IMG/VR virus record: IMGVR_UViG_3300046532_004322 | Location: 1 to 64,000 of that record | DNA length: 64,000 nucleotides | Reading direction: 5' to 3' (one strand) | DNA from: a virus | In this document: piece after piece, positions 1 through 64,000 of the stretch | Numbering within the stretch: the first letter of the stretch is position 1 | Layout of the letters: the number at the start of each line of letters is the position of its first letter | Notes under the pieces: generated by a model | What the model saw: only the letters and a program-made list of their open reading frames with translations | Database searches by the model: none | What the model was told of the DNA's origin: nothing | Translations under genes and position numbers: made by a program

Positions 1-348
1 ATACACTAATTTAGAAATATCAGCTTGTATCATTAACTTAGAGCACTCCAAGCAAGGAGATAGGGTGGTATACATCGTAGCCCCTTTACTGGATTGAGTG
101 GATTTAGCTAATTTAGTTATAGCATTACTCTCCGCATGAAGAACTTCTGGCTTTGTCACTAAGGAACCTTCAAGTTCAATTTCGCAATTATTGTCAAAAC
201 CTTTAGGGGTTCCATTATATCCATCAGAAATAATAGATCCATTTTTAACAATTAAACATCCAACCTTTTTTCTTTTAGCATTAGATAAAGAGGCCCATAT
301 TAAAGCCATCTTTAGATAAGCTAAATCAAGATCTTTCTGACTGGCCAT
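1..348 (-). CDS. Deoxycytidylate (dCMP) deaminase, 3' end outside window
   Basis: The 116 visible codons read as the N-terminal two thirds of a zinc-dependent dCMP deaminase, which makes dUMP for dTTP synthesis. The zinc site is clear: HAE at residues 71-73 supplies the His ligand and the proton-shuttle Glu, and SPCLEC at 97-102 supplies the two Cys ligands. A GxNGTPKGFDN-type loop lies at 43-54, as in phage dCMP deaminases. The ATG overlaps the stop of the RNR small subunit by one base (TAATG), so the two are translationally coupled and share the nrdB promoter. The C-terminus lies beyond the left edge. Confidence 0.93.
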   Translation of the reverse strand, partial: MASQKDLDLAYLKMALIWASLSNAKRKKVGCLIVKNGSIISDGYNGTPKGFDNNCEIELEGSLVTKPEVLHAESNAITKLAKSTQSSKGATMYTTLSPCLECSKLMIQADISKLVY

Positions 349-1361
349 TAGAAGTCATCTTCTAATGAACCTACTTGCTGATATTCCCTAACTCTCCTTT
401 CGAAGAAATTGCCCATAGCCTGAACATCTACAGCTTCGCCTAGCCAAGGAAAAGGGTTATGATCGCTAGGGAATCTAAAATCAAGACCGATAGACTCTAA
501 CCTTCTGTTTCCTATATAATGCATATAATCTATAAACATTTCTGCATTTAATCCCAGTATCCCCGTAGGAAGAACGTCATGAGAATATTTTATTTCTAGA
601 TCCACGGCCTTTTTGATATGTTCTACGAATTCTTGCTGTATTGATTTAGTCCAAATAGAAGGGTTTTGTTCAATTAATGTATTTATTATATAAACACCGA
701 AAGAAATATGAGAACTTTCATCCCTTAGGGTATATTTAATTTGATCAGATATACCCTGAAGCTTATTCTGCCTACCGAGAGAAAGCAGCATTGCGAACCC
801 GCTAAAGAAAAAAGTTCCCTCACAAACTATATAATAAGTTAATAAGTTCCTTAATATTTCTTGTTTCCCAGCTCTCGTAGAGGCATTAAATCCATCCCTG
901 TTTATATCAGTAGTTATTTCCATTAGGAAATCATCTTTGGCTTTAATACTAGGAACGTTTTGATAGGCGGCAAAAACTTCTTCTATATTAAGGTCGAGAC
1001 TATCGCATATATATACTATAGTTAAATTATGCAAACTCTCTTCGTAGGCTTGTCTTAGTATATATTGACGACATTCTGCATCTGAAATATGTTTAAAGGC
1101 AGAAAGAAGAAGATTATTTCCAACAAGAGATTCGCTTCCAGCGAAAAAACCCAAACACCTCCTTACGAGAAGCTTTTCAGCATCAGATATTTCATCCCCA
1201 TTCCACTGCTTAATGTCTTCTTGCATGGATATCTCAGTAGGCATCCAATTGTTTGCGCAGCTACTTAAGAAAAGATCCCAAGCAAATTTATGCTTATGAG
1301 GTAAAATTCTATTTACAACAGAAATTTCGTTGGTTAATAAGTCTCCAGATTTATCATTCAT
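348..1361 (-). CDS. nrdB: Ribonucleotide reductase class I small subunit, class Ic-like residues
   Basis: This is the radical-generating R2 subunit that works with NrdA to make deoxynucleotides; 337 aa is a normal length. All six metal ligands are recognisable: E77, E108, H111, E181, E215 and H218. Two details are unusual. The first ligand is Glu where class Ia proteins have Asp. The residue four after H111, where E. coli has radical Tyr122, is Ile115. Glu-first with no radical Tyr is the pattern known from the Mn/Fe class Ic proteins such as Chlamydia R2, where the position is Phe. A Tyr near the C-terminus (Y327) could serve the radical-transfer route. It is followed by dCMP deaminase and is about 23 kb from nrdA. 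The start lies just downstream of a consensus promoter. Confidence 0.95.
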   Translation of the reverse strand: MNDKSGDLLTNEISVVNRILPHKHKFAWDLFLSSCANNWMPTEISMQEDIKQWNGDEISDAEKLLVRRCLGFFAGSESLVGNNLLLSAFKHISDAECRQYILRQAYEESLHNLTIVYICDSLDLNIEEVFAAYQNVPSIKAKDDFLMEITTDINRDGFNASTRAGKQEILRNLLTYYIVCEGTFFFSGFAMLLSLGRQNKLQGISDQIKYTLRDESSHISFGVYIINTLIEQNPSIWTKSIQQEFVEHIKKAVDLEIKYSHDVLPTGILGLNAEMFIDYMHYIGNRRLESIGLDFRFPSDHNPFPWLGEAVDVQAMGNFFERRVREYQQVGSLEDDF

Positions 1362-1370
1362 ACGATAAGC

Positions 1371-1399
1371 ATTATATCAGAAAAAAAATATAACGTCAA
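1371..1399 (-). promoter_or_regulatory. Sigma70-type promoter for nrdB
   Basis: Minus strand: TTGACG (1399-1394), 17-bp spacer, TATAAT (1376-1371). Only nine bases separate the -10 box from the nrdB ATG at 1361, so the transcript should start about 3 nt before the start codon and carry no Shine-Dalgarno sequence. Confidence 0.8.
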
Positions 1400-1408
1400 G
1401 AATAAAAT

Positions 1409-3484
1409 TTAGATCACTAGAATTTTACCAACAGAAAAAGGCGAACTGTTCAGAAACGGATTCATGTAGAAATAAACTCCTTTTTCAGAAGGAGTAAAAC
1501 TCATAGTTTCACCTTCGGAGACTAATTGAGGGGAAACTCCAGATGTAAGATTGGATGTTTCTCCTAAAGTAGGAACGTCTTTAATGCACAGTTTTTGCCC
1601 GAATCCAGTAAGATTTTTCATATTTAAAGTGTCACCGACTTTGATAACTATATGGGGAGTAGTTTTAGAAAATGTTCCAGAAGAGTAAATAGGCTCAAGC
1701 CTATGCTCTCCTTCTAGTTTGAAATGAGCATTCGTACCACCCGTAAAAGAACTGTCTATATCGTATGTTTTATTAAGAGCCGAATTTAATATAATCTCAT
1801 CTCTCCAGTTTGATTTATATGTTATAACGGAAACGTTCTCCCAGCTTTGCGTTCCAAGGATACTTCTTTTGTCATTAAAATCTCCATAGCCAAACCATTC
1901 GTTGGTCTTTTCGCCTGCAAAATCACAAGGAGACTTTACCCATTCATTTTCAGACGAATTGTATTCGTATACATGAAGTTCGCCCTTGAGTTGGTTAAAA
2001 AAGTCCGCATTAAAGGCTAAGACAGTAGGTGTATTATCTTGGTTATTTGAAAAATGAAGGCGGGCATTTCCATCTTCTATGTCATTGCCTATTTGAGAGT
2101 AAGCGCCAGTTTCGTCTTCTATGTTAAGGGAACTTTTGAAAGTAAAAGCAAAAGGACTGAAATTTTGATTCAAGGCCATTATTTTTAAATCATTTCCGTC
2201 GAGTTCATAACCAGGATTTACTTGACTAATAGTTTTTTCTAAAGTCCATGTTCCTTCAAAATCATCAATATTTGTAGGAGTTGGGGTTGATGCTGGGTCG
2301 TGAGGAAATTCATCATATTCCCAAATTTCTATAAAATGATTAGTGCCACCTCCATTATGCTTGAGTATACTAATTTTAGTCCCATCGATACTAAATCTTT
2401 CTGTAATGGCATGTATAGCATCCATCGACGAAGTATCTCCAAGCTCTTTCCATGAATTAGAACTTTCGTCATACTTCCTAATGTAGGTTGTTTGTTCAGA
2501 TTCTAAGCGGCCAACTATAATGTTACCGAGAGGATGTATAGACATGAAGTCATCACCTTCTGTGGTAGACACTATATCTTCTCCCATTTGAGTCAGCGTG
2601 GACCCGTCTATTTTATAAATTCGAACAAAAGCACTAACACTTTGGTTGGTTGATGTAATCCGACTATAATAAAAAACAGCAACCGAATCGTTTAAGGAAC
2701 AAAGCTCGACATTATACAGGATATGATCGGCAGGAATGTTTTGATGCCAATCTATATTGGAGGAATCCGCACTTTCTTCATATAATTTAGAAGAAGAGTT
2801 AAGCTCCATTAAGGAATACTTTAATTTCTTGGGCGAGGCCGTCTCTTCTCTCCTCCATATTAATTTGCCAAGAGAATAGTTAAATGAAACCCTCGGAGAA
2901 AGGTCATCTTCTCCGCTTGCAAACGGAACTTCATGCTCAAGCTCCCCAAGGCTTTCCGAGAACCATTGGCATCCAGCCGTTTTAGTTGGGCTTGAGGTAG
3001 GAGTTGGGCTAAGGGTTGCCGTAGGAGTTACTGTAGGAGTTATGGTAATCGTATTAGTTATAGTGGGGGAGACTGTCATTGTGGGAGTCTCTATTCCTTT
3101 ACATTCCTCGCAGCTAGCATAATCTCCAGTATAATCTTCTCTAACCTCTTCTATCGGAGCATTATCTCCAACCTTCCTGAAGCAAACTCCGCCGATTTTA
3201 ACAAAATCTGGGGCACCATGAGGTAGTGATACGTGCGCACTATTACCACCGAACGTAGGGCCACCGCCCGTTCCGTAGGTATAGGTATAGTCAGCATTAC
3301 TTAAATAATAACTAGGGAAATTAGATACAAAGATTTCTTGACCCTCTTCAAGGTCTTCAAGTAAAGAACTGTTAGCTTCTTTTATTTCATCCGAAGTAGT
3401 CTCATACATAAAGGCTATGTCTTTAATAGTTTCACCTTCTGAAACTGTATGAATTATTCTAAGATCTGTTTCTTCTTCACTCAT
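1409..3484 (-). CDS. Virion-type protein: LysM, Cys module, Thr/Pro linker, cupredoxin-like end
   Basis: 691 aa. Residues 10-53 form a LysM domain (SEGETIKDIA then EGQEIFV), a fold that binds peptidoglycan or acts as a baseplate adaptor. Residues 86-130 hold a small module (APDF, GGVCF, DYTGDYASCEEC) that recurs in the next gene. Residues 131-170 are a mucin-like Thr/Pro/Ser linker. The middle 400 residues are beta-rich and not recognised. The last 90 residues look like a cupredoxin fold (VIKVGDTLNMKN, GVYFYMNPF, VGKILVI), but the usual His and Cys-His-Met copper ligands are absent. Probably a tail or surface structural protein. It ends next to the nrdB promoter and lies five bases from the gene upstream. 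Confidence 0.7.
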   Translation of the reverse strand: MSEEETDLRIIHTVSEGETIKDIAFMYETTSDEIKEANSSLLEDLEEGQEIFVSNFPSYYLSNADYTYTYGTGGGPTFGGNSAHVSLPHGAPDFVKIGGVCFRKVGDNAPIEEVREDYTGDYASCEECKGIETPTMTVSPTITNTITITPTVTPTATLSPTPTSSPTKTAGCQWFSESLGELEHEVPFASGEDDLSPRVSFNYSLGKLIWRREETASPKKLKYSLMELNSSSKLYEESADSSNIDWHQNIPADHILYNVELCSLNDSVAVFYYSRITSTNQSVSAFVRIYKIDGSTLTQMGEDIVSTTEGDDFMSIHPLGNIIVGRLESEQTTYIRKYDESSNSWKELGDTSSMDAIHAITERFSIDGTKISILKHNGGGTNHFIEIWEYDEFPHDPASTPTPTNIDDFEGTWTLEKTISQVNPGYELDGNDLKIMALNQNFSPFAFTFKSSLNIEDETGAYSQIGNDIEDGNARLHFSNNQDNTPTVLAFNADFFNQLKGELHVYEYNSSENEWVKSPCDFAGEKTNEWFGYGDFNDKRSILGTQSWENVSVITYKSNWRDEIILNSALNKTYDIDSSFTGGTNAHFKLEGEHRLEPIYSSGTFSKTTPHIVIKVGDTLNMKNLTGFGQKLCIKDVPTLGETSNLTSGVSPQLVSEGETMSFTPSEKGVYFYMNPFLNSSPFSVGKILVI

Positions 3485-3488
3485 CTAA

Positions 3489-4463
3489 TTAAACTTTAAA
3501 TTCATCAAAGAACTGCGTGTAGGCTTCGTTCATGATTTCCCAATTGTTTCCATTTACTAAAGTGTTAGAGAAGTACCAAGCGACAATACTCCAATGAGTG
3601 CCGTTACTGCTACTTTCTGATCCCATTTGGCCTATAGATAAAACGGTGGATAACTGGTTACCTGGCGGAGAAAATAAGCTGGAAGTTAAAACCTCGGAAC
3701 CTATTTCTGGTATGGAAAATTCATGAGGGTTTATTGGAAACTGCAAAGGAATGCTCCCCGAGTATTTAAGAAGACCTCCATCAGGACAACCAATTGCTCC
3801 ACCCACTCCGCCAAAAGAACTATTTCTAACCCATTGCTCATCAACAGATATACCCTGTTTGAAGGCGAACATAACAGCTGTAGAAAGATATTGAAAACCT
3901 CCTATATGACAAGCAGGTACAGAAGGTTGAAAAGCAGCGGCATTATCATCAAGGAATTTTTGATCATCATAGCTCCATAGGCAAGAAATACTATTAAAGA
4001 AATGGCTAATTCTTTCATCAGAAAAAGATATACTTGAAGAAGCTGGATTAGAACAAGGAGAGCTTATGTTAAAAGGAGTTAAGGTCGGCGTTGAATTAGG
4101 AGGAAGTTCTGGAGTTAAACTTGGAGTGGGCGTAATGGCGGGAGGGGTAAGAGTAGGAGTCATCGCGAGAGTAAGAGTGGGAGTCATCGCGAGAGTAAGA
4201 GTGGGAGTTTCTGCAGGAGTGGCAGTAAGAGTAACTGTGGGAGTAAGAGTCTTTGTGGGGGTCTCGTGAATAAGTAAACAGGAATCACAATCCGCAAAGT
4301 CTCCAGAATAATCAGTCCTTATGTCATTAGGTAAAACTTTTTCGTTGGTTCTCTGGTAGCATTCTCCTTCAACGAGAACAAAATCTGGAGCTTCTGCAGG
4401 GAGAGCGACTTCAGAAGGAGATGCGCCTAAAGACTTATAAATAAAATTTTCTTCACCAGACAT
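3489..4463 (-). CDS. Virion-type protein with shared Cys module and Thr/Pro linker
   Basis: 324 aa. Residues 21-63 repeat the module of the downstream neighbour (LPAEAPDF, GECYQR, DYSGDFADCDSC), so the two genes share a duplicated N-terminal unit. Residues 67-131 are a long Thr/Pro/Leu linker containing a duplicated TLTLAMTP octapeptide encoded by a perfect 24-bp tandem repeat. Residues 132-324 form a C-terminal domain I do not recognise, with several Cys and aromatic residues. Role inferred from context: accessory structural or adhesion protein, with the linker exposing a distal domain. The Thr/Pro tract would suit O-glycosylation. Confidence 0.65.
   Translation of the reverse strand: MSGEENFIYKSLGASPSEVALPAEAPDFVLVEGECYQRTNEKVLPNDIRTDYSGDFADCDSCLLIHETPTKTLTPTVTLTATPAETPTLTLAMTPTLTLAMTPTLTPPAITPTPSLTPELPPNSTPTLTPFNISSPCSNPASSSISFSDERISHFFNSISCLWSYDDQKFLDDNAAAFQPSVPACHIGGFQYLSTAVMFAFKQGISVDEQWVRNSSFGGVGGAIGCPDGGLLKYSGSIPLQFPINPHEFSIPEIGSEVLTSSLFSPPGNQLSTVLSIGQMGSESSSNGTHWSIVAWYFSNTLVNGNNWEIMNEAYTQFFDEFKV
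4156..4203. repeat. 24-bp tandem repeat, two perfect copies
   Basis: Unit at 4156-4179 repeated at 4180-4203. It encodes the octapeptide TLTLAMTP twice within the Thr/Pro linker of the 3489-4463 protein. Confidence 0.9.
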
Positions 4464-4466
4464 AAG

Positions 4467-4565
4467 TTATTTAGTGCTTTTCTTAAGTATTTTAGATCTA
4501 TTAAGAACATTAGACTTTCTTACAACCGAAGACCTTTGTAGAGAATTTGTGAGACTGACCGCCAT
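4467..4565 (-). CDS. Possible 32-aa basic peptide
   Basis: A short open frame starting MAVSLTNSLQ and ending KKSTK fills most of the gap between the spanin candidate and the Thr/Pro protein. It is rich in Lys, Arg and Ser and has no recognisable family. No Shine-Dalgarno sequence is visible, but a TGTGTAAC motif seen before several other genes lies 10 bases upstream. It may be chance or the start of a leader transcript. Confidence 0.25.
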   Translation of the reverse strand: MAVSLTNSLQRSSVVRKSNVLNRSKILKKSTK

Positions 4566-4575
4566 AATAAAGTAT

Positions 4576-4583
4576 GTTACACA
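4576..4583 (-). promoter_or_regulatory. TGTGTAAC motif, candidate phage promoter element
   Basis: Member of a WGTGTAAH-like set found just upstream of several minus-strand transcription units. Function inferred from position only. Confidence 0.25.
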
Positions 4584-4609
4584 AAAACTATGCTATTTTT
4601 AAAATGATT

Positions 4610-4942
4610 TTACTTTCTTTTAATTTTACCCTTTAGCCAAATAGAAGCATTGTTAATAAAAGTTAATATATAATGTAGAGAACAACAACTAAAAATTAAT
4701 AACAAAACAACTAGGAAACCCATAAGCGGAGTTCTGTAATCGACAGAGGGATCGACAAAAGAGCGTTTTGTTTCTTTTGTTTTTCGGTGGTTTTTAAATT
4801 CTTCTTTAGAAATAGTTCCGTCTTTATCAGAATCAATTTCAGAAAAAGATATCACCTTTGGTTGAATATTGTTTTTTTTAGAGACTTCCGTTTTAACGGA
4901 ACAAGCGCATAAGAAAATACAAAATAAAAATGCAATTCTCAC
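4610..4942 (-). CDS. Putative one-piece spanin (lipoprotein plus C-terminal TM) with an EF-hand
   Basis: 110 aa with a GTG start that overlaps the holin stop (GTGA), so it is coupled to it. Residues 1-14 form a short signal sequence ending in LCAC, an acceptable lipobox with C14 as the lipidated Cys. Residues 37-48 are a complete EF-hand loop (DSDKDGTISKEE) with Asp at positions 1, 3 and 5, Thr at 7, Ser at 9 and Glu at 12. Residues 73-96 form a transmembrane helix followed by a basic tail. An outer-membrane lipid anchor plus an inner-membrane C-terminal helix is the layout of unimolecular spanins such as phage T1 gp11, which fuse the membranes at lysis. The EF-hand is unexpected. The lipobox is weak at position -2, so an ordinary membrane protein remains possible. 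Confidence 0.55.
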   Translation of the reverse strand: MRIAFLFCIFLCACSVKTEVSKKNNIQPKVISFSEIDSDKDGTISKEEFKNHRKTKETKRSFVDPSVDYRTPLMGFLVVLLLIFSCCSLHYILTFINNASIWLKGKIKRK

Positions 4943-5370
4943 CTTCTTTTACTTGGTATAGCATAAAAGCCGACAACCATAAAGCAAAGATCCATGAAGG
5001 AAGAGAGCATTAAACCACCAGTTAGTTCTACAACTTTCCATTCATCAGCACCAAAGATCCACGAAAAGAAACCAAGTCTGCTTTCTCCAGTAGGGACGAT
5101 CACGGTATATGAAATGTCTGGGTTGAGGGCGTAATATATCATTAAAAAACACATTGTAAAAGTTATGCTCATAAATAAAAGCCTTCTAGTAACCTTGACA
5201 AAAGGGTCGCTAGCCTGCTTAATCTGATTATCTAGTATCGCTTGCAGTAGTTCAGAGTCTCTTGCGGCAAGCATCATTTGATCCTGCCTTTTCTGATCCA
5301 ACCAAGCATTTATAAGGTTGCAAAGTAATTTTATGCCCGCACCTATAATGGTATTCAATACTGGCCCCAT
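4939..5370 (-). CDS. Putative holin
   Basis: 143 aa. It has an N-terminal amphipathic/hydrophobic stretch (GAGIKLLCNLINAWL), a charged middle, a clear transmembrane helix at about 64-82 and another at about 120-137, and ends in SKRR. The size and layout resemble three-TM holins of phages and gene transfer agents. It lies directly upstream of and overlaps a spanin-like lipoprotein, which supports a lysis role. No endolysin is adjacent. A TAGTGTATTA-type motif lies a few bases before the ATG. Confidence 0.55.
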   Translation of the reverse strand: MGPVLNTIIGAGIKLLCNLINAWLDQKRQDQMMLAARDSELLQAILDNQIKQASDPFVKVTRRLLFMSITFTMCFLMIYYALNPDISYTVIVPTGESRLGFFSWIFGADEWKVVELTGGLMLSSFMDLCFMVVGFYAIPSKRR

Positions 5371-5377
5371 AAAATGT

Positions 5378-5385
5378 AATACACT
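5378..5385 (-). promoter_or_regulatory. AGTGTATT motif before the holin-like gene
   Basis: Seven bases upstream of the ATG at 5370. Related to AGTGTAAT at 61008 and AGTGTATT at 54460; candidate phage-specific promoter element. Confidence 0.25.
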
Positions 5386-5395
5386 AAAAAATGTA

Positions 5396-6250
5396 TTATG
5401 ATTTAAAATCTTTTTTACCAGAAGACACCGCAGCTGAATATTGCTCCCAGTCTTTTTCTGGTCTAACTTTAAGGTTTGTGTCCCAAGCGGCTTTTAAAAT
5501 TATAGGGTCAAGATCAAGATCGGACATTATGTTAATTAAGGAATTTATATCTTTAGGGAAGCAGGTTCCCCCGAAGCCCTTCTTTCCATCATTACCAGGG
5601 ACTTCGTAATGAGTTCTACCTATCCTGCCATCTGAGATAACACCTTTTATTATTTCATTATAATCTAAATCCAGTTTATCGATGAGAAGACTCATTTCAT
5701 TAAAAAACGCTATCTTGACAGAGAAAAAACAATTAGCAATATACTTAACGCATTCAGAAGAATTACTGTTCATTACAAAATTAGGAACTCCAGGAAATCT
5801 GTTTTCAAAAAGATTGACTACGCTTGAAGTATCAGAAGGATCTTTCGTGTACCCAAAAACATTTCGCGAGCAAGTTATAAAATCAAGCTTGGCATTTCTA
5901 GCTGTTAAAAATTCAGGAGAATGAATTATATTTAAATTAGGGTACTTCTCACCAAGAATAGATGTAGTACCTACTGGAACCGTAGATTTAATTATAAATG
6001 TACAATTAGGGTTATATGAAGAGGCTTCTTCAAATACAGATTCTATAATGGATGTATCACACTTGCCTCCATCTTTAATTGACATGGGAGTAGGGACGCA
6101 AACAAAAACGAACTCTTGAAGAAGAACTTCCTCAAGGGGGTTTAACCTTCTTTTTTCATCTTTATCAAAAATTTTAACTTCACAAAAAGACGAGAAGCCA
6201 GAAGCAATAGCCGATCCGACGAATCCATTACCTACTATTCCAACGCTCAT
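5396..6250 (-). CDS. UDP-glucose/GDP-mannose dehydrogenase family protein, short form
   Basis: This family oxidises a nucleotide sugar at C6 in two steps with NAD, for example UDP-glucose to UDP-glucuronate. The N-terminal Rossmann motif is GNGFVGSA (7-14). The central helix carries KYIANCFFSVKIAFFNE (169-185). The catalytic Cys is C230 in GFGGTCFPKD. The protein stops at 284 aa, whereas typical enzymes run to about 400-450 with a C-terminal substrate-binding domain, so this is a short form or a truncation. It is the last gene of the long glycan operon, and its start overlaps the upstream epimerase stop by 4 bases. Confidence 0.85.
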   Translation of the reverse strand: MSVGIVGNGFVGSAIASGFSSFCEVKIFDKDEKRRLNPLEEVLLQEFVFVCVPTPMSIKDGGKCDTSIIESVFEEASSYNPNCTFIIKSTVPVGTTSILGEKYPNLNIIHSPEFLTARNAKLDFITCSRNVFGYTKDPSDTSSVVNLFENRFPGVPNFVMNSNSSECVKYIANCFFSVKIAFFNEMSLLIDKLDLDYNEIIKGVISDGRIGRTHYEVPGNDGKKGFGGTCFPKDINSLINIMSDLDLDPIILKAAWDTNLKVRPEKDWEQYSAAVSSGKKDFKS

Positions 6251-7269
6251 TTCCAGTAAGAATATATATCTTTTTCTATTTCGTAATCCATAAACCCGAC
6301 TTCTCTATCAGGTTGTTCTTTGGCCCAGAAAAACATTTCAGTAATAAGATCAAGGAGATTGGTTTTATCATTGAATTTCAAAAGATCTTTGGCTTTATCA
6401 TGGTTGCAATAAGCATCCTTCACTTCTTCTCTTGCTTCTCCATGTTCTATCTTTACGTCAAGCATAAAACTTTTTGCAATTTTCTTAACTGAAGTAGCCG
6501 TTTCATTCAGGGAGAAATGCTTATCGGCGCCAACATTAAAGATTTCACCATTATAATCATCAAGTAATAAATGCAATGGATCCATGTAGTATTTTATATC
6601 GGAGAAAGCTCTAGTCTGCTCGCCGTCGCCGTAAATAATTAAAGGCTCATTTTTTAATGATTTTCTTATAAAAATTCCTATTACATTTCGATATTTATCC
6701 CATATGTTTTGATATATACCTAATACATTATGAGGTCTAACTATATTATATCTTAAACCAAATTGTTTTGAAGCGTTTTCTATATCTTGCTCTACAGTAT
6801 ATTTTGCTATACCGTATGGATCGCAAGGTGTAGGTCTAAGGTCTTCTGTAAAAGGGGGAGCGCTACATCCATAGACAGCCATAGATGAGGTAAATATTAA
6901 TTTGCTATCATGATTGACGCAATTATTTATAACAGAAGCAGAAGCAATTACGTTATTCTGATAATTAAATACCCTAACAAATGGAGAAAGCCCCTCGGAT
7001 GCATATGCCGCAAAATGATATGTCGCTTCAGGCTTATGTTTTTCATAAATATCAGATAACTCTTTGAAGTCTTTGTCTAGAGATATTTTATAGAATTTAA
7101 AATTTTTACCTTCGGGAAGATAGTCAGAATAACTCCCGAACATATTATCTATTCCAATAACATTGTAGCCCTTTTTAAGTAAGAACCTGCTAAAATGATT
7201 TCCTAAAAGTCCAGCGCAACCCGTGACTAGTATGGTTTTGCCGTGATTGAATGCCGATATAGTTTTCAT
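6247..7269 (-). CDS. NAD-dependent nucleotide-sugar epimerase/dehydratase
   Basis: 340-aa extended short-chain dehydrogenase. The NAD-binding motif is GCAGLLG (17-23), the active site has SSMAVYG and the Tyr-Lys pair in PYGIAK, and the substrate end has GDGEQTRAFSDI, typical of UDP-sugar 4-epimerases. The exact substrate cannot be read from the sequence; UDP-glucose/galactose is likely because UDP-galactopyranose mutase is the next gene upstream and needs UDP-galactose. Both ends overlap neighbours by 4 bases. Confidence 0.88.
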   Translation of the reverse strand: MKTISAFNHGKTILVTGCAGLLGNHFSRFLLKKGYNVIGIDNMFGSYSDYLPEGKNFKFYKISLDKDFKELSDIYEKHKPEATYHFAAYASEGLSPFVRVFNYQNNVIASASVINNCVNHDSKLIFTSSMAVYGCSAPPFTEDLRPTPCDPYGIAKYTVEQDIENASKQFGLRYNIVRPHNVLGIYQNIWDKYRNVIGIFIRKSLKNEPLIIYGDGEQTRAFSDIKYYMDPLHLLLDDYNGEIFNVGADKHFSLNETATSVKKIAKSFMLDVKIEHGEAREEVKDAYCNHDKAKDLLKFNDKTNLLDLITEMFFWAKEQPDREVGFMDYEIEKDIYSYWK

Positions 7270-8276
7270 TTGAAACCTTTTGCTTTTAATTTAACCATTA
7301 CTTGCTTGATTGCCATCCACATGTCAAGATATTTATAGGTGGCAAGCCTTCCCAGAAATATAGTGTTAGGGTCGGATTCTGCCATCAGTTTATATTTCTT
7401 ATATATTCCAGGGCCATCTCCGAAAGTTTTAGGGTAAATTGGGTCATTTTTATTGGAGTCGTATTCTTCTGGGAAATCTCTAGTATGAACAGTATATTCT
7501 ACATCTTCATTCAAATATACACTACTATCCATCGTCCTGTTAAAAGGTTTTGTGTTGCATTCGTTTATAACTGCTCCAGAATCCCAAGAGTAAGCGGGGT
7601 CTTTTTTAACCCTTGTGTGTTCAAAGACTAGGGATCTGTAAGGAAGGTGGCCGAAAAGAAGGTTAAAATATTCAGATACCCTACCCGTCCATATTAACTT
7701 ATCGCATTTTAAATTTTTCCAGCTATTTCTATCAACCCCAAGATTAACCTTTATACCTTCCAACATCGATTTGAACATTTCCGAATATCCGTTTTCAGGT
7801 ATACCCTGATATTTATCTGTAAAATATCTATCATCATAGTCATCTCTTTTATTGGGAACCCTGCCACTTATACTTTTGGGTAAATCTTCCCAAGGGACAC
7901 CCCAATGCCTTTCGGAGTAATCTTTAAATAACAAATCTTTGATTTCTTCTGGCGAAAGGTCTCTACCTAATTGATCAGCGGTTTTCTTATTGAAAGGTAT
8001 TGAAAGCAGCCCTTCTTTGGTGTTCGCCCTAACCCTGTGCTCGTAGTTATTAAATTTAGTATACCTATTTAAAAAATTCCAAACTTCTTCGTCGTTGGTA
8101 TGGAAAATATGGGAGCCATATTTATGAACAGTACATCCATCGGAATTTTTTTCGTCATAGCAATTGCCACCCACATGTTCTCTAGACTCGAAGATCTCGA
8201 CTTCATGACCGAGATCTCTTAATAAAATAGCGGAGGTGACTCCTGATAGACCGCAACCTATTATGTTAACTTTCAA
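7266..8276 (-). CDS. glf: UDP-galactopyranose mutase
   Basis: A flavoenzyme that converts UDP-galactopyranose to UDP-galactofuranose, the donor for Galf in bacterial surface glycans. The FAD motif GCGLSG lies at residues 7-12, followed by HVGGNCYD. The conserved KYGSHIFHT segment is near 52, and the C-terminal GRLATYKYLDM signature is intact. At 336 aa it is a little shorter than the usual 370-390. It overlaps the upstream glycosyltransferase by 11 bases, so its product is presumably used by transferases of this operon. Confidence 0.95.
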   Translation of the reverse strand: MKVNIIGCGLSGVTSAILLRDLGHEVEIFESREHVGGNCYDEKNSDGCTVHKYGSHIFHTNDEEVWNFLNRYTKFNNYEHRVRANTKEGLLSIPFNKKTADQLGRDLSPEEIKDLLFKDYSERHWGVPWEDLPKSISGRVPNKRDDYDDRYFTDKYQGIPENGYSEMFKSMLEGIKVNLGVDRNSWKNLKCDKLIWTGRVSEYFNLLFGHLPYRSLVFEHTRVKKDPAYSWDSGAVINECNTKPFNRTMDSSVYLNEDVEYTVHTRDFPEEYDSNKNDPIYPKTFGDGPGIYKKYKLMAESDPNTIFLGRLATYKYLDMWMAIKQVMVKLKAKGFK

Positions 8277-10131
8277 TTTTAAAATTTAAATTAAAGGGAT
8301 TTTCAGTCAAACATACATTTTTCTTACTGAGAGATAGGAATTTTTTACTAGAAGAATGCTGAAGGAAGCTGCCAGACAGAACCCATGCGTCTTTTTCGTT
8401 AGAAACTTGTACTGATCCTTTTTTAGCGGAAAGATACATATCTGGTTGGTCGTCTGCAATTAATTTTATATAAAATTCATCTTTAGAGCCAGCTTCTTCA
8501 AACTCCCAAATATAGCCAGTAACCATCCAGTAGAAATCTCTGGCAATTTTATAATTAGGGATAAGGTTATCAGATAGACATTCAGCCCATGTGGAGTCGG
8601 TCTCAAGATTGTCATTCGACCTGTGTATATTGCCAAGAACTACCTCTTTTGAATGAGAGCTCATGGATATAATCTTCCAGGAAGACCCCTTGAAGTCTTC
8701 ATCGAAAAAGTAAAAATCCATAGCTTCGGATTGTTTTTTCGGGTTAAGGTTCTTGTTCACTGGCCTTTTACCCAAAATACTTTTGGGGTTCTTCCCAGAA
8801 TGAATGACGTAAAGACCGTCCTCTTTCTTTTTTATCTTGCTATAATGATTTTGATAACTAGCTTGGAAGAAATAGAAAATAGGGAAGGCCATCGACCTTA
8901 TTTCTCCAGCCTGGGTGGTTTTTAGGATATTATTTGTGCCAGTAAAAAGAATCGGAGATTCGGAATTTAAATCCAAATCAAATAAAGCCGCATCTTCAAA
9001 ATTATTACTCACCGCAGTTTGGCTTTTTTCAAAAAATCTACCAAGTCCAACCATTTTACCTTTGGAGTCGGGCGTTTTTCTTTCCATTTTCACGTGTTTT
9101 AAGGAAAAATAAGATTGATCTTCGGGGTTTTGTATAATATATGTATTAGCATTTACCCAGCTTTTCATTACATAATTATTATCAAACTTAATAGTAGAGG
9201 CGCTATTTACTTTTTCACATATAGATTTGTGTTTTAAGTCCCCACCCCTCTTATGCAGTTTTTTACATAGCTTAATATAACCCTTATGAGTATTTTTATC
9301 TTCCATAACTGGCTCCTGGACTCCGTAGGTATGATGAGAAATTATGAAGTCTCCTATGATAAGATTTGGCCTGTCAGTCTGTTGGGGGTATTTTGAGCTA
9401 GTATCGTATTCATCCTGAAGATTAATCTGGGAAAGGATTTTTCTATCAGAGCCAAGCATAAAAATAAAATTAATAGAAACCCTGTTGCAGAAATAGATAT
9501 TTTTATTTAATTTATATTTTTCAAGGTTACTGTAGTCTTTTATGAGGTCAGAAGTAAATTGCTTATGATGATCGCAGGCAATTTCTGGATGAGAGAATAA
9601 GGGGCCAGTAAGCCCGCCAAGCGGATACATGCCGCTTTCCTTATCTTCCCAGATGCCTTTCTTTTTTTGATGATACGCAGAGATACCATTATTTATAGTG
9701 TTGGCATGCATTAAGAAGGCTTTTTTGTTTTTCCATCTAAGATCAAAAGCTGCCTTAAGAGTCTCAATATCTATAAAATAAGTGTCGTCGTCACATTTGG
9801 CTATAACGTCATTATCCTTAAACCTTAAGAGCCATTTGTAGAAAATACCCCAAGAGTTGCTTTGTTCTTTAATCTTTTCAGGATCATTAATTATTTTAGA
9901 CCTTTCCTCGTGGTTGTGAATATGAACCCTGCCAGGAAAAAGCTTATTTAACCTCTCCTGTTCTTTCTTGATAAGTTTATGATCGCTAGGTTTTCTAGTC
10001 ATGTCGATAAACCAATAGTTGTCAACCGCTTCGAGTCTTAAGGCGTCTTCTATGTAGGGGAGTAGTATTTTTAAGTTCGACTCTCTACCCATAAATGTAC
10101 AGAGGTGTGTATTGTATTCTTTTTCCATCAA
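8266..10131 (-). CDS. Glycosyltransferase (GT-A, DxD) with C-terminal beta-rich domain
   Basis: 621 aa. Residues 1-290 look like a beta-1,3-galactosyltransferase-type GT-A domain: an N-terminal strand, an IAKCDDDTYF segment holding the metal-binding DDD, GGLTGPLFS as an acceptor loop and a later ISHHTYG segment. Residues 300-621 are a second, beta-rich region with repeated aromatic and Gly positions that I do not recognise; it may bind carbohydrate. The gene sits between glf and a sulfotransferase. Donor sugar unknown; UDP-Gal is a reasonable guess from the fold. Confidence 0.72.
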   Translation of the reverse strand: MMEKEYNTHLCTFMGRESNLKILLPYIEDALRLEAVDNYWFIDMTRKPSDHKLIKKEQERLNKLFPGRVHIHNHEERSKIINDPEKIKEQSNSWGIFYKWLLRFKDNDVIAKCDDDTYFIDIETLKAAFDLRWKNKKAFLMHANTINNGISAYHQKKKGIWEDKESGMYPLGGLTGPLFSHPEIACDHHKQFTSDLIKDYSNLEKYKLNKNIYFCNRVSINFIFMLGSDRKILSQINLQDEYDTSSKYPQQTDRPNLIIGDFIISHHTYGVQEPVMEDKNTHKGYIKLCKKLHKRGGDLKHKSICEKVNSASTIKFDNNYVMKSWVNANTYIIQNPEDQSYFSLKHVKMERKTPDSKGKMVGLGRFFEKSQTAVSNNFEDAALFDLDLNSESPILFTGTNNILKTTQAGEIRSMAFPIFYFFQASYQNHYSKIKKKEDGLYVIHSGKNPKSILGKRPVNKNLNPKKQSEAMDFYFFDEDFKGSSWKIISMSSHSKEVVLGNIHRSNDNLETDSTWAECLSDNLIPNYKIARDFYWMVTGYIWEFEEAGSKDEFYIKLIADDQPDMYLSAKKGSVQVSNEKDAWVLSGSFLQHSSSKKFLSLSKKNVCLTENPFNLNFKIES

Positions 10132-10137
10132 TATATT

Positions 10138-11142
10138 TTACAGTAAATCATTAAGAAAAAGAAATTTTTTATCTAAATATTTTGATATCTCCTGTGATTT
10201 TTTTCCATCAAACCACCAATTGGTGGGCTTTGTATTTTTGTTTTTTCTATAATGAACGTTTTGACTGTTATCATCATACGTTTGTTTGTTGCATTTTATG
10301 TTTATGTCAAACTCTTTGAAAAAATTGCCTATGTCGTTTCCTGTATCATTAAAATTAATTACTTTATCAACTTTTATTTCTGAACCATCATGGTAATAGC
10401 CATAATTTAAAAATCTACACTGGCCTTCTGTTGCTTGGTGTTTTTGAAATGGCTCGAGGCGAATGCATATATCTTCTGTATTTAAATAAGGAAAAAAACC
10501 AAGCTTGTTGTTTATAATGGGAGAGACGTCATCCACTTCGTAGACTCTGTATCCAAGTTCTTTATTTTTTTTCTTATAAATTTCTCGCTCCATCTCAACT
10601 CCTTTAACTCCGTATGTGTCATGAGAAGTTAAATCAAGCTCATCGGATTTCAACTGAAGTAATGTAGTTTCTTCAAAATAATCCCTGACCTCTTCAGGAT
10701 AAAGATCAAGAACGCTGTTTTCAAGTATTGCTTTAATTTCAGGGCCTTTCGTTCGAGAGCGAAAGGCTGGACTGGGTTGAAAAAGTCCAGGTTGAATTAA
10801 TATACTATTAAGAAAACAAAACAGTGAAACCAGCCTATCTTTAGGGTCTCGTTCTATGGTGAATTTAGTATAAGACTCCCATATTTCATCGCCGACTATC
10901 TCTTTGATGATAAACCAAGGTAAATGGTTCCCGTACTTTTCTTGATAGGATAGCGCAGATTTCCCTGTAGATTCAAAAATCTTGTCAACATTAACTTTTG
11001 TATTTTCATTTACATAGTTAGGGGGATCTCCAGCCATTACGTCATCTACTCCTAAATGAGGCTTGATAAACTTCATAAAGGTTTGAGTTGAGGTTTTGTG
11101 AGTCTTAACGAATATGAATTTGTGTTTGTGTGATACAATCAT
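10138..11142 (-). CDS. Sulfotransferase family protein
   Basis: 334 aa. The N-terminal FVKTHKTSTQTFMK segment (11-24) matches the PAPS 5'-phosphosulfate loop of carbohydrate sulfotransferases. TIERDPKDRLVSLF (95-108) matches the 3'-phosphate-binding motif with Arg98 and Ser106. The family transfers sulfate from PAPS to sugar hydroxyls. In the middle of a glycan operon the acceptor is probably the glycan being built. Phage sulfotransferases are uncommon. The start overlaps the stop of the gene upstream by one base. Confidence 0.82.
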   Translation of the reverse strand: MIVSHKHKFIFVKTHKTSTQTFMKFIKPHLGVDDVMAGDPPNYVNENTKVNVDKIFESTGKSALSYQEKYGNHLPWFIIKEIVGDEIWESYTKFTIERDPKDRLVSLFCFLNSILIQPGLFQPSPAFRSRTKGPEIKAILENSVLDLYPEEVRDYFEETTLLQLKSDELDLTSHDTYGVKGVEMEREIYKKKNKELGYRVYEVDDVSPIINNKLGFFPYLNTEDICIRLEPFQKHQATEGQCRFLNYGYYHDGSEIKVDKVINFNDTGNDIGNFFKEFDINIKCNKQTYDDNSQNVHYRKNKNTKPTNWWFDGKKSQEISKYLDKKFLFLNDLL

Positions 11143-12092
11143 TAGGAATTGATTGAATTTTTAATAGCTTGATTTATGCTTTCTTTATCTCCTGCGGTAT
11201 ATGTATGTGCATTATTTATGTGCTTACTATATATACGATGTAAGTCTTCATCAATTATAAATTTTAAATCATATGCGATGCCATAAGTAATAGATGATGT
11301 TAGAGTGTTTATATAATATCTTTGGCTTGGGTTTCCTTGTTCGTTTTTAGTTAGAGTTAAGATTCCAGAGCAATCTAATATCTCTCGATGGAACCCTAAG
11401 AATTGTGGTATATTTTTATATATTAATTTATCATTATACTTTTTGAGACAAGAAGGCATTAGATCTCTCGTTAAAACCTTAACTTTAAAGTCGAGAGGGC
11501 ACTCAAGTATATTTACTAATGTATCCATATCTCTCCAGTTTAACGCTCCAAGAGCGAGATATATAGGGGCGTCTTGACATGGGTTAATTTTATCTACGTA
11601 TGGAAGTTGATCATGTATAAAATATCTATTCGTGCCGTTCATCGGGGTTAAGTGATACACATTTTCATACTGTTTCGTTATTTCGCTTACTTGATGGCAA
11701 ATGTAATATTGACCGCGCTGATGTTGTGTTTTTTCTAAATCCCACTCGCTAGCGGTTATGTGTATTTGGTAATCTATTCCATTTGGTTTGCCTTGAAGGA
11801 TATCACATGAACCTTTGTAAGGTGCGCTAAAGTATTTCTCTTTCTTTTTTTTGTCAATTATCTCAGCCTCTGATGCGTCTGGGTCTAATTCTGCGTCGTG
11901 GTATTGTATTTCTATATTAGGTATAATAGATTTTATATAATCAGCATATTCGTTCTGAAAGACTCTTAATCGAAGAATTATTCGATCACTGTCAAGTTTT
12001 TTTTGTTTTGTTATTATATCTCGATAATATATTACCGATTCAATCACTTCCAAATGGCAAGCTGCACTGTTAATAAATTCGTATGTTTTCAT
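11142..12092 (-). CDS. Putative glycosyltransferase (GT-B-like C-terminal half)
   Basis: 316 aa, no strong family match from reading. The second half has the look of a GT-B nucleotide-binding domain (IYLALGALNWRDMDTLVNIL, KVKVLTRD, LGFHREILDCSGILTLT), while the first half has alternating strands and a HLTPMNG segment. It lies between the sulfotransferase and a protein of unknown type in the same operon. Fold-level assignment only. The upstream spacer contains AATATTAATG rather than a Shine-Dalgarno sequence. Confidence 0.45.
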   Translation of the reverse strand: MKTYEFINSAACHLEVIESVIYYRDIITKQKKLDSDRIILRLRVFQNEYADYIKSIIPNIEIQYHDAELDPDASEAEIIDKKKKEKYFSAPYKGSCDILQGKPNGIDYQIHITASEWDLEKTQHQRGQYYICHQVSEITKQYENVYHLTPMNGTNRYFIHDQLPYVDKINPCQDAPIYLALGALNWRDMDTLVNILECPLDFKVKVLTRDLMPSCLKKYNDKLIYKNIPQFLGFHREILDCSGILTLTKNEQGNPSQRYYINTLTSSITYGIAYDLKFIIDEDLHRIYSKHINNAHTYTAGDKESINQAIKNSINS

Positions 12093-12112
12093 TAATATTA
12101 AAGTATCTACAT

Positions 12113-12811
12113 TTATAAGAGTTTTAAAAGCCTTTCTTCTATTCGCTGCCTTATGTATTTTTCAATTTTTTCGCTATAGTGAGTCAAGTCTTTGGCTGCT
12201 TTGAAAACTTCAGAAGCGTTAAATTTTTTTAATATATCTGATGGGTATATTGTTGGTTTGTTATGTTCCATTAGCCAATCGTCAATCTGCTGTCGGGATC
12301 TTAGGCGGTTGTTGCTGAACATTTTTTCACCAAAACTACCAAAATCTTTTATGTGTTCGTTGGTAAAATTTACATTAGCAGCGGATATATAAATTACGCT
12401 TTCATCTCCACATATATTCTCGATTTCATTAATTTTATTAAAAAAACTCTCTTTTGTGAATTTAGACCAGCCCGAATTAGATTGAGAGCATTTAAATTTT
12501 AGTGATGAGATTTCTATTAGATATTTATCAACTTCCATTTGCTCTATGTAGTCGCATGTGTCTAGATAATAATCTGGAAGTTGATTAGAGCTTAAGCTGG
12601 AAAGTGTTTTGTTTTTTACCGATTTTAATATATCTATAGTGTGGGAAATATACTCTGGATTCAAGCAAAATCTTACGGGTAAAATTTCCCATTCTTTGAG
12701 CTTAGATCTACCTTGAGGTGGGCCGCAAAACTCACCTAAACGTGTCGCTCTACACGTACAAATTTCTAGTATCCTTTTCACTTCTGAATTAAATTTATCG
12801 TCCTTAACCAA
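12113..12811 (-). CDS. Paralog A of an SGNH-like family in the glycan operon
   Basis: 232 aa, homologous by eye to the 15466-16155 protein. Shared landmarks are TCRAxxxGE near the N-terminus, YxxEISSxK in the middle, NNRLxSRxxID near 165 and a C-terminal HYS. The DLTHYS stretch resembles the Asp-x-x-His of SGNH hydrolases and acetyltransferases, but no GDS nucleophile block is visible, so function stays open. The start overlaps the upstream glycosyltransferase by 34 bases. The pair flanks a GT/GT/SGNH block, suggesting duplication inside the cassette. Confidence 0.55.
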   Translation of the reverse strand: MVKDDKFNSEVKRILEICTCRATRLGEFCGPPQGRSKLKEWEILPVRFCLNPEYISHTIDILKSVKNKTLSSLSSNQLPDYYLDTCDYIEQMEVDKYLIEISSLKFKCSQSNSGWSKFTKESFFNKINEIENICGDESVIYISAANVNFTNEHIKDFGSFGEKMFSNNRLRSRQQIDDWLMEHNKPTIYPSDILKKFNASEVFKAAKDLTHYSEKIEKYIRQRIEERLLKLL

Positions 12812-13830
12812 GACTCCACTCTATGATGAGGTCTATGATGATTCATTACGTAATTCATTCCCGCTTCCCCTATCGCCTTCGCCTTGTCTTGGTGGGCCAT
12901 ATAATAATATACCTTTTCTAGCATGTCAACATGGTCATTGTACACAACCCAATGCTTCCCATCCACTAATCCAGGTGGAGGTAAAATCATTCTGTTGTGA
13001 AGGACTAGAGCCCCGCTACTCATTGCCTCCATGAGTCTATAATCTCCCTCCCAGCCATCTGGAGTTGCGGTTACAACAATTTTAGTTGTAGCCATGAGCT
13101 TACAATATTCTTCTTGAGGGGTCCTTCTGCCCTCTGTTTGTCCCACTCCAGTTTTGCCAATATGCATATTGTATCCGCAGCCATACAACTTTTGCGCAGC
13201 TTTTAAAGTTGAAGCTATAAGTCTTCTTGTTCCGCACCAACCTATATGTTTTTCAATTATATTTCGAAAACTGTCGCCTCGTTCGTAATGAGTAGAAATA
13301 TGCTGCGACCAATTGTTTTCATTGGGTTCAAAAAAACAACAAACATCCACATCTCTAGAGATATCTTTATACTTCTTGAATTCTTCAACAATATCTTCTC
13401 TGACGCAATACGGAGAAAAATGCACGACATGTGGATTATAATCATAAACACCTAATGGTTTTCCGTGCTCTCTAATTGCCATATTTCTTTTAAAATGAGC
13501 TAAAACTCTCAAATCTGGATGCCATAATTTCAATTCATCTTTATAGTCTAAAACAATTGCTGGAATATCTGGGTATTGCTCTCTCCAAACTATAGCTTGA
13601 TCGGGAGTCATGCACCCATGTATAATCATGACATCTACATCTTCAGAATTACCATGGGTCTGTGGCGCTGCGGTGATGTAAGGACCTTCTGGATGATCAA
13701 GTGTTCTTACTAGGCTTGGTAGTACAACTAATTCGCATTTGTTACTATTTTCTATTCCTGGCTGAAGTATTTGGCTGTTTTCTTCAGCGCCAGCATTATG
13801 AAAGGGGCAGTATATTCTTATCTTTTTCAT
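12778..13830 (-). CDS. Glycosyltransferase, GT-B family 1-like
   Basis: 350 aa. The C-terminal half carries the typical nucleotide-sugar-binding segment: EEYCKLMATTKIVVTATP, then GDYRLMEAMSSGALVL, then a terminal AKAIGEAGMNYVMNHH helix. This matches GT4-like or Glyco_trans_1_2 proteins, which transfer sugars from UDP or GDP donors. The N-terminal half starts with a strand and IYCPFHNAGAEENSQIL. Its product probably extends the same glycan as the neighbours. The 15-base upstream spacer is AT-rich (TATTAATATG). Confidence 0.78.
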   Translation of the reverse strand: MKKIRIYCPFHNAGAEENSQILQPGIENSNKCELVVLPSLVRTLDHPEGPYITAAPQTHGNSEDVDVMIIHGCMTPDQAIVWREQYPDIPAIVLDYKDELKLWHPDLRVLAHFKRNMAIREHGKPLGVYDYNPHVVHFSPYCVREDIVEEFKKYKDISRDVDVCCFFEPNENNWSQHISTHYERGDSFRNIIEKHIGWCGTRRLIASTLKAAQKLYGCGYNMHIGKTGVGQTEGRRTPQEEYCKLMATTKIVVTATPDGWEGDYRLMEAMSSGALVLHNRMILPPPGLVDGKHWVVYNDHVDMLEKVYYYMAHQDKAKAIGEAGMNYVMNHHRPHHRVESWLRTINLIQK

Positions 13831-13845
13831 ATTAATAATGGTTTT

Positions 13846-14700
13846 TTACCATGCCTCGGAAACTCTGCCGTGTCTGTTTACATTGGGATCTCCTAGATGC
13901 AGTGAGTAGCAGTTAGGGGTTCGGAGTATCATGCCGACTATGTGTTTGTTTGGTTCAAACGTGGAGGGCGATGTATAGCATTGTGATCCAAGAAAAACAG
14001 GATCATTTCTTTTGAAATCTTTTACGATGCCAGAATTATTTAATAATATACACATACGTATGTATTGGTATACAAACCACATATCAACTGAATATGTAGA
14101 TGTAAATGTCTCATTCATTAACCATATAGGGCCATCGGTTTGCGGGCATATATAGTCTGAGTCATGGTTGAAATAAAATAACTGAAAATAGCCAGTAAAC
14201 GCTTTTTCGTGACTTAGGCCATTATTTCCTGTAGGAGAAAACCCCGTCAGGGATCGGATATTTTTAACAGTTTTATCTTGCCCCCATTCTTTATATGTTT
14301 CGCGAGTCTTTACCAAATATCTATCTAGGCCAAAAATCATCCATTGGGGATCTCCGCCCGATTTTTTTACTTCATTAATGTGGTGGTTGAAGTCATTGCG
14401 AAAATCTGCTATAATTGTGTCGGCATCTGCAAGGCATAAATAACCATTATATTTTTCGTTTTGAAGGGTTTTGAGACCCTTGTTCATTATTCTGGCTTTA
14501 TTAAAGCTACCTCCATTATGTAATAATTCTCTATCTTCGCTAACGATAGCTCTTGCATTTGGATATTTTGAGCATAACTGCTGCGTCTTTTTGTCTCTCG
14601 CAATAGTGCATACTAGTATATCTGTAAATATTTTTGAGGAATATTTTAAGGATTCTTCAAGGTAATCTGAATATTCGATGCAAGTAGTTAACATTTTCAT
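13846..14700 (-). CDS. Glycosyltransferase, GT-A-like
   Basis: 284 aa. The start lies inside the next gene's terminal codons (4-base overlap). A GT-A core is suggested by the N-terminal Rossmann-like strands (ILVCTIARD), HNGGSFNKARIMNKGL and LCLADADTII, where DAD is the metal-binding DxD. Acceptor and donor are unknown. The C-terminal end (CYSLHLGDPNVNRHGR) is conserved-looking and not assigned. Confidence 0.65.
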   Translation of the reverse strand: MKMLTTCIEYSDYLEESLKYSSKIFTDILVCTIARDKKTQQLCSKYPNARAIVSEDRELLHNGGSFNKARIMNKGLKTLQNEKYNGYLCLADADTIIADFRNDFNHHINEVKKSGGDPQWMIFGLDRYLVKTRETYKEWGQDKTVKNIRSLTGFSPTGNNGLSHEKAFTGYFQLFYFNHDSDYICPQTDGPIWLMNETFTSTYSVDMWFVYQYIRMCILLNNSGIVKDFKRNDPVFLGSQCYTSPSTFEPNKHIVGMILRTPNCYSLHLGDPNVNRHGRVSEAW

Positions 14701-15464
14701 AGTATGAAGCCTGCTCTTTTAAGAAAATTAATTTGTGGCTGACATGCATGCTGAGCAATGTGCAAGCCTGAACCTCCGACTACTGTTGCGTCTGACTTGC
14801 TATGAATAAAGTAGCCTTCTGAGTCAGAATAGTCCTTATAAAGATTGATCAACCAGTATTTATATTTAGTAGATTGTTCTCTACAGTATGTATTGAACAA
14901 TCTCACATATTGAAGCCTGTCTTCTTGTGTTCCTAATACTGGAAATGGGAAGCCTTTTCCGTAATCTCTTAAAGGCGGCACGACATTTTGTATATATACG
15001 TTAACATGTCCATTTCTTTCGCTTCCACTAGAACCAGTTTCGGAACTTAACTTTTCATTTAACTTATCAACATTTAGCTTAATTGCATCTAGGTATTTTT
15101 GTATCATTTCTGATATTATTTCTTCTGCTGTATTATTGCTAGTTACGTGCTTATGTAAGTGGCATCTGCAATCTGGTTCACCAAACACAAAGCATATGCT
15201 ATCGCCAGTTTTTATATCAAAATCATACGTATGTGTAGTTGATTCTTTTAAATGGTTAGTGCTTGTCCAGCTTCCAGATTCGATATCAATTTGTGATAAA
15301 GCGTCACGCCCAAATGAATATGCCAGACAAGTGGATAAGTGATGGGATAAAATGCGGACTGGTTCCTTGCCTGGGCCAAAAATTAAACCGTCGCGAGCCA
15401 TTTCGGCTATCCGCTTCCATCCACCCTTAGTGTGACTGTCTCCTATAAGGTGGAAGGTTTTCAT
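14697..15464 (-). CDS. SGNH/GDSL-type hydrolase
   Basis: 255 aa. Block I is HLIGDSHTKGG (5-15) with the nucleophile Ser in GDS. FGEPDCRCH around 94-102 fits the block III region, and GGSGLHIAQHA near the C-terminus supplies the catalytic His. SGNH proteins in capsule and LPS loci add or remove O-acetyl groups. The context of glycosyltransferases and a sulfotransferase suggests trimming or acetylation of the glycan. Signal peptide absent, so cytoplasmic action is expected. Confidence 0.72.
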   Translation of the reverse strand: MKTFHLIGDSHTKGGWKRIAEMARDGLIFGPGKEPVRILSHHLSTCLAYSFGRDALSQIDIESGSWTSTNHLKESTTHTYDFDIKTGDSICFVFGEPDCRCHLHKHVTSNNTAEEIISEMIQKYLDAIKLNVDKLNEKLSSETGSSGSERNGHVNVYIQNVVPPLRDYGKGFPFPVLGTQEDRLQYVRLFNTYCREQSTKYKYWLINLYKDYSDSEGYFIHSKSDATVVGGSGLHIAQHACQPQINFLKRAGFIL

Positions 15465-15465
15465 T

Positions 15466-16155
15466 TTATATTAATAGTCGTTCGACTTCTTGAGTGATAT
15501 ATTCACTAGTTTTTATCACGCCATCTCTTGAATAATGGTGAGTGCTTATGCCATCTTGTAGCATTGTCGCCACATTCGATTGTGCGTCTAAACATTTTTG
15601 GGGAAATATTTTATATTTTGCGCACATATCGATAGCTCGATCAATTTCAACTCTAGACTTTAATCTATTATTTATAATCTTACTCGAATCAAGACCTAGC
15701 TGATTTATAATATTGTTAGCCATCTTGTAGTTTAACGTCCCTATAAGTATTATTTTTTTTTGGCCCACAAGCGAAATTAATTCATTAATTTTTTCAACAA
15801 ATTCATCAAAGGTATATGACAGTAGCTGATTTTCACTATCCCTGTATTTCATCGAAGATATTTCACATATATACGCGTCAAATACTCTATTGTTAATCTC
15901 TGCTACAACAGCTGGAGCCCTTTGATCTTTGCAAAAACCCCATGAATTATTTGGGTTAAATAATTTAGTAAATTGTTTATTTTGTTGAGCTTTAATTTGC
16001 TCGATTATTATATCAATATAATCTGGGTTTTTAGTGAACATCCTAGTTTTAAATAAGTGATAATCATTAACTATTGAAGTATCTAGAAATCCTGACGGGT
16101 GTTGTTCGCCAATCTTTTGAGCTCTACATGTAGCTATGTGTAATACGTTTTTCAT
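15466..16155 (-). CDS. Paralog B of an SGNH-like family in the glycan operon
   Basis: 229 aa, related to the 12113-12811 protein: HIATCRAQKIGE at 6-17, ICEISSMKY near 95, NNRLKSRVEID near 162 and HHYS near 208. The N-terminal strand followed by TCR sits where SGNH proteins have GDS or GSC-type nucleophile motifs. It overlaps the upstream gene by 4 bases and is one base from the true SGNH gene. Function unknown; a glycan-modifying enzyme is the best contextual guess. Confidence 0.55.
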   Translation of the reverse strand: MKNVLHIATCRAQKIGEQHPSGFLDTSIVNDYHLFKTRMFTKNPDYIDIIIEQIKAQQNKQFTKLFNPNNSWGFCKDQRAPAVVAEINNRVFDAYICEISSMKYRDSENQLLSYTFDEFVEKINELISLVGQKKIILIGTLNYKMANNIINQLGLDSSKIINNRLKSRVEIDRAIDMCAKYKIFPQKCLDAQSNVATMLQDGISTHHYSRDGVIKTSEYITQEVERLLI

Positions 16156-16979
16156 TTATCTATATTATTTTTTTCATATGGTGATACCGCTTTTGTATTT
16201 CGACCAACTTTGTTTTGCTCTGAATCGGTTATCAGGTCAAATACCGATGTGTAATTAATTTCTTGATTGTATATATATTTAAGATAATTCGTGGGAAGTT
16301 GATCGCACCAATGCAGTTTTTTTGCTGGGCAAGCTTGCACATATTTATTAAGCTGAAATGGCCATGATATTAATTTCTCAAATACGTCAACATCTCCGCA
16401 GAAACATCGGTCTGCGTACCCTACAAAATTGCCATTAAATAATTCTCTACGTAAATAATTTTTAACGTCTTGCTTGTTGTTTTTGCCTGCATAATTAAAT
16501 GTTATATCTGACCTTAATTTAAGTATTCTATCATACTGATCGGTCGATTTTATAGAAATAAAAGCTCCGTAGTTTTTAATCCACTGCAACATGTGCCTTG
16601 CTAGAAACTGCCTTTCGGGCGGCCCCCCCCAATTGTTAATATCAAAAGCCTGCTGTCCCTCCGCAGGAAGATCCTTAATTGCTACCATTCGATGCTTGGA
16701 GTAACTAATTAATTTTTGTTTGTCCTCTAGATTCAGTCCAGATATTTCGCCACTATACAAAGGTCGATCACAAACTGAAGATTGCCAATCATTAGATATC
16801 TCTACGAGCGATTTTATATTATTAAGGTCGCTAAAACGCTCGGATTGACCGCTACCCGTGCATACATATATATCATATGGAACATCCAGAGTGTCTAAAA
16901 ATAGATTTATATATTTTGCGTTCCACGGTAAGCATCTCGGTTGACCAGATATTGTGACCGCTAATTTTTTAATGTTCAT
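16152..16979 (-). CDS. Putative glycosyltransferase-like protein
   Basis: 275 aa. The N-terminal strand AVTISGQPRC with DIYVCTG, and RILKLRSDITF at about 160, resemble poorly characterised glycosyltransferases of bacterial surface-polysaccharide loci, where the Asp of the RSD segment is in the DxD position. A GGPPERQFLARHMLQWI stretch is conserved-looking. No definite family. The position between the nucleotidyltransferase-kinase fusion and paralog B supports a glycan role. Confidence 0.45.
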   Translation of the reverse strand: MNIKKLAVTISGQPRCLPWNAKYINLFLDTLDVPYDIYVCTGSGQSERFSDLNNIKSLVEISNDWQSSVCDRPLYSGEISGLNLEDKQKLISYSKHRMVAIKDLPAEGQQAFDINNWGGPPERQFLARHMLQWIKNYGAFISIKSTDQYDRILKLRSDITFNYAGKNNKQDVKNYLRRELFNGNFVGYADRCFCGDVDVFEKLISWPFQLNKYVQACPAKKLHWCDQLPTNYLKYIYNQEINYTSVFDLITDSEQNKVGRNTKAVSPYEKNNIDK

Positions 16980-16987
16980 ATATACGC

Positions 16988-18466
16988 CTAAGTCTTTGCG
17001 TCAGTGTATATTTTTTCGTATACATCATAAAGCAATCTTTGATTTATTTGATTGTGGCTATGTAACGGAACCTCAGATAAGAATAAAGATGCAGTTAGGA
17101 ATTTTAAGTATAATCTCTCTTCTTCGCTAAAAATTTCAGCTTCCAACTTGTCAAATAGTCGTTCAATTTTTTCACACCCATCATTAAACATTTTTACCGA
17201 ACCTTTGTTCAGTGTGTATAATTCTGCATCAATAAAATCATAATGATAATTAAATGAGTGTTTCATTTTAGCCCAATCATAATATTTAGACCCTAACATC
17301 TGGCCTCGAGGGTCAATCATGATTATATCTTCATTTACTGAATTCCAAAACATATTGGCTGGTATAAAATCTCCATGAATTAAATGAGTTGTTGTTTCAA
17401 TTTTTCTACCAACTTTTTCAAAATCTTTTAAAAAGCTTTTTACTTCAAAATCTTTACTCCTGGATTTTGTCTTTTCCAATATAAAATCAAAAGATGAATA
17501 GTTGTATTCGTATTTAATCATTTGCATATAGACATTTTTGCATGCGCCTAATATTTTATTCCATAAGTCAATACTTCTATCAAAAAATAAATACAATTCT
17601 CTCACAGAAGGGCTATTTATTTTCTGCATTACGTAACTAGATTCTTCGCTATACATATCATAATCTAATAATTTTGGCGTTCTCGATTTTAATATAGTTG
17701 GGATATTTTGATACCAATTTATTTCATCTATTATCTTCTGGTTCTGTCGGGATTTTTTTACAACAGTGTTGTCTATAAATTGAATTGAATTGAAATCCCT
17801 GCCTTTTTTAATACCTTTGTTTTTAAAATATTTCTCCACGCTGCCAAAATCTAGAACTTGTAAATTTTTAGTTTTAAACTCACATCCCATCAATGTTAGG
17901 GCTGATGAAATAGTGTATTCTCCATTAATTTTTATGTCTTGTAATATTTGTTCGTTAATAGCGGAAGATAATTCTTTAGAGCTTGTTAAAAAATATACGC
18001 CTGTTAAAGCTTTATTTGTATCTGGCTGTTCCTCGGGTTTTTCTAAAAAAGCATTTTTGCGAGGGTCAAACATACACCATCTAGACCAGTCTTTAACTTT
18101 AGATGTTGACACCCAATTAAACTCTTCCTCGCCTGGGCTATCATGCACTATCATGTCGCCTAGCATTATCATTACAGATGTATCATCTTGTTTTTCTAAT
18201 GCTGATTGAATAGAAATCGATAAACCTTGATTATTTTTAGGAGCTATAATATTAACTGGTAGATTATAATCTTTTGCAACCTCTGAAATTTTTTCTTTTT
18301 GATGATTTGCGACAACATATATTTGTTCGCAACCCTGATCAATTAACCACTTTACATTGTATGCTAGCAAAGGCTTTTCTTGATAAGGTAATATGCATTT
18401 AGGGTATGCTTTGCCTAATTCAAAAAATCTACTTCCAAGTCCTGCACAAGGCATTATACCTATCAT
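16988..18466 (-). CDS. Nucleotidyltransferase-kinase fusion (NTP transferase plus APH/choline-kinase-like)
   Basis: 492 aa with two enzyme domains. Residues 1-225 form an NTP-transferase: CAGLGSRFFELGKAYPK (7-23) is the nucleotide-binding loop with Arg and Lys, and MLGDMI (101-106) carries the metal Asp. Residues 235-492 form an aminoglycoside-phosphotransferase/choline-kinase-like kinase: HGDFIPAN (364-371) has the catalytic Asp366 and Asn371, and IDPRG (384-388) has the metal Asp. Such a pair can phosphorylate a small alcohol or sugar and then activate it as an NDP derivative, like separate LicA and LicC for choline. The substrate is not readable. A HAD phosphatase overlaps upstream by 4 bases. 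Confidence 0.8.
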   Translation of the reverse strand: MIGIMPCAGLGSRFFELGKAYPKCILPYQEKPLLAYNVKWLIDQGCEQIYVVANHQKEKISEVAKDYNLPVNIIAPKNNQGLSISIQSALEKQDDTSVMIMLGDMIVHDSPGEEEFNWVSTSKVKDWSRWCMFDPRKNAFLEKPEEQPDTNKALTGVYFLTSSKELSSAINEQILQDIKINGEYTISSALTLMGCEFKTKNLQVLDFGSVEKYFKNKGIKKGRDFNSIQFIDNTVVKKSRQNQKIIDEINWYQNIPTILKSRTPKLLDYDMYSEESSYVMQKINSPSVRELYLFFDRSIDLWNKILGACKNVYMQMIKYEYNYSSFDFILEKTKSRSKDFEVKSFLKDFEKVGRKIETTTHLIHGDFIPANMFWNSVNEDIIMIDPRGQMLGSKYYDWAKMKHSFNYHYDFIDAELYTLNKGSVKMFNDGCEKIERLFDKLEAEIFSEEERLYLKFLTASLFLSEVPLHSHNQINQRLLYDVYEKIYTDAKT

Positions 18467-18855
18467 TCAACACCCCCTGTTATCGTATTGAAATTCTTAA
18501 CAAACATTTCAGGCGTCATAGCTTTATCATCTACGTACACCGCTGCCCATGTTTTACCTAGTATTAACTCATCATACGGTATTTGGTGTTTTTTGAGAGA
18601 GTGTTTTATTTCCTTCTCTACTTCCTTAGCCACATCCTCAATATTGTTATTACTCCTACCCATACCTCTAGCTGTATGTAGAACCACTCTCCAACCAAGC
18701 TGTTTTAGATTTTTTATCTTCTCGACAACTGATTCAATTGGTTTGCTATTTGCATAATCTCTATCTTTTGTAGTTAATACAGTTTCGTCTATATCAAAAA
18801 CGATTGTTTTGTCTGCACTGATATTATTTTTAATATTGACAGCCTCCAGGATCAA
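18463..18855 (-). CDS. HAD-family phosphatase, capsule-type
   Basis: 130 aa. Motif I is FDIDETV with nucleophile D21 and D23, motif II region is HTARGM near 60, and VDDKAM near 112 is motif IV. Small HAD proteins with HTARG are found in capsule loci (EcbF/BcbF type). Likely substrate is a sugar or polyol phosphate, matching the kinase/nucleotidyltransferase next door. The start overlaps the cupin gene end by 26 bases; a later start is less likely because the first motif begins at residue 18. Confidence 0.75.
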   Translation of the reverse strand: MILEAVNIKNNISADKTIVFDIDETVLTTKDRDYANSKPIESVVEKIKNLKQLGWRVVLHTARGMGRSNNNIEDVAKEVEKEIKHSLKKHQIPYDELILGKTWAAVYVDDKAMTPEMFVKNFNTITGGVE

Positions 18856-19252
18856 TTTTATTAAGTTGTCTATTAATTTTTTTCCAGAAGGATTCAGATT
18901 TTTTCCATCTTAATGTTATAACTAAGCTATTTTCCAGGAACTCAAATTCATGAGGAGCATCTGGGCTCCAGTATATGTAATCCCCCTCTTCTTTCATAAA
19001 AAAATCTTCTTTACCGAAATTCATCCTTATCTTACCATACACTATTATGGCAAGGGTTATGTCTTTTTTATTTAAAACTTTCTTAGGCTTGCGTAAAAGA
19101 CCTTTTTTTTCTTTTTGAAACTTTAATTCAAAGTCTTTGGAGTTAAAGTTATTGTCCTCGACGAAAGATCCTATGATCCAGTCTTTGTATTGGTTTTTAT
19201 GAGTAGAAAAGAAATGACCAGTTTTAATTTTAGGGACAAGGGGGGTATTCAC
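18830..19252 (-). CDS. Cupin-like protein
   Basis: About 140 aa from a GTG at 19252; another in-frame GTG at 19315 would overlap the upstream gene more deeply and gives a Thr-rich start unlike the rest. The second half reads as a single-domain cupin: a strand, FGKEDFFMKEEGDYIYWSP, DAPHEFEF and LVITLRW. Only one His of the usual metal set is obvious. Cupins in polysaccharide loci act as epimerases or isomerases or bind sugars. The assignment rests on the motif and the surrounding glycan genes. Confidence 0.5.
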   Translation of the reverse strand: MNTPLVPKIKTGHFFSTHKNQYKDWIIGSFVEDNNFNSKDFELKFQKEKKGLLRKPKKVLNKKDITLAIIVYGKIRMNFGKEDFFMKEEGDYIYWSPDAPHEFEFLENSLVITLRWKKSESFWKKINRQLNKIDPGGCQY

Positions 19253-20530
19253 AGTTATTGTTCGGGTCTCTTGATATAAATGATCCGTCAGGACATTGAA
19301 GTACGGCTGGGTCACAACCAGAGGCTGCCTCGGCAGTCTCTGTAGGGGTTAGGCTAGGAGTAACGGTCTCTGTGGGGGTTAGGCTAGGAGTAGCGGTCTC
19401 TGTGGGGGTTAGGCTAGGAGTAACGGTCTCTGTAGGGGTCGAGGATGGGGGTGAGGCCGATGCAGGGCCACCGTTTTCATAATGCCAGTCTTGGATAAGA
19501 TTAACGGAATAAAGTTGTGAGTTTATACATGGATCATCAGTACAAAGAATTGACATTGATACATCCAAGGGGTAAATTTGCTCACTGGTAAAGCCCATTA
19601 TCCATCCTATATAATCGTCTCTGTCATAAGTTAAGTCGTCATTGCAGTCAAAATAAAAAGTATCTCTATTGTCAAAGGAAGAGTTCGATAATAATTCAAC
19701 ATTAGTTACTTCTCCGCTGGCAGATTCCACGACCTCAGAGAAGCTAACTGAGGCTATTGTATCGTCATCCACGAGGCGAAGAACAATTTGCGTGGGAGGG
19801 CCATTTTTGAACTTTATGGCAATGGGACCATCTTTAATATCAAAAGACGACCAATCGCTTAAAGATAAATTATTGGAGTCGCCAACGGCACCTTCAGAAA
19901 CAAAGCTATAATCAATAGTCTCGGTTTCGGCATTAAAGAAAACGGTAAAAGAACCAACTCCGTCTAGAATGAAAGTCCCACCAGGATTTACGCCGCTTAG
20001 AGCTTGGGATATTTCCGTTAATTGAGTAATTGGGCTATTAGAGAAAAAGCCCGTAGGTAAAAGAGGGAGGGTTAGATCATTTAAAAGTTTTTTTTTATAT
20101 CACTGCACTTGACATACTTGATGCCAAAATCACAGCTTTCATATAATACTCCATACTTTTTTAAATGAGGTCTGTATATCGGGGTGTGACTTTCGTTAAT
20201 TGTGAAGTCACCTTTTCCAGTAAGCTTTACTCTCGTATAAGCAAAATTATATATTTCTTTATAATGAAACGTTTCAGAAAGAGAAGCTTGGACGTCAGCA
20301 TAAAAAATCGTTATCCAGTTAGCGCCCACAGAAGGGTCGCCGTTGGTTACTTGAACGGAAACGGAGCAGCTTAATGGAGATGTATCACTAACTATGAAGT
20401 GATACGAATGAGTATTATACAAATGTATTGGTATATACTCGGTATAATTAACCCCTGAAGAACTAGCTTCAAGAATTGATTGGGAAAAAATTTCTGCTCC
20501 CCGCGACTGAGTTATTTCAGAATAAGACAT
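19230..20530 (-). CDS. Frameshift-joined virion-type protein (~433 aa) with Thr/Pro repeats and Cys-rich C-terminus
   Basis: The frame from 20530 ends at 20081, but the -1 frame is open from the A9 tract to 19230 for 285 codons. It has no ATG, GTG or TTG until 19772, and its first 105 codons read as a coherent protein (LLPTGFFSNSPITQL, NPGGTFILDGVGSF, IAIKFKNGPP). The join is at A AAA AAC (20093-20087). The full product is an N-terminal beta-rich domain, a second domain, three copies of a 10-residue Thr/Pro repeat and a Cys-rich tail (CPDGSFISRDP, CEYPPCP). It heads the long glycan operon. Alternatives are RNA polymerase slippage on the A tract, or an assembly indel there. Confidence 0.65.
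19336..19439. repeat. 30-bp tandem repeat, about 3.5 copies
   Basis: Units at 19336-19365, 19366-19395 and 19396-19425 plus a partial copy. They encode the decapeptide TPTETVTPSL and variants in the -1-frame product. Confidence 0.92.
20081..20530 (-). CDS. Zero-frame short product of the frameshift gene (149 aa)
   Basis: Starts MSYSEITQSRG and ends CSDIKKNF. The sequence is beta-rich (SVQVTNGDPSVGANWITIFYADV, FAYTRVKLTGKGDFTI) and resembles small phage neck or tail structural proteins. The stop comes two codons after the slippery heptamer, so normal decoding gives this form and slippage gives the long form with the Thr/Pro repeats. Two GTGTAA motifs lie 27-47 bases upstream. Confidence 0.7.
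   Translation of the reverse strand: MSYSEITQSRGAEIFSQSILEASSSGVNYTEYIPIHLYNTHSYHFIVSDTSPLSCSVSVQVTNGDPSVGANWITIFYADVQASLSETFHYKEIYNFAYTRVKLTGKGDFTINESHTPIYRPHLKKYGVLYESCDFGIKYVKCSDIKKNF
20087..20093 (-). promoter_or_regulatory. Candidate -1 slippery heptamer A AAA AAC within an A9 run
   Basis: On the minus strand the A run spans 20096-20088 followed by C at 20087. In the zero frame the codons are AAA AAC, so both tRNAs can re-pair after a -1 slip. The next codon but one is the TAA stop. Confidence 0.65.
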
Positions 20531-20557
20531 TAAGTGTAATTATGCTTTACGAACATA

Positions 20558-20577
20558 AGTTACACATCTTTACACTA
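20558..20577 (-). promoter_or_regulatory. Paired GTGTAA motifs upstream of the frameshift gene
   Basis: Minus strand TAGTGTAA (20577-20570) and TGTGTAACT (20566-20558). Same motif class as before the tape measure and neck genes; candidate promoter for the 20530-5396 operon. Confidence 0.3.
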
Positions 20578-20587
20578 AAAATCTTAA

Positions 20588-21529
20588 TTATTTTCTAGAG
20601 TCAGCCTCAAGCTTGTTTTTTAAATACCATTCAATAGTTAACTTCAGGCCAACTTCAAAAGAGACTGGCTTGAAATCTGGGAATTTTCTCCTCATTCTTT
20701 CTACATCGAGAACTTTCCTGGGGACGCCATTGGGCTTTGACGAGTCCCAAGTTAAGGCTCCTTCGTATTTTATATATTTTGAAACAAGTTCAGCAAGCTC
20801 AAGTATGGTGGTTCCTTGACCAGTGCCAATATTTATTGGTTCTAAATCATGCTCTAGCTCAACAGATCTAACTATGGCTTCAGCCGCATCTTTCACATAT
20901 AAAAATTCCCTAATTGGGCTTCCGTCCCCCCAGTTGATTGTAAATGGGCTACCCTTTTCCTTCTCATCGGAAAATCTTTTTATTAAGGCAGCAACGACAT
21001 GAGATCGATATTCGGTAAAAACGTCGTTTTCTCCATATAGATTAGTTAAACAAAGATGGTTTCCTTCGATGCCATATTGTTTATGGTAAGACTGTTGGGC
21101 AATTAACTGTATCTTTTTTGAGGAACCATATCCAATAACGGATTCATGCATGGGGCCGCTCCAGAAGTCTTCTTCCTTCATGAAGCCTGCGACATCTCCA
21201 GGGTATGCACAGGCAGAACCAACTGAAACTATTTTTTTTACGGAATTATGAGCCGCAGCTTCAAAAAGATTGGTTGTCATTAATGTATTTCTATTAAAAA
21301 GATTAGCTGGCTCTTCCGTATTAATCTTTAATCCTCCATAGTAAGCCGCAGAATGAATTATAACCGAAGGCCTGTATTTCTCTAGATATTTGTAGGTAGA
21401 GAAATAATCGTATAGATTACATTCGGAGCTAGACGGGGATATTATTGTCTCATATTTTTCCGAACACTTGGAAACTATTTGTCGCCCAAGAAACCCAGAT
21501 CCCCCCGTTATCATTATTTTATCATACAT
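20588..21529 (-). CDS. fcl: GDP-L-fucose synthase
   Basis: 313 aa. Converts GDP-4-keto-6-deoxymannose to GDP-L-fucose by epimerisation and NADPH reduction. Landmarks are GGSGFLGRQI (9-18) for cofactor binding, the SVGSACAYPG catalytic Ser/Cys segment, YGSSKK with the catalytic Tyr and Lys, and GDGSPIREFLYVKDAAEA near 205-222. It is the last gene of the nrdA-led operon and works with gmd two genes upstream to make the pathway complete from GDP-mannose. Confidence 0.95.
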   Translation of the reverse strand: MYDKIMITGGSGFLGRQIVSKCSEKYETIISPSSSECNLYDYFSTYKYLEKYRPSVIIHSAAYYGGLKINTEEPANLFNRNTLMTTNLFEAAAHNSVKKIVSVGSACAYPGDVAGFMKEEDFWSGPMHESVIGYGSSKKIQLIAQQSYHKQYGIEGNHLCLTNLYGENDVFTEYRSHVVAALIKRFSDEKEKGSPFTINWGDGSPIREFLYVKDAAEAIVRSVELEHDLEPINIGTGQGTTILELAELVSKYIKYEGALTWDSSKPNGVPRKVLDVERMRRKFPDFKPVSFEVGLKLTIEWYLKNKLEADSRK

Positions 21530-22454
21530 TTTTATATTTACTCCTATTATCTAAGGCTGGAGAGGCATCAATTAATTCTTTAATACCCTGCTCGACGGTT
21601 TTTGAAATTGAAAATCCTGCATCATTGATTTTTTTATAAGAAACCTCATAGTTTCTCTTGTCCTCGTCTTCGCCTATCTCTGCAAAGTGAAGATAGTAAT
21701 CAACTTTATCTTTTATCATTAAAGCTATCTCTTCTTTATTGTAATTATTGAAATCCCCGCCAACGTTAAATGTGTTATTTTTCATTGAGTCGTAATTTTC
21801 AATAGCATATACAATACTCTTTGCCATATCGTCCACATGAATAAAAGTCCTCTTGAATGTTTTTTCAAACATGACGAGAAGCTTATTGTTTATAGCTTGA
21901 TAAACAAAGTCATTAATCAATAAGTCAAGCCTCATTCTGGGGGATAGACCAAATGCAGTTGCAAATCGATAAGCAACCGCACCATTTTCATTTAAAAATA
22001 TTTCTTCAGCTTCTGTTTTAGTTTTTCCATATAAGCTGATTGGGTTAAGCGGAGTCTCCTCCGTACAAATTTCGTTTTCTATAATTCCATAATTAGATCC
22101 AGTCGAGGCATAAACAGTACCTTGATCTTTCGATAGCAATGAAGATATAAGTCTAGACGAATCCACGTTCACGGATTTAGCAAGATCAGGATTTTTCCTA
22201 CAAGCAGGGAATCCTACTATTGCTGCTAAATGAATTACGAATTCAAAATTATGAACGAGGGGTTCCATAAAAGCCTTGTCCCTGGCGTCGCCTTTTATGA
22301 ATTTAAATTTAGAATTTTTAAAATGATGTATTAATGTGTGACCATTATCATACATTAAGTTATCTACGACACAAACCTTATACCCTTTATCGAGAAGTTG
22401 TGGAACTAAAACGGAGCCTACATATCCAGCGCCCCCTGTAACCAATATCTTCAT
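21522..22454 (-). CDS. NAD-dependent nucleotide-sugar epimerase/dehydratase
   Basis: 310-aa extended SDR. GGAGYVGSVLVPQLL (7-21) binds NAD, ASTGSNYG carries the active-site Ser, and SLYGKTK carries Tyr and Lys. The end of the fold (KRTFIHVDDMAKSI, NVGGDFNNY) is typical of epimerases. It lies between gmd and fcl with 4- and 8-base overlaps, so its substrate may be another GDP- or UDP-sugar used by the same glycan. Specific reaction not readable. Confidence 0.85.
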   Translation of the reverse strand: MKILVTGGAGYVGSVLVPQLLDKGYKVCVVDNLMYDNGHTLIHHFKNSKFKFIKGDARDKAFMEPLVHNFEFVIHLAAIVGFPACRKNPDLAKSVNVDSSRLISSLLSKDQGTVYASTGSNYGIIENEICTEETPLNPISLYGKTKTEAEEIFLNENGAVAYRFATAFGLSPRMRLDLLINDFVYQAINNKLLVMFEKTFKRTFIHVDDMAKSIVYAIENYDSMKNNTFNVGGDFNNYNKEEIALMIKDKVDYYLHFAEIGEDEDKRNYEVSYKKINDAGFSISKTVEQGIKELIDASPALDNRSKYKNV

Positions 22455-23476
22455 AATAAATTGTAATCGTGATTATACATTTTTTCTACCAAGCCCATAA
22501 AAGAACATTTTGGATTCCAGCCTAATTCACTAATTGCTAATGCAGGGTTTCCTTGTAATAAATTTACTTCTGCTGGTCTATAATATTCAGGATTGACTTT
22601 TACTAAAACATTATCTCTGTCGTCAGTAAATTTCTCATCAACATCCTTTCCATGAGAAGAAACTGTTATTCCTGCAACCTGAAAACATGTAGTTATAAAA
22701 TCCCTAACAGTATTGACTTCTCCACTTGATAAGACATACTCTTGGGGATGCTCTTGGTTAAGCATAAGCCAAATGCCTTCGATGAAATCTTCAGCATCAC
22801 TCCAGTCTCTCTCTGCATTCATATTTCCAACTTCAAGTGGGATTATTTCAGTGCCATTCTCTATTGATTTTTTAATTTTCGCAATTGTTGATGTTATTTT
22901 TCTAGTAACAAATTCATAACCTCTCCTTGTACCTTCGTGATTAAACAGGAAGCCTTGAATTGCATAAATTCCATAAGACTCCCTGTATACCTTAACTAGG
23001 TGCCTTGCTGATGCTTTTGATGCACCGTAAGGGCTTCTTGGTCTAAGAGGATGCTTTTCATCTTGAGGTGAATAAATAACATCACCAAATTCTTCAGAAG
23101 ACCCTGCATTATAAAATCTACATTTAGGATGATGCGTTCTAATGGATTCAAGTATATCTAAAACTGAAGTAGAATTAACTTCGAAAGTTTGCTTTGGAAA
23201 GTCCCAACTAGAACCAACAAAACTTTGGGCGGCGAAATTAATAAAATAATCTGGTTTGTATTTTAAGATGGATTGTTCTATGCTATGAGAATCAGATAGG
23301 TCAATATTTACAAGTTTAAAACGATTGCTATTAATATGATTAATGTTAACATGATTTGTAACACTAAGTCTTCTTACCCCTCCATAAATTTTATAATCAG
23401 TATTATTGAGAAGATAGTCTACCATGAAACTTCCATCTTGGCCTGAAATTCCAGTCGTTATTATAGTTTTATTCAT
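22451..23476 (-). CDS. gmd: GDP-mannose 4,6-dehydratase
   Basis: 341 aa. First step of GDP-L-fucose synthesis. GISGQDGSFMVDYLL (9-23) is the characteristic NADP motif, GSSEEFGD holds the catalytic Ser and Glu, SPYGASKASA the Tyr and Lys, and FNHEGTRRGYEFVTRKI is a hallmark of the family. It overlaps the epimerase by 4 bases and is 32 bases from the glycosyltransferase upstream. Confidence 0.96.
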   Translation of the reverse strand: MNKTIITTGISGQDGSFMVDYLLNNTDYKIYGGVRRLSVTNHVNINHINSNRFKLVNIDLSDSHSIEQSILKYKPDYFINFAAQSFVGSSWDFPKQTFEVNSTSVLDILESIRTHHPKCRFYNAGSSEEFGDVIYSPQDEKHPLRPRSPYGASKASARHLVKVYRESYGIYAIQGFLFNHEGTRRGYEFVTRKITSTIAKIKKSIENGTEIIPLEVGNMNAERDWSDAEDFIEGIWLMLNQEHPQEYVLSSGEVNTVRDFITTCFQVAGITVSSHGKDVDEKFTDDRDNVLVKVNPEYYRPAEVNLLQGNPALAISELGWNPKCSFMGLVEKMYNHDYNLL

Positions 23477-23508
23477 ACATAAGCATGTTAAAGATTAAAT
23501 TGGAAAAA

Positions 23509-24285
23509 TCAACAAATAGAAGCTTTAAAATAATTATCTTTTATTTTTTCTAGTTTCCATTTTTTTTTAACATCAGATTTAAGCCAAGGATCTCTTTTGC
23601 AAAACAGCCTATTTGATTCTATTTTATGAGATAAAGCTTTGTTAATGTTTTTATATTCAACGTTTCCGAATTCTTGTTGGTTTACTATTCTTTCTAGGTC
23701 TTCGTTTGGTATATGATAAATATCTTTAGGCTTTATATATTTCCGCTTAACTCCTGAATTACTCATGCGATTATAAAGATCGTCATCATCAAATCCGTAG
23801 GATACTATTCTTTCGTTGTATCCATTTATGTTATCAAAGGCTTGTCGAAAAAAATATACCTGACCGTTAAGGTGGTTTTCATTTTCGTTTCTTGCGAGCT
23901 TCCAAGACCCTCTAAAGAAACTATTTGAACTAAGCCGATAAAGATCTAAGAAATTGGAAGGAAGGATTATGTCGGAATCAAGCTTTAGAACCTTGTCGAA
24001 AGTGGTTTGTGAAACGGCAAGATTGTAAGCCCATGACAATACCCACCTGAACATTTTGTCAACTCTAATGAGCTTAATTCTAGAATCATTCAAAAGCTCA
24101 ATATTTTTAATTAAGGGCTTTTGAGAAGACCAATCGACAATTATTATTTCATCTATGTTTTCGACTTTTAACCAATATCTTAAGGAGGATAGTAAATTTC
24201 TGTTTCTATCCATGCAACAGCATGCAATTGACGTCCCTTCCTTACTGGCAGCTTTCACAAGAATCGCCGCTTTTAGAAGCTTCAA
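23509..24285 (-). CDS. Glycosyltransferase, GT-A (family 2/galactosyltransferase-like)
   Basis: Up to 258 aa. SIACCCMDRNRNLL begins the nucleotide-binding strand, LKLDSDIILP holds the DxD, and GFDDDDLYNRM is the catalytic Asp segment seen in galactosyltransferase-type GT2/GT27 proteins. The ATG at 24285 gives a 44-base overlap with the nrdA end; a GTG at 24258 is an alternative. A start at the internal Met after CCC would cut the first strand, so it is less likely. Cotranscribed between nrdA and gmd. Confidence 0.72.
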   Translation of the reverse strand: MKLLKAAILVKAASKEGTSIACCCMDRNRNLLSSLRYWLKVENIDEIIIVDWSSQKPLIKNIELLNDSRIKLIRVDKMFRWVLSWAYNLAVSQTTFDKVLKLDSDIILPSNFLDLYRLSSNSFFRGSWKLARNENENHLNGQVYFFRQAFDNINGYNERIVSYGFDDDDLYNRMSNSGVKRKYIKPKDIYHIPNEDLERIVNQQEFGNVEYKNINKALSHKIESNRLFCKRDPWLKSDVKKKWKLEKIKDNYFKASIC

Positions 24286-26680
24286 TACTGCAAGTTTTTA
24301 CTTCTTCGGTATCTGATTTTTCAATTTTAGTTGCAGCCCTATTTCTTAAATAGTAGGTGGTTTTCAACCCATGATCCCAGCAGCTCATGTAAATATCATT
24401 TAAATACTTTAAGGATGTTCCTTTGTTATAAAGATTAAAGCTAATAGATTGATCGATCCATTTCTGCCTAATGGAATTACATTCAATAAGTTTAAACATG
24501 TCTCTATCGAAAGCGGTTTTATATTTTTCTTTTAAGTCTTCGGGCAGATTTCCATTGAGAAGGGATAGATCTCCGTCCACGCTTTTTATCATGGCGGGCA
24601 TTTCAGGAGTCCAGAGATCCCTGTCTTTCATGTCTTTTATAAAGTGCTCATTAGTTATATAGAAATTGCCGCTCTTGTTTTCATAAACAAACAGAACAGA
24701 AAAGTTAGGCTCAATGCTTTGCTCTACTCCATTGATGTAGCCAATAGTAGCGGTAGGGGCAATAGCCATAACGTTCGAGTTTCTCATTCCAAATTCACCA
24801 ACATGAATTCTTACTTTTTCCCATTCTTTAAGGGTTTGTCCATGGCCAGTCAAAGGCTTCCCCGTGACAGAAGATTCGGGTGCTTTCCGCTTACCTTTAT
24901 AAACCATTAGGTTGTTATAAGAGTCTATAGGGAATACCCCTTCACTCCATAATGAACCATTATAAGTCTCGTAAGAACCTCTTTCCTGAGCCAACAAAGA
25001 ACTGGCGTAAATTGCGTGGCAAGAATAAAATTCAAAAATCTTATCGTTAAAAGCTAATGCTTTATCGCTATCGATCTGAATGTTTAGTTTATGAAGGATA
25101 TCGTGAAAGGCCATTACCCCTAATCCTATAGGCCTATTTCTTAAGTTCGACTTTTCAGCCTCCTTTGTTGGGTAGAAATTTAAATCTATAACATTATCCA
25201 GCATTCTAATTGCGGTATAAATGGTATTTTTAAATTTTTCATAATCTATATCGTCTCCAGATTCATTTAAATGATTTAAGAGGTTTATGGATCCAAGATT
25301 ACAAACAGCCGTCTCACCTATTTCCGTTTTTTCTCCTTGTGAGTATTTTGAAGCTTTTGTATGTAGGGTAATTTCAGTGCAAAGATTAGAGCTGTGAACT
25401 ATTCCCTCATGTTGGTTTGTGTATCGAATATTACAAGGGTCTTTAAATGTATTCCAGGGGTGAGACGTTTCAAAAAGAACCTTGAGCATTTTTTTCCAAA
25501 GTTCTTTGGCGGGCATTTTTTTCCAATTGGGTACATGACCGTTTTCGGCTAAATCAATTAAGGCATTGTATCTTTGGTCAAACTCCTCGCCGAAGCAATC
25601 ATGAAGGTCTGTCTCTGCTGGATTAAAGAAATACCAATCTTTTTCATCCTTAACTCTCCTCATGAATTCATCGGGAATCCATGAGGCGGTGTTCATGTCG
25701 TGACATCGTAATCTGTCGTCTCCAGTATTCCTTCTTAAATTAAGAAAGCTTTCGTAATCTAAGTGCCAAGGCTCTAGATAAGCGCACCCAGCGCCAGGTC
25801 TTTTACCTCCTTGGTTGACGGCAATTAATAAATCATTATATATTTTAAGCCAAGGAACAAGTCCACTAGATATACCATTAGTGCCTTTTATGTATGAACC
25901 CGTAGACCTAAAGGGGGTAACGTCTAGACCTAACCCTCCTGCGAATTTTGATTTTCTAGCTTCTTGCCAAGCTCCGTCAAAGATCCCGTCGATACTGTCA
26001 TCGAAAGTATTTAAATAGCAAGAGCTTAATTGAGAATGGGTAGTTCCGCTATTGAATAGAGTTGGAGTAGATGGAGTATAATGAAGCCGACTCATTATAT
26101 CGTAAAATTCAATAGCCTTTTCCTCTTTGTCCTTTTCGTTTTTAGCCAAACCCATTGCAACCCTCATCCAAAAGCATTGAGGAGCCTCCATTACGTTGCC
26201 TTCGTGTTTTATAAAGTATCTGTCAGATAATATTTGTATTCCGAGATACTTGAATAACTTATCATTTCTTATTCTTAAACTCTCGGAAAGTTTAGTTAAG
26301 TCATAATCAAGAAGATCTTTATTTAAAAAATCCAACTTAACCATCTTCTTTATGTTTTGGATGAAGCTCTTTCTATACTGGAGATCAAAGGCATCAGAAT
26401 CCACCCCTTCGTTGAATACCTCTTTGTATAAACAATTCAGCAACATTCTTGCAGCAGCATAAGAATAATTCGGTTCCTTAGATATCTTTTCTCTTGAAGA
26501 TAGTATTAGAGCTTGATCTATTTCGGATGTCGTAATTTTATTGAACAATTGTAGCTGGGCATCCAAGACCACTTCACTGGCAGAAACATTTTCGATCCCC
26601 TCGCATGCCCTTTCTGCACAAAAATTAATCTTATCAACCTTAAACTCCTCTAATCTTCCGTTTCTCTTCTTAACTTGCAT
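24242..26680 (-). CDS. nrdA: Ribonucleotide reductase class I large subunit
   Basis: 812 aa, full length. Residues 1-90 are an ATP-cone allosteric domain. Catalytic residues line up with the E. coli enzyme: C221 (SSCYLN), N432, C434 and E436 (SNLCTEI), C460 (AVCNLGS), the Tyr pair Y776-Y777 (TTYYLRN) for radical transfer, and a C-terminal CxxC (C808, C811) for thioredoxin-type reduction. It partners the nrdB at the far left end, not adjacent. It heads an operon that continues into a glycosyltransferase, gmd, an epimerase and fcl, so deoxynucleotide and fucose-donor synthesis are cotranscribed. A promoter lies upstream. Confidence 0.97.
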   Translation of the reverse strand: MQVKKRNGRLEEFKVDKINFCAERACEGIENVSASEVVLDAQLQLFNKITTSEIDQALILSSREKISKEPNYSYAAARMLLNCLYKEVFNEGVDSDAFDLQYRKSFIQNIKKMVKLDFLNKDLLDYDLTKLSESLRIRNDKLFKYLGIQILSDRYFIKHEGNVMEAPQCFWMRVAMGLAKNEKDKEEKAIEFYDIMSRLHYTPSTPTLFNSGTTHSQLSSCYLNTFDDSIDGIFDGAWQEARKSKFAGGLGLDVTPFRSTGSYIKGTNGISSGLVPWLKIYNDLLIAVNQGGKRPGAGCAYLEPWHLDYESFLNLRRNTGDDRLRCHDMNTASWIPDEFMRRVKDEKDWYFFNPAETDLHDCFGEEFDQRYNALIDLAENGHVPNWKKMPAKELWKKMLKVLFETSHPWNTFKDPCNIRYTNQHEGIVHSSNLCTEITLHTKASKYSQGEKTEIGETAVCNLGSINLLNHLNESGDDIDYEKFKNTIYTAIRMLDNVIDLNFYPTKEAEKSNLRNRPIGLGVMAFHDILHKLNIQIDSDKALAFNDKIFEFYSCHAIYASSLLAQERGSYETYNGSLWSEGVFPIDSYNNLMVYKGKRKAPESSVTGKPLTGHGQTLKEWEKVRIHVGEFGMRNSNVMAIAPTATIGYINGVEQSIEPNFSVLFVYENKSGNFYITNEHFIKDMKDRDLWTPEMPAMIKSVDGDLSLLNGNLPEDLKEKYKTAFDRDMFKLIECNSIRQKWIDQSISFNLYNKGTSLKYLNDIYMSCWDHGLKTTYYLRNRAATKIEKSDTEEVKTCSIEASKSGDSCESCQ

Positions 26681-26706
26681 TTTTTTATTATTAGGGTACG
26701 CTTTAT

Positions 26707-26735
26707 ATCATACAGTATTTTACTATTTAAATCAA
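26707..26735 (-). promoter_or_regulatory. Sigma70-type promoter for the nrdA operon
   Basis: Minus strand: TTGATT (26735-26730), 17-bp spacer, TATGAT (26712-26707). Expected start about 20 bases before the ATG. Confidence 0.6.
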
Positions 26736-26773
26736 GGACTAATTTCAAAAAAGTTATTCACATAAAAAACTAC

Positions 26774-26801
26774 TTGACATTTTTTTCTTTTTAGATATAA
26801 T
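26774..26801 (+). promoter_or_regulatory. Sigma70-type promoter, distal, plus strand
   Basis: TTGACA (26774-26779), 16-bp spacer, TATAAT (26796-26801). Would give an approximately 130-base leader containing both 15-bp repeats. Confidence 0.65.
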
Positions 26802-26804
26802 ATC

Positions 26805-26847
26805 ACTATTGATATATTAATATATATATATTACTATTGATATATTA
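26805..26847. repeat. 15-bp direct repeats in the divergent region
   Basis: ACTATTGATATATTA at 26805-26819 and again at 26833-26847, 28 bp apart, about 2.7 helical turns. Possible binding sites for a regulator. Confidence 0.85.
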
Positions 26848-26900
26848 TATATAATAATCTATATAGTTATATATATAATTTTAAAAAAACAAAAATTGAC

Positions 26901-26929
26901 TTGACCTTTTGGGAATTATTTGATATAAT
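26901..26929 (+). promoter_or_regulatory. Sigma70-type promoter, proximal, plus strand
   Basis: TTGACC (26901-26906), 17-bp spacer, TATAAT (26924-26929). The ATG at 26941 is 11 bases past the -10 box, so the leader would be about 5 nt. Confidence 0.75.
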
Positions 26930-26940
26930 GCCCAAATATT

Positions 26941-27234
26941 ATGATTAAATTAAGAGAAAGCGATATAAAACAAACTTATTTTATAACCTCTGCAGACTGG
27001 GAATCTGTGGTTGAGTCTACATCGTTCGATAACGCAGTATCTTCATCCCTCGAAGAAGCCTTTAATATCATTGGTGAAGATTTAAACCTATCTACTGCTA
27101 TTATAGTAGTAGATATGACTAACTTCTGTTTGAATTTTAATGAAACTCACACAAAGGTGTTTTCGACTCCAGAAGTTTTAGCTAATATCGGTAAGCATAA
27201 CCTAGCAAAGACATTTAAAAATATGAATCAATGA
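26941..27234 (+). CDS. Hypothetical small early protein
   Basis: 97 aa, first gene of the plus-strand cluster. No family recognised; it looks like a mixed alpha/beta fold with a hydrophobic strand (STAIIVVDMTNFCLNF) in the middle. It overlaps the dNMP kinase start by 4 bases (ATGA). Being first behind two strong promoters suggests immediate-early expression. Confidence 0.7.
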   Translation: MIKLRESDIKQTYFITSADWESVVESTSFDNAVSSSLEEAFNIIGEDLNLSTAIIVVDMTNFCLNFNETHTKVFSTPEVLANIGKHNLAKTFKNMNQ

Positions 27235-27791
27235 TAATTGGAGTCTCAGGAGTAGCTAGATCAGGAAAGGATACTTTTTACAATCTACTTTGTAAATGTA
27301 TGGAAGCTGACGGAATGTATTTCAAGAGGTTTGCTTTTGCTGACAAACTAAAGGCAGATATAAGACTCCTTCTTAAAAATAATTTTAACATAGATATATA
27401 TAACTGCTCAGACGAAGATAAAGAAAAAGTCAGACCCTTAATGGTAACCTACGGAAAACTAGCTAGAGAAATAGACGAACAGTATTGGATTAATAAGCTT
27501 ATGCCTCAAATATTATCATATAAAGATCCACGGACCCCCGTCATAACCGACGTAAGATACGAAAACGAACAATTGTATCTTAAAAAACGTTTTGATAATT
27601 GCATAAATATCTATATATCAAGAGTAAATTTTAATCCAGCTAACGAAGAAGAAGCCTTGAACGATCCGAAGTTAAAAGAAAATGCCGACTATACATTACA
27701 CTGGGGCACTTTCAATAGATCGGAAGACGAAGGAATCCCTCAAGTTCAAAAATTTATAAATGAAAGAATTAAGCGACGAACAATTAATTAA
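27231..27791 (+). CDS. Deoxynucleoside monophosphate kinase
   Basis: 186 aa. The P-loop is GVSGVARSGKDT (4-15). A KLKADIRLLL helix, GKLAREID segment and ITDVRYENE (Walker B/LID region) match the phage T4 gp1-type dNMP kinase family, which phosphorylates dNMPs to dNDPs for DNA synthesis. This fits with the RNR and dCMP deaminase. The end overlaps the sigma-like gene start by 32 bases. Confidence 0.85.
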   Translation: MIIGVSGVARSGKDTFYNLLCKCMEADGMYFKRFAFADKLKADIRLLLKNNFNIDIYNCSDEDKEKVRPLMVTYGKLAREIDEQYWINKLMPQILSYKDPRTPVITDVRYENEQLYLKKRFDNCINIYISRVNFNPANEEEALNDPKLKENADYTLHWGTFNRSEDEGIPQVQKFINERIKRRTIN

Positions 27792-28365
27792 CAACATAAA
27801 GAAGGGGAATAAAGACAGCGAAGATCTGTCGGAATCTTTTCTGGAAATTTGTCACAGGCATAAAAATTTGTTTTATCAAACTATATATAAATATACCTGC
27901 GGAAGAAAGAAAATAGTTAGAGACGACTTTTTGAAAGATATATATATTATATTCTACAAATCTATTATGGATTTCAATGAAGCTAAAAATTCTAAATTTA
28001 GTACTTACTTGGCGAATAGAACTAAATGGATGTGCATAAACGATTATCACAAAAACAAAAAAGAAGATTACTTGATAAATATAGAGGACTCCACACTACA
28101 ACTAGAAGATAAAAGAGATAAGACTTTCGATCTATCAGACGTTAATGCCGTCTTATCTAAGATAAAAAAAGAAAAAGATAAAAGGCTTTTTAGGATATTC
28201 AATTTAAGATACTGCAAGGGCGAGGGTAATAAATTAATGCCCTGGAGACAGGTATGTAAAAATTCAAAGATAAATTTAAGTGTTCAAGGATGTATAAACG
28301 TCCACAATAATTATATTAACAAAATAAAAGTGAAAGGAAAGCGAAATGGCTTTTTACCTAAATAA
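27760..28365 (+). CDS. Sigma factor-like protein
   Basis: 201 aa. FYKSIMDFNEAKNSKFSTYLANRTKWMCINDY (about 66-97) corresponds to sigma70 region 2 (recognition and melting of the -10 element), and the C-terminal RIFNLRYCKG followed by WRQVCKNSKINLSVQGCI resembles a region 4 helix-turn-helix. The size is close to T4 gp55-type late sigma factors. It would reprogram host RNA polymerase towards late genes. It sits between dNMP kinase and SSB with overlapping ends. Confidence 0.7.
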   Translation: MKELSDEQLINNIKKGNKDSEDLSESFLEICHRHKNLFYQTIYKYTCGRKKIVRDDFLKDIYIIFYKSIMDFNEAKNSKFSTYLANRTKWMCINDYHKNKKEDYLINIEDSTLQLEDKRDKTFDLSDVNAVLSKIKKEKDKRLFRIFNLRYCKGEGNKLMPWRQVCKNSKINLSVQGCINVHNNYINKIKVKGKRNGFLPK

Positions 28366-28864
28366 ATATGACGTAGTCGGAAATCTCGTTGCCGACCCAG
28401 AGTTAAAAAACATCGGAAAAGATAAAAAGGTTTGCAAGTTCAGAATTGCTGTAAACAATCCTCATAACGAAGAAGCCCTATTCTTCTATGTTGATGTATG
28501 GGGTAGAGAGGGGGAAAAGTGTGGAATGCTTAAGAAGGGAGCTTTAGTATTTATTACAAACGCTTCCGTAATCCCAAAGCAATACGAAAAAACAACTCCT
28601 TCTGGAGACGTAGTTAAAATGTCTACTTTTACTATAAACGTAGATGGTTATTGCGGAAAGGTACAATTTGGCCCTAAGTCCGAATCCGAATCCGAATCCG
28701 AATCTGAGCCTTCGTCAAAACCAAAATATAAAAAGCCCAACCCTCCCGCTAATAAAAAAGAGTCCAAAAAGGAACCTGTTGAAGATCCTGAACCTTCTGA
28801 AGATTCTTCCAATGCCGATTCGCCAGGAGAGATTTCTTCTTTTGAGGAGGAATTTGAGTTCTAA
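28346..28864 (+). CDS. ssb: Single-stranded DNA-binding protein
   Basis: 172 aa. Residues 1-110 are an OB-fold SSB: YDVVGNLVADPELKNI, VCKFRIAVNN and FFYVDVWGREGEKCGMLKKG. Residues 111-165 are a disordered Ser/Glu/Pro/Lys linker that starts with a SESESES run encoded by a hexanucleotide repeat (about 28680-28706). The tip EEEFEF is an acidic SSB tail for partner binding. An AAAGGA ribosome-binding site precedes the ATG. The stop overlaps that of the convergent gene. Confidence 0.9.
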   Translation: MAFYLNKYDVVGNLVADPELKNIGKDKKVCKFRIAVNNPHNEEALFFYVDVWGREGEKCGMLKKGALVFITNASVIPKQYEKTTPSGDVVKMSTFTINVDGYCGKVQFGPKSESESESESEPSSKPKYKKPNPPANKKESKKEPVEDPEPSEDSSNADSPGEISSFEEEFEF

Positions 28865-30162
28865 AGAAAGTGCGCTCCAGAATTTTTTTGAGGATTTGGG
28901 TTTTTAGGAATACTTTCGTCAATCTTATTAACTAAAGGTTCTTCAAGGTTTTTAGTAGGCTGTTCTTTAGCTATTATTATCTTTGGGGTTCTTAAAGCCA
29001 TCTTTGCCTTTTTTTTAGAAGATCTATCTCTAGTATTAAGAGAAAAAAGATCCTTAACTCTACCTAAAAGCATTCCATAAGAAGACTCTCCTTCTGACCC
29101 ATCCCTTATCTTTAGGTATGTTATTTGAGCCGCCACTATAAGAAGTATAGCTAAAGGATCGAATACAACCATAAGTACCAACACCAAGAACCTTACCGCT
29201 TGCCCTGAATCTATATCTTTTCCAGAAAAATCCTTAACCAAACCTACGAGATACTTTAGCGGCCCGATCTCTGCCTCCAGTGACCTTACAGATTCTCCAT
29301 ACTTATTCTTTTCTATTTGCATGGATTGAACAAGATCCATAGACTTTCTTATTTTTTGATCATACTCGTCTATCTTTCCTAGGTTGGCATTGCTTGAACT
29401 AGAATCTCTATTTCTATAATCCTCTATTATTTTACTAGACTTTTCAAATTCCTTATTAAATTCGTTCCTGAAGGTCTCTATATTAGAATTATATATTTCA
29501 ATATTTTTTGATATAAACATCCTTTCTTCCTTTTGATAGCTTACAAGTTCCTCTATCTTTTTCTTTTTGTTTGAAAATAGTCCACCCGAAGAAGCCTTTA
29601 AGTCACTTAATTCTTTATCTAGATTCTTCTTTATATTACTTAAACCACCAATCCTATTGGTTTCTATTTCTATATCTTCCCTTAACTTTTTTGTTAACCC
29701 TTCTATTTTAGATTGTTCTCTTTCTATTTCCTTATCAGATCTATTTTCAGAAGTGTCAGAATTATTCTTAAAATCTTTTATATTATTTTCGTATTTTTGA
29801 ATCAAGCCTTTTTCTTTTTCGATCTTGGTTTCTAGATTTTCCATCAACGCGACTTCATTGCTTGCAGAGTTTTGATGCTCAAGATGAGACTTACTTAAAA
29901 ATCCGAAAATACCCAAACTCGTTATACCCATTAGTACTAGGACCGCAAAGCAAAAATAGCCTTTTATCAAGAGAGACGTTTTTTTCCAGTTTCTATGGAG
30001 CCATAAAACGGTTATTATCTTCCCTATCTCAAGTACTATGCCCATTATGATTATGGAAGTTTTTGACCCAGGAAATATGCTAGCCAAGCCTAATATGCTA
30101 AAATATGCACCAACAAGAGATATAGCTAATGCAGATATTAATGTAGTTATAAAAGAAAACAT
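28861..30162 (-). CDS. Membrane protein with long coiled coil
   Basis: 433 aa. Three N-terminal transmembrane helices (about 3-30, 35-55, 68-90), a 200-residue coiled coil rich in Lys, Glu and Ser (about 95-300), a further membrane segment at about 323-350 (VRFLVLVLMVVFDPLAILLI), and a basic Pro-rich tail. Similar coil-containing membrane proteins occur in marine myoviruses, function unknown. It is convergent with ssb; their stop codons overlap in CTAA. A TGTGTAAA motif lies 7 bases before the ATG. Confidence 0.75.
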   Translation of the reverse strand: MFSFITTLISALAISLVGAYFSILGLASIFPGSKTSIIIMGIVLEIGKIITVLWLHRNWKKTSLLIKGYFCFAVLVLMGITSLGIFGFLSKSHLEHQNSASNEVALMENLETKIEKEKGLIQKYENNIKDFKNNSDTSENRSDKEIEREQSKIEGLTKKLREDIEIETNRIGGLSNIKKNLDKELSDLKASSGGLFSNKKKKIEELVSYQKEERMFISKNIEIYNSNIETFRNEFNKEFEKSSKIIEDYRNRDSSSSNANLGKIDEYDQKIRKSMDLVQSMQIEKNKYGESVRSLEAEIGPLKYLVGLVKDFSGKDIDSGQAVRFLVLVLMVVFDPLAILLIVAAQITYLKIRDGSEGESSYGMLLGRVKDLFSLNTRDRSSKKKAKMALRTPKIIIAKEQPTKNLEEPLVNKIDESIPKNPNPQKNSGAHFL

Positions 30163-30169
30163 ACAGTAG

Positions 30170-30177
30170 TTTACACA
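30170..30177 (-). promoter_or_regulatory. TGTGTAAA motif before the coil-containing gene
   Basis: Seven bases upstream of the ATG at 30162; same motif class as at 20558-20577 and 61008. Confidence 0.25.
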
Positions 30178-30194
30178 TAAAACCTTCTTTTTGG

Positions 30195-30222
30195 TTGATT
30201 TTATATTATTTTATTTTATAAT
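30195..30222 (+). promoter_or_regulatory. Sigma70-type promoter fused to a start codon
   Basis: TTGATT (30195-30200), 16-bp spacer, TATAAT (30217-30222). The ATG at 30228 is 5 bases downstream, so the mRNA would begin at or within a base of the start codon. Confidence 0.65.
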
Positions 30223-30227
30223 AAGAT

Positions 30228-30617
30228 ATGCCAACCTACGTTTACAAGCATCCCAATGAAGAAAGGTATATTGAGGTAATTCAGTCAATGAACGACGAAC
30301 ACACACATTTTGACGAAGATGACGTTGAGTGGAAAAGGGTTTTCGTAAATCCTCAACTCAATGTCGAGTCCAATATTGATCCTTTTAGTAATGTAGATTT
30401 TATAGAAAAAACTGGAAAAATGAAAGGAAGCTATGGAGATGTAATGGATTTATCCAAAGAGCTTTCGGAAAAAAGAAAAGAAGCTAATGGAGGAATAGAT
30501 CCCGTAAAAAAATCTTATTATGAAAAATATTCTAAAGAAAGAAAAGGAGCCAAGCACCCACAACAAACAAAAGACGAGGGGTACGAAAGTAAGAACGTTA
30601 AAATAACATATGACTAA
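30228..30617 (+). CDS. FmdB-like short protein
   Basis: 129 aa. The N-terminus MPTYVYKHPNEERYIEVIQSM resembles the start of FmdB-family zinc-ribbon proteins, but the Cys pairs are missing, as in several phage homologs. The rest is charged and likely flexible. Function unknown; a transcription or assembly cofactor has been proposed for the family. The stop overlaps the next ATG by one base. Confidence 0.6.
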   Translation: MPTYVYKHPNEERYIEVIQSMNDEHTHFDEDDVEWKRVFVNPQLNVESNIDPFSNVDFIEKTGKMKGSYGDVMDLSKELSEKRKEANGGIDPVKKSYYEKYSKERKGAKHPQQTKDEGYESKNVKITYD

Positions 30618-31150
30618 TGAGTATATCAATATATAAACCAACCGCCAAGAATACAGGATGCGCATTTAGCTTCAGATATGGAGTTCAAAAAGATGGAGAG
30701 CCCTGTCTTTTCTTAAACGCAATACATCAATACAGCTGGAACAAAGATTCTAAAACTGGATCTTTTTCTGCAAATTCTGGAGATCCAGCTAAGAATTTAA
30801 AAATAAAATTTAATGAATTCGAGTGTGGTTCAATATTAAGTTCATTTAAGAGGCGTTACGAATATAATACCTTCCATACTTACGAGGAAAATAAAACAAC
30901 AATAAAAATATCTCCTTGGGATAAAGAAATAAAAATTTCTTTCCTAAATCACTCTACAAAAAAAATAGAAGAAAAGAAGCAAAAGATTCCCGCCTTTGGT
31001 ATATCCGTAACCAGAAACGGGTCTGATAACTTCAAGATATCTCTAGAGCCTGGAGAGGTAGAGGTTATCTCTGAATTTATAAGGTCTATTTTATCGAGAA
31101 TAACTGAATTCAGAATTTCAAATCAGATAGAAAATATAAAAAACTCTTGA
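30617..31150 (+). CDS. Hypothetical early protein, possible nucleic-acid-binding beta fold
   Basis: 177 aa. It begins IYKPTAKNTGCAFSFRYG and has strands with FLNAIHQYSWNK, KIKFNEFECGSILSSF and HTYEENKTTIKIS, then a C-terminal helix. The order resembles a family of phage proteins with a Whirly/PC4-like ssDNA-binding shape, but I cannot confirm that. The setting, near ssb and a candidate annealing protein, would suit DNA metabolism. Confidence 0.5.
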   Translation: MSISIYKPTAKNTGCAFSFRYGVQKDGEPCLFLNAIHQYSWNKDSKTGSFSANSGDPAKNLKIKFNEFECGSILSSFKRRYEYNTFHTYEENKTTIKISPWDKEIKISFLNHSTKKIEEKKQKIPAFGISVTRNGSDNFKISLEPGEVEVISEFIRSILSRITEFRISNQIENIKNS

Positions 31151-31175
31151 CATATTGAATCGCATATGGTATTAT
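31147..31175 (+). promoter_or_regulatory. Sigma70-type promoter, leaderless context
   Basis: TTGACA (31147-31152), 17-bp spacer, TATTAT (31170-31175). The predicted start site at about 31182 is adjacent to the ATG at 31183, which favours this ATG over the in-frame TTG at 31177 that abuts the -10 box. Confidence 0.75.
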
Positions 31176-31182
31176 ATTGACT

Positions 31183-32031
31183 ATGCCAAAAGGAAGACCT
31201 AAAAAAGAAGTCACTCCCGATGCCGAAAAGTTGACATCGATAATGGAAGAAGTAAATATGGAAGAAGTAACATCCACAGATAATAGTTTTGGTCCGTCAC
31301 TCTTCAAAAGAGACGAACACGGCCTACTTGAGAACGCTAAATACACCTTTAATGAAGACGGCTCTATAAACTGGAGGTCTATGGTTAAGGAAGAACATTT
31401 ATTCCCTAATAAAGCATGGTTTGAAAGGTTTAAAAAACCTATTCCAAAAACAATAGATGGACTAAAAGACCATCAACTGTTAATTAAGCTTTCAGGAATT
31501 AAGGAGCTAGCTAGACTAAGGGGTTTTGACTCCGTATCTTATGAAGTGTCAAAATGTGAACTAAACCACGTCGCTGCAAAATGTTCGGTATCCTTCATTC
31601 CTAACTACGAGACGGGAGGGAGATCTATATTCTACGAAGACATGGCAAACGCTACAACCAATAATTGTAGTAGTTTTGCAGTTAAATTTCTAGAGACAAT
31701 AGCCTGTAATAGATCCTTTGTGAGAGCAGTCAGAAACTTTCTCAATATCCATATCGTAGGACTAGACGAAATGGATACCTCCGATTCAAACTCCATTAAT
31801 CAAGCACAAGGCTCCAGCCAATCATCTCTATCCATACAGTCCAGCCTTGAGAAGAACGCAAAAGACCTACTTGACTGCGTTGACTTTGATGACTTCCTCA
31901 CTTATTTAAAGGAGCTAAAAGACTCCAATTCTTATATATGTAAAGAAGTAGAATCTTGGTCTAGCTTTTCAGATATTCCATCTAAAGAAGCTAGGGTTTT
32001 ATTAAAATTAATCAAAGAGACGTACTCTTAA
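31183..32031 (+). CDS. Candidate single-strand annealing/recombination protein
   Basis: 282 aa from the ATG at 31183. After a charged N-terminus, the core 96-200 reads LIKLSGIKELARLRGFDSVSY, CSVSFIPNYETGG, ANATTNNCSSFAVKFLETIACNRSFVRAVRNFLNIHIVG. The helix with NRSFVRAVRNFL resembles the A/K...ALKRALRxFG segment of Rad52-like annealing proteins, and the size and the nearby ssb fit. No decisive motif, so the assignment is tentative. A Ser/Gln-rich linker follows (about 208-225). The stop overlaps the convergent gene in TTAA. Confidence 0.45.
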   Translation: MPKGRPKKEVTPDAEKLTSIMEEVNMEEVTSTDNSFGPSLFKRDEHGLLENAKYTFNEDGSINWRSMVKEEHLFPNKAWFERFKKPIPKTIDGLKDHQLLIKLSGIKELARLRGFDSVSYEVSKCELNHVAAKCSVSFIPNYETGGRSIFYEDMANATTNNCSSFAVKFLETIACNRSFVRAVRNFLNIHIVGLDEMDTSDSNSINQAQGSSQSSLSIQSSLEKNAKDLLDCVDFDDFLTYLKELKDSNSYICKEVESWSSFSDIPSKEARVLLKLIKETYS

Positions 32032-32378
32032 TTATTTATTCTTTTTAATACTGGGTGTATTAAGACAGGATAAGATAAAAAAGAAATTGGTATTATATAA
32101 ATAGGTGCCTGAAAAAAATAGTAAAATGCGAAAGAAACTATTGCACCAACCCAATGACTTAAGCATATTGAGCAAGACAATAATTCTCCAAGAATTCCCC
32201 AATTAAACCCAACGTAATCGTCAAAATCCATTGGGGTATAAACTTCAGCTTTTCTCCTTCTTAAGAAAAGCCAGGCCTTTAGCATTTTAACTTTTAAAGT
32301 TGTTGCTTGCCAAGAAAGCATACAATTTAGGGATATTAAATATCCCCATAAATAAAATTCAATTATTTCCGAGGTCAC
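32028..32378 (-). CDS. Small membrane protein with CxxC
   Basis: 116 aa with two or three hydrophobic segments (about 5-22, 62-85, 88-108). The SCSICLSHWVGAIVSF stretch resembles the CxxC-FWxG motif of the DUF1360-like membrane family. Function unknown; seen among tail-tip and accessory genes. It immediately follows the gene upstream. Confidence 0.6.
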   Translation of the reverse strand: MTSEIIEFYLWGYLISLNCMLSWQATTLKVKMLKAWLFLRRRKAEVYTPMDFDDYVGFNWGILGELLSCSICLSHWVGAIVSFAFYYFFQAPIYIIPISFLSYPVLIHPVLKRINN

Positions 32379-32816
32379 TTAAAGCTTTCCAAATGGAGCT
32401 CTTGTAATGTCTTGAACTTCATTTTCTTGCTTTTCCTCTTGACTTACCCCAGGCTCCACTACCTCTTTGTTTCCTCCAGGGTTTGGAGGTATTAATTCTG
32501 GACTAACATAGCCAGGAGGTTGCTGACGCTGGCTTGCATTTGAGTTTTGTGGTGGATTGGGCTGTTGCCTTACGGGAGGCTTTGCTGCACTTGGGGGTGG
32601 AGCCTTTGGATCTATCTCTGAATTTAATATACCCATTATCCTTTGCGTGTATTTAGCTCTGCATGCATTCCTAATGCACTGAGTACACCCAGGTTGAACT
32701 AATTCTTTTTTATACGCATCCCTTAAGGGTACAAAGTTTTCCCGATATTCAGATTCCAATAGTTCAGAACTGTCATCTAAGAAGTTATTTAATATTTTAA
32801 ACTTATCTTGTTCCAT
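32379..32816 (-). CDS. Pro/Gln-rich small protein with Cys cluster
   Basis: 145 aa from the ATG at 32816, which begins MEQDKFKILN; a longer frame to 32978 would run into the neighbouring gene and lacks a promoter. Residues about 42-52 hold a CTQCIRNAC cluster that could bind metal. The second half is Pro/Gln-rich and probably disordered. Function unknown. Its promoter -10 box lies 4 bases before the ATG. Confidence 0.6.
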   Translation of the reverse strand: MEQDKFKILNNFLDDSSELLESEYRENFVPLRDAYKKELVQPGCTQCIRNACRAKYTQRIMGILNSEIDPKAPPPSAAKPPVRQQPNPPQNSNASQRQQPPGYVSPELIPPNPGGNKEVVEPGVSQEEKQENEVQDITRAPFGKL

Positions 32817-32820
32817 ATAT

Positions 32821-32851
32821 ATTATATTAATAAAAAATAATAAAAAATCAA
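32821..32851 (-). promoter_or_regulatory. Putative promoter, leaderless context
   Basis: Minus strand: TTGATT (32851-32846), 19-bp spacer, TATAAT (32826-32821), ATG 4 bases on. The spacer is longer than ideal and the region is AT-rich, so this is weaker than the others. Confidence 0.4.
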
Positions 32852-32866
32852 GTTCTTTTTGAAAAA

Positions 32867-34750
32867 TTAAAAGTTTTCTTTTTTTATTGTTATCACTCCA
32901 CCTATTTTTGATTGATGGATCGTAGGCTTTGATTGCCATCCTAATGGATTTTGAGCGTCCTCTTTGTCTTCGTTCCAAGTTATGAAATACCCAGGTCCAC
33001 TTTCATTACCCGCTGTTTGTAAAGAATCTAGAAAATATATATATCTTCCTGAAGCACAAGACTTTATTGGAGACCATGTATATTCAAAATTATCATACCC
33101 CACGCTAGGATTGGTTCTGAAAAAATTTGGAATGGTTGAGGCTGATATCCACCCCGAGCAACTCGTTCCCTTCTTGTTCGTTAATCCTGTAAAAGTTTTT
33201 TTATCAAATCCATCCTCTTTAATCGTCATGCCTAACCCTTTCCAGCATGCCACATGAACCTTTTGGTTTTCAAATCTTCTAACGTCCGAAACAAAACACT
33301 CTGTATTATCAGCTGTTATATTTAAGTCGTTTATCAAACTTAAGTTAAATGACATCATGCCATACGTATTACGCACAGATGAATACACCCAGCTTAAAAA
33401 CCCCCCCAACAAACCTAAGTCTCCACAATTATGTATTGATTTTGGTATTCCAGGCTTATCTGGAATAATTTCCGTTATGTTTAAATCATTATTAAACGTA
33501 CAACTCTCTTCATTTCCATCCCCAAAATCATGTACCCCAGAAAAATGAGACCCAGTAGGTGCATTTTTCGAATACCTTGTTCCAGTTGTCAGGTATATTT
33601 TTTCACCATCTGCAGTGATTGACTTTATGGGCTGTTTATACTCAGTCGATCCGTTTGCAATAAAGTTATGACTATTATGGACATGAACATAATCCCTTTT
33701 CCCATGCTCTTGCGGATTCTCTGTATCATCTATTATTGGCCTTGAGGCTATATACCTTAATGCACCCCCTTCGTATTCCATGTCTTGACTAGTAGACTCT
33801 TTACTATAAGTTCTTCCCATTGCTATATAAATAGAATAATCCCCCGATCCATCTATATCACCATCCATCAAGTAAATGTCATTTATTCCAAAATCCCTTC
33901 CTCCAGTCACTCCAGCCAGGGCCGTCTTAAAAACAAGCGAGTTAGGGCTAGTAGGAAGAATAGGCACCCCTCCCTCTAACGTTTCGAATTCATCTATTCT
34001 TAAAACTTCAACACCTAAAGGATCTATATCGTCTGGATAATTATTGTAATTTTGATCGAACTGATGCCATAATCCTTCATTAGCTGGTTTAGCGTATCCA
34101 GTTGTTCCAATAAATAGAAACTCTTTATGTCTTACTACTTTATTGAAAATCGTGCTCTTTGGATTATTTGGGTCAAGATCTACAGCATCACGAACCCTAC
34201 TTGAGTTTCCCGTTTCAGTATCTACATAATATAATCCACCTTGCCCTACCGCTACATATATTTTTCTTGATTTTTTTGAACTACACAACGAATACGCTCC
34301 ATGAAATGGGGATAGTTCATATCCATACAAACTACCTTTATTCCCGCCTATTACCAAACCTCCAGCAAGAGACTCATCTGAGCTTCTTGAAGCCAGTCCT
34401 AATTCTGTCTGTATTGTTCTTTCCAGAACCAAGGTTCCATTTTCATTTTTAAATACCTGGACTCCAAGATCTCCGCTTGCTACATAAACATACCTCCCTC
34501 CCTTTTCTGACATTATGTCATACCCAAATATTCCTACGTTTTCATCTTCATTCATATTGAACCCGTCTGAATGAAACTTTGAGTTATATGGCCCATCGGG
34601 ATGAGAGTCATCTAGCGGAAAATCTATTTCTGGATTTTGCTTTCTATTGTCCCCAATATTTAATATATCCCAATTAAGTGAACATGATCCAGTATATCCC
34701 AGTATTCTATATTCACCTACCCCCTGATCACAGCAATTACCGAAGCCCAT
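32867..34750 (-). CDS. Tail-tip/fibre-region protein, possibly propeller-like
   Basis: 627 aa, no family recognised with confidence. Repeating units such as YVYVASGDLGVQVF, IYVAVGQGGLYYVD, YSIYIAMGRTY and KIYLTTGTRY spaced about 80-100 residues resemble beta-propeller blades (LVIVD-type). Several Cys occur. Placed downstream of the tail-tip genes, so a receptor-binding or decoration role is inferred. Confidence 0.55.
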   Translation of the reverse strand: MGFGNCCDQGVGEYRILGYTGSCSLNWDILNIGDNRKQNPEIDFPLDDSHPDGPYNSKFHSDGFNMNEDENVGIFGYDIMSEKGGRYVYVASGDLGVQVFKNENGTLVLERTIQTELGLASRSSDESLAGGLVIGGNKGSLYGYELSPFHGAYSLCSSKKSRKIYVAVGQGGLYYVDTETGNSSRVRDAVDLDPNNPKSTIFNKVVRHKEFLFIGTTGYAKPANEGLWHQFDQNYNNYPDDIDPLGVEVLRIDEFETLEGGVPILPTSPNSLVFKTALAGVTGGRDFGINDIYLMDGDIDGSGDYSIYIAMGRTYSKESTSQDMEYEGGALRYIASRPIIDDTENPQEHGKRDYVHVHNSHNFIANGSTEYKQPIKSITADGEKIYLTTGTRYSKNAPTGSHFSGVHDFGDGNEESCTFNNDLNITEIIPDKPGIPKSIHNCGDLGLLGGFLSWVYSSVRNTYGMMSFNLSLINDLNITADNTECFVSDVRRFENQKVHVACWKGLGMTIKEDGFDKKTFTGLTNKKGTSCSGWISASTIPNFFRTNPSVGYDNFEYTWSPIKSCASGRYIYFLDSLQTAGNESGPGYFITWNEDKEDAQNPLGWQSKPTIHQSKIGGVITIKKENF

Positions 34751-34753
34751 TTG

Positions 34754-35155
34754 TTAATCTACATCATAAGGTTCGCTGGCAAAAACCAATATCTTTTGCT
34801 TATTGCCATCGGCATCACAATAATCAAGCTCTCTAAGCTTCATGGTTATTATTTCGCCTTCGTTTCTTTGCGGGTCTTGATCCGTAAATTCTTCGGTTTT
34901 ATCATCATCAATTTCATTAAATACTTTTCCAGTATCGATTTCAAGCATTATGTTTAACCCCTCGCTGGAATTGTCCTTGGAATCATCGGTACAAATTTTA
35001 ATGAACTGCATCTTTTTTTCTACGTAAGGCTCTCCGAGCTCTTTCCCAGAACTGGCTTTCCCCGTTCCTATCTCATAGCCCACTCTGGGCTCATCTTCGC
35101 CAGTAACTTCTGATTTGTGGTGGCGAACTAATGGTGTTGGATGAATTCTTTTCAT
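34754..35155 (-). CDS. Hypothetical tail-region protein
   Basis: 133 aa, acidic, starts MKRIHPTPLVRHHKSEV. Contains beta-type stretches (MQFIKICTDD, LNIMLEIDTG, IITMKLRELDYCD). No family recognised. It sits four bases from the gene upstream and belongs to the tail operon. Confidence 0.6.
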   Translation of the reverse strand: MKRIHPTPLVRHHKSEVTGEDEPRVGYEIGTGKASSGKELGEPYVEKKMQFIKICTDDSKDNSSEGLNIMLEIDTGKVFNEIDDDKTEEFTDQDPQRNEGEIITMKLRELDYCDADGNKQKILVFASEPYDVD

Positions 35156-35159
35156 TTTT

Positions 35160-37793
35160 TTACATTATAAGGTTCATTCGGCTTGCTCTTGCAGCACTAA
35201 TTCCCAGGTAATCTGGTAACATAACTTTTTGAGAAAACGCATAACTTGCAGTTAAGGTTCCACCGCTAACGTTTATACTCATTGATTCTAAATATTTTTT
35301 TGTGTTTATCCAGTCATTATGCGAGAAGTCTATCAGTTCTCCAACTAGAGTAAATTCTATCCTGTCCAAACTTTCAACACATGCTGGACCCTGATTTAAG
35401 AATAGATTGTATGCATTTAGATTAATCTTTCCATCCGTTCCATAATATCTATTATAATGGTTTGATCCATCCTTAAACTCTGTAGTTAATTCTGCTGAAA
35501 AGGTTTTTAAATTTCTATTTGGATGAATACATCCAGCATTCCCCTCCAGTGAATTATGCCTTAATACCTTTTGTACATGAACTGGGTTTGACTCACTCCC
35601 ACTTACGGGAAGCTGTCCTGGTACCCAAAGGGGTTGACCCTGCCATCCCTGACCAACGTTTTCTATTTGTCTATATGTCGGGGAGGTCCTAGTTCCCGAT
35701 CCATAATATCTTAATGTATCATTTATCTCACTCCCGCCATGACTAATAGTGTCACGGCCTGCGTTTTCAAAAATAGTTTGTCCGAATTCACGTAAATCAT
35801 TTAAAATATTAAAAACTATCGGAGTTCCTCCATATAAAGGAATAACTAAAATATCATCACTATAATCTTCTCCAGGAAGATGTGGAAATGAATAATTTGA
35901 ATAAAAGGACTTTTCTTCTGTATATGCAGAGATTATTTCCGAAGCTTCTTCTTGGTAATATACGGGCTTTACTCCTTTGTCCGTTAATATAATTCCTTGC
36001 AACCCTTCAGATTCATCAGGAAACTGGCTAGGAAGTATTGGTAGCGACGCCTTTCCCCCAATTGCACTCCCAGACCCAAAGAAGAAATCCTTAACCGTCA
36101 TATCATCATACCCAGTAGCTTCAAAATTACTAAAAAATGAAAATGGAGAATCCTTAATTTTTGTCGTTACCGAAACAAATGACACTTCGCTCCCTTCATC
36201 CGTATACCAACTTTTTGACCCGCAAGGATCATACGAAGTTCCTAGAGTTTCAAAAGAAAACGTATCCATAAAGTCATTAACGGTATATCCATATACATCT
36301 CCATTTTGAGTTATTGCTTTGTATCCCCACTTCGATTTTATTTGCCACCTTTCTTCGTTTCCTAGAAAAAACTCCATAACTGCAGGATTAACTCTTTCTC
36401 CTTCGGGAGATTCAGTATTTAAATAGCAATTCTTCCACGGCCCTGGAGAATTTATTTCTTCTGGGTCCTTACCCCAGGAATTAACCCATTCAACTAAGTC
36501 TCCTGCGTTTTCAAAAACCTCATAGCGATCTACATTAATCTCTCCTTCTTCGTCCTTAAACTCTGAAAACTTATTAAGCAATGCGAGTTTTCTGTCTTCA
36601 TTCACGACCCTTGAGGTTCCAGAATCTCCGTTATATGCTCCAAATGCAAGTTCATATTCTTGAGCTAATCCAGCTTCGTGCATTTTTTCAACAGCGAAAG
36701 CCTGAGCTTGCCCTGGAGTAGAACTTGGTAATTTATGACTATATTTATCGCTATTAATTTTTTGCGACCATCCAGTTATTACATCTTGAAGCTCAAATAT
36801 CGCATCGGTTTCATCCGCATCAGATTCCCTGAAGTTTATTTCCATCGTATGTGCATTCCCTCCGCTTTTTGAATCTGGTTCGGAATTTGGATTAGTACCA
36901 TTGGACCACTTTCTAATAAACGCCCCAGAACTATATCCAGACAAATAATCTTTTTCCAAAGATGAGCTTATTGCGCTATCTGGAACAACTACTCCAGCAC
37001 TTTGCAAAACTTCTTTTTTTCCAAAATCGCTCCCTAGCGAATGAATATAAAAACCTCCAAGAAACGGATTCGCAACAAAAATTTTTGAAAACCTTGATAA
37101 TATTGAATTCATTACATCAAAAAATGAACCTGTATCAGAATATAACCCCGATACCCCCTGTAGTTCTTGAACGGGCAAAGGTAATGGACTTACTGAGAAC
37201 AGCTTTCCAGCGGGATAAAGGATTTGTCCGTGCTCTAAAGTTGGGTCTGGTACATTTCCTATCATCCCCCCCATATCTCCATTTTCCTTGTTTTTCCAGT
37301 GGTTCGGGTTTGAGGCTAAATTACCTGCTGAATTTATATAATGACTTCCGTCTTTAACTCTGTTATAATATGAAAGAAGCCTATTTCTTGAGAATAATAA
37401 ATCTTGTGGTATCCCAATCCCTTCTGGATCAGGAAGCCCCCTTACTGAATAATATTCATCCCCAATCATTACATCCCCACCAATTCTTCCAGAAAGTCCC
37501 ACCATAAAACTTGCAGCCGTTATTGATGCGTGGTCCTGTAATGAGTATGAAGTAATCACTCCAGACTCTGATCTAGAAGACTTTGCTTTTACAACCTTAA
37601 ATTCTTCTTCGAGAAAGGGTAAGACATCTCCAAAATTGTTTTTTAAACTAAATATATCTCCATCCAAGTCGGGCTCGTCCTTAGCTCCTAATACTTGAAC
37701 CTCAACGGATGTATTATTAAACGATCCAGAATTAAATGATACCGATGAAAAATTCTTACAGAATTCGTCTATGTTTTTTATTAAACAGCTCAT
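35160..37793 (-). CDS. Large tail-tip/hub-like structural protein
   Basis: 877 aa. The N-terminus (FSSVSFNSGSFNNTSVEVQVLGAKDEP) and long beta-rich body with Gly/Pro/Tyr-rich loops are typical of tail-tip proteins. Position after the tape measure and two beta-rich proteins corresponds to the hub region in lambda-like order. FFDVMNSILSRFSKIFVANPF and SLDRIEFTLVGELIDF are recognisable-looking segments with no name. Its start overlaps the stop of the next upstream gene by one base. Confidence 0.6.
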   Translation of the reverse strand: MSCLIKNIDEFCKNFSSVSFNSGSFNNTSVEVQVLGAKDEPDLDGDIFSLKNNFGDVLPFLEEEFKVVKAKSSRSESGVITSYSLQDHASITAASFMVGLSGRIGGDVMIGDEYYSVRGLPDPEGIGIPQDLLFSRNRLLSYYNRVKDGSHYINSAGNLASNPNHWKNKENGDMGGMIGNVPDPTLEHGQILYPAGKLFSVSPLPLPVQELQGVSGLYSDTGSFFDVMNSILSRFSKIFVANPFLGGFYIHSLGSDFGKKEVLQSAGVVVPDSAISSSLEKDYLSGYSSGAFIRKWSNGTNPNSEPDSKSGGNAHTMEINFRESDADETDAIFELQDVITGWSQKINSDKYSHKLPSSTPGQAQAFAVEKMHEAGLAQEYELAFGAYNGDSGTSRVVNEDRKLALLNKFSEFKDEEGEINVDRYEVFENAGDLVEWVNSWGKDPEEINSPGPWKNCYLNTESPEGERVNPAVMEFFLGNEERWQIKSKWGYKAITQNGDVYGYTVNDFMDTFSFETLGTSYDPCGSKSWYTDEGSEVSFVSVTTKIKDSPFSFFSNFEATGYDDMTVKDFFFGSGSAIGGKASLPILPSQFPDESEGLQGIILTDKGVKPVYYQEEASEIISAYTEEKSFYSNYSFPHLPGEDYSDDILVIPLYGGTPIVFNILNDLREFGQTIFENAGRDTISHGGSEINDTLRYYGSGTRTSPTYRQIENVGQGWQGQPLWVPGQLPVSGSESNPVHVQKVLRHNSLEGNAGCIHPNRNLKTFSAELTTEFKDGSNHYNRYYGTDGKINLNAYNLFLNQGPACVESLDRIEFTLVGELIDFSHNDWINTKKYLESMSINVSGGTLTASYAFSQKVMLPDYLGISAARASRMNLIM

Positions 37794-39469
37794 TATACTA
37801 TTTCATTAAAATATTGCTTTTCAAAACTTATTGAAATCATATTTCTTTCCTCTACTTTTGATATCTCATCTCTAGTTATTAATCCTTTATCCTTAATTAC
37901 ACCCATTAATGAACACTCAAGCTCTTCGGTTAGCTCGTTGATCGTGTTTCTAATTTTTAATTCCGCAATTACTGCATGATTTGTATTGTCATAAGTTCCA
38001 GAACAAGATATGGATATTAATCCTTTTTTGAATCCAGACCTAGATATGATAAACTTATCCATTCCTCCTCCAGCGTTATGTTTCAAGTTATAGCTTGGAG
38101 AAGGAAATGATACTGAAGAGGTGTGTTCAAAACTAGAAAACCCATCTGGTCTATCAGAAGTTTCGAATAAATAATTATAATGTATCTCCCCTCCCTTTCT
38201 GTTTTCGGTTACAGAATAAGATGACGGAGTGTCCTTTAGTTCGGAACTTGGAATTCTTTCCTCACAAGTCCCAGGGGTAGGAGTCGGAACAGGCTGTGAT
38301 TGATAATATGATCCCAGCTCTGCTTTTGCATTTGAGAAAATATTAGATTTTATATTATTATAAAATTCATTTTCCACAAGGTTAAATCTTTTTGATATAG
38401 GGCCTCTTGAGGAAACTACCCCTGACACCGAAACGCTCATTTTATCAGAAGAGTTTTCTATTGAATAATCAACTTTATTTGATACCCCGCAAGAATTAAA
38501 ATTAAAATCATTATCAAATGCTATGTTGAAATTTATTCTTCCCCCCGCAGGGTCCTCAACTATGTTTTCTGTAATGGGAAAATTAACAAGGCTTTCTCCA
38601 GATTTACTTTCGGCTTCAGATAAAAATCCAAAATTCTTATATCTGCTCCTGACTTTTTCAAAATCTTCTTCTATTCCATACTCTATAGATCCAGCAATTT
38701 CAACTAAAGTAAATTTCCCAAAACTATTACTCGTATTTACTGCGTATCTCATTACTCCAGAATCACTCGACCCCTGTGTTGCATCAGCTATGTATACCTC
38801 TTCTATGGAGTATGAGCTTTTTACCCTATTAATCGACTCGCTTCTTTGAGTTAAGTATATCTTAAGTGATGGGCTCCCTTCTGGTAATAAAACATTTTCC
38901 TTCCCAGACCTACTTTCTACGAAATCTATTGCATTTTGAAGAGCTGAAGAAATCGAAGATGTATTACTTCCAGATAGATTTCCATCCTGCAAGTTTATCC
39001 CTTCTGCTGATATGGATCTTTTTATTGTATATTGTTCGCTTCCGTTTTTTAATGTTGATGTTTCATTAGAAGGATTTATTATTCCATAAAATTCATTATG
39101 AAGCTTCTCGTCAATACATTCTAACTCTATGGAGTAATTTACCTGACCGACATATCTGGAATCGCTAAAGGATATACTTTTTACTTTTGCGAAATCTTTA
39201 TTAAATATCTCAGTTCCAGATTCCTCTATTACAAGGCTCTTGTAGTCCTCGCTGAAGGCGTCTATGATTGAAGTCCTTCTAGCTGTTAAAACCTCAAAAT
39301 CATCACAATTCTCTTCGTCGTTATATATTTGTCCAGATAAAACAATTGACTCACTAACTCCTTTTCTACTCCCCTCGAAAATAACGCTAGAACTCCTAGA
39401 TACAAAAGGGGTGGGCATTCCATTTATCTTGAACGGATCAGATCCATTATATTTTACTAATACAGACAT
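37793..39469 (-). CDS. Tail-tip structural protein with PTPTP linker
   Basis: 558 aa. Residues 1-130 read VKYNGSDPFKINGMPTPFVSR and KVKSISFSDSRYVGQVNYSIELEC, a pattern seen in distal tail-type proteins. The body repeats a motif shared with the upstream gene (signature IxRS near 150; KxRY.NF/RYLNA segments). A short QPVPTPTPG linker at about 404-413 separates the last domain. Likely a ring or fibre adaptor at the tail tip. Confidence 0.6.
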   Translation of the reverse strand: MSVLVKYNGSDPFKINGMPTPFVSRSSSVIFEGSRKGVSESIVLSGQIYNDEENCDDFEVLTARRTSIIDAFSEDYKSLVIEESGTEIFNKDFAKVKSISFSDSRYVGQVNYSIELECIDEKLHNEFYGIINPSNETSTLKNGSEQYTIKRSISAEGINLQDGNLSGSNTSSISSALQNAIDFVESRSGKENVLLPEGSPSLKIYLTQRSESINRVKSSYSIEEVYIADATQGSSDSGVMRYAVNTSNSFGKFTLVEIAGSIEYGIEEDFEKVRSRYKNFGFLSEAESKSGESLVNFPITENIVEDPAGGRINFNIAFDNDFNFNSCGVSNKVDYSIENSSDKMSVSVSGVVSSRGPISKRFNLVENEFYNNIKSNIFSNAKAELGSYYQSQPVPTPTPGTCEERIPSSELKDTPSSYSVTENRKGGEIHYNYLFETSDRPDGFSSFEHTSSVSFPSPSYNLKHNAGGGMDKFIISRSGFKKGLISISCSGTYDNTNHAVIAELKIRNTINELTEELECSLMGVIKDKGLITRDEISKVEERNMISISFEKQYFNEIV

Positions 39470-39470
39470 A

Positions 39471-41864
39471 TTAAACAGGCGTTAAAGTTGAGGTCACGGA
39501 CGGAGAGGTTGTTGGGGTAACTGTTATTGTAGGAGTAATATAAAACTCCCTTTCTAGAGGAGTAGGAGTCTGCGGTATCGGAGTATACGGAATACCACTA
39601 TCAAAATCATAATTTGGTGTTGGTGTTGGAAAGTAAGTAAACTGAGAATCAATACTTGATAAATGCAATCCAAAACCAGGGGTTACCGTTGGTCTAGGAG
39701 CATTCTCACATTCCGATAGGTCTAAAACCGCCCTATTGTATTTCAATGAATTACTTGAATTAGAAAAAGAAAAACTTTCTTCCGTTAAAAAGACCTCAGT
39801 TCCTGAAGGTACTGAAACAAGGGCTGAATTTACACCATGCATTAACCCTTTTTCTTCTAATTTTTCTTTTGTTTTTTCTAGTATTAAAGATATACTCTTT
39901 CCTGCGAACCCTACGGATGATATTGATATTTTTCTCTCCACAGGGACCACCAAGTCTCCCAGTAATTGAGCGACATTAATACATCCTATTTTAAAGTCAT
40001 TAAATTTTTGCAATACCTTGGATTCAGAAACTTCAATCTCAAAAGATTTTATTATTCCGTTGGACATCTCCTCTTGACCATCTTCATTTGAATATACATA
40101 AGAATAATTTATTGCCCCCGCATGCATACTTAAGTTTATTGATTTTTCTTTTTGGTAAAATGTTGTCTTCGTATTTGGATCAAGAGCTATAACATTAAAT
40201 TTTACATCATTTATATTCGATACGATATTTGGCTCTATATCATTTGTGAATGCATTTTTTGCGTTTAAATATCTTTGGCTTATTACATCTCCACCACCCG
40301 TTATGTTTCCCTCTTGTGATATTGTAAAATTTCCACCAGAATGAGATATTTGATACTTTTCTTCATGAAAATAATTTTCACTTTCTTGTTTGGGATGGTC
40401 GGAAAATGCAAAACTTATCTCCGCAGAGCAATCGAAAGAATTTCTAACTATTCTTTTCGATATCGGATTAATTGATAAGGATGCCGTGGATATAGGGGTT
40501 TTTTCAACACCCTCACAACCATATTCAAAACTAGAGGAATAAGATGAATACTTCTCAGCACATCTTGACCTCGTCCCACCTAATAAATTTTCTATTACCT
40601 TATCTAAATTAGAATCACTTTTATTCTGAAGTATTTTTACGAAACAAGATTCTTCAATCGTTATTTCTCCGCTAACATCCATGTTCAATGATGTATTTCT
40701 TTTTACCGAATGATCTTTATCCATTCCTGGCGTAGGAGTAATAAAAGATCCTTCCATCTTATTTATTAGCCTTGCATAAGATATTGATCTTGTCCTTTGG
40801 TAACTAAGGTTGGACTCATTGAAGTTTTCTTCTGTTTCTTGGTTTTCCCAATTTGAAGAGTATTGATATATTCCAGAATGATCTCCTGCCATTAATCCAT
40901 ATACAGGATTGCTATTCATAAATAATGTTGAAATAGTCCTACTTCTTTCGATTGACGTATCTGATTTCTTAAAGAGTTTTATGTTCTTATAAAACGCATT
41001 TTTCCCAGCAGGAGAAAATAATTTGATAGTTATACTTGATGATGAAGTGGTAAACTCTATCTTGTGATGACCTCTTCTTGAGAAATCTTTTTGAACTTCT
41101 GACCCAGAGCCCAAATCTATAACCGCTTTTGACTCGGTTTTGATCGATGGAGATTCATCTATACCCAGGAAATCAAAAGATAATATATAATCTTCACCTA
41201 CATCCAAAGAGCTTTTTGATAGGTTTGAATTTTCCCATTGAGCGGAACCGTCCGCCTGCACCTTTAATGAAGCTTTTGCCCTATTTCCTAAGTTTGCTAA
41301 TTTATTGTTTTGCTTCTGACCATTAGCCCACTGCGCAATATCTTTGGAAATTATACTTTTTGATTCCAAAAACAAACAAGATACGGAGTGATTTATTGAC
41401 ATCTGAGAATTATTGTCTTCCGAAAAATTCATCGATTCATCAAAAGAAGAAAGATATCTCAAGTCCTCCTTTCTGACCAAAGATTGCTTCGATTCGTCAA
41501 ACTCCAAATCATTACCACCTCCTGAAAATTCTATATCAGATAGGTTTTTTTCTTCGTATATCGTTAAGCTTATTTTATATTCAGCAGTCCTTATGAATTC
41601 TCCATCTACTGAAAAGCTTTCTATAAATCCTTCACCAAGGTTTATCCCATTAATAATAACATCTTGATGATCATGCGAAGCGGACTCTAAGAATTCCTCG
41701 GAAGCTTCGATATTGCCTTTTACTCCGTTTGAATTATTTAAATCAAGAAGAAGCCCAGTAACTCCAACTACCTTCTTGTTTTTAAACGTTAATCCATTTT
41801 CGCCAAACTTCTGATTCTCTTGACTATAAGATAATAACGTTGCATCTGAAAAATCTAAAGCCAT
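39471..41864 (-). CDS. Tail-tip structural protein with C-terminal Thr/Pro tail
   Basis: 797 aa. The N-terminus (NKKVVGVTGLLLDL, DVIINGINLGEGFIESFSVDG, EYKISLTIYE) is the kind of beta-sandwich start seen in phage tail proteins just after the tape measure. The body contains paired sections resembling the next gene (KRNTSLNMDVSGE, QRYLNAKNAF). The last 80 residues are Thr/Pro-rich and end ITVTPTTSPSVTSTLTPV, a mucin-like tail. It starts 38 bases from the tape measure end. Confidence 0.65.
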   Translation of the reverse strand: MALDFSDATLLSYSQENQKFGENGLTFKNKKVVGVTGLLLDLNNSNGVKGNIEASEEFLESASHDHQDVIINGINLGEGFIESFSVDGEFIRTAEYKISLTIYEEKNLSDIEFSGGGNDLEFDESKQSLVRKEDLRYLSSFDESMNFSEDNNSQMSINHSVSCLFLESKSIISKDIAQWANGQKQNNKLANLGNRAKASLKVQADGSAQWENSNLSKSSLDVGEDYILSFDFLGIDESPSIKTESKAVIDLGSGSEVQKDFSRRGHHKIEFTTSSSSITIKLFSPAGKNAFYKNIKLFKKSDTSIERSRTISTLFMNSNPVYGLMAGDHSGIYQYSSNWENQETEENFNESNLSYQRTRSISYARLINKMEGSFITPTPGMDKDHSVKRNTSLNMDVSGEITIEESCFVKILQNKSDSNLDKVIENLLGGTRSRCAEKYSSYSSSFEYGCEGVEKTPISTASLSINPISKRIVRNSFDCSAEISFAFSDHPKQESENYFHEEKYQISHSGGNFTISQEGNITGGGDVISQRYLNAKNAFTNDIEPNIVSNINDVKFNVIALDPNTKTTFYQKEKSINLSMHAGAINYSYVYSNEDGQEEMSNGIIKSFEIEVSESKVLQKFNDFKIGCINVAQLLGDLVVPVERKISISSVGFAGKSISLILEKTKEKLEEKGLMHGVNSALVSVPSGTEVFLTEESFSFSNSSNSLKYNRAVLDLSECENAPRPTVTPGFGLHLSSIDSQFTYFPTPTPNYDFDSGIPYTPIPQTPTPLEREFYITPTITVTPTTSPSVTSTLTPV

Positions 41865-41902
41865 AATATATTATTATAATAAAAACATTCAAAAAATAAA
41901 GC

Positions 41903-44900
41903 TTAATTTATTTGATCAGGCCTTATATTAAGCCTTCCTTCAAGCGCCCTAGCCATAACTTCACTTATAATTGGATCGAGGAGCATATTTTTTAATTGAT
42001 CGAACATTACTGGACCTAAAGCCTGAGAGAACATTTCGGTATTGAAATCCAATGTAACATTTCCAGTTATTCCATGGTTAAAAATTACAGACTCCAATTC
42101 GTTCTTCATTGCCTTAGGTAATTCATTTATTGATTCAGAGACCTTATTGACCCCTTCTGTTGCCGCTTGATCTATTTGATTTACCTTTCCATCTTTTCCT
42201 ACTTCATGAATAGTATGGTCCGCCCCAGGAGTGGACGCAATATACGGGCTCGGCGGCATGACATTTTCTTGAGTATCGTGAATAAACGGACCGCCCTGAA
42301 CTGGACTCCGAAGAGACCCGCCCCACGATGTTGCTCTTCGAGAGCCTGAATTTGAAACAGGGGAGAACGTCGGCATCGTGGGGGCGGTGACGGAGGGTTG
42401 ATTGATTGCCTGGGTTCCTTTGTCGAACCAAGCCTTCCAGCTCTCCTTCATTTTCTCGATCTCAAGTACAAACCCCTTCTCATCTTTTGCCCACTGGGGT
42501 ATATTTAATTGCCCGTAACCACTGACGTCAACATCCGCTTGTTTTAAGAAATCGCGCTGTTCGGGCTTTAACATCTGCGTAACTCCATCGTTATCCCCCG
42601 CTTTTCTAACCATTTTGTCTTGTAATATCGAATCGATTTGAACATTCTCGATATTGTCATAACTTTTTAATAAAGCTTCGATATTGTCTTTCAAAATTCC
42701 AAAGTTGTCTTGTTGGGAAGCTTGTCGTTGCCCGTAACCAGGTGCAAGGTGGGGCGAGTCGGTGCCAAGAACGGGGGGCATATCCCCTATGCCCATATTT
42801 TCGAATTTAGTTGCCTCTATGGGCCAAAGACCAGCCGAAGGGGCATTACCTTTATTCTTTAGTTTCGTAAAATGAGGCAGACTTGCCACCCGATTTTGTT
42901 GCTCTCTGATTATTTTTGTAGCCAATTTTATCGTATCATTCTTTGGTGTCAATGTCGAAAGCCAACGCGGGTCCTCTCCCTTGTCTGCAAGGTTCTGCGT
43001 CCGCCAGTTCGGCTTTGATTTTAGGAGTTCTAGTTTTCTTGCTAAATTTGAAACTAAATCATTGGTGAGTATGTCACCGTTAGCGTCCTTCGCCTCTTCA
43101 CTCAATGCAGCCAGAAAATGCAGGTTTTTTGTTTGCGCAGGTAGTTTCTCTAGATCCGTCCCTGCTTTATTAAGCGGGTCGTCACTCCCTGCAAACTGAC
43201 TTATTGGACCTGCTTTAGGATCGCCCAAGTGCCATTTTGTCACTTGCTTGCGATTACGCTTCCAATAGGGGTCCCTTACCTCCTGAAACCCCGTTTGCCC
43301 GCTTTTCCCTCTTACACCTGAAACCTTAACTGGGGCAAAAACTGTCGGTGTCTCGCGTTTTTTCTTAGCCTCAGCCGCACTAGCAGCTCTATCGCCTGCA
43401 GAGTCGGTCTTCTCGCCCAAATCTTGTTTTACCGAATCTCCTAACATGGAACTTATTGAATTCGCTATTCCAGTAGCTATTCCACTTTGAGAAGTCGTGC
43501 TTATATTTATCCCGCTATTACTAGCTAATTTGAAAAGACTTTCAGTATTATCGGCAATACTAAGAGTGGATGCTAGCATTTTTCCATTATCAGACAAAGA
43601 ATCAGAAAGTTCGCCTCCATATCCAATATTATTAAACTGACTCTTCTGCATCTGATCTACCGAGTCTATATTGGCAAACGCAACTTTTTTTCTTTTTTCG
43701 AGAAAGTCGATAAGCGGATCTCCATCAGGTCCGATGTCCTTATCCATCTTTTCTATATTTCTATTAATCTTAGCTTTTCTCTGATCCAGTCCAGTCCTCC
43801 CAGTCAATCCCGATAAATTTATTCCTAACGATTCCTCAAGAAAAGCTTGAGATTGCGAATTAATTGCTTCGTTCTCTTTTTCCGAAACGGTCCTACCTAA
43901 TCCTTTAACAAATTTAGATCTTTCTCCCTTGCGATTCAATCCCCCAGTTCTTATCGCATCGTTTAACTTCGTCGTATCATTAGTGCCTAAAATAGAACTT
44001 CCCATTTTGTTGATAAATTTGGCATCCAATTCCAGCATTTTATTTCTATTTTCTGATTTTAATTGATTTAATTGGGCGGAAAATACTGCACCGTTTCTCA
44101 GTTCTATATTTCTCATGTCAGTCTGTATCCTGTTGGAATATTCATTACTACTATTAAGAGTTTCAAGAAATCCCTTTATTTCTACTAGTGTAACGTTACC
44201 ATCTGCATTTTGCTTCATGAAATCAGTGAATTTATTTGTAAATTCTTCGCGCTCAGGACGCTCTTTCTTTTCGTTTTCTTTTTTCTCTCTTTCTAAAAAT
44301 GTCCCTTCATCCTTCTCTGCACTCAATCCTTTATCCTTAAGTATTTGATTCATGTCAATTAATGAATTTGGATCGGCGCCCTTAAGTAATCTTTCCATCA
44401 TTGAGCTTCTGAGTTCTTGATTATTTGAATCTCTAGCTATAATATTTTGAAGAGTATTTGATCTTGATACCTTTTCTCTTTCAGTTATAGCACCAACAGA
44501 GGATAATATATTATTTTTTCCTGAAAAATCCCGTTCTATGGTATCCCTATTTATCGACCTTACTCGTTCAACGGTTTCCCTATTTTTATTAAAATCTTCA
44601 ATAGCAAAATTTAACAACCTGACTTCTTTAATTAAAGATTTTAACTCATCTTCAATATTCTTTACTTTTGTCGCGTTTTTAGAGTTTGAATCAGCGTTGC
44701 TATCCAAGCTTTCTATTAATTTTTCCTGAGTTTGTATTTGTTCCTTCATCATTAACAAATTCTCTTTGGAAAGATTGTTTTCTGAAGGATCTATTATCCC
44801 CTCAACTATTTTATCAGCGGCAGCACTCTGCCCTCCATCTCTCAAAGCCTTTATGAAACTACTATTATTAAGTTTGTCTTTAGCATTCTTCTCCTCAAGA

Positions 44901-47900
44901 TCACTTAAGTGGCCTTTCATAATACTGGCATTTTCCAAATCATCTTTGTCTCCATATAGCAACTTATTTTGATCGACACCTTTTCCGAATCTATTTCCTC
45001 GAATAGATCCCCTTAATATATCAAGCCTAGCTTCCTCCAAATTGCCAAAATCTTTCTGCATACTTGTCAAGGTCTCTCTTGCCGACTCTACTGCCGCCTG
45101 ATCTTGAAAATCCTTACTAAACTCATCAAATGTTTGATCAAAACTTCCACCAGTTCGTGCTGCTAATACTTTCTTCCTATCAAATTCTTCTTGAGTTATC
45201 TCAGCTACGCTTTTTGTATTGGCTTGTTTGAAATTTGCTTTTAATTTCGAAGCAAAGTCTTTTGATTCCGATTCGTCCCATCTTGCACTGTCTAATTTTG
45301 CAGTCATGCCTCCCGCCCCAAACCAACTCGTCGGATCCATCCCCTCAGTCACTCCCGCCCCACTTCTCCATTGTGAAACCGCCGAAGATAAGCCAGCCGA
45401 GGGAAGAAATAGACCATAATCCACAAGCATCTCCCCTGCGGACGACATTACACTTTTTTCCCTTTCTATTCCCGCCGATACGGCAGTTCCTATTTCCAGT
45501 GCATTCTTAGCGTTCTTGGCATTATTTTCAGCATCTTTAAGTACTCCTGATAAAGCCTCTATTTGATCCGAGAAGCTCATTGTTCCATTGGTTATACTAT
45601 TTAATTTGTCAATTACGGAAGGATCAACAATTGAAGCTATTGATTCACTCATGAGCTTTTGACCTTCTTTTATTTTTGTAATATCTCCAGATTTAAATGC
45701 ATCATTTAATCCTTGCACTCCTTCCCTGTATTTAATCATGGCTTGGAGGTCTTTTAATTTTTCGTCTAATTTATCTTTTCCTTTTGAAAGGTCTTCCCCT
45801 ATATCAGATAAAGCTTTGTTGTCTTTCCAATTCATCGCCGAATCCGCAGCTCCGTATGCCGCGCCACCAAGAGCACCAAAAGCCATTCCTGGCGTCCCAA
45901 GCATTGCTCCAAATCCAGCGCCCATCAGAGCACTTGAACCCATATTCTTAACAGCTCCTCCGAGACTCCCTCTGCCTTTCGCTGTTTGTCCAGCGTCAAT
46001 TTGTTGTGAAATCATAGGCCCCATAAACATAGCTGCCATAGTCATTTGCGACATGCTCGCGTCCGTTTTCGCTTTTTGTTTCTCCCATTTGTCCCTTCTT
46101 TTTGCGAATTTATTTTTCGATTCGGAATATTTTTTACCGCGACTCGCTGGTATCGTCCGACCACCTGGCAGCTTACGACTTGGTCTATAGTTAGGGTTAA
46201 TATTCCTTGTGGGTTGCGAGCCAGGCCTTAAGCCTTTAAGGAAACCCATTCCAAACCTAAAATTAGGAACAAAACCTTCACTCATACCATGAGCTTTAGG
46301 ATCTATTCCCATTGCCATTGATCTATTTATTCCCTGACCCAAACCAAACCTTTCATCCACCCTATTTGTTATCGCAAAACCTCCAGGATTAAGCCTATGA
46401 TCTACAAGCTTCGGACTTCTTTCCATCCTTATCGCGCTAGAAGGAATACCCCTTTTCCTTAGGGCGGACTTTTCTCTATTATATGCATTTTCCAATGGAT
46501 TTGAAAAGCTTGGAATATATCCTCCAGAGAAAAACCCTTGAAAGATATCGTCCATTTTATCTAAATGGAGTTTCTCGGAAATTTTTTGTAGTTTTTGCGA
46601 TTTATCTACAGCCCAAACGAAACCAGCTTCGTCCACTCGCCTATTTGCCGCCTTACGCTTCCTAGTGCCACTTAAAAAACCATCTTTATTAAATCTTCTA
46701 AACTTTCTTCCTGGACGGGCAAAATTCGGAACAAAACCTCCAGCTGCTCCACCTTTTAATTTTGACGCATGACGGAGTATTTTAAGCTTTTGTTGCGTAT
46801 TGCCTATGTTATCCATTGATCTTGCCATATAATCATTTTGATCTTGAAATTTTTTGGGATTGTTCCTGAGTATTAATGCTTGATCTTGTAATAATTTTGC
46901 AATTTCTTTTTCTCCTATCTCACCCCTTCTAATACCATCTATGTAGGATTGTGTAAGATTGTTTTTTCCAGGATGAGGACTTCCCGCTCCAGGATGGCGA
47001 TTCCCTCCCCCTCTGGCAAAGTTGGGAATAAAACCACCAGCTCTACCTCGACGGGGAGTACTTGATTTTTTTTTATGCCCATATGGGTTAGCTTTTATTT
47101 CAGCAGCTCTCTTAAGAGCTTTCATCGCATCATCTATAAAACTACTGGTGTAAGGAGTAACGCCTCCTCGCTTCTGCCTTCCTATTCCTCGCCTGCGTTC
47201 TTTCTTAGCTTTTTCAAGAATCTCGGCTTCAGATAAATCTGGAAATTTCGCTCGCAAATCTTTTAAAGCATCAACTCCTGCTTTATGCCCTGAATCTACA
47301 GGCATTGGTCGATCCGAGCGTCTATAAATATGACTTTTATCACTAAGACCTTTCTCCCTAAGACCTTTCGTGATTTCCGCGTCAGACATTCTTGGGTTTA
47401 CCGCCTTTTTTATCTCAAACGCCCTTTTAAAATCTCTTGATTCCTGATTGTTTTCAAATTTTCGTTCGTTAGAGTAAACCATAACTCCGCTCCCTGTTTG
47501 AAAAATTTTATCTTGATATTTATGCCTTTCAGGCTGTCCATAATAATTCTTGCCCTTCCCTTTATCAAAAACAGTATCCCATTCTTTCATCCCCTTGTTG
47601 AATTTTACCCTTTGCTCAGCTTTTTTCTTGTCGCGAACAAACTTCTTTTGTCTCTTTAAATATTTTTTGTGGGTTTTTTTGACTCTCTTTTGAAATTCCG
47701 CATTTCGTTTACTTATATGCTTACTCATGAAATACGCCATAATAGCAGCAGGAGGAAGACTCATAGCTGCCCCACCAAGTATTCCTCCAGCTGTAGATAA
47801 AGCACTTCCTCCAGCGACCATTTTCAAAAAAGCACCGAATCCTAATTTTGACCCAACAGCTCCTCCTACTCCGACCCCTGTTCCAACCCCTGTTCCAACT

Positions 47901-50900
47901 CCAACCCCTGTTCCAACCCCTGTTCCAACTCCTACCCCTGTTCCAACCCCTGTTCCAACTCCTACCCCTGTCCCAATTAATGAAGCTAAATACTTCCCGC
48001 CCAAAACCCCTCCTCCAAATAATCCCGCTCCAATACCTGTAAGGGCTAATCCTTTTCCTTTCCCTTTCATCATTGACTTCATAAACGCAGCTCCACTTGA
48101 CCCCCATTCACCTGCGTGACTGCCAGCCATACGCAAGTTCTGCATCCCGCTTGATCCAGCTTCACCCGCCATCTGACCCATAAATCCCAGACCTTTCATC
48201 CCAAGCTTGCCAGTATCTTCAGCTCTTCTCATTCCCCAATTGAGACTCCTTGATCCTAAGTCTCCCATTCTATTCCAAATTGTTTTTTTCGACCCCTGCC
48301 TAAGCTTGCTTTTCCTTACCTCCTTCATCCTTCTCTTTTGCAACTCGTTCATAGCTTTTTCGCTACCACCAGAACTCTTGTCGCCTTTAGTATCATAGCC
48401 TGGTATGATTTTTCCAAATATACTTTTGGCATTCAAATTTGAAAAACTACCAATTCCCTTAATTTTATCAGATAACCAGCTATTAAATTTATCCTTAATC
48501 CCAACCTTTCCCTTATTCTTTTCACGATAACCCGATAATTGATCCTTCGTATTCATGAAAGCCAATTGTAACTGAGTTATTAATCCTGGTTTTCCAGGTT
48601 TTCTTCTAGAATCCCCTTCTGATTTGCGACCAAAAAGATTACTATCTATTTCAAATGGCGGAGTTAGCTTAAACATATTTTTTAAACTTTCCCATTTCTC
48701 CTTTCGCCTTTTCGACCTATCTCTCCCCCTTCTTTTCCTTTTGAGTCTTGCAGCCTCAAGATTCCTTCCTTTATTCCTTTTGTGTCGAGCCTTTTCCTCC
48801 AAACGTTCTTCTTCAATCATTGTAGACATCTTGGATGTTGAGGTATCGTATATTTGATCTGCACCATAAGCGTCAAATATATATCTAGCTTGATTAGCTC
48901 CCGCCTTAATACCCCTCATTACTCCGCCCCCAACCGTTTTTCCTCCATGATAAATATCAGAAAGAACATTTGCACCTCCAGAAATTAACTTTCCAGCAGA
49001 GTCCATAAATACGTGTTTTCCAGCCTTGGCTCTTCCTGCGATTTTCTTATTATCTTTTTCTTTCTTCGCTAAATGATCCCTACGTTTGATATCTTCTGGG
49101 TTTAAAGGAGACTGGTATTTGTAATTTGCCTTGTTTAACCGCCTTAGTTCAGCAAGTTCCTTATTCGCTCTGTTTGCTATATTTTTTTGGTGCTGAATCC
49201 TTTCTTTTTTCTTTTCTTGAGATGTTTTTCTTTCTTCTGGAGTCATCGAATGCCAGTTATACAATCTAGCCAGCTTTCCACCCCTCGTTTCTTTTCCATC
49301 TTTCCCTCCATACCCCATAATCTTGAAAAATCTTTCTCCCAATGATAGTTTTCCCCTTTGAGCCTCATTGGCTAAGGTCGTCGCATCTTGAGCGCCCCTC
49401 TTCCCACTGAAAGCTCTCGCATTTGGCCCTTGAGCGACATGGCTCACCATCAAGCCTTTCACTAATTCATCTATGCCTATATTTTGCGCCCCAGTTATTC
49501 CGCCTTTTAGTAAATTATCAAACCCGCTTCTCGTAATTTGCGGAATTCCGTGTTTTAAATCCTTTTTTCCCCAATTTATAAAATCAAATAATCCAGCAGG
49601 CGTTCTTGTTTTGAAATCAGCATTATTCGAATTCCCAGAACCAATAAGTCTCTTGGACATTCCTAATACCTCATTTTTCATAGCCATTTTTTGAGGATCT
49701 ATAAAAACGTTCCCAAAAAGACCCCTGATCTTTCCAGATAGTCCTTCATTATATAAGGAAATGGATTTTATTCTATCGTTTAGTCGATCCAGCATTTTTC
49801 CCTGCAAGTCTTTATTGTTTGAAATTCCTAGCTGAATATGCTTATTGTTTGAAGGATTAGGTATTGCATTTCGCATTCCTGGCGAGCCAGGGGCATTTTC
49901 TACTGGACCCAAAAATCTTACCGATCCCTTTTTATTATCTATGTCCACTTGAATATCTTTACTTCTCAAGTCATTAATAAATCCCTCCGTCCCTTTTCCT
50001 CCACGAAGAATTTCTTTTTCTAATAAATCATCAATAAATCCATACCCGCTCGCTTGCGTTCCCCCGCTTGTTTTTCCGCCTGCAAAATTTGGTATATATC
50101 CTGACGCACCATTATAATTATATCTGGCGTCTTCTTTATATGCGGACGCCCAAGGGTCGATTTTTGAAGAATTTGATGAAACCTTAGACTCTAAAGAAGC
50201 GACTCTTGACTCCAGGCTTGATACCCTTGCGGTATTCCCCGCCGATGAAACCACTCCAACCCGTCCTGCGAACCCAGCTGTTTTAATATTTGAATCTAAA
50301 TTAATTGGCGATTTAGTTCTGGAATTTAAGCGTGGATTATAATACCAATTATCCCCCGCTCTTTGATAAACTGGTTGTGCTATTCCACCCACTACCCTAG
50401 TTGTTCTTGCCCCTCTTTGCTCTTGAACCTTCATGCTTTGAGCTTTCCTATAAGCCCTTGTACCCTTTCCTCCACTCTTCCGTGTCGGACCCTTTCCTTT
50501 CCGCCTCCAATGCATCGCACCTTTTGCAAAATTAGGAACGAACCCGTCGTCCATATTTGGAATAAATCCTTCGCTCATGTTTGCAATAGCTTTATCCGTA
50601 TGACCTAATTGCTTAAGTCTTGATGTTGCGGAAGTCCACCCATGCAGCGAACCCATTCCTGCTCTTGTTCGTTTAAAGCCAGCTTTAATATGCCCTTTTT
50701 CTAGTTCGGCTCGATCTTCCGCCCCCGATTCTATCCGTTTGTTTGCGTTATGTACAAGATTACTCTTGCCCTTCTCTCCAGTTTTATTATATAGAGTGAA
50801 TATTTTTTTCACCATACTAGCTCTTGAATCCTTATTGTCCGATATTTTTGCATCTGCAAATGTAGTATTATATCCGAACAAATCTCGCAGGCTTTTTCCT

Positions 50901-53900
50901 GGGGCTTGAACTATATCAAATGTTGCACTATTCGTCGTGAAGGCAGTATTTTTTGAAATAGATTTTAATCCACTTTCAAAAACATGCCCACTTAACACTC
51001 CGATATGCTGATCAATATCTTTAGATAAGCTTGCGTGTGGCGAAGGAAGGGGTTGCTTTGGTCCAAGTTTTGGGCCGATTAATTTTTTAGCCGTTCTTCC
51101 CACCATAGCATTGAACACACGCCTGGAATCCGTTTTTATTTTGTCTTGTACAGTCGGCCCATCTTGAGGTCTTTTTATTCCTTCTACGTTAAATTTTACT
51201 CTCCTTTCCCTACCTCCTTTTTTTCTTGGACCAGCCCAATTAACCTGCCTTCTGTAACCTTCCTGAGGAACAAGCATTGTTGCTAAATTTCTTGCATCTA
51301 AAGTTTCGAATGTAGAATTTCTAGCTTTCATCTTGCTCTTGTCCTTAGATTCTAGGTTTGTCAGCTCGGAAGCAGTCCTACGTTTTCCTTGAGAATCAAA
51401 TTCTCCGTATACCGATGCTCTTCCTGCGCTCGTTTTACTTGCGCCTCCTCTATATTCGTTTAATAGTCTTAGCGACTGTTCGTCCAACATGGATTCGGTT
51501 ACCTTAACCCCCCCATCCCGAGTTTTGCCATGCGAAATGAATGAGTTTTCGTCTTTAAATTGGCTCCAAATGTTACCATTTGCCTTTTTTCCAGAATCTA
51601 TAAGCGGCCCACCAGCCTCCGTTCTATACTTAACATTTAATCCTCCAGCAGCATTTATAACATCTCTAGTTAATTTCGTATCTTTAGCTGTTATTAAATC
51701 TATACCAGTCTTAAATAAACTTGTTGCTCCCAAATCTATTTTCTCAGACATTCCATTGCTATGATTTACTTTCGGATTTGATAAATATAAATTAGCGGCT
51801 TTTTTCAGAACTCCCAATGTATTTTGTTTTCTTTTCCCCTTTACTTCAAAATGTCTTCCTCCAGCCAATAAATCAAAATATTTATTTCCTTTCAATAGGT
51901 TGACTGATTCTTTTCCTTTCAACCCAAATTCTCCCCTACTCCTCTTTAAATGTCTTCTAGCTTCGCTTTCCGCCCATAACCCCTTTATTCCACCCACTGC
52001 ATTTTGAAACTGTCCCTCTTGCCAATGAATATCTTTTGTACTTTTTGGATCAACCCATTTTTTAGTTAAAGAATCAATGGAAGTCAAGGCTCCTTTCCCG
52101 TTTCCAGAACTCAAAAGGGACCCGTATATTCCATTGGTCATAAGCTTTTTTCTTACGCCAGTTATGTTTTTATACTTTGGATTTATTATATATTTTTCTT
52201 TCCCAGCATTTTTCCCTATTCCGATTTCTTTTTCAAATATAGAATTAACTCCTAAATTAGGAGGCCCGTCTCTCCACTTTGGATGCCCGTCTTTCCATCT
52301 TGATTTCGCATTTTTCCCTGCCAAAATACGATGAGCTTTGCTTCCCATTTCTGCAGAAGTTTTTGAGAGCTTTGTAACTCTTAGATTTCCAGAAAATACA
52401 TCACTACTATCAGAAAATTTTGAAATTGGACTGGCTCCCCCCAGTCTCCACCCTAACTCGGAAGATTTTGCAGACATCTTCATCAATCCTTTTGAGAAAT
52501 TCGGAACAAATCCTTCGGAAGCAGTGATTCTCCTTGCTCCCCTTGGCATTCCGTATCTTTTAATCATTGATCTATTAAATATTGCCGTTCCTCCAGACCC
52601 CCTAAAATTAGGAACCTTCCATTCTCCAGTATGAGCAACTACACTTCGCCTTTTCCCTCCACCCATCGCATGATTTCTCAACACTACAGGCCTATCTCCT
52701 CTTCTTGCACCACCTACATTATTTCTTATTGATCTTTGTTCTCTATTTACCGAAGGGAGAAATCCTGACGCCATGCCCAAAGTTTTGCGACCTCGTCTTT
52801 TGTTCCAAGGCCTGCCCGCTGGCACAAAGCCCGCCTCGGAAGCTCCTACACCCCTTAGGGAAGTCCCAGCGGCTATTCTTTTGACCAAAGCTTCCTGCTT
52901 CATTCTTTCAACAGTCTCTTGCTTTATTAATTTTAATATAATTTTTTGTTGCTTCGCGGTATTCCCAGAAGCAGCCATTATCTTTTGGTAAACTCCGCTA
53001 TTTGATGCAAGGATAGAACCAATGGACGCTTGAAGGCTTTTTTGTCTTTTGGATTCTGAATTCATCCCAATAAGGTCTGAAAAAGCTTCTCTTGCGAACT
53101 TTGCTACAAGTACAAATATCTTAAGAAAAGCCGCTGTAATAATTGCAAATCCTGGACCAGCCAAGAATTTACCAAATCCCTTTACGATATTTTTTGCAAA
53201 ATCGCTACCCGTATTTTCATCCAAAGCTTTATTTAACCACTCAGCTAATTTTCCAACCACTTTTAAAATCGACTTAAAGCTATCACTTACCGCAAGCTCT
53301 CCAAGCCTTGCCGCCAATTCTTTAGCACTTAAAGATGTTTGGGTAAATATAGCACTTAGGGTCTTATTAAGTTCCTCGTTTCTTTTTATAGCTTCGTCAG
53401 TTGTTCCGTTTGCCGTTTTTAATGCTTTGTCGTAAATTGAATAACCATCTCCCAAGTCTTGAATCAAAGCTTGAAGATTTTGAATTTGAAATACCCCAGC
53501 TATTTGTTCGGAAGTAAATGCTTTTTGTGAATCCGATAGCGTTTTGTATACTTTTGCATAATCTTTAAGTATTGCAATACCAGATCTAAAATTACCATTC
53601 AAGTCTTTTGTAGAGACTCCAATTTCTTCAAGAGCTTCCCTGACCCTACTTCTTTTTATCCTTGTAAATATACTCTTGAATCCATTTCCTATTACGGAAC
53701 CACCTCTAGCGGTTCTTTGTTGAACTGCAGTTACAATTGAAGCGAGTTCATTAAATGAAACCCCAGAAGATTGAGCAACTGCACCAGCTCTAGAGATAGC
53801 TTCTGCCAAATCTTTTGACGAAACCGCAAAAGCTGCATCTACATTAGCCATCCTGTTTACAATTTGCTCGTGAGTTATCCCTTCCTTATTAAAAGAGTTA

Positions 53901-54436
53901 ATTGCAGCGGTTAAGGTTTCTGTGGACTTTACAGCACTTAATCCAGAAAGTCTTGATAGAATTAATGCAGAATTAACCCTGTCAAGAGTTTCTTGCGCTC
54001 CCAAACCTTGCCTAGCTAATTCAACGGCTGATTCGGATACGGTCTCAAAACTTGTTGCGGTATTTTTCGCTACACCAAACAAGCCTTGACCAAATTTCAT
54101 CATTTCCCTGTTTGTCGCTTCCATCACGACCTGAATATCCTTCAGTGCCTTTTCCACCTCTGCAGCGGATCTAACCATAGTTGCAAAGGCATTTGATATT
54201 CCATTAATTATTCCTACCGCAGCTCCAAACGCAAATACACGAGCCGCAGAAGCATCCATTGATTTCTGAAATTCACTTGCAGCATTCGTTATTTTTCCAA
54301 GGGGCTGAACAAATCCTCTTGTGTTCAGCTTCGGAGACATTTGCATCCGATTAACCACTCTTTGTGCAGACACGGCTTGGCCGACAATACTGCCATGGAA
54401 ACCCACTGCTGCGGTTGGAATATTTACTACACTCAT
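41903..54436 (-). CDS. Giant tape measure protein (4177 aa)
   Basis: Sets tail length and is ejected with DNA. The N-terminal 60-370 carry the tape-measure domain: ATSFETVSESAVELARQGL, ALILSRLSGLSAVKSTETL, NRMANVDAAFAVSSKDLAEA, FTSEQIAGVFQIQNLQALI. Hydrophobic segments occur at about 420-450 and near 2130-2200. Three features stand out: about ten GFVPNF-type repeats (residues 540-2730), two segments with PD-(D/E)XK nuclease-like motifs (about 800-885 and 1135-1215), and a (GTGVGVGTGV)n stretch. Much of the middle is Lys/Arg/Gly-rich; the last third is helical. At about 1.5 angstroms per residue the upper limit for tail length is near 600 nm, less if globular domains are included. A tandem AAGGTA ribosome-binding site precedes the start. 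Confidence 0.92.
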   Translation of the reverse strand: MSVVNIPTAAVGFHGSIVGQAVSAQRVVNRMQMSPKLNTRGFVQPLGKITNAASEFQKSMDASAARVFAFGAAVGIINGISNAFATMVRSAAEVEKALKDIQVVMEATNREMMKFGQGLFGVAKNTATSFETVSESAVELARQGLGAQETLDRVNSALILSRLSGLSAVKSTETLTAAINSFNKEGITHEQIVNRMANVDAAFAVSSKDLAEAISRAGAVAQSSGVSFNELASIVTAVQQRTARGGSVIGNGFKSIFTRIKRSRVREALEEIGVSTKDLNGNFRSGIAILKDYAKVYKTLSDSQKAFTSEQIAGVFQIQNLQALIQDLGDGYSIYDKALKTANGTTDEAIKRNEELNKTLSAIFTQTSLSAKELAARLGELAVSDSFKSILKVVGKLAEWLNKALDENTGSDFAKNIVKGFGKFLAGPGFAIITAAFLKIFVLVAKFAREAFSDLIGMNSESKRQKSLQASIGSILASNSGVYQKIMAASGNTAKQQKIILKLIKQETVERMKQEALVKRIAAGTSLRGVGASEAGFVPAGRPWNKRRGRKTLGMASGFLPSVNREQRSIRNNVGGARRGDRPVVLRNHAMGGGKRRSVVAHTGEWKVPNFRGSGGTAIFNRSMIKRYGMPRGARRITASEGFVPNFSKGLMKMSAKSSELGWRLGGASPISKFSDSSDVFSGNLRVTKLSKTSAEMGSKAHRILAGKNAKSRWKDGHPKWRDGPPNLGVNSIFEKEIGIGKNAGKEKYIINPKYKNITGVRKKLMTNGIYGSLLSSGNGKGALTSIDSLTKKWVDPKSTKDIHWQEGQFQNAVGGIKGLWAESEARRHLKRSRGEFGLKGKESVNLLKGNKYFDLLAGGRHFEVKGKRKQNTLGVLKKAANLYLSNPKVNHSNGMSEKIDLGATSLFKTGIDLITAKDTKLTRDVINAAGGLNVKYRTEAGGPLIDSGKKANGNIWSQFKDENSFISHGKTRDGGVKVTESMLDEQSLRLLNEYRGGASKTSAGRASVYGEFDSQGKRRTASELTNLESKDKSKMKARNSTFETLDARNLATMLVPQEGYRRQVNWAGPRKKGGRERRVKFNVEGIKRPQDGPTVQDKIKTDSRRVFNAMVGRTAKKLIGPKLGPKQPLPSPHASLSKDIDQHIGVLSGHVFESGLKSISKNTAFTTNSATFDIVQAPGKSLRDLFGYNTTFADAKISDNKDSRASMVKKIFTLYNKTGEKGKSNLVHNANKRIESGAEDRAELEKGHIKAGFKRTRAGMGSLHGWTSATSRLKQLGHTDKAIANMSEGFIPNMDDGFVPNFAKGAMHWRRKGKGPTRKSGGKGTRAYRKAQSMKVQEQRGARTTRVVGGIAQPVYQRAGDNWYYNPRLNSRTKSPINLDSNIKTAGFAGRVGVVSSAGNTARVSSLESRVASLESKVSSNSSKIDPWASAYKEDARYNYNGASGYIPNFAGGKTSGGTQASGYGFIDDLLEKEILRGGKGTEGFINDLRSKDIQVDIDNKKGSVRFLGPVENAPGSPGMRNAIPNPSNNKHIQLGISNNKDLQGKMLDRLNDRIKSISLYNEGLSGKIRGLFGNVFIDPQKMAMKNEVLGMSKRLIGSGNSNNADFKTRTPAGLFDFINWGKKDLKHGIPQITRSGFDNLLKGGITGAQNIGIDELVKGLMVSHVAQGPNARAFSGKRGAQDATTLANEAQRGKLSLGERFFKIMGYGGKDGKETRGGKLARLYNWHSMTPEERKTSQEKKKERIQHQKNIANRANKELAELRRLNKANYKYQSPLNPEDIKRRDHLAKKEKDNKKIAGRAKAGKHVFMDSAGKLISGGANVLSDIYHGGKTVGGGVMRGIKAGANQARYIFDAYGADQIYDTSTSKMSTMIEEERLEEKARHKRNKGRNLEAARLKRKRRGRDRSKRRKEKWESLKNMFKLTPPFEIDSNLFGRKSEGDSRRKPGKPGLITQLQLAFMNTKDQLSGYREKNKGKVGIKDKFNSWLSDKIKGIGSFSNLNAKSIFGKIIPGYDTKGDKSSGGSEKAMNELQKRRMKEVRKSKLRQGSKKTIWNRMGDLGSRSLNWGMRRAEDTGKLGMKGLGFMGQMAGEAGSSGMQNLRMAGSHAGEWGSSGAAFMKSMMKGKGKGLALTGIGAGLFGGGVLGGKYLASLIGTGVGVGTGVGTGVGVGTGVGTGVGVGTGVGTGVGVGGAVGSKLGFGAFLKMVAGGSALSTAGGILGGAAMSLPPAAIMAYFMSKHISKRNAEFQKRVKKTHKKYLKRQKKFVRDKKKAEQRVKFNKGMKEWDTVFDKGKGKNYYGQPERHKYQDKIFQTGSGVMVYSNERKFENNQESRDFKRAFEIKKAVNPRMSDAEITKGLREKGLSDKSHIYRRSDRPMPVDSGHKAGVDALKDLRAKFPDLSEAEILEKAKKERRRGIGRQKRGGVTPYTSSFIDDAMKALKRAAEIKANPYGHKKKSSTPRRGRAGGFIPNFARGGGNRHPGAGSPHPGKNNLTQSYIDGIRRGEIGEKEIAKLLQDQALILRNNPKKFQDQNDYMARSMDNIGNTQQKLKILRHASKLKGGAAGGFVPNFARPGRKFRRFNKDGFLSGTRKRKAANRRVDEAGFVWAVDKSQKLQKISEKLHLDKMDDIFQGFFSGGYIPSFSNPLENAYNREKSALRKRGIPSSAIRMERSPKLVDHRLNPGGFAITNRVDERFGLGQGINRSMAMGIDPKAHGMSEGFVPNFRFGMGFLKGLRPGSQPTRNINPNYRPSRKLPGGRTIPASRGKKYSESKNKFAKRRDKWEKQKAKTDASMSQMTMAAMFMGPMISQQIDAGQTAKGRGSLGGAVKNMGSSALMGAGFGAMLGTPGMAFGALGGAAYGAADSAMNWKDNKALSDIGEDLSKGKDKLDEKLKDLQAMIKYREGVQGLNDAFKSGDITKIKEGQKLMSESIASIVDPSVIDKLNSITNGTMSFSDQIEALSGVLKDAENNAKNAKNALEIGTAVSAGIEREKSVMSSAGEMLVDYGLFLPSAGLSSAVSQWRSGAGVTEGMDPTSWFGAGGMTAKLDSARWDESESKDFASKLKANFKQANTKSVAEITQEEFDRKKVLAARTGGSFDQTFDEFSKDFQDQAAVESARETLTSMQKDFGNLEEARLDILRGSIRGNRFGKGVDQNKLLYGDKDDLENASIMKGHLSDLEEKNAKDKLNNSSFIKALRDGGQSAAADKIVEGIIDPSENNLSKENLLMMKEQIQTQEKLIESLDSNADSNSKNATKVKNIEDELKSLIKEVRLLNFAIEDFNKNRETVERVRSINRDTIERDFSGKNNILSSVGAITEREKVSRSNTLQNIIARDSNNQELRSSMMERLLKGADPNSLIDMNQILKDKGLSAEKDEGTFLEREKKENEKKERPEREEFTNKFTDFMKQNADGNVTLVEIKGFLETLNSSNEYSNRIQTDMRNIELRNGAVFSAQLNQLKSENRNKMLELDAKFINKMGSSILGTNDTTKLNDAIRTGGLNRKGERSKFVKGLGRTVSEKENEAINSQSQAFLEESLGINLSGLTGRTGLDQRKAKINRNIEKMDKDIGPDGDPLIDFLEKRKKVAFANIDSVDQMQKSQFNNIGYGGELSDSLSDNGKMLASTLSIADNTESLFKLASNSGINISTTSQSGIATGIANSISSMLGDSVKQDLGEKTDSAGDRAASAAEAKKKRETPTVFAPVKVSGVRGKSGQTGFQEVRDPYWKRNRKQVTKWHLGDPKAGPISQFAGSDDPLNKAGTDLEKLPAQTKNLHFLAALSEEAKDANGDILTNDLVSNLARKLELLKSKPNWRTQNLADKGEDPRWLSTLTPKNDTIKLATKIIREQQNRVASLPHFTKLKNKGNAPSAGLWPIEATKFENMGIGDMPPVLGTDSPHLAPGYGQRQASQQDNFGILKDNIEALLKSYDNIENVQIDSILQDKMVRKAGDNDGVTQMLKPEQRDFLKQADVDVSGYGQLNIPQWAKDEKGFVLEIEKMKESWKAWFDKGTQAINQPSVTAPTMPTFSPVSNSGSRRATSWGGSLRSPVQGGPFIHDTQENVMPPSPYIASTPGADHTIHEVGKDGKVNQIDQAATEGVNKVSESINELPKAMKNELESVIFNHGITGNVTLDFNTEMFSQALGPVMFDQLKNMLLDPIISEVMARALEGRLNIRPDQIN
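47863..47974. repeat. 30-bp tandem repeat in the tape measure gene
   Basis: Full units at 47881-47910, 47911-47940 and 47941-47970 with partial flanking copies. Read as mRNA it encodes the Gly/Val decapeptide repeat; its complement would read as PTPVP repeats, like the Thr/Pro tracts of other genes here. Confidence 0.92.
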
Positions 54437-54438
54437 AC

Positions 54439-54452
54439 TTACCTTTTACCTT
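54439..54452 (-). promoter_or_regulatory. Tandem AAGGTA ribosome-binding element before the tape measure
   Basis: Minus strand AAGGTAAAAGGTAA, 2 bases before the ATG. The same doubled element precedes the genes starting at 56336 and 56674. Confidence 0.6.
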
Positions 54453-54459
54453 TTAAGGT

Positions 54460-54467
54460 AATACACT
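54460..54467 (-). promoter_or_regulatory. AGTGTATT motif upstream of the tape measure gene
   Basis: 23 bases from the ATG; same class as 61008 and 5378. Confidence 0.25.
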
Positions 54468-55468
54468 TATTTTTCGTGAATTCGAATAAAATCATCCATA
54501 TCAAGAGAACCGTCCTTTCCTTCTTCTGTGGCAACATCGTGTAAATCTTTCGTCCCAGAAACATCCAGGCCAGCCTCAACCATGTCTTCTTTCGAGGCTC
54601 CCATATAACTATATCCGCTCGAAGCATTTAATCTTTCCTTGGAATCTTGTACTCTTTTGGATTTCTTATCGGAATCTTGCATGAAGTCCATTATCTCCTT
54701 TGCGTTGTCCCTAATTTTTTCAGGTATTTCCTTATTTTTGAAAACATTTAAAAACATTTTCGCATAATTCAATACGTTTATCTGGTAATAACTTAATTCA
54801 AAATGATTTCTATTGAAAAACTTCGAGACATTGGATCCAAATAAATTCAATATAGAAGTAAAAAATGGCTCTATTGATATTTGTCTTACATTATCTGTTG
54901 AAAATTCGAGTAATGCTTCATTATATATATTGTATAACGTAGCTAACTCAGACCTGTCCAGCTCTTCAAATTCTTCATCTGTGAAAAATCTTTCCGTTAA
55001 CTTTTCATCCTTAAAGAAACAACGAGATATAAAGCTTTCATTTGATTTTTTTCCTGCATATTCTTCTGCAGTATTCCTTATTAAATGTCCTCTTTTTTCC
55101 TCACTTATCCTTATTCCTTTTTCCAGCTTCTCTATGCTTTTTTCCATAGATTTTCTTTGAGCTTTTATTATAAGATTCGAGACTGTTTTTTTTAAGTTTT
55201 TTATCTCTTCTCTTTTCTTTGAGGATTCTTCTTCTTCTTCTTTTGTCCATGTTTTTTCCTTGTCTAAAAAATCAAGTAATTCCTTTTCGGTCATTACCCC
55301 CATCTTCTTTGCCTTATTGAGATACCTGTCATGCATATCCCTTAAGAATCCCATATCATTAAGATCCGTATGCTTAATGAAAACAGGGGTTCCCGAGAAT
55401 TCAGTTCTCGAAAACCCCTGCATTAACTTAAGAAAAATATTTTCTAAATTTTTATTGTCATTTTGCAT
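54467..55468 (-). CDS. Putative tail assembly chaperone, distal
   Basis: 333 aa, mostly helical and charged. It occupies the place between tail tube and tape measure where tail chaperones (lambda gpG/gpGT) are encoded. ATG overlaps the upstream stop by 11 bases. A 37-base hairpin (55384-55420) lies 48 bases into the gene. Residues 290-333 hold acidic stretches. No name-giving motif. It runs directly into the tape measure with a 30-base gap. Confidence 0.55.
   Translation of the reverse strand: MQNDNKNLENIFLKLMQGFSRTEFSGTPVFIKHTDLNDMGFLRDMHDRYLNKAKKMGVMTEKELLDFLDKEKTWTKEEEEESSKKREEIKNLKKTVSNLIIKAQRKSMEKSIEKLEKGIRISEEKRGHLIRNTAEEYAGKKSNESFISRCFFKDEKLTERFFTDEEFEELDRSELATLYNIYNEALLEFSTDNVRQISIEPFFTSILNLFGSNVSKFFNRNHFELSYYQINVLNYAKMFLNVFKNKEIPEKIRDNAKEIMDFMQDSDKKSKRVQDSKERLNASSGYSYMGASKEDMVEAGLDVSGTKDLHDVATEEGKDGSLDMDDFIRIHEK
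55384..55420 (-). other. Stable 37-nt hairpin inside coding sequence
   Basis: Read as RNA: 8 GC/AU pairs, two U-G wobbles, then 6 pairs closing a 5-nt loop, so an almost continuous 16-bp stem. A UUUUC run follows. Possible attenuator, RNase processing site or translational pause. Confidence 0.7.
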
Positions 55469-56336
55469 CGACTAACTCTTCTTCGCTAGCCTCTTCATCT
55501 TCGGAATCTTCTTCATCCTCAAGGTCTTCTTCCTCTTGAGTCTTTTCCATTTCTTTCATAAGCTCTTCCAGGCCTTCTTTTTCTTGAGATCCGCTTATAT
55601 ACCAAATCGTTAATATTGAAGATATTTTATCTATTGATCTTGAGTAAATTTCATCATCAATTTCTTCAAGATCTACATACTTTTCATACCTTTCTTCGAA
55701 ACTCGTTCCTTCAAACATCGGCTCGATGGGGGCCTTTTCGTCCTCCCCTTCGGAGAAATAACTTAAATGCAAGACATACCACATTATGGTTCTGTTCCTA
55801 GCCTTTACATCTGCAGTATGATCAAACAATGAATTTTGCAACATTTCATACTCAGTTAATTCCTTTCTTATTTCAGCCATTTCTCTTGTAGCTTGTTCCA
55901 GTTTCTCTTGCTGTCTTTCCGATAACTTTCCTTTGTTATCTCCAAAGACCGAAAACTCTTGAACCTCAAGTTGTTTTTGATGCATTCTGAAAACCAAGTC
56001 GGAATAAAGCTTCTGTTCTTTTTCCGTCCACACTCCACCGTTTGATCCATATTGCTTTGCGAGCATGGCTTTAGTCAGGAGCCCCATCTTAATATACTTA
56101 TTAAGCTCCAAGCTGTAGAACATGTCTCCGTCCTCTAGCTGGCTCCTGGTGGGCTTTTTAATGCATATGTTGAAGGGGACCTCCTTTTTGGTGTTAACGG
56201 TCTCCTTGGTCACTACCGTATCCATCTTTCCAGTCTCCTTGTTCTTACGCTTCTTTTTCTTTTCTATCGTTTCCTCAACATCTCTCTCGATGTTCACTTG
56301 AAACGAATACAATACCTTTTTTTCATCAATGTCCAT
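55458..56336 (-). CDS. Putative tail assembly chaperone, proximal
   Basis: 292 aa. N-terminal strands around a basic segment (KKKKRKNKETGK), a helical middle (MHQKQLEVQEFSVFGDNKGKLSERQQEKLEQATREMAE) and a very acidic C-terminal 45 residues (EEEDLEDEEDSEDEE). An acidic tail and the position before the tape measure fit a chaperone that binds the basic tape measure. Preceded by a tandem AAGGTA ribosome-binding element. Confidence 0.55.
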   Translation of the reverse strand: MDIDEKKVLYSFQVNIERDVEETIEKKKKRKNKETGKMDTVVTKETVNTKKEVPFNICIKKPTRSQLEDGDMFYSLELNKYIKMGLLTKAMLAKQYGSNGGVWTEKEQKLYSDLVFRMHQKQLEVQEFSVFGDNKGKLSERQQEKLEQATREMAEIRKELTEYEMLQNSLFDHTADVKARNRTIMWYVLHLSYFSEGEDEKAPIEPMFEGTSFEERYEKYVDLEEIDDEIYSRSIDKISSILTIWYISGSQEKEGLEELMKEMEKTQEEEDLEDEEDSEDEEASEEELVDAK

Positions 56337-56338
56337 AA

Positions 56339-56351
56339 TACCTTATACCTT
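56339..56351 (-). promoter_or_regulatory. Tandem AAGGTA ribosome-binding element
   Basis: Minus strand AAGGTATAAGGTA, 2 bases before the ATG at 56336. Confidence 0.55.
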
Positions 56352-56389
56352 GGTTATAGTTAATACAATATATATTATAAATTAAAAAA

Positions 56390-56674
56390 TCATTTTTTAA
56401 AGTTAATATCAAAATTTTCCATACAAGCAAACAATTCCCTCCTTAGATCGTTTCCAGAATCCAAGATCTTTTTCCTTATATGATTGAGTTGAGCCTCGTC
56501 CAAATACTCAGCTTGATTTAACAACTTTTCTTCTTCAGGAATAGCTTCCTTGAGCTTCTTGAATTGCGTCTTATGTTCTTCGCTTAAATCTTCTATTGTT
56601 CCCAAGAACGATTTATACAAATTAGTTATTCCACGGAGTACTTGAAACTCCAATAGTTCTCTTTCTGATTTCAT
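56390..56674 (-). CDS. Small helical protein, tail-chaperone position
   Basis: 94 aa, all-helical and charged, starts MKSERELLEFQVLRGI. It sits directly after the tail tube, behind its own terminator and motif. Possibly a small chaperone or tail assembly factor. No family recognised. Confidence 0.6.
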   Translation of the reverse strand: MKSERELLEFQVLRGITNLYKSFLGTIEDLSEEHKTQFKKLKEAIPEEEKLLNQAEYLDEAQLNHIRKKILDSGNDLRRELFACMENFDINFKK

Positions 56675-56677
56675 AAT

Positions 56678-56691
56678 TTACCTTTTACCTT
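56678..56691 (-). promoter_or_regulatory. Tandem AAGGTA ribosome-binding element
   Basis: Minus strand AAGGTAAAAGGTAA, 3 bases before the ATG at 56674; identical to the tape measure copy. Confidence 0.6.
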
Positions 56692-56692
56692 A

Positions 56693-56706
56693 TGTGTAAA
56701 TACACA
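56693..56706 (-). promoter_or_regulatory. Palindromic TGTGTA-TT-TACACA element
   Basis: Perfect 14-bp dyad between the tail tube terminator and the 56674 gene. Contains the GTGTA motif on both strands; could be an operator or promoter core. Confidence 0.4.
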
Positions 56707-56739
56707 AAAAACCCTCGAATGGGAAATCCGAGGGTTTTT
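56706..56739 (-). terminator. Rho-independent terminator after the tail tube gene
   Basis: Stem CCCTCG/CGAGGG extended by A-T pairs, 11-base loop, followed on the minus strand by TTTTTTGTG. Its position 24 bases after the tail tube stop would limit read-through to the tape measure genes. Confidence 0.85.
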
Positions 56740-56762
56740 GTTACTAATAGTAATTCTTTAAA

Positions 56763-58028
56763 TTACGGGGTCAATGTTGGAGTTTCAGTAAACTGAGGAG
56801 TATTATCCTGCGATGTGAACAAGAATATTCCATTATCCGAATCGTTAGCTCCGCCAACTTGAGCGGAGAAGGTAAGATCAACAGTCTTGTTATCTCCAAT
56901 GGAAGCACTAAATGCTTCGGTATCGAGGATAGCATTACGCATGACATAAGTCATGAGATTATTGCTTCCGCAACGATCCTTCATGATCAATGCGATATCA
57001 CGCTTTTCTTCAGCTCCACAAATAAGACCGTCAAGAGATCCTTCGTCAAAATCAGTCATCAATGCCGAAGCACTGAGCGTCATTGTAACTGGGAAATCAA
57101 TCTTCCGAGCGAATGGGAAGTGATTCCCAAGTCTTGTCATCGGAGTTCTTCCAATTGGAACTTCCAAGGATACATTCTGAATGTGAACAGCAGTTTTTGA
57201 GCCCGTCCCGAAACCAGATCCAGGAAGGACTGCTCCACCAACTTGTAAATCTCCAGCGCTTGTTGCATTACTGAAAAATCCAGTAGCATCAAAATCAATC
57301 GTAATGTCTCCAGGGCGGATAGCAAAGATTTCACTACCACTTTCTGTATTTCCTGTAGTTCCTGTGTTTGAAATAACGCTAGAAAAATTAACTTTATTAC
57401 TGAGCTTTGATCCACTCGTCGAACTAACATCAATTGCTGGATTATCCATATTGCCAGAAAGATCATTCTTAAAAAGCATATTCGAAGCTTCTACGGAAAC
57501 ACTTGCCGAAGCTAATTCTCCAACCGCAGCACTTATTGAATAACTCGTAAGAAATCCGTTACCAATTGCAATACATCCATGATTAGCAGTATTAACTCCA
57601 GTCGTATCATGCAAGTCGTCACCTTCTTTTGTCGTTACGACGTAAAAATTCAATTCATCTGCATTTGCTCCATGAACATTTTGAATATTTGTACTATCAA
57701 GAAGGCTCTTAGCTAATGGATCTGCAGTGGCAACTGGAAAAATCGTATCTGCATTTACATCAAGCCCAAGATTCTGCTCTTGGATACCTGTTGTGAGCAA
57801 GTACGAAAAATCAAGACTTACTGTGGGGGGCTCAGTTACTTCTCTCGAAAGAGCGGCAAGCTGACCAAACTCGTTAATATCAGTACGGGCTACTTCTAAA
57901 TTGTAGCTCATGTCCTGAACGCGATTTATTTCTTTAATGTTCGCACTTGTAATATTGCCCCCAGCATTGGGGTCGATCTTACTTGCGAACAAATTCTCAC
58001 TCTGGTAAATAACTCTATCTCTTGGCAT
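56763..58028 (-). CDS. Major tail tube protein, with C-terminal Thr/Pro tail
   Basis: 421 aa. The N-terminus IYQSENLFASKID and the repeating beta pattern (VARTDINEFGQLAAL, TVSLDFSYLLTTGIQ, ASVSVEASNMLFK, VSLEVPIGRTPMTRLGNHFPFARKIDFP) match phage tail tube proteins. The last residues, FTETPTLTP, form a short mucin-like tail after the fold. A strong terminator follows, consistent with much higher expression than the downstream tail genes. Confidence 0.8.
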   Translation of the reverse strand: MPRDRVIYQSENLFASKIDPNAGGNITSANIKEINRVQDMSYNLEVARTDINEFGQLAALSREVTEPPTVSLDFSYLLTTGIQEQNLGLDVNADTIFPVATADPLAKSLLDSTNIQNVHGANADELNFYVVTTKEGDDLHDTTGVNTANHGCIAIGNGFLTSYSISAAVGELASASVSVEASNMLFKNDLSGNMDNPAIDVSSTSGSKLSNKVNFSSVISNTGTTGNTESGSEIFAIRPGDITIDFDATGFFSNATSAGDLQVGGAVLPGSGFGTGSKTAVHIQNVSLEVPIGRTPMTRLGNHFPFARKIDFPVTMTLSASALMTDFDEGSLDGLICGAEEKRDIALIMKDRCGSNNLMTYVMRNAILDTEAFSASIGDNKTVDLTFSAQVGGANDSDNGIFLFTSQDNTPQFTETPTLTP

Positions 58029-58087
58029 AATTTTAAATGGTTTGTGTGTTATTACTAATTACAGTAAAAAGTTTAGAATGGGAACTT

Positions 58088-58960
58088 TTATCTTTTAAAA
58101 TTTTCCCTAGGAGTTCTGGGCATTGAAACGGTAAAGTCAATGAACCCTATTTTATAATCTTTTGATGATGTGATTCTTTCTCTGGCTCTGTCTGTAATTT
58201 TAGAACAATTAGCGCTTTCTATAAAACAATTCTGAGAAGAACCAGAAGACAAATCGCTGTATTTATAAGGGTGAGATTTTATATGATTAAACTCTCCAAA
58301 TGGAAAATCATTGAAGTTTATCATGGAAAAACAACTCCTTGCAGAGTCTCTAAATAATGAAAGCGCTCCATCCAATGTATAATTTGAGTCCGCTATTACC
58401 ACCCCTCTTATATTACATATCGTATTATCCATTCCTCCAAAAGCAAATGGTTCATTATTTGAATTAGCTAATGTCAGAAATACCGCAGGTACGGTATATA
58501 TCTTATCTGTAAATCCTCCGTTTTGTTGTAAAAATGTTTGATTTAAAGGGGATATTGTAAAATCACTATTTAAAATTACATTCTCTTCAGTCTCATCAGT
58601 TATATATACATTAACCGTTTTATATGCAAAATCTCCAGTTATGGTCAATCCCGTTCCAGAATATACGGAAGTATCCAATAAGACCCTTCCATTATTATAA
58701 TCTATGTATATATTATTTTTATCAGCAACTTGAACGCCATCTATAGTAACGAAATCATTTACTGTATTTTTGTCAGAAGACCAAACGAATTGTCTATAGG
58801 GGCTATAGTAAGCCATATAATTAGACGGCAAATCTGGAGAGTCAACATGTTGAAAGGTATGAGTGATGGAAGGCATTACAGCTTCTCCGAAATAATTTAA
58901 CCTATCGTCAAACCACAAGTAAAAACTTGATAAAAGCTCATGATCAAATCCTACTTTCAT
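58088..58960 (-). CDS. Neck/tail-terminator region protein
   Basis: 290 aa. Beta-rich with a FDHELLSSFYLWFDDRLNYFGEAV start and VTIDGVQVADKNNIYIDYNNGRVLLD, a pattern common in the conserved protein before the tail tube in marine siphoviruses. It is coupled to the gene upstream by a 4-base overlap. Likely the tail terminator or tail-completion protein. Confidence 0.6.
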   Translation of the reverse strand: MKVGFDHELLSSFYLWFDDRLNYFGEAVMPSITHTFQHVDSPDLPSNYMAYYSPYRQFVWSSDKNTVNDFVTIDGVQVADKNNIYIDYNNGRVLLDTSVYSGTGLTITGDFAYKTVNVYITDETEENVILNSDFTISPLNQTFLQQNGGFTDKIYTVPAVFLTLANSNNEPFAFGGMDNTICNIRGVVIADSNYTLDGALSLFRDSARSCFSMINFNDFPFGEFNHIKSHPYKYSDLSSGSSQNCFIESANCSKITDRARERITSSKDYKIGFIDFTVSMPRTPRENFKR

Positions 58961-59577
58961 CTTCTTCTCGAAATATAAGATCTTAAATCATTTAATATTT
59001 GACTTAAGTATTTTGTGTTTCTAAATCCCCCAGACCATGGTCCGTTTTTAACCTGGAAAGCTCTGCCCGACCTACTCTTATCCGAAGCGTGTCTTTCTGG
59101 CAAGGCTAAATATTTCCCTAATCCAGATATTCCTTTTTCTATCCCTTCCACCCAGCTCCTTCCAGAATTCCAAGGCATGGGAGTAGCTTCGAATATTTCT
59201 TCCTTAGATGGCAGTTCCACTGCGAAGTTCATTATCATCGTTCTTTGGCTCCCAGGCAAAGATCTTATCCTTAGCATCTTTTTTAATATTTTCCTGATAG
59301 GCCAAATTGGATCCGTCCCCACTTCAAAACCTATAAAGCTATATAGATCTCCATACCCTCCTAGCGTACCACTTATATTGTCTGCGTCAAGGATCCCCCC
59401 TTGGGTAGAATCTATCTCTCTTGTTATTAAATGGTTTTCAAATTCATCAAGCATTCTATCTTGAGCTTCATCAACCATCGTTCTAACTTCCTTCATGGCT
59501 TCCTTTCTCACTATTGGCAATACTTTGACACTGGCGATTTTCCGCAAAGCTTTGGAATTTATTATAGGCCTCTTCAT
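58957..59577 (-). CDS. Neck protein, HK97 gp10-like position
   Basis: 206 aa with a long N-terminal helix (LPIVRKEAMKEVRTMVDEAQDRMLDEFENHLI), a GGYGDLYSFIGFEVGTDPI strand pair and a basic C-terminus ending SRRR. The helix-beta layout fits HK97 gp10-like tail-completion proteins. Coupled to both neighbours. Confidence 0.55.
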   Translation of the reverse strand: MKRPIINSKALRKIASVKVLPIVRKEAMKEVRTMVDEAQDRMLDEFENHLITREIDSTQGGILDADNISGTLGGYGDLYSFIGFEVGTDPIWPIRKILKKMLRIRSLPGSQRTMIMNFAVELPSKEEIFEATPMPWNSGRSWVEGIEKGISGLGKYLALPERHASDKSRSGRAFQVKNGPWSGGFRNTKYLSQILNDLRSYISRRR

Positions 59578-60014
59578 TAACCTCTTCTTTTTAAGAAAAT
59601 TTGATAATATTTTACGGAGAACATTCCAGCTTTTGCTGGATCTGATATTACGTCAAATAATTCACCATCTATTTCTACGTCTTTTGATTGAGTTAATATA
59701 TTATAACCAGTTTCATCAATTTTTATCCTTACGGAATCTTTAGGAACTGATATTCCAGTCCCAGCGTTATATTCGTCTTCTTTATATGTAGAAATAAAAT
59801 AAGATATTCTAGCCTTAACCTTGACCCCTTCAACTTCTTTTTCGTTTCCTTGTTGGTTCGCCACTCTTGAGTATAGCGCATTATATGTAGAGTTTGTAGC
59901 TACGAATGTTTTTTTAAGGGCTTTATATATAGTTATTTCTCTAGCAAAAGTATCATGCAAGTCATCAAATACAGAATCTATATTAGCCTTATCTGATGGT
60001 GGTATCAAATCCAT
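59577..60014 (-). CDS. Head-tail joining protein
   Basis: 145 aa. Starts MDLIPPSDKANIDSVFDDLHDTFAREITIYKA, with ISYFISTYKEDEYNAGTGISVPKDSVRIKI and a VKYYQIFLKRR end, typical of small neck proteins (stopper type). One-base overlap with the next gene. Confidence 0.6.
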   Translation of the reverse strand: MDLIPPSDKANIDSVFDDLHDTFAREITIYKALKKTFVATNSTYNALYSRVANQQGNEKEVEGVKVKARISYFISTYKEDEYNAGTGISVPKDSVRIKIDETGYNILTQSKDVEIDGELFDVISDPAKAGMFSVKYYQIFLKRRG

Positions 60015-60025
60015 CTTTTAATCAC

Positions 60026-60616
60026 TTAAGTTGGGGTTGTAGTTGGCGTTGTCGGAGGACAGCTTTCAGGACCACTAAAACAACCCGATGATTCTGGAGC
60101 ATCAGCTCCCGCTACTTGCCTCGGAGAAGATTTATACATATTATAACTATGAACGAGATTCTTTAGTTTCGCTTCAGCCCCATCAGAAAAAGACTTGTAG
60201 GCCTGGGACATTTGAACTTTCTGTTGAGGAGAAGCTGTTTGAGAAACTCTTTTTATTGAAGAGTCTCCCTCCCTAAGCTCTGTCCAGTCAGACATTGTAG
60301 TAGTCTGATTTGGAGTGCTAGGAGTGATTATTATAGAACTTGCTGATTTTAATATAGATTGAGCTTGTCTTTTATAATAATACTTTAAGTATAGTTGTAT
60401 AAATATAGCTTCCTCTTCCTTTTGAAGTACTGGGCATATATCGTTTTTATAATCAACTCTATAGGATTGATTAATTAATATATTGAGATGACCTATATTA
60501 GTTTCCAGCCAAGCTGCTATTTGAGCTTTTCGATTTTGTATATACGCTGGAGTTCCTATTTCGTCGTAAAATTCGCTATCGAAAATTTTCTCAGCAATGA
60601 CGTCTGTATATCCCAT
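60026..60616 (-). CDS. Head-completion (adaptor-like) protein with C-terminal Thr/Pro tail
   Basis: 196 aa. Helical N-terminal region with KAQIAAWLETNIGHLNILIN and a KEEEAIFIQLYLKYYYKRQA helix, as in connector adaptor proteins. The end, CPPTTPTTTPT, is a short mucin-like tail preceded by a Cys pair. It is adjacent to the SAP-like protein upstream. Confidence 0.6.
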   Translation of the reverse strand: MGYTDVIAEKIFDSEFYDEIGTPAYIQNRKAQIAAWLETNIGHLNILINQSYRVDYKNDICPVLQKEEEAIFIQLYLKYYYKRQAQSILKSASSIIITPSTPNQTTTMSDWTELREGDSSIKRVSQTASPQQKVQMSQAYKSFSDGAEAKLKNLVHSYNMYKSSPRQVAGADAPESSGCFSGPESCPPTTPTTTPT

Positions 60617-60988
60617 TTACTCAAAGTTAAAAAGTTTCTTTTGTTCTTCGGTTAAAGATTCTTTCTCAATTATTGGTTTTGTTTGTTGGACTACATTACC
60701 CTTTCCGAAGAAAAACTTTTTCCTGAACTCCTTTTTTAGTTTGTTTTTAAGAGTAGTTCTATTTCCAGAGGGAAAAACTCCTATCTCTACCGCTAGAGAC
60801 TGAAGTTCGGGCAGAAGCATGTCTCCCATATTCTTAATAAAATCGTCCTCAATGGTTGTCTTAAATGGATTATAACCAGCTGAAGGATTTAATATTTGTT
60901 CCAAATCTTGGATCCTGGTTTCTCCTTCTGCTAGAGCTCCGTCGGTATACGACATTATTTTTTTATTTTTTTTGGTTTTATTTTGCAT
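60617..60988 (-). CDS. SAP-motif protein of the head-neck operon
   Basis: 123 aa. ELQSLAVEIGVFPSGNRTTL within about 70-100 matches a SAP motif, a small helix-turn-helix that binds nucleic acids. Start chosen at 60988 because AAAAGGA lies 7 bases upstream; an internal Met (MSYTDGALAEG) is a weaker option. It is the first gene after the capsid terminator. Possibly an adaptor contacting DNA. Confidence 0.55.
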   Translation of the reverse strand: MQNKTKKNKKIMSYTDGALAEGETRIQDLEQILNPSAGYNPFKTTIEDDFIKNMGDMLLPELQSLAVEIGVFPSGNRTTLKNKLKKEFRKKFFFGKGNVVQQTKPIIEKESLTEEQKKLFNFE

Positions 60989-61007
60989 GGTTAGTCCTTT
61001 TCTATGG

Positions 61008-61015
61008 ATTACACT
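61008..61015 (-). promoter_or_regulatory. AGTGTAAT motif between capsid terminator and neck operon
   Basis: Lies between the terminator and the ATG at 60988, with TATAAT (61024-61019) just upstream. Candidate late promoter. Confidence 0.4.
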
Positions 61016-61035
61016 TTTATTATAAGCCTGGGAAT

Positions 61036-61065
61036 AAAAAAATCCACCCGTAGGTGGATTTTTTT
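61036..61065 (-). terminator. Rho-independent terminator after the major capsid gene
   Basis: Perfect 8-bp stem AATCCACC/GGTGGATT with a TACG tetraloop, followed by a T run on the minus strand. It begins 26 bases after the capsid stop. Confidence 0.88.
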
Positions 61066-61090
61066 AAACTCTTAGTATGTCTATTAAGTA

Positions 61091-62248
61091 TTAGACAACA
61101 ATCCCAGTCAACGCTCTCTTGTCGAGAACCATGCGACCTTCTTCGATAGAACCGTAGTAACCTATCTTCTGTTGTCGAACAGAATATTGGTCATCAGCAA
61201 TAAGCCTAAGATCAGCGCCCGTATCAGAATCGACTGCGACAGCCCTAATAAGAGCTTCCTTAGTGCGATCAATACCAACGATAACTTCGTCTCCACCAGT
61301 AGCGTTTCCGCCCCAGGTGTTTCCAGCTCCGTGACCAACGTCACCCTTCTTGCCAGTTGTTCCACCTATAAGTGCGTCATAGACACCGTTGAAGCGCTGA
61401 CCACTACCAAGCTCATTGATTTCGGTAATGCTGATTCCGTAAATTTCGGAAACACCAGCGTTTCGGTAAACTTCATTCCTGAACTCATCTGTTCCAGCAA
61501 TTCCGTTCTCAGAACCGTTACCTGCAGTACCTCCAACTGAAGGGGAACCCTTCGAGTTGAGGGGATTGTAAGCCATTGCGCGAATTTCACCCATAATTTC
61601 AGGGGAAACGAGCAAATCGGTTACTCCGCGAGAACCAGTAACAGGAGTGCCACCATTCCAGGCCGTATTAAGGCGCTTGGCGCGAGTAATAAGCTTATTG
61701 ACATCGTCAATAAGGAATTGATCGGCAGTAGCAGACTTAATCACGTGAGAAAGACTATTAGTATCAGCATTAGCAAGAACTCCCAGAAGAAGATTTGCAG
61801 ATGTATGCTCTTGTTTAAGCATTAACTCTTGTGCAATCCTCGAGAAGGTTTTACTAATTACGTCAAGCCTCGAACGAGCAGCGTAGCGACGTTCAAACTC
61901 TACAGCAGTTTCCATCCTGTAAGTTGTGAACTTCAGTTCGCTGTGAGTCGGGATTATAGTATTGGAAGGAAGCCCACCAGGAACTGATTGGCTATAAACT
62001 TCCAAGTAATCGGAATCGGTAATATCGTGATACAAATCCAACGGAATGGAAGGATTGTCGTCGTCGTTAAACTGAAAGCTTTGGAACATGTTTCCAAGAG
62101 AAGGAGCATTGTTCATGACCTCTGAAAGGACAGGGCCAATAAATTCAGCAGCAGCAGCTTGAGCTTCGTAGGCAACATTCCTGTTCTTGGAAGCCATTGC
62201 CTTAATAAGCTCTACTTGTTCGTCTGTACGTTTTAATGTAATATTCAT
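61091..62248 (-). CDS. Major capsid protein, HK97 fold
   Basis: 385 aa. Features fit HK97-type capsid subunits: an N-terminal helix region, the long E-loop (FNDDDNPSIPLDLYHD), an LKFTTYRMETAVEFERRYAARSRLDVISKTFSRIAQELMLKQE spine, a P-domain with VSPEIMGEIRAMAYNP, and an A-domain ending VGIDRTKEALIRAV and YGSIEEGRMVLDKRALTGIVV. It follows the protein at 62272 and precedes a strong terminator, as expected for the most abundant protein. Confidence 0.9.
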   Translation of the reverse strand: MNITLKRTDEQVELIKAMASKNRNVAYEAQAAAAEFIGPVLSEVMNNAPSLGNMFQSFQFNDDDNPSIPLDLYHDITDSDYLEVYSQSVPGGLPSNTIIPTHSELKFTTYRMETAVEFERRYAARSRLDVISKTFSRIAQELMLKQEHTSANLLLGVLANADTNSLSHVIKSATADQFLIDDVNKLITRAKRLNTAWNGGTPVTGSRGVTDLLVSPEIMGEIRAMAYNPLNSKGSPSVGGTAGNGSENGIAGTDEFRNEVYRNAGVSEIYGISITEINELGSGQRFNGVYDALIGGTTGKKGDVGHGAGNTWGGNATGGDEVIVGIDRTKEALIRAVAVDSDTGADLRLIADDQYSVRQQKIGYYGSIEEGRMVLDKRALTGIVV

Positions 62249-62271
62249 TTTTTTATAATTCCTTTCTGGTA

Positions 62272-62958
62272 TTAGAGTGCTCGTCCGCCAGCGCTATTGA
62301 ACATCGAAAAGAAAACGTTGGGGTTAGCAGCGCCATCTCTCGTTCCAGAAGCGAGGATTAATCCGCAACTAGGACTTCCGCTTGCGGGGGTACCGCCAGC
62401 AAGATTTCCGTTTGCATTCGGCCTAAGCTCGTCACCAGGTCCATCCGAAGATCCGTCAAGTCCAGAATCGCTAGAAAAGGTAAAGAAACCTCTAGTTGCG
62501 ATAGGAACTGTTTCACCAGGAATCAAACATTGCAACTCATCCTTCTTCACACTATAGTAAAGAAGCTTTTCGCCGTTTTCATCGTAAGCAAGCGTAGGTC
62601 TCAAGGATATTCCAAGAATACTCGTGTCACTTGCTCCAGCTACTTCTACAGACATTGGAGCTTCAGGATAAATTGATCCCCACTGAGGAGAATACCCTTG
62701 ATCGCCAGATCCGATAGCGCCTAAATAAGGAGCGTTATTTGTAGCGGTTCCGTGGAGCCCAGAAGGATCACTTCCTGTCCAATCATTACTGGTAGCAGGC
62801 TTTACAACTGTGCCGCTCCAAAACTCTTTATCCGTAAAGGCACCTGTTGCGGTTCCTCCAGGAACAAGCGAAGAAAGATTAGTTGATCCAAGCGCAAGCT
62901 TGAATAAATTAACTACGTCTTTTTCGTCGTACTGTCTAAATGGTAATAACTTATGCAT
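62272..62958 (-). CDS. Capsid-operon protein of unknown role
   Basis: 228 aa. Starts MHKLLPFRQYDEKDVVNLFKL, a start seen in conserved proteins just before the capsid gene of marine phages. The rest is Gly/Ser/Pro-rich with short strands (VEVAGASDTSILGISLRP) and SCGLILASGTRDG. Candidate head decoration protein; assignment rests on position. Confidence 0.6.
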   Translation of the reverse strand: MHKLLPFRQYDEKDVVNLFKLALGSTNLSSLVPGGTATGAFTDKEFWSGTVVKPATSNDWTGSDPSGLHGTATNNAPYLGAIGSGDQGYSPQWGSIYPEAPMSVEVAGASDTSILGISLRPTLAYDENGEKLLYYSVKKDELQCLIPGETVPIATRGFFTFSSDSGLDGSSDGPGDELRPNANGNLAGGTPASGSPSCGLILASGTRDGAANPNVFFSMFNSAGGRAL

Positions 62959-62973
62959 TTTTAATTTTGTTTG

Positions 62974-64000
62974 TTAAAGTTTAATTGTTAAATTTTCTTT
63001 GTCGAAAACTTTGGCGAACTTTTCCCTAAGGGAAGGTTCTTCGGTAGCAATATCACTGTTATTGTTAGCTACGGTTTCTTTTTCAGGCTCGACATTTTCG
63101 AGAACTTCTTCAATAGATTTTTCCTCGGCCTCTTCTGTTTCGTCGGAAGCTTCGGATATCTCAGACAATTCTCTTTTTTGAATTTCAGCTTCGAGGCGAT
63201 CAGTAAAGACCTTCTCTTGCTCTTCAATATAAGTCTTATTTTTATGAGCCCACATTACTGAGACCTTAGACTTGTACTCTTCAAAATCAGAATCTTCGAG
63301 ACTTATACTCTTAACTTCAGAAGCGAGTAACACTCGATCTTCTTTGGATAATTCGTATTCAGAATCTATTTGTTCCATTCTCGCATCAAAAGCCTCTTCA
63401 GACTTTCGAGCTTCAATTTCTTGTTTAAGGTCGCCGAGTTCAGATTGAGAAGATTCAAGTTGAGACTTGAGCTCTTCTACATCTTCTTGCATCTTCTTTT
63501 CAGTTTCTGCGAGTTTCACTCTTTCTTCCTCAATTGCAAGAAGCTCTTGCTCGTACTGTTCGCTCTTTGATTTAATTGCGTCACCAATTACGCGACCAAC
63601 GTTAGCTACCACCTCTTGATTGAATCCATGGTTAGGAATCTTCTCGTCGAGAATAGTTTTGAAATCTTCTAATAAATCTTGTTTGTCCATAGTTGAAATT
63701 TTGTTTATAGATTCTATTACATGTAATTCACCCTTTTGTGAAATATTTTTTTTATTTTTAATGAAATAATCTTTATTATCCACAGTTATTTTCTTTAATG
63801 TTGAGTACGTTTCGGTGGAATTTTCGCTATCTTTTTTTTTCTGCCCATGCATGTACAAGCCTTTTACTTTTGCAGCTGGATTAGCCGTAAATCCAATGCC
63901 TAAGGGGTAAACCTCTCCGACAACCAATCTATAAATAGGAGTGCCGTCTTTAAGTTTTCCGTCCCCGTCAAAAGCTTTTAAGTATTGGGATAATTCTTTT
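62974..64000 (-). CDS. Prohead scaffold/protease-type protein, 5' end outside window
   Basis: The frame is open to the right edge: KELSQYLKAFDGDGKLKDG continues into GTPIYRLVVGEVYPLGIGFTAN, so the apparent TTG start at 63927 is not real. The visible first part (IGFTANPAAKVKGLYMHG) resembles a prohead protease or core-protein junction. The rest is a charged coiled coil with an acidic tail (EEAEEKSIEEVLENVEPEKE) and a helical end (LREKFAKVFDKENLTIKL), typical of capsid scaffolds that are degraded on maturation. Position directly before the capsid genes agrees. Confidence 0.7.
   Translation of the reverse strand, partial: KELSQYLKAFDGDGKLKDGTPIYRLVVGEVYPLGIGFTANPAAKVKGLYMHGQKKKDSENSTETYSTLKKITVDNKDYFIKNKKNISQKGELHVIESINKISTMDKQDLLEDFKTILDEKIPNHGFNQEVVANVGRVIGDAIKSKSEQYEQELLAIEEERVKLAETEKKMQEDVEELKSQLESSQSELGDLKQEIEARKSEEAFDARMEQIDSEYELSKEDRVLLASEVKSISLEDSDFEEYKSKVSVMWAHKNKTYIEEQEKVFTDRLEAEIQKRELSEISEASDETEEAEEKSIEEVLENVEPEKETVANNNSDIATEEPSLREKFAKVFDKENLTIKL

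What the first reader, a model, noticed from the sequence alone, without database searches (positions are those of the whole stretch)
348..1361. Phage RNR small subunit lacks the radical tyrosine and has a Glu first ligand (class Ic-like)
Seen: ligands E77, E108, H111, E181, E215, H218 intact; Ile115 at the position of E. coli Tyr122; Glu instead of Asp at the first ligand. Known: Chlamydia-type class Ic enzymes replace the Tyr with Phe and use Mn(IV)/Fe(III), with Glu as first ligand. Inference: this phage enzyme makes its oxidant without a tyrosyl radical, an advantage under peroxide, superoxide or low iron. Ile rather than Phe is unusual.
Basis: partly seen in the sequence, partly recalled or inferred. 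Interest (0 to 1): 0.68.

Follow-up and report, generated by a model that had tools for sequence, protein, structure and literature searches.

The report
Tyrosine-free class Ic-type phage ribonucleotide reductase
A marine phage carries a DNA-building-block enzyme of the Chlamydia type, which most likely stores its oxidising power on a manganese/iron pair instead of a tyrosine; its use of isoleucine or valine in place of tyrosine is shared by a large ocean phage group already noted in a 2026 preprint but never tested in the laboratory.

Summary
Window 348-1361(-) encodes a 337-aa ribonucleotide reductase small subunit (NrdB) with six intact metal ligands, Glu as first ligand, and Ile115 where E. 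coli has radical Tyr122. It is not an oddity: about 143 distinct sequences, nearly all IMG/VR contigs, form one clade with Val (most) or Ile there, never Tyr or Phe, under strong purifying selection. Its nearest solved relative is the Mn/Fe class Ic subunit of Chlamydia trachomatis (52% identity; the top 13 structure matches). Glu-first-ligand tracks loss of Tyr: E/V, E/I or E/F against D/Y, with one class Id-like exception. Metal ligands, second-sphere Glu/Asp and the electron-relay residues match Chlamydia, and a cognate NrdA lies at 24242-26680(-). Best reading: a working class Ic-type enzyme with a metal-centred oxidant. The cofactor is inferred, not shown. Novelty is limited: Leu, Ile and Val were reported in R2c proteins in 2010, and a February 2026 preprint names this marine viral group 'subclass Ic-like' with Ile or Val. 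What I add is a clade-fixed second sphere, notably Thr211 in the old radical pocket, where class Ia and Ic mostly have Ile and class Id has Thr; this leaves a dimanganese variant open.

The parts
348..1361 (-). nrdB, class I RNR small (beta) subunit, class Ic-type, 337 aa
   Evidence: ORF; PF00268 253 bits; NCBIfam PRK07209 442 bits over cut-off; best PDB match C. trachomatis R2c E 2e-113; Foldseek top 13 all C. trachomatis NrdB
1017..1019 (-). Codon 115, ATA = Ile, position of E. coli radical Tyr122 / C. trachomatis Phe127
1131..1133 (-). Codon 77, GAA = Glu, first metal ligand (Asp84 in E. coli, Glu89 in C. trachomatis)
1029..1040 (-). Metal ligands E108 and H111 (ExxH 1)
   Evidence: invariant columns
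819..821 (-). Metal ligand E181
708..719 (-). Metal ligands E215 and H218 (ExxH 2)
729..731 (-). Codon 211 = Thr, fifth ligand minus 4; Ile in all 16 F-type and 29 of 34 Y-type relatives, Thr191 in class Id
   Evidence: class Id numbering and Thr191-Tyr104 contact from PMC8463856
1245..1247 (-). Codon 39 = Trp (C. trachomatis W51, E. coli W48), electron relay
732..734 (-). Codon 210 = Tyr (C. trachomatis Y222), relay for cofactor activation in class Ic
   Evidence: role of Y222 from PMC4118035
381..383 (-). Codon 327 = Tyr (C. trachomatis Y338, E. coli Y356), C-terminal tail tyrosine for radical transfer to NrdA
24242..26680 (-). nrdA, class I RNR large (alpha) subunit, 812 aa, one N-terminal ATP cone; C221, C434, C460, Y776/Y777 and C-terminal C808/C811 present
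1..348 (-). dCMP-type deaminase (cut by the window end), overlapping the end of nrdB; same order in relative L025

Best explanation
The gene encodes the small subunit of a functional, phage-encoded class Ic-type ribonucleotide reductase. A Mn/Fe pair bound by E77, E108, H111, E181, E215 and H218 reacts with O2 (or peroxide), takes one relayed electron by way of Y210 and W39, and rests as a Mn(IV)/Fe(III) oxidant that replaces the tyrosyl radical. In each turnover the oxidising equivalent passes by W39 and the tail tyrosine Y327 to Y777 and Y776 of the phage NrdA and then to C434, whose thiyl radical reduces ribonucleotides for phage DNA synthesis. Residue 115 (Ile here, Val in most relatives) is a redox-inert filler of the vacated radical pocket. 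Shown here: sequence features, kinship, covariation, purifying selection, intact partner gene. Inferred from C. trachomatis biochemistry: metal identity, oxidation states, electron path.
For: Closest solved relatives by sequence are C. trachomatis R2c at 52% and Saccharopolyspora R2 6y2n at 47%, both Phe/Glu types; Y/D relatives of the same NrdBz-like group are at 39-47%. All eight first- and second-sphere residues tabulated by Harrison 2019 (PMC6370689) equal those of C. trachomatis: E77 E108 H111 E181 E215 H218, E107, D214. Over about 200 relatives, Glu first ligand goes with F, V or I and Asp with Y; the only E/Y row, L203, has the class Id marks Thr at ligand 5 minus 4 and Lys at ligand 1 plus 4. 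Relay residues W39, Y210, Y327 are invariant in the clade. No Tyr or Trp was gained in the clade that C. trachomatis lacks, so there is no candidate substitute radical residue. Tree: phage clade 100/100, inside an all-Glu/non-Tyr group with C. trachomatis, haloarchaea and candidate-phylum sequences at 88/85 (99/95 in a smaller set). Model pLDDT 83, best structure matches all C. trachomatis NrdB, TM 0.85-0.87. NrdA catalytic and relay residues intact; nrdA lies upstream of nrdB in most relatives with enough flank.
Against: No metal, EPR or activity data exist for this clade. Phylogenetic support for grouping with C. trachomatis is moderate, and the AU test does not reject a tree in which the phage clade sits with the D/Y rows (p 0.057). 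The clade has its own fixed second sphere (T211, C180, S109, N112, I208) unlike any class Ic relative sampled, so the cofactor could differ from Mn/Fe.
Confidence: 0.78

Rival explanations
1. A Tyr-less variant with another metal-centred oxidant, most plausibly dimanganese Mn2(III/IV) as in class Id, or one that accepts several metal pairs. Thr211 and the small residue 115 would reshape the site 1 pocket.
For: Thr at ligand 5 minus 4 is fixed in all 148 clade rows, absent from the 16 F-type and 34 Y-type rows, and is the position of class Id Thr191 (L203 as internal control). Class Id also has a Glu first ligand.
Against: The class Id lysine at ligand 1 plus 4 is Gly or Ala here; class Id keeps Tyr, which is essential for its activity, and its NrdA lacks an ATP cone, whereas this NrdA has one; overall similarity is far closer to C. 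trachomatis than to class Id structures.
Confidence: 0.13
2. A conventional tyrosyl-radical enzyme that uses another tyrosine near the cluster (Y117, Y176 or Y210).
For: Y117, Y176 and Y210 are present in nearly every clade member.
Against: All three are also present in C. trachomatis R2c, which holds no stable tyrosyl radical, and Y117 and Y210 are also present in most Tyr122-type relatives; none was gained with the loss of Tyr122. The Glu first ligand without Tyr is the mark of the metal-centred class Ic type.
Confidence: 0.04
3. Not a reductase subunit but an R2lox-like oxidase or an inactive remnant.
For: Val at ligand 1 plus 3 and Tyr at ligand 4 minus 5, roughly where R2lox forms its ether cross-link, occur together in 147 of 148 rows.
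Against: C. trachomatis R2c has the same Val and Tyr; the NrdA-docking tail tyrosine and W39 are invariant; score to the RNR model is 442 bits against 72 for the best R2lox model; purifying selection; paired nrdA.
Confidence: 0.05

Closest known systems
Viral 'subclass Ic-like' RNR clade of Harrison et al., bioRxiv 2026 (PMC12918982)
   Same: Marine viral contigs; alpha subunit closest to NrdAz; beta subunit lacks the radical Tyr and has Ile or Val there
   Different: No difference found; the window fits the description, although the preprint's sequences were not compared directly. The main text gives no beta second-sphere residues, structure or cofactor assignment
Chlamydia trachomatis class Ic NrdB (R2c; PDB 1syy, 4d8f, 4m1i)
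   Same: 52% identity, same six ligands including first-ligand Glu, same second-sphere Glu/Asp, same W51/Y222/Y338 relay positions, no radical Tyr
   Different: Phe127 is Ile/Val; Ile223 is Thr211; Met192 is Cys180; Ala121 is Ser109; Thr124 is Asn112
Class Id NrdB (Flavobacterium johnsoniae)
   Same: Glu first ligand, Thr at ligand 5 minus 4, metal-centred oxidant
   Different: Class Id keeps the Tyr and has Lys at ligand 1 plus 4; about 22% identity in the fold match; its NrdA lacks an ATP cone
Clade O / Cyano SP cyanophage RNR (P-SSP7, S-CBP4)
   Same: Phage RNR lacking the radical Tyr, Glu first ligand (PMC6370689, PMC9531940)
   Different: Second-sphere Asp instead of Glu; short beta subunit without the alpha-binding tail; alpha is a separate ancestral clade

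Membership tests
Class Ic (NrdBzc / R2c) | Redox-inert residue at the radical Tyr position (Phe; Leu, Val and Ile also reported) | tested here: met
   Ile115; V or I in all 148 clade rows; reports of other residues in PMC6370689 and PMC3824934
Class Ic (NrdBzc / R2c) | Glu as first metal ligand with the other five ligands conserved | tested here: met
   E77, E108, H111, E181, E215, H218
Class Ic (NrdBzc / R2c) | Second-sphere Glu and Asp as in C. trachomatis E119 and D226 | tested here: met
   E107 and D214, in all 148 rows
Class Ic (NrdBzc / R2c) | Phylogenetic placement with R2c proteins | tested here: inconclusive
   Groups with C. trachomatis and haloarchaeal R2c at 88/85, but the alternative with D/Y rows is not rejected, AU p 0.057; class Ic itself may not be one clade, AU p 0.087
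Class Ic (NrdBzc / R2c) | Mn(IV)/Fe(III) cofactor | not testable with these tools
   Needs metal analysis, EPR/Mossbauer and activity on purified protein
Class Id | Tyr retained with Glu first ligand, plus Lys at ligand 1 plus 4 | tested here: not met
   Ile/Val at 115, Gly/Ala at 81
Class Ia | Radical Tyr with Asp first ligand | tested here: not met
Class Ie | Loss of three carboxylate metal ligands with Tyr retained | tested here: not met
   All carboxylates kept, Tyr lost
R2lox | No C-terminal radical-transfer tyrosine; no partner NrdA | tested here: not met
   Y327 invariant; nrdA present
Harrison 2026 viral Ic-like clade | Marine virus, alpha nearest NrdAz, beta with Ile or Val at the Tyr site | tested here: inconclusive
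   Ile115 met; nearest NrdA models are PRK07207 and P. aeruginosa 5im3 (that these are NrdAz is from memory); the preprint's own sequences could not be compared, and the sampling site of the window is not told

The most novel reading that the evidence does not exclude
A large marine phage group has evolved a Tyr-less RNR whose pocket (Ile/Val115 plus Thr211, Cys180 beside a ligand) tunes the cluster to a cofactor or activation route not seen before, for example an all-manganese metal-centred oxidant in a Tyr-less protein, intermediate between class Ic and class Id.
Probability: 0.15. Interest if true: 0.75.

Novelty: new member of a known kind. Interest (0 to 1): 0.4.

Why it matters
Class Ic biochemistry rests largely on one chlamydial enzyme. 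This phage clade is large (355 contigs matched in one IMG/VR scan), naturally Phe-free at the radical site and has a changed second sphere, so it would show what the residue at that site and its pocket do for metal choice and for holding a metal-centred oxidant. It may also bear on how viruses cope with metal supply in the ocean; the preprint's iron trends do not yet settle that.

Tried and rejected
Substitute radical tyrosine: no Tyr or Trp was gained in the clade relative to C. trachomatis. R2lox-like Val-Tyr cross-link: the Val/Tyr pair exists, but C. trachomatis R2c has it too. Class Id membership: no Tyr, no Lys at ligand 1 plus 4. V versus I: no other column follows the split strongly (best 0.54), and V and I interchange several times on the tree, so they look interchangeable. 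Host: no phage isolate carries a relative at 60% or more (best about 42%); the listed terminase matches are below 26% identity; host unresolved. The one hit in a bacterial genome (L082, Woesebacteria MAG) is on an 11-kb contig with phage-type nrdA and nrdB and is probably viral sequence in the bin. Coordinates of the model were not available, so pocket geometry was not measured.

Full report
Observation. The 337-aa ORF at 348-1361 on the minus strand is a class I RNR small subunit: Pfam PF00268 at 253 bits and NCBIfam PRK07209 at 442 bits against a cut-off of 309. Direct reading gives E77, E108, H111, E181, E215, H218 and Ile115. The alignment to C. trachomatis R2c places Ile115 on Phe127, hence on E. 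coli Tyr122, and E77 on E89.

Is it real and functional? One scan of viral contigs gave 355 relatives; the best 80 are 81-85% identical. With one MAG contig and the window itself, residue 115 is Val in 70 and Ile in 12. A wider scan added a second tier at about 61-64% identity, also with Val or Ile. In all, 148 rows (five are second copies of a contig already counted) have Glu first and V (129) or I (19), never Y or F. Among ten members, synonymous sites are saturated while pN stays at 0.04-0.13 (the script stopped on an identical pair after 31 comparisons). This is a conserved property of a clade.

Surroundings. The record is an 81,328-base viral contig and the window is its first 64 kb. A class I NrdA lies at 24242-26680(-), with one ATP cone, the active-site cysteines C221, C434 and C460, the tyrosine pair Y776/Y777 and the C-terminal CxxC. 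In relatives nrdA usually sits upstream of nrdB, sometimes about 50 bases away; here they are about 23 kb apart. A dCMP-type deaminase gene starts at the end of nrdB and does so again in L025. A dNMP kinase, a single-strand binding protein, a terminase and a PhoH-like gene confirm a tailed-phage setting. No isolate carries a close relative and the host is unknown.

What class? Structure searches by sequence and by predicted fold both give C. trachomatis NrdB first. All eight first- and second-sphere residues tabulated by Harrison et al. 2019 match the chlamydial enzyme. Across sampled relatives the first ligand and the radical position change together: D with Y (34-35 rows), E with F (16-18), E with V or I (148). 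The single E/Y row, L203, shows the class Id hallmarks, Lys at ligand 1 plus 4 and Thr at ligand 5 minus 4 (class Id features). A tree built without columns 77 and 115 puts the phage clade (100/100) in a group with C. trachomatis, haloarchaeal and candidate-phylum E/F sequences (88/85); a second E/F group (Phyllobacterium, Saccharopolyspora) falls among Y/D sequences, so class Ic may have arisen more than once. AU tests leave room: one clade for all E rows p 0.087, phage with Y/D rows p 0.057.

What is distinctive? Compared with 16 F-type and 34 Y-type sequences, the phage clade has fixed T211 where the F-type has Ile throughout and the Y-type mostly Ile; this is a residue of the hydrophobic radical pocket (Ile269 in yeast Y2; Ile234 in E. 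coli by position). It also has fixed Cys180 beside ligand E181, near-fixed Ser109 beside E108, fixed Asn112 after H111 and fixed Ile208. Class Id enzymes carry Thr191 at the same place as T211, where it holds the unused Tyr away from the metals. The phage pocket therefore pairs a small aliphatic residue with a threonine, a combination not found in the class Ic relatives sampled. No new Tyr or Trp appears, which argues against a relocated tyrosyl radical.

Mechanism. Conserved W39, Y210 and Y327 match C. trachomatis W51, Y222 and Y338. In that enzyme Y222 and W51 mediate the one-electron reduction of Mn(IV)/Fe(IV) to the active Mn(IV)/Fe(III) state (PMC4118035). By homology the phage enzyme should work the same way and pass the oxidising equivalent to NrdA C434. 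The metal identity is inferred; no data exist for this clade.

Prior knowledge. Substitution by Leu, Ile and Val in R2c proteins is credited to Hogbom 2010 in PMC3824934, and Harrison et al. 2019 used Phe, Leu or Val as the class Ic criterion. The decisive prior report is the February 2026 preprint PMC12918982: 269 GOV 2.0 alpha sequences form a clade nearest NrdAz, whose beta subunits lack the tyrosine and have Ile or Val, named 'subclass Ic-like'. Its models show anti-correlation with iron, but its discussion says no single metal explains the distribution and that the cofactor is unknown.

Verdict. Observation confirmed; interpretation partly supported; a new member of a known but uncharacterised kind. 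The remaining interest lies in the untested cofactor and the clade-specific second sphere.

Noticed in passing
window 729-731 (codon 211) and 822-824 (codon 180): Clade-fixed Thr211 (Ile in class Ic and mostly Ile in class Ia relatives, Thr in class Id) and Cys180 next to a metal ligand in all 148 phage rows.
   Followed up: partly
L203 (from genome G009): A distant NrdB-like protein with Glu first ligand, Tyr kept, Lys at ligand 1 plus 4 and Thr at ligand 5 minus 4, that is a class Id pattern, found in the search of Woesebacteria-related genomes.
   Followed up: partly
L194, L195: Deep-branching Glu/Phe (class Ic-pattern) NrdB proteins with only 30-38% identity to the window and to C. trachomatis R2c, suggesting the Tyr loss arose more than once.
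   Followed up: partly
L082 (NZCP01000046.1): A Woesebacteria MAG contig carries phage-type nrdA and nrdB 72-85% identical to the window; probably viral sequence binned with the MAG.
   Followed up: no
window 5396-8276 and 20588-24285: Phage-borne sugar-nucleotide genes: UDP-glucose dehydrogenase-like, GalE-like epimerase, UDP-galactopyranose mutase-like, further nucleotide-sugar epimerases and a galactosyltransferase-like protein.
   Followed up: no
window 41903-54436: A 4177-codon ORF of unknown function.
   Followed up: no
window 1409-4463: Two adjacent proteins with Thr/Pro repeat linkers (TPTVTPT), one starting with a LysM-like stretch; a small EF-hand protein at 4610-4942.
   Followed up: no
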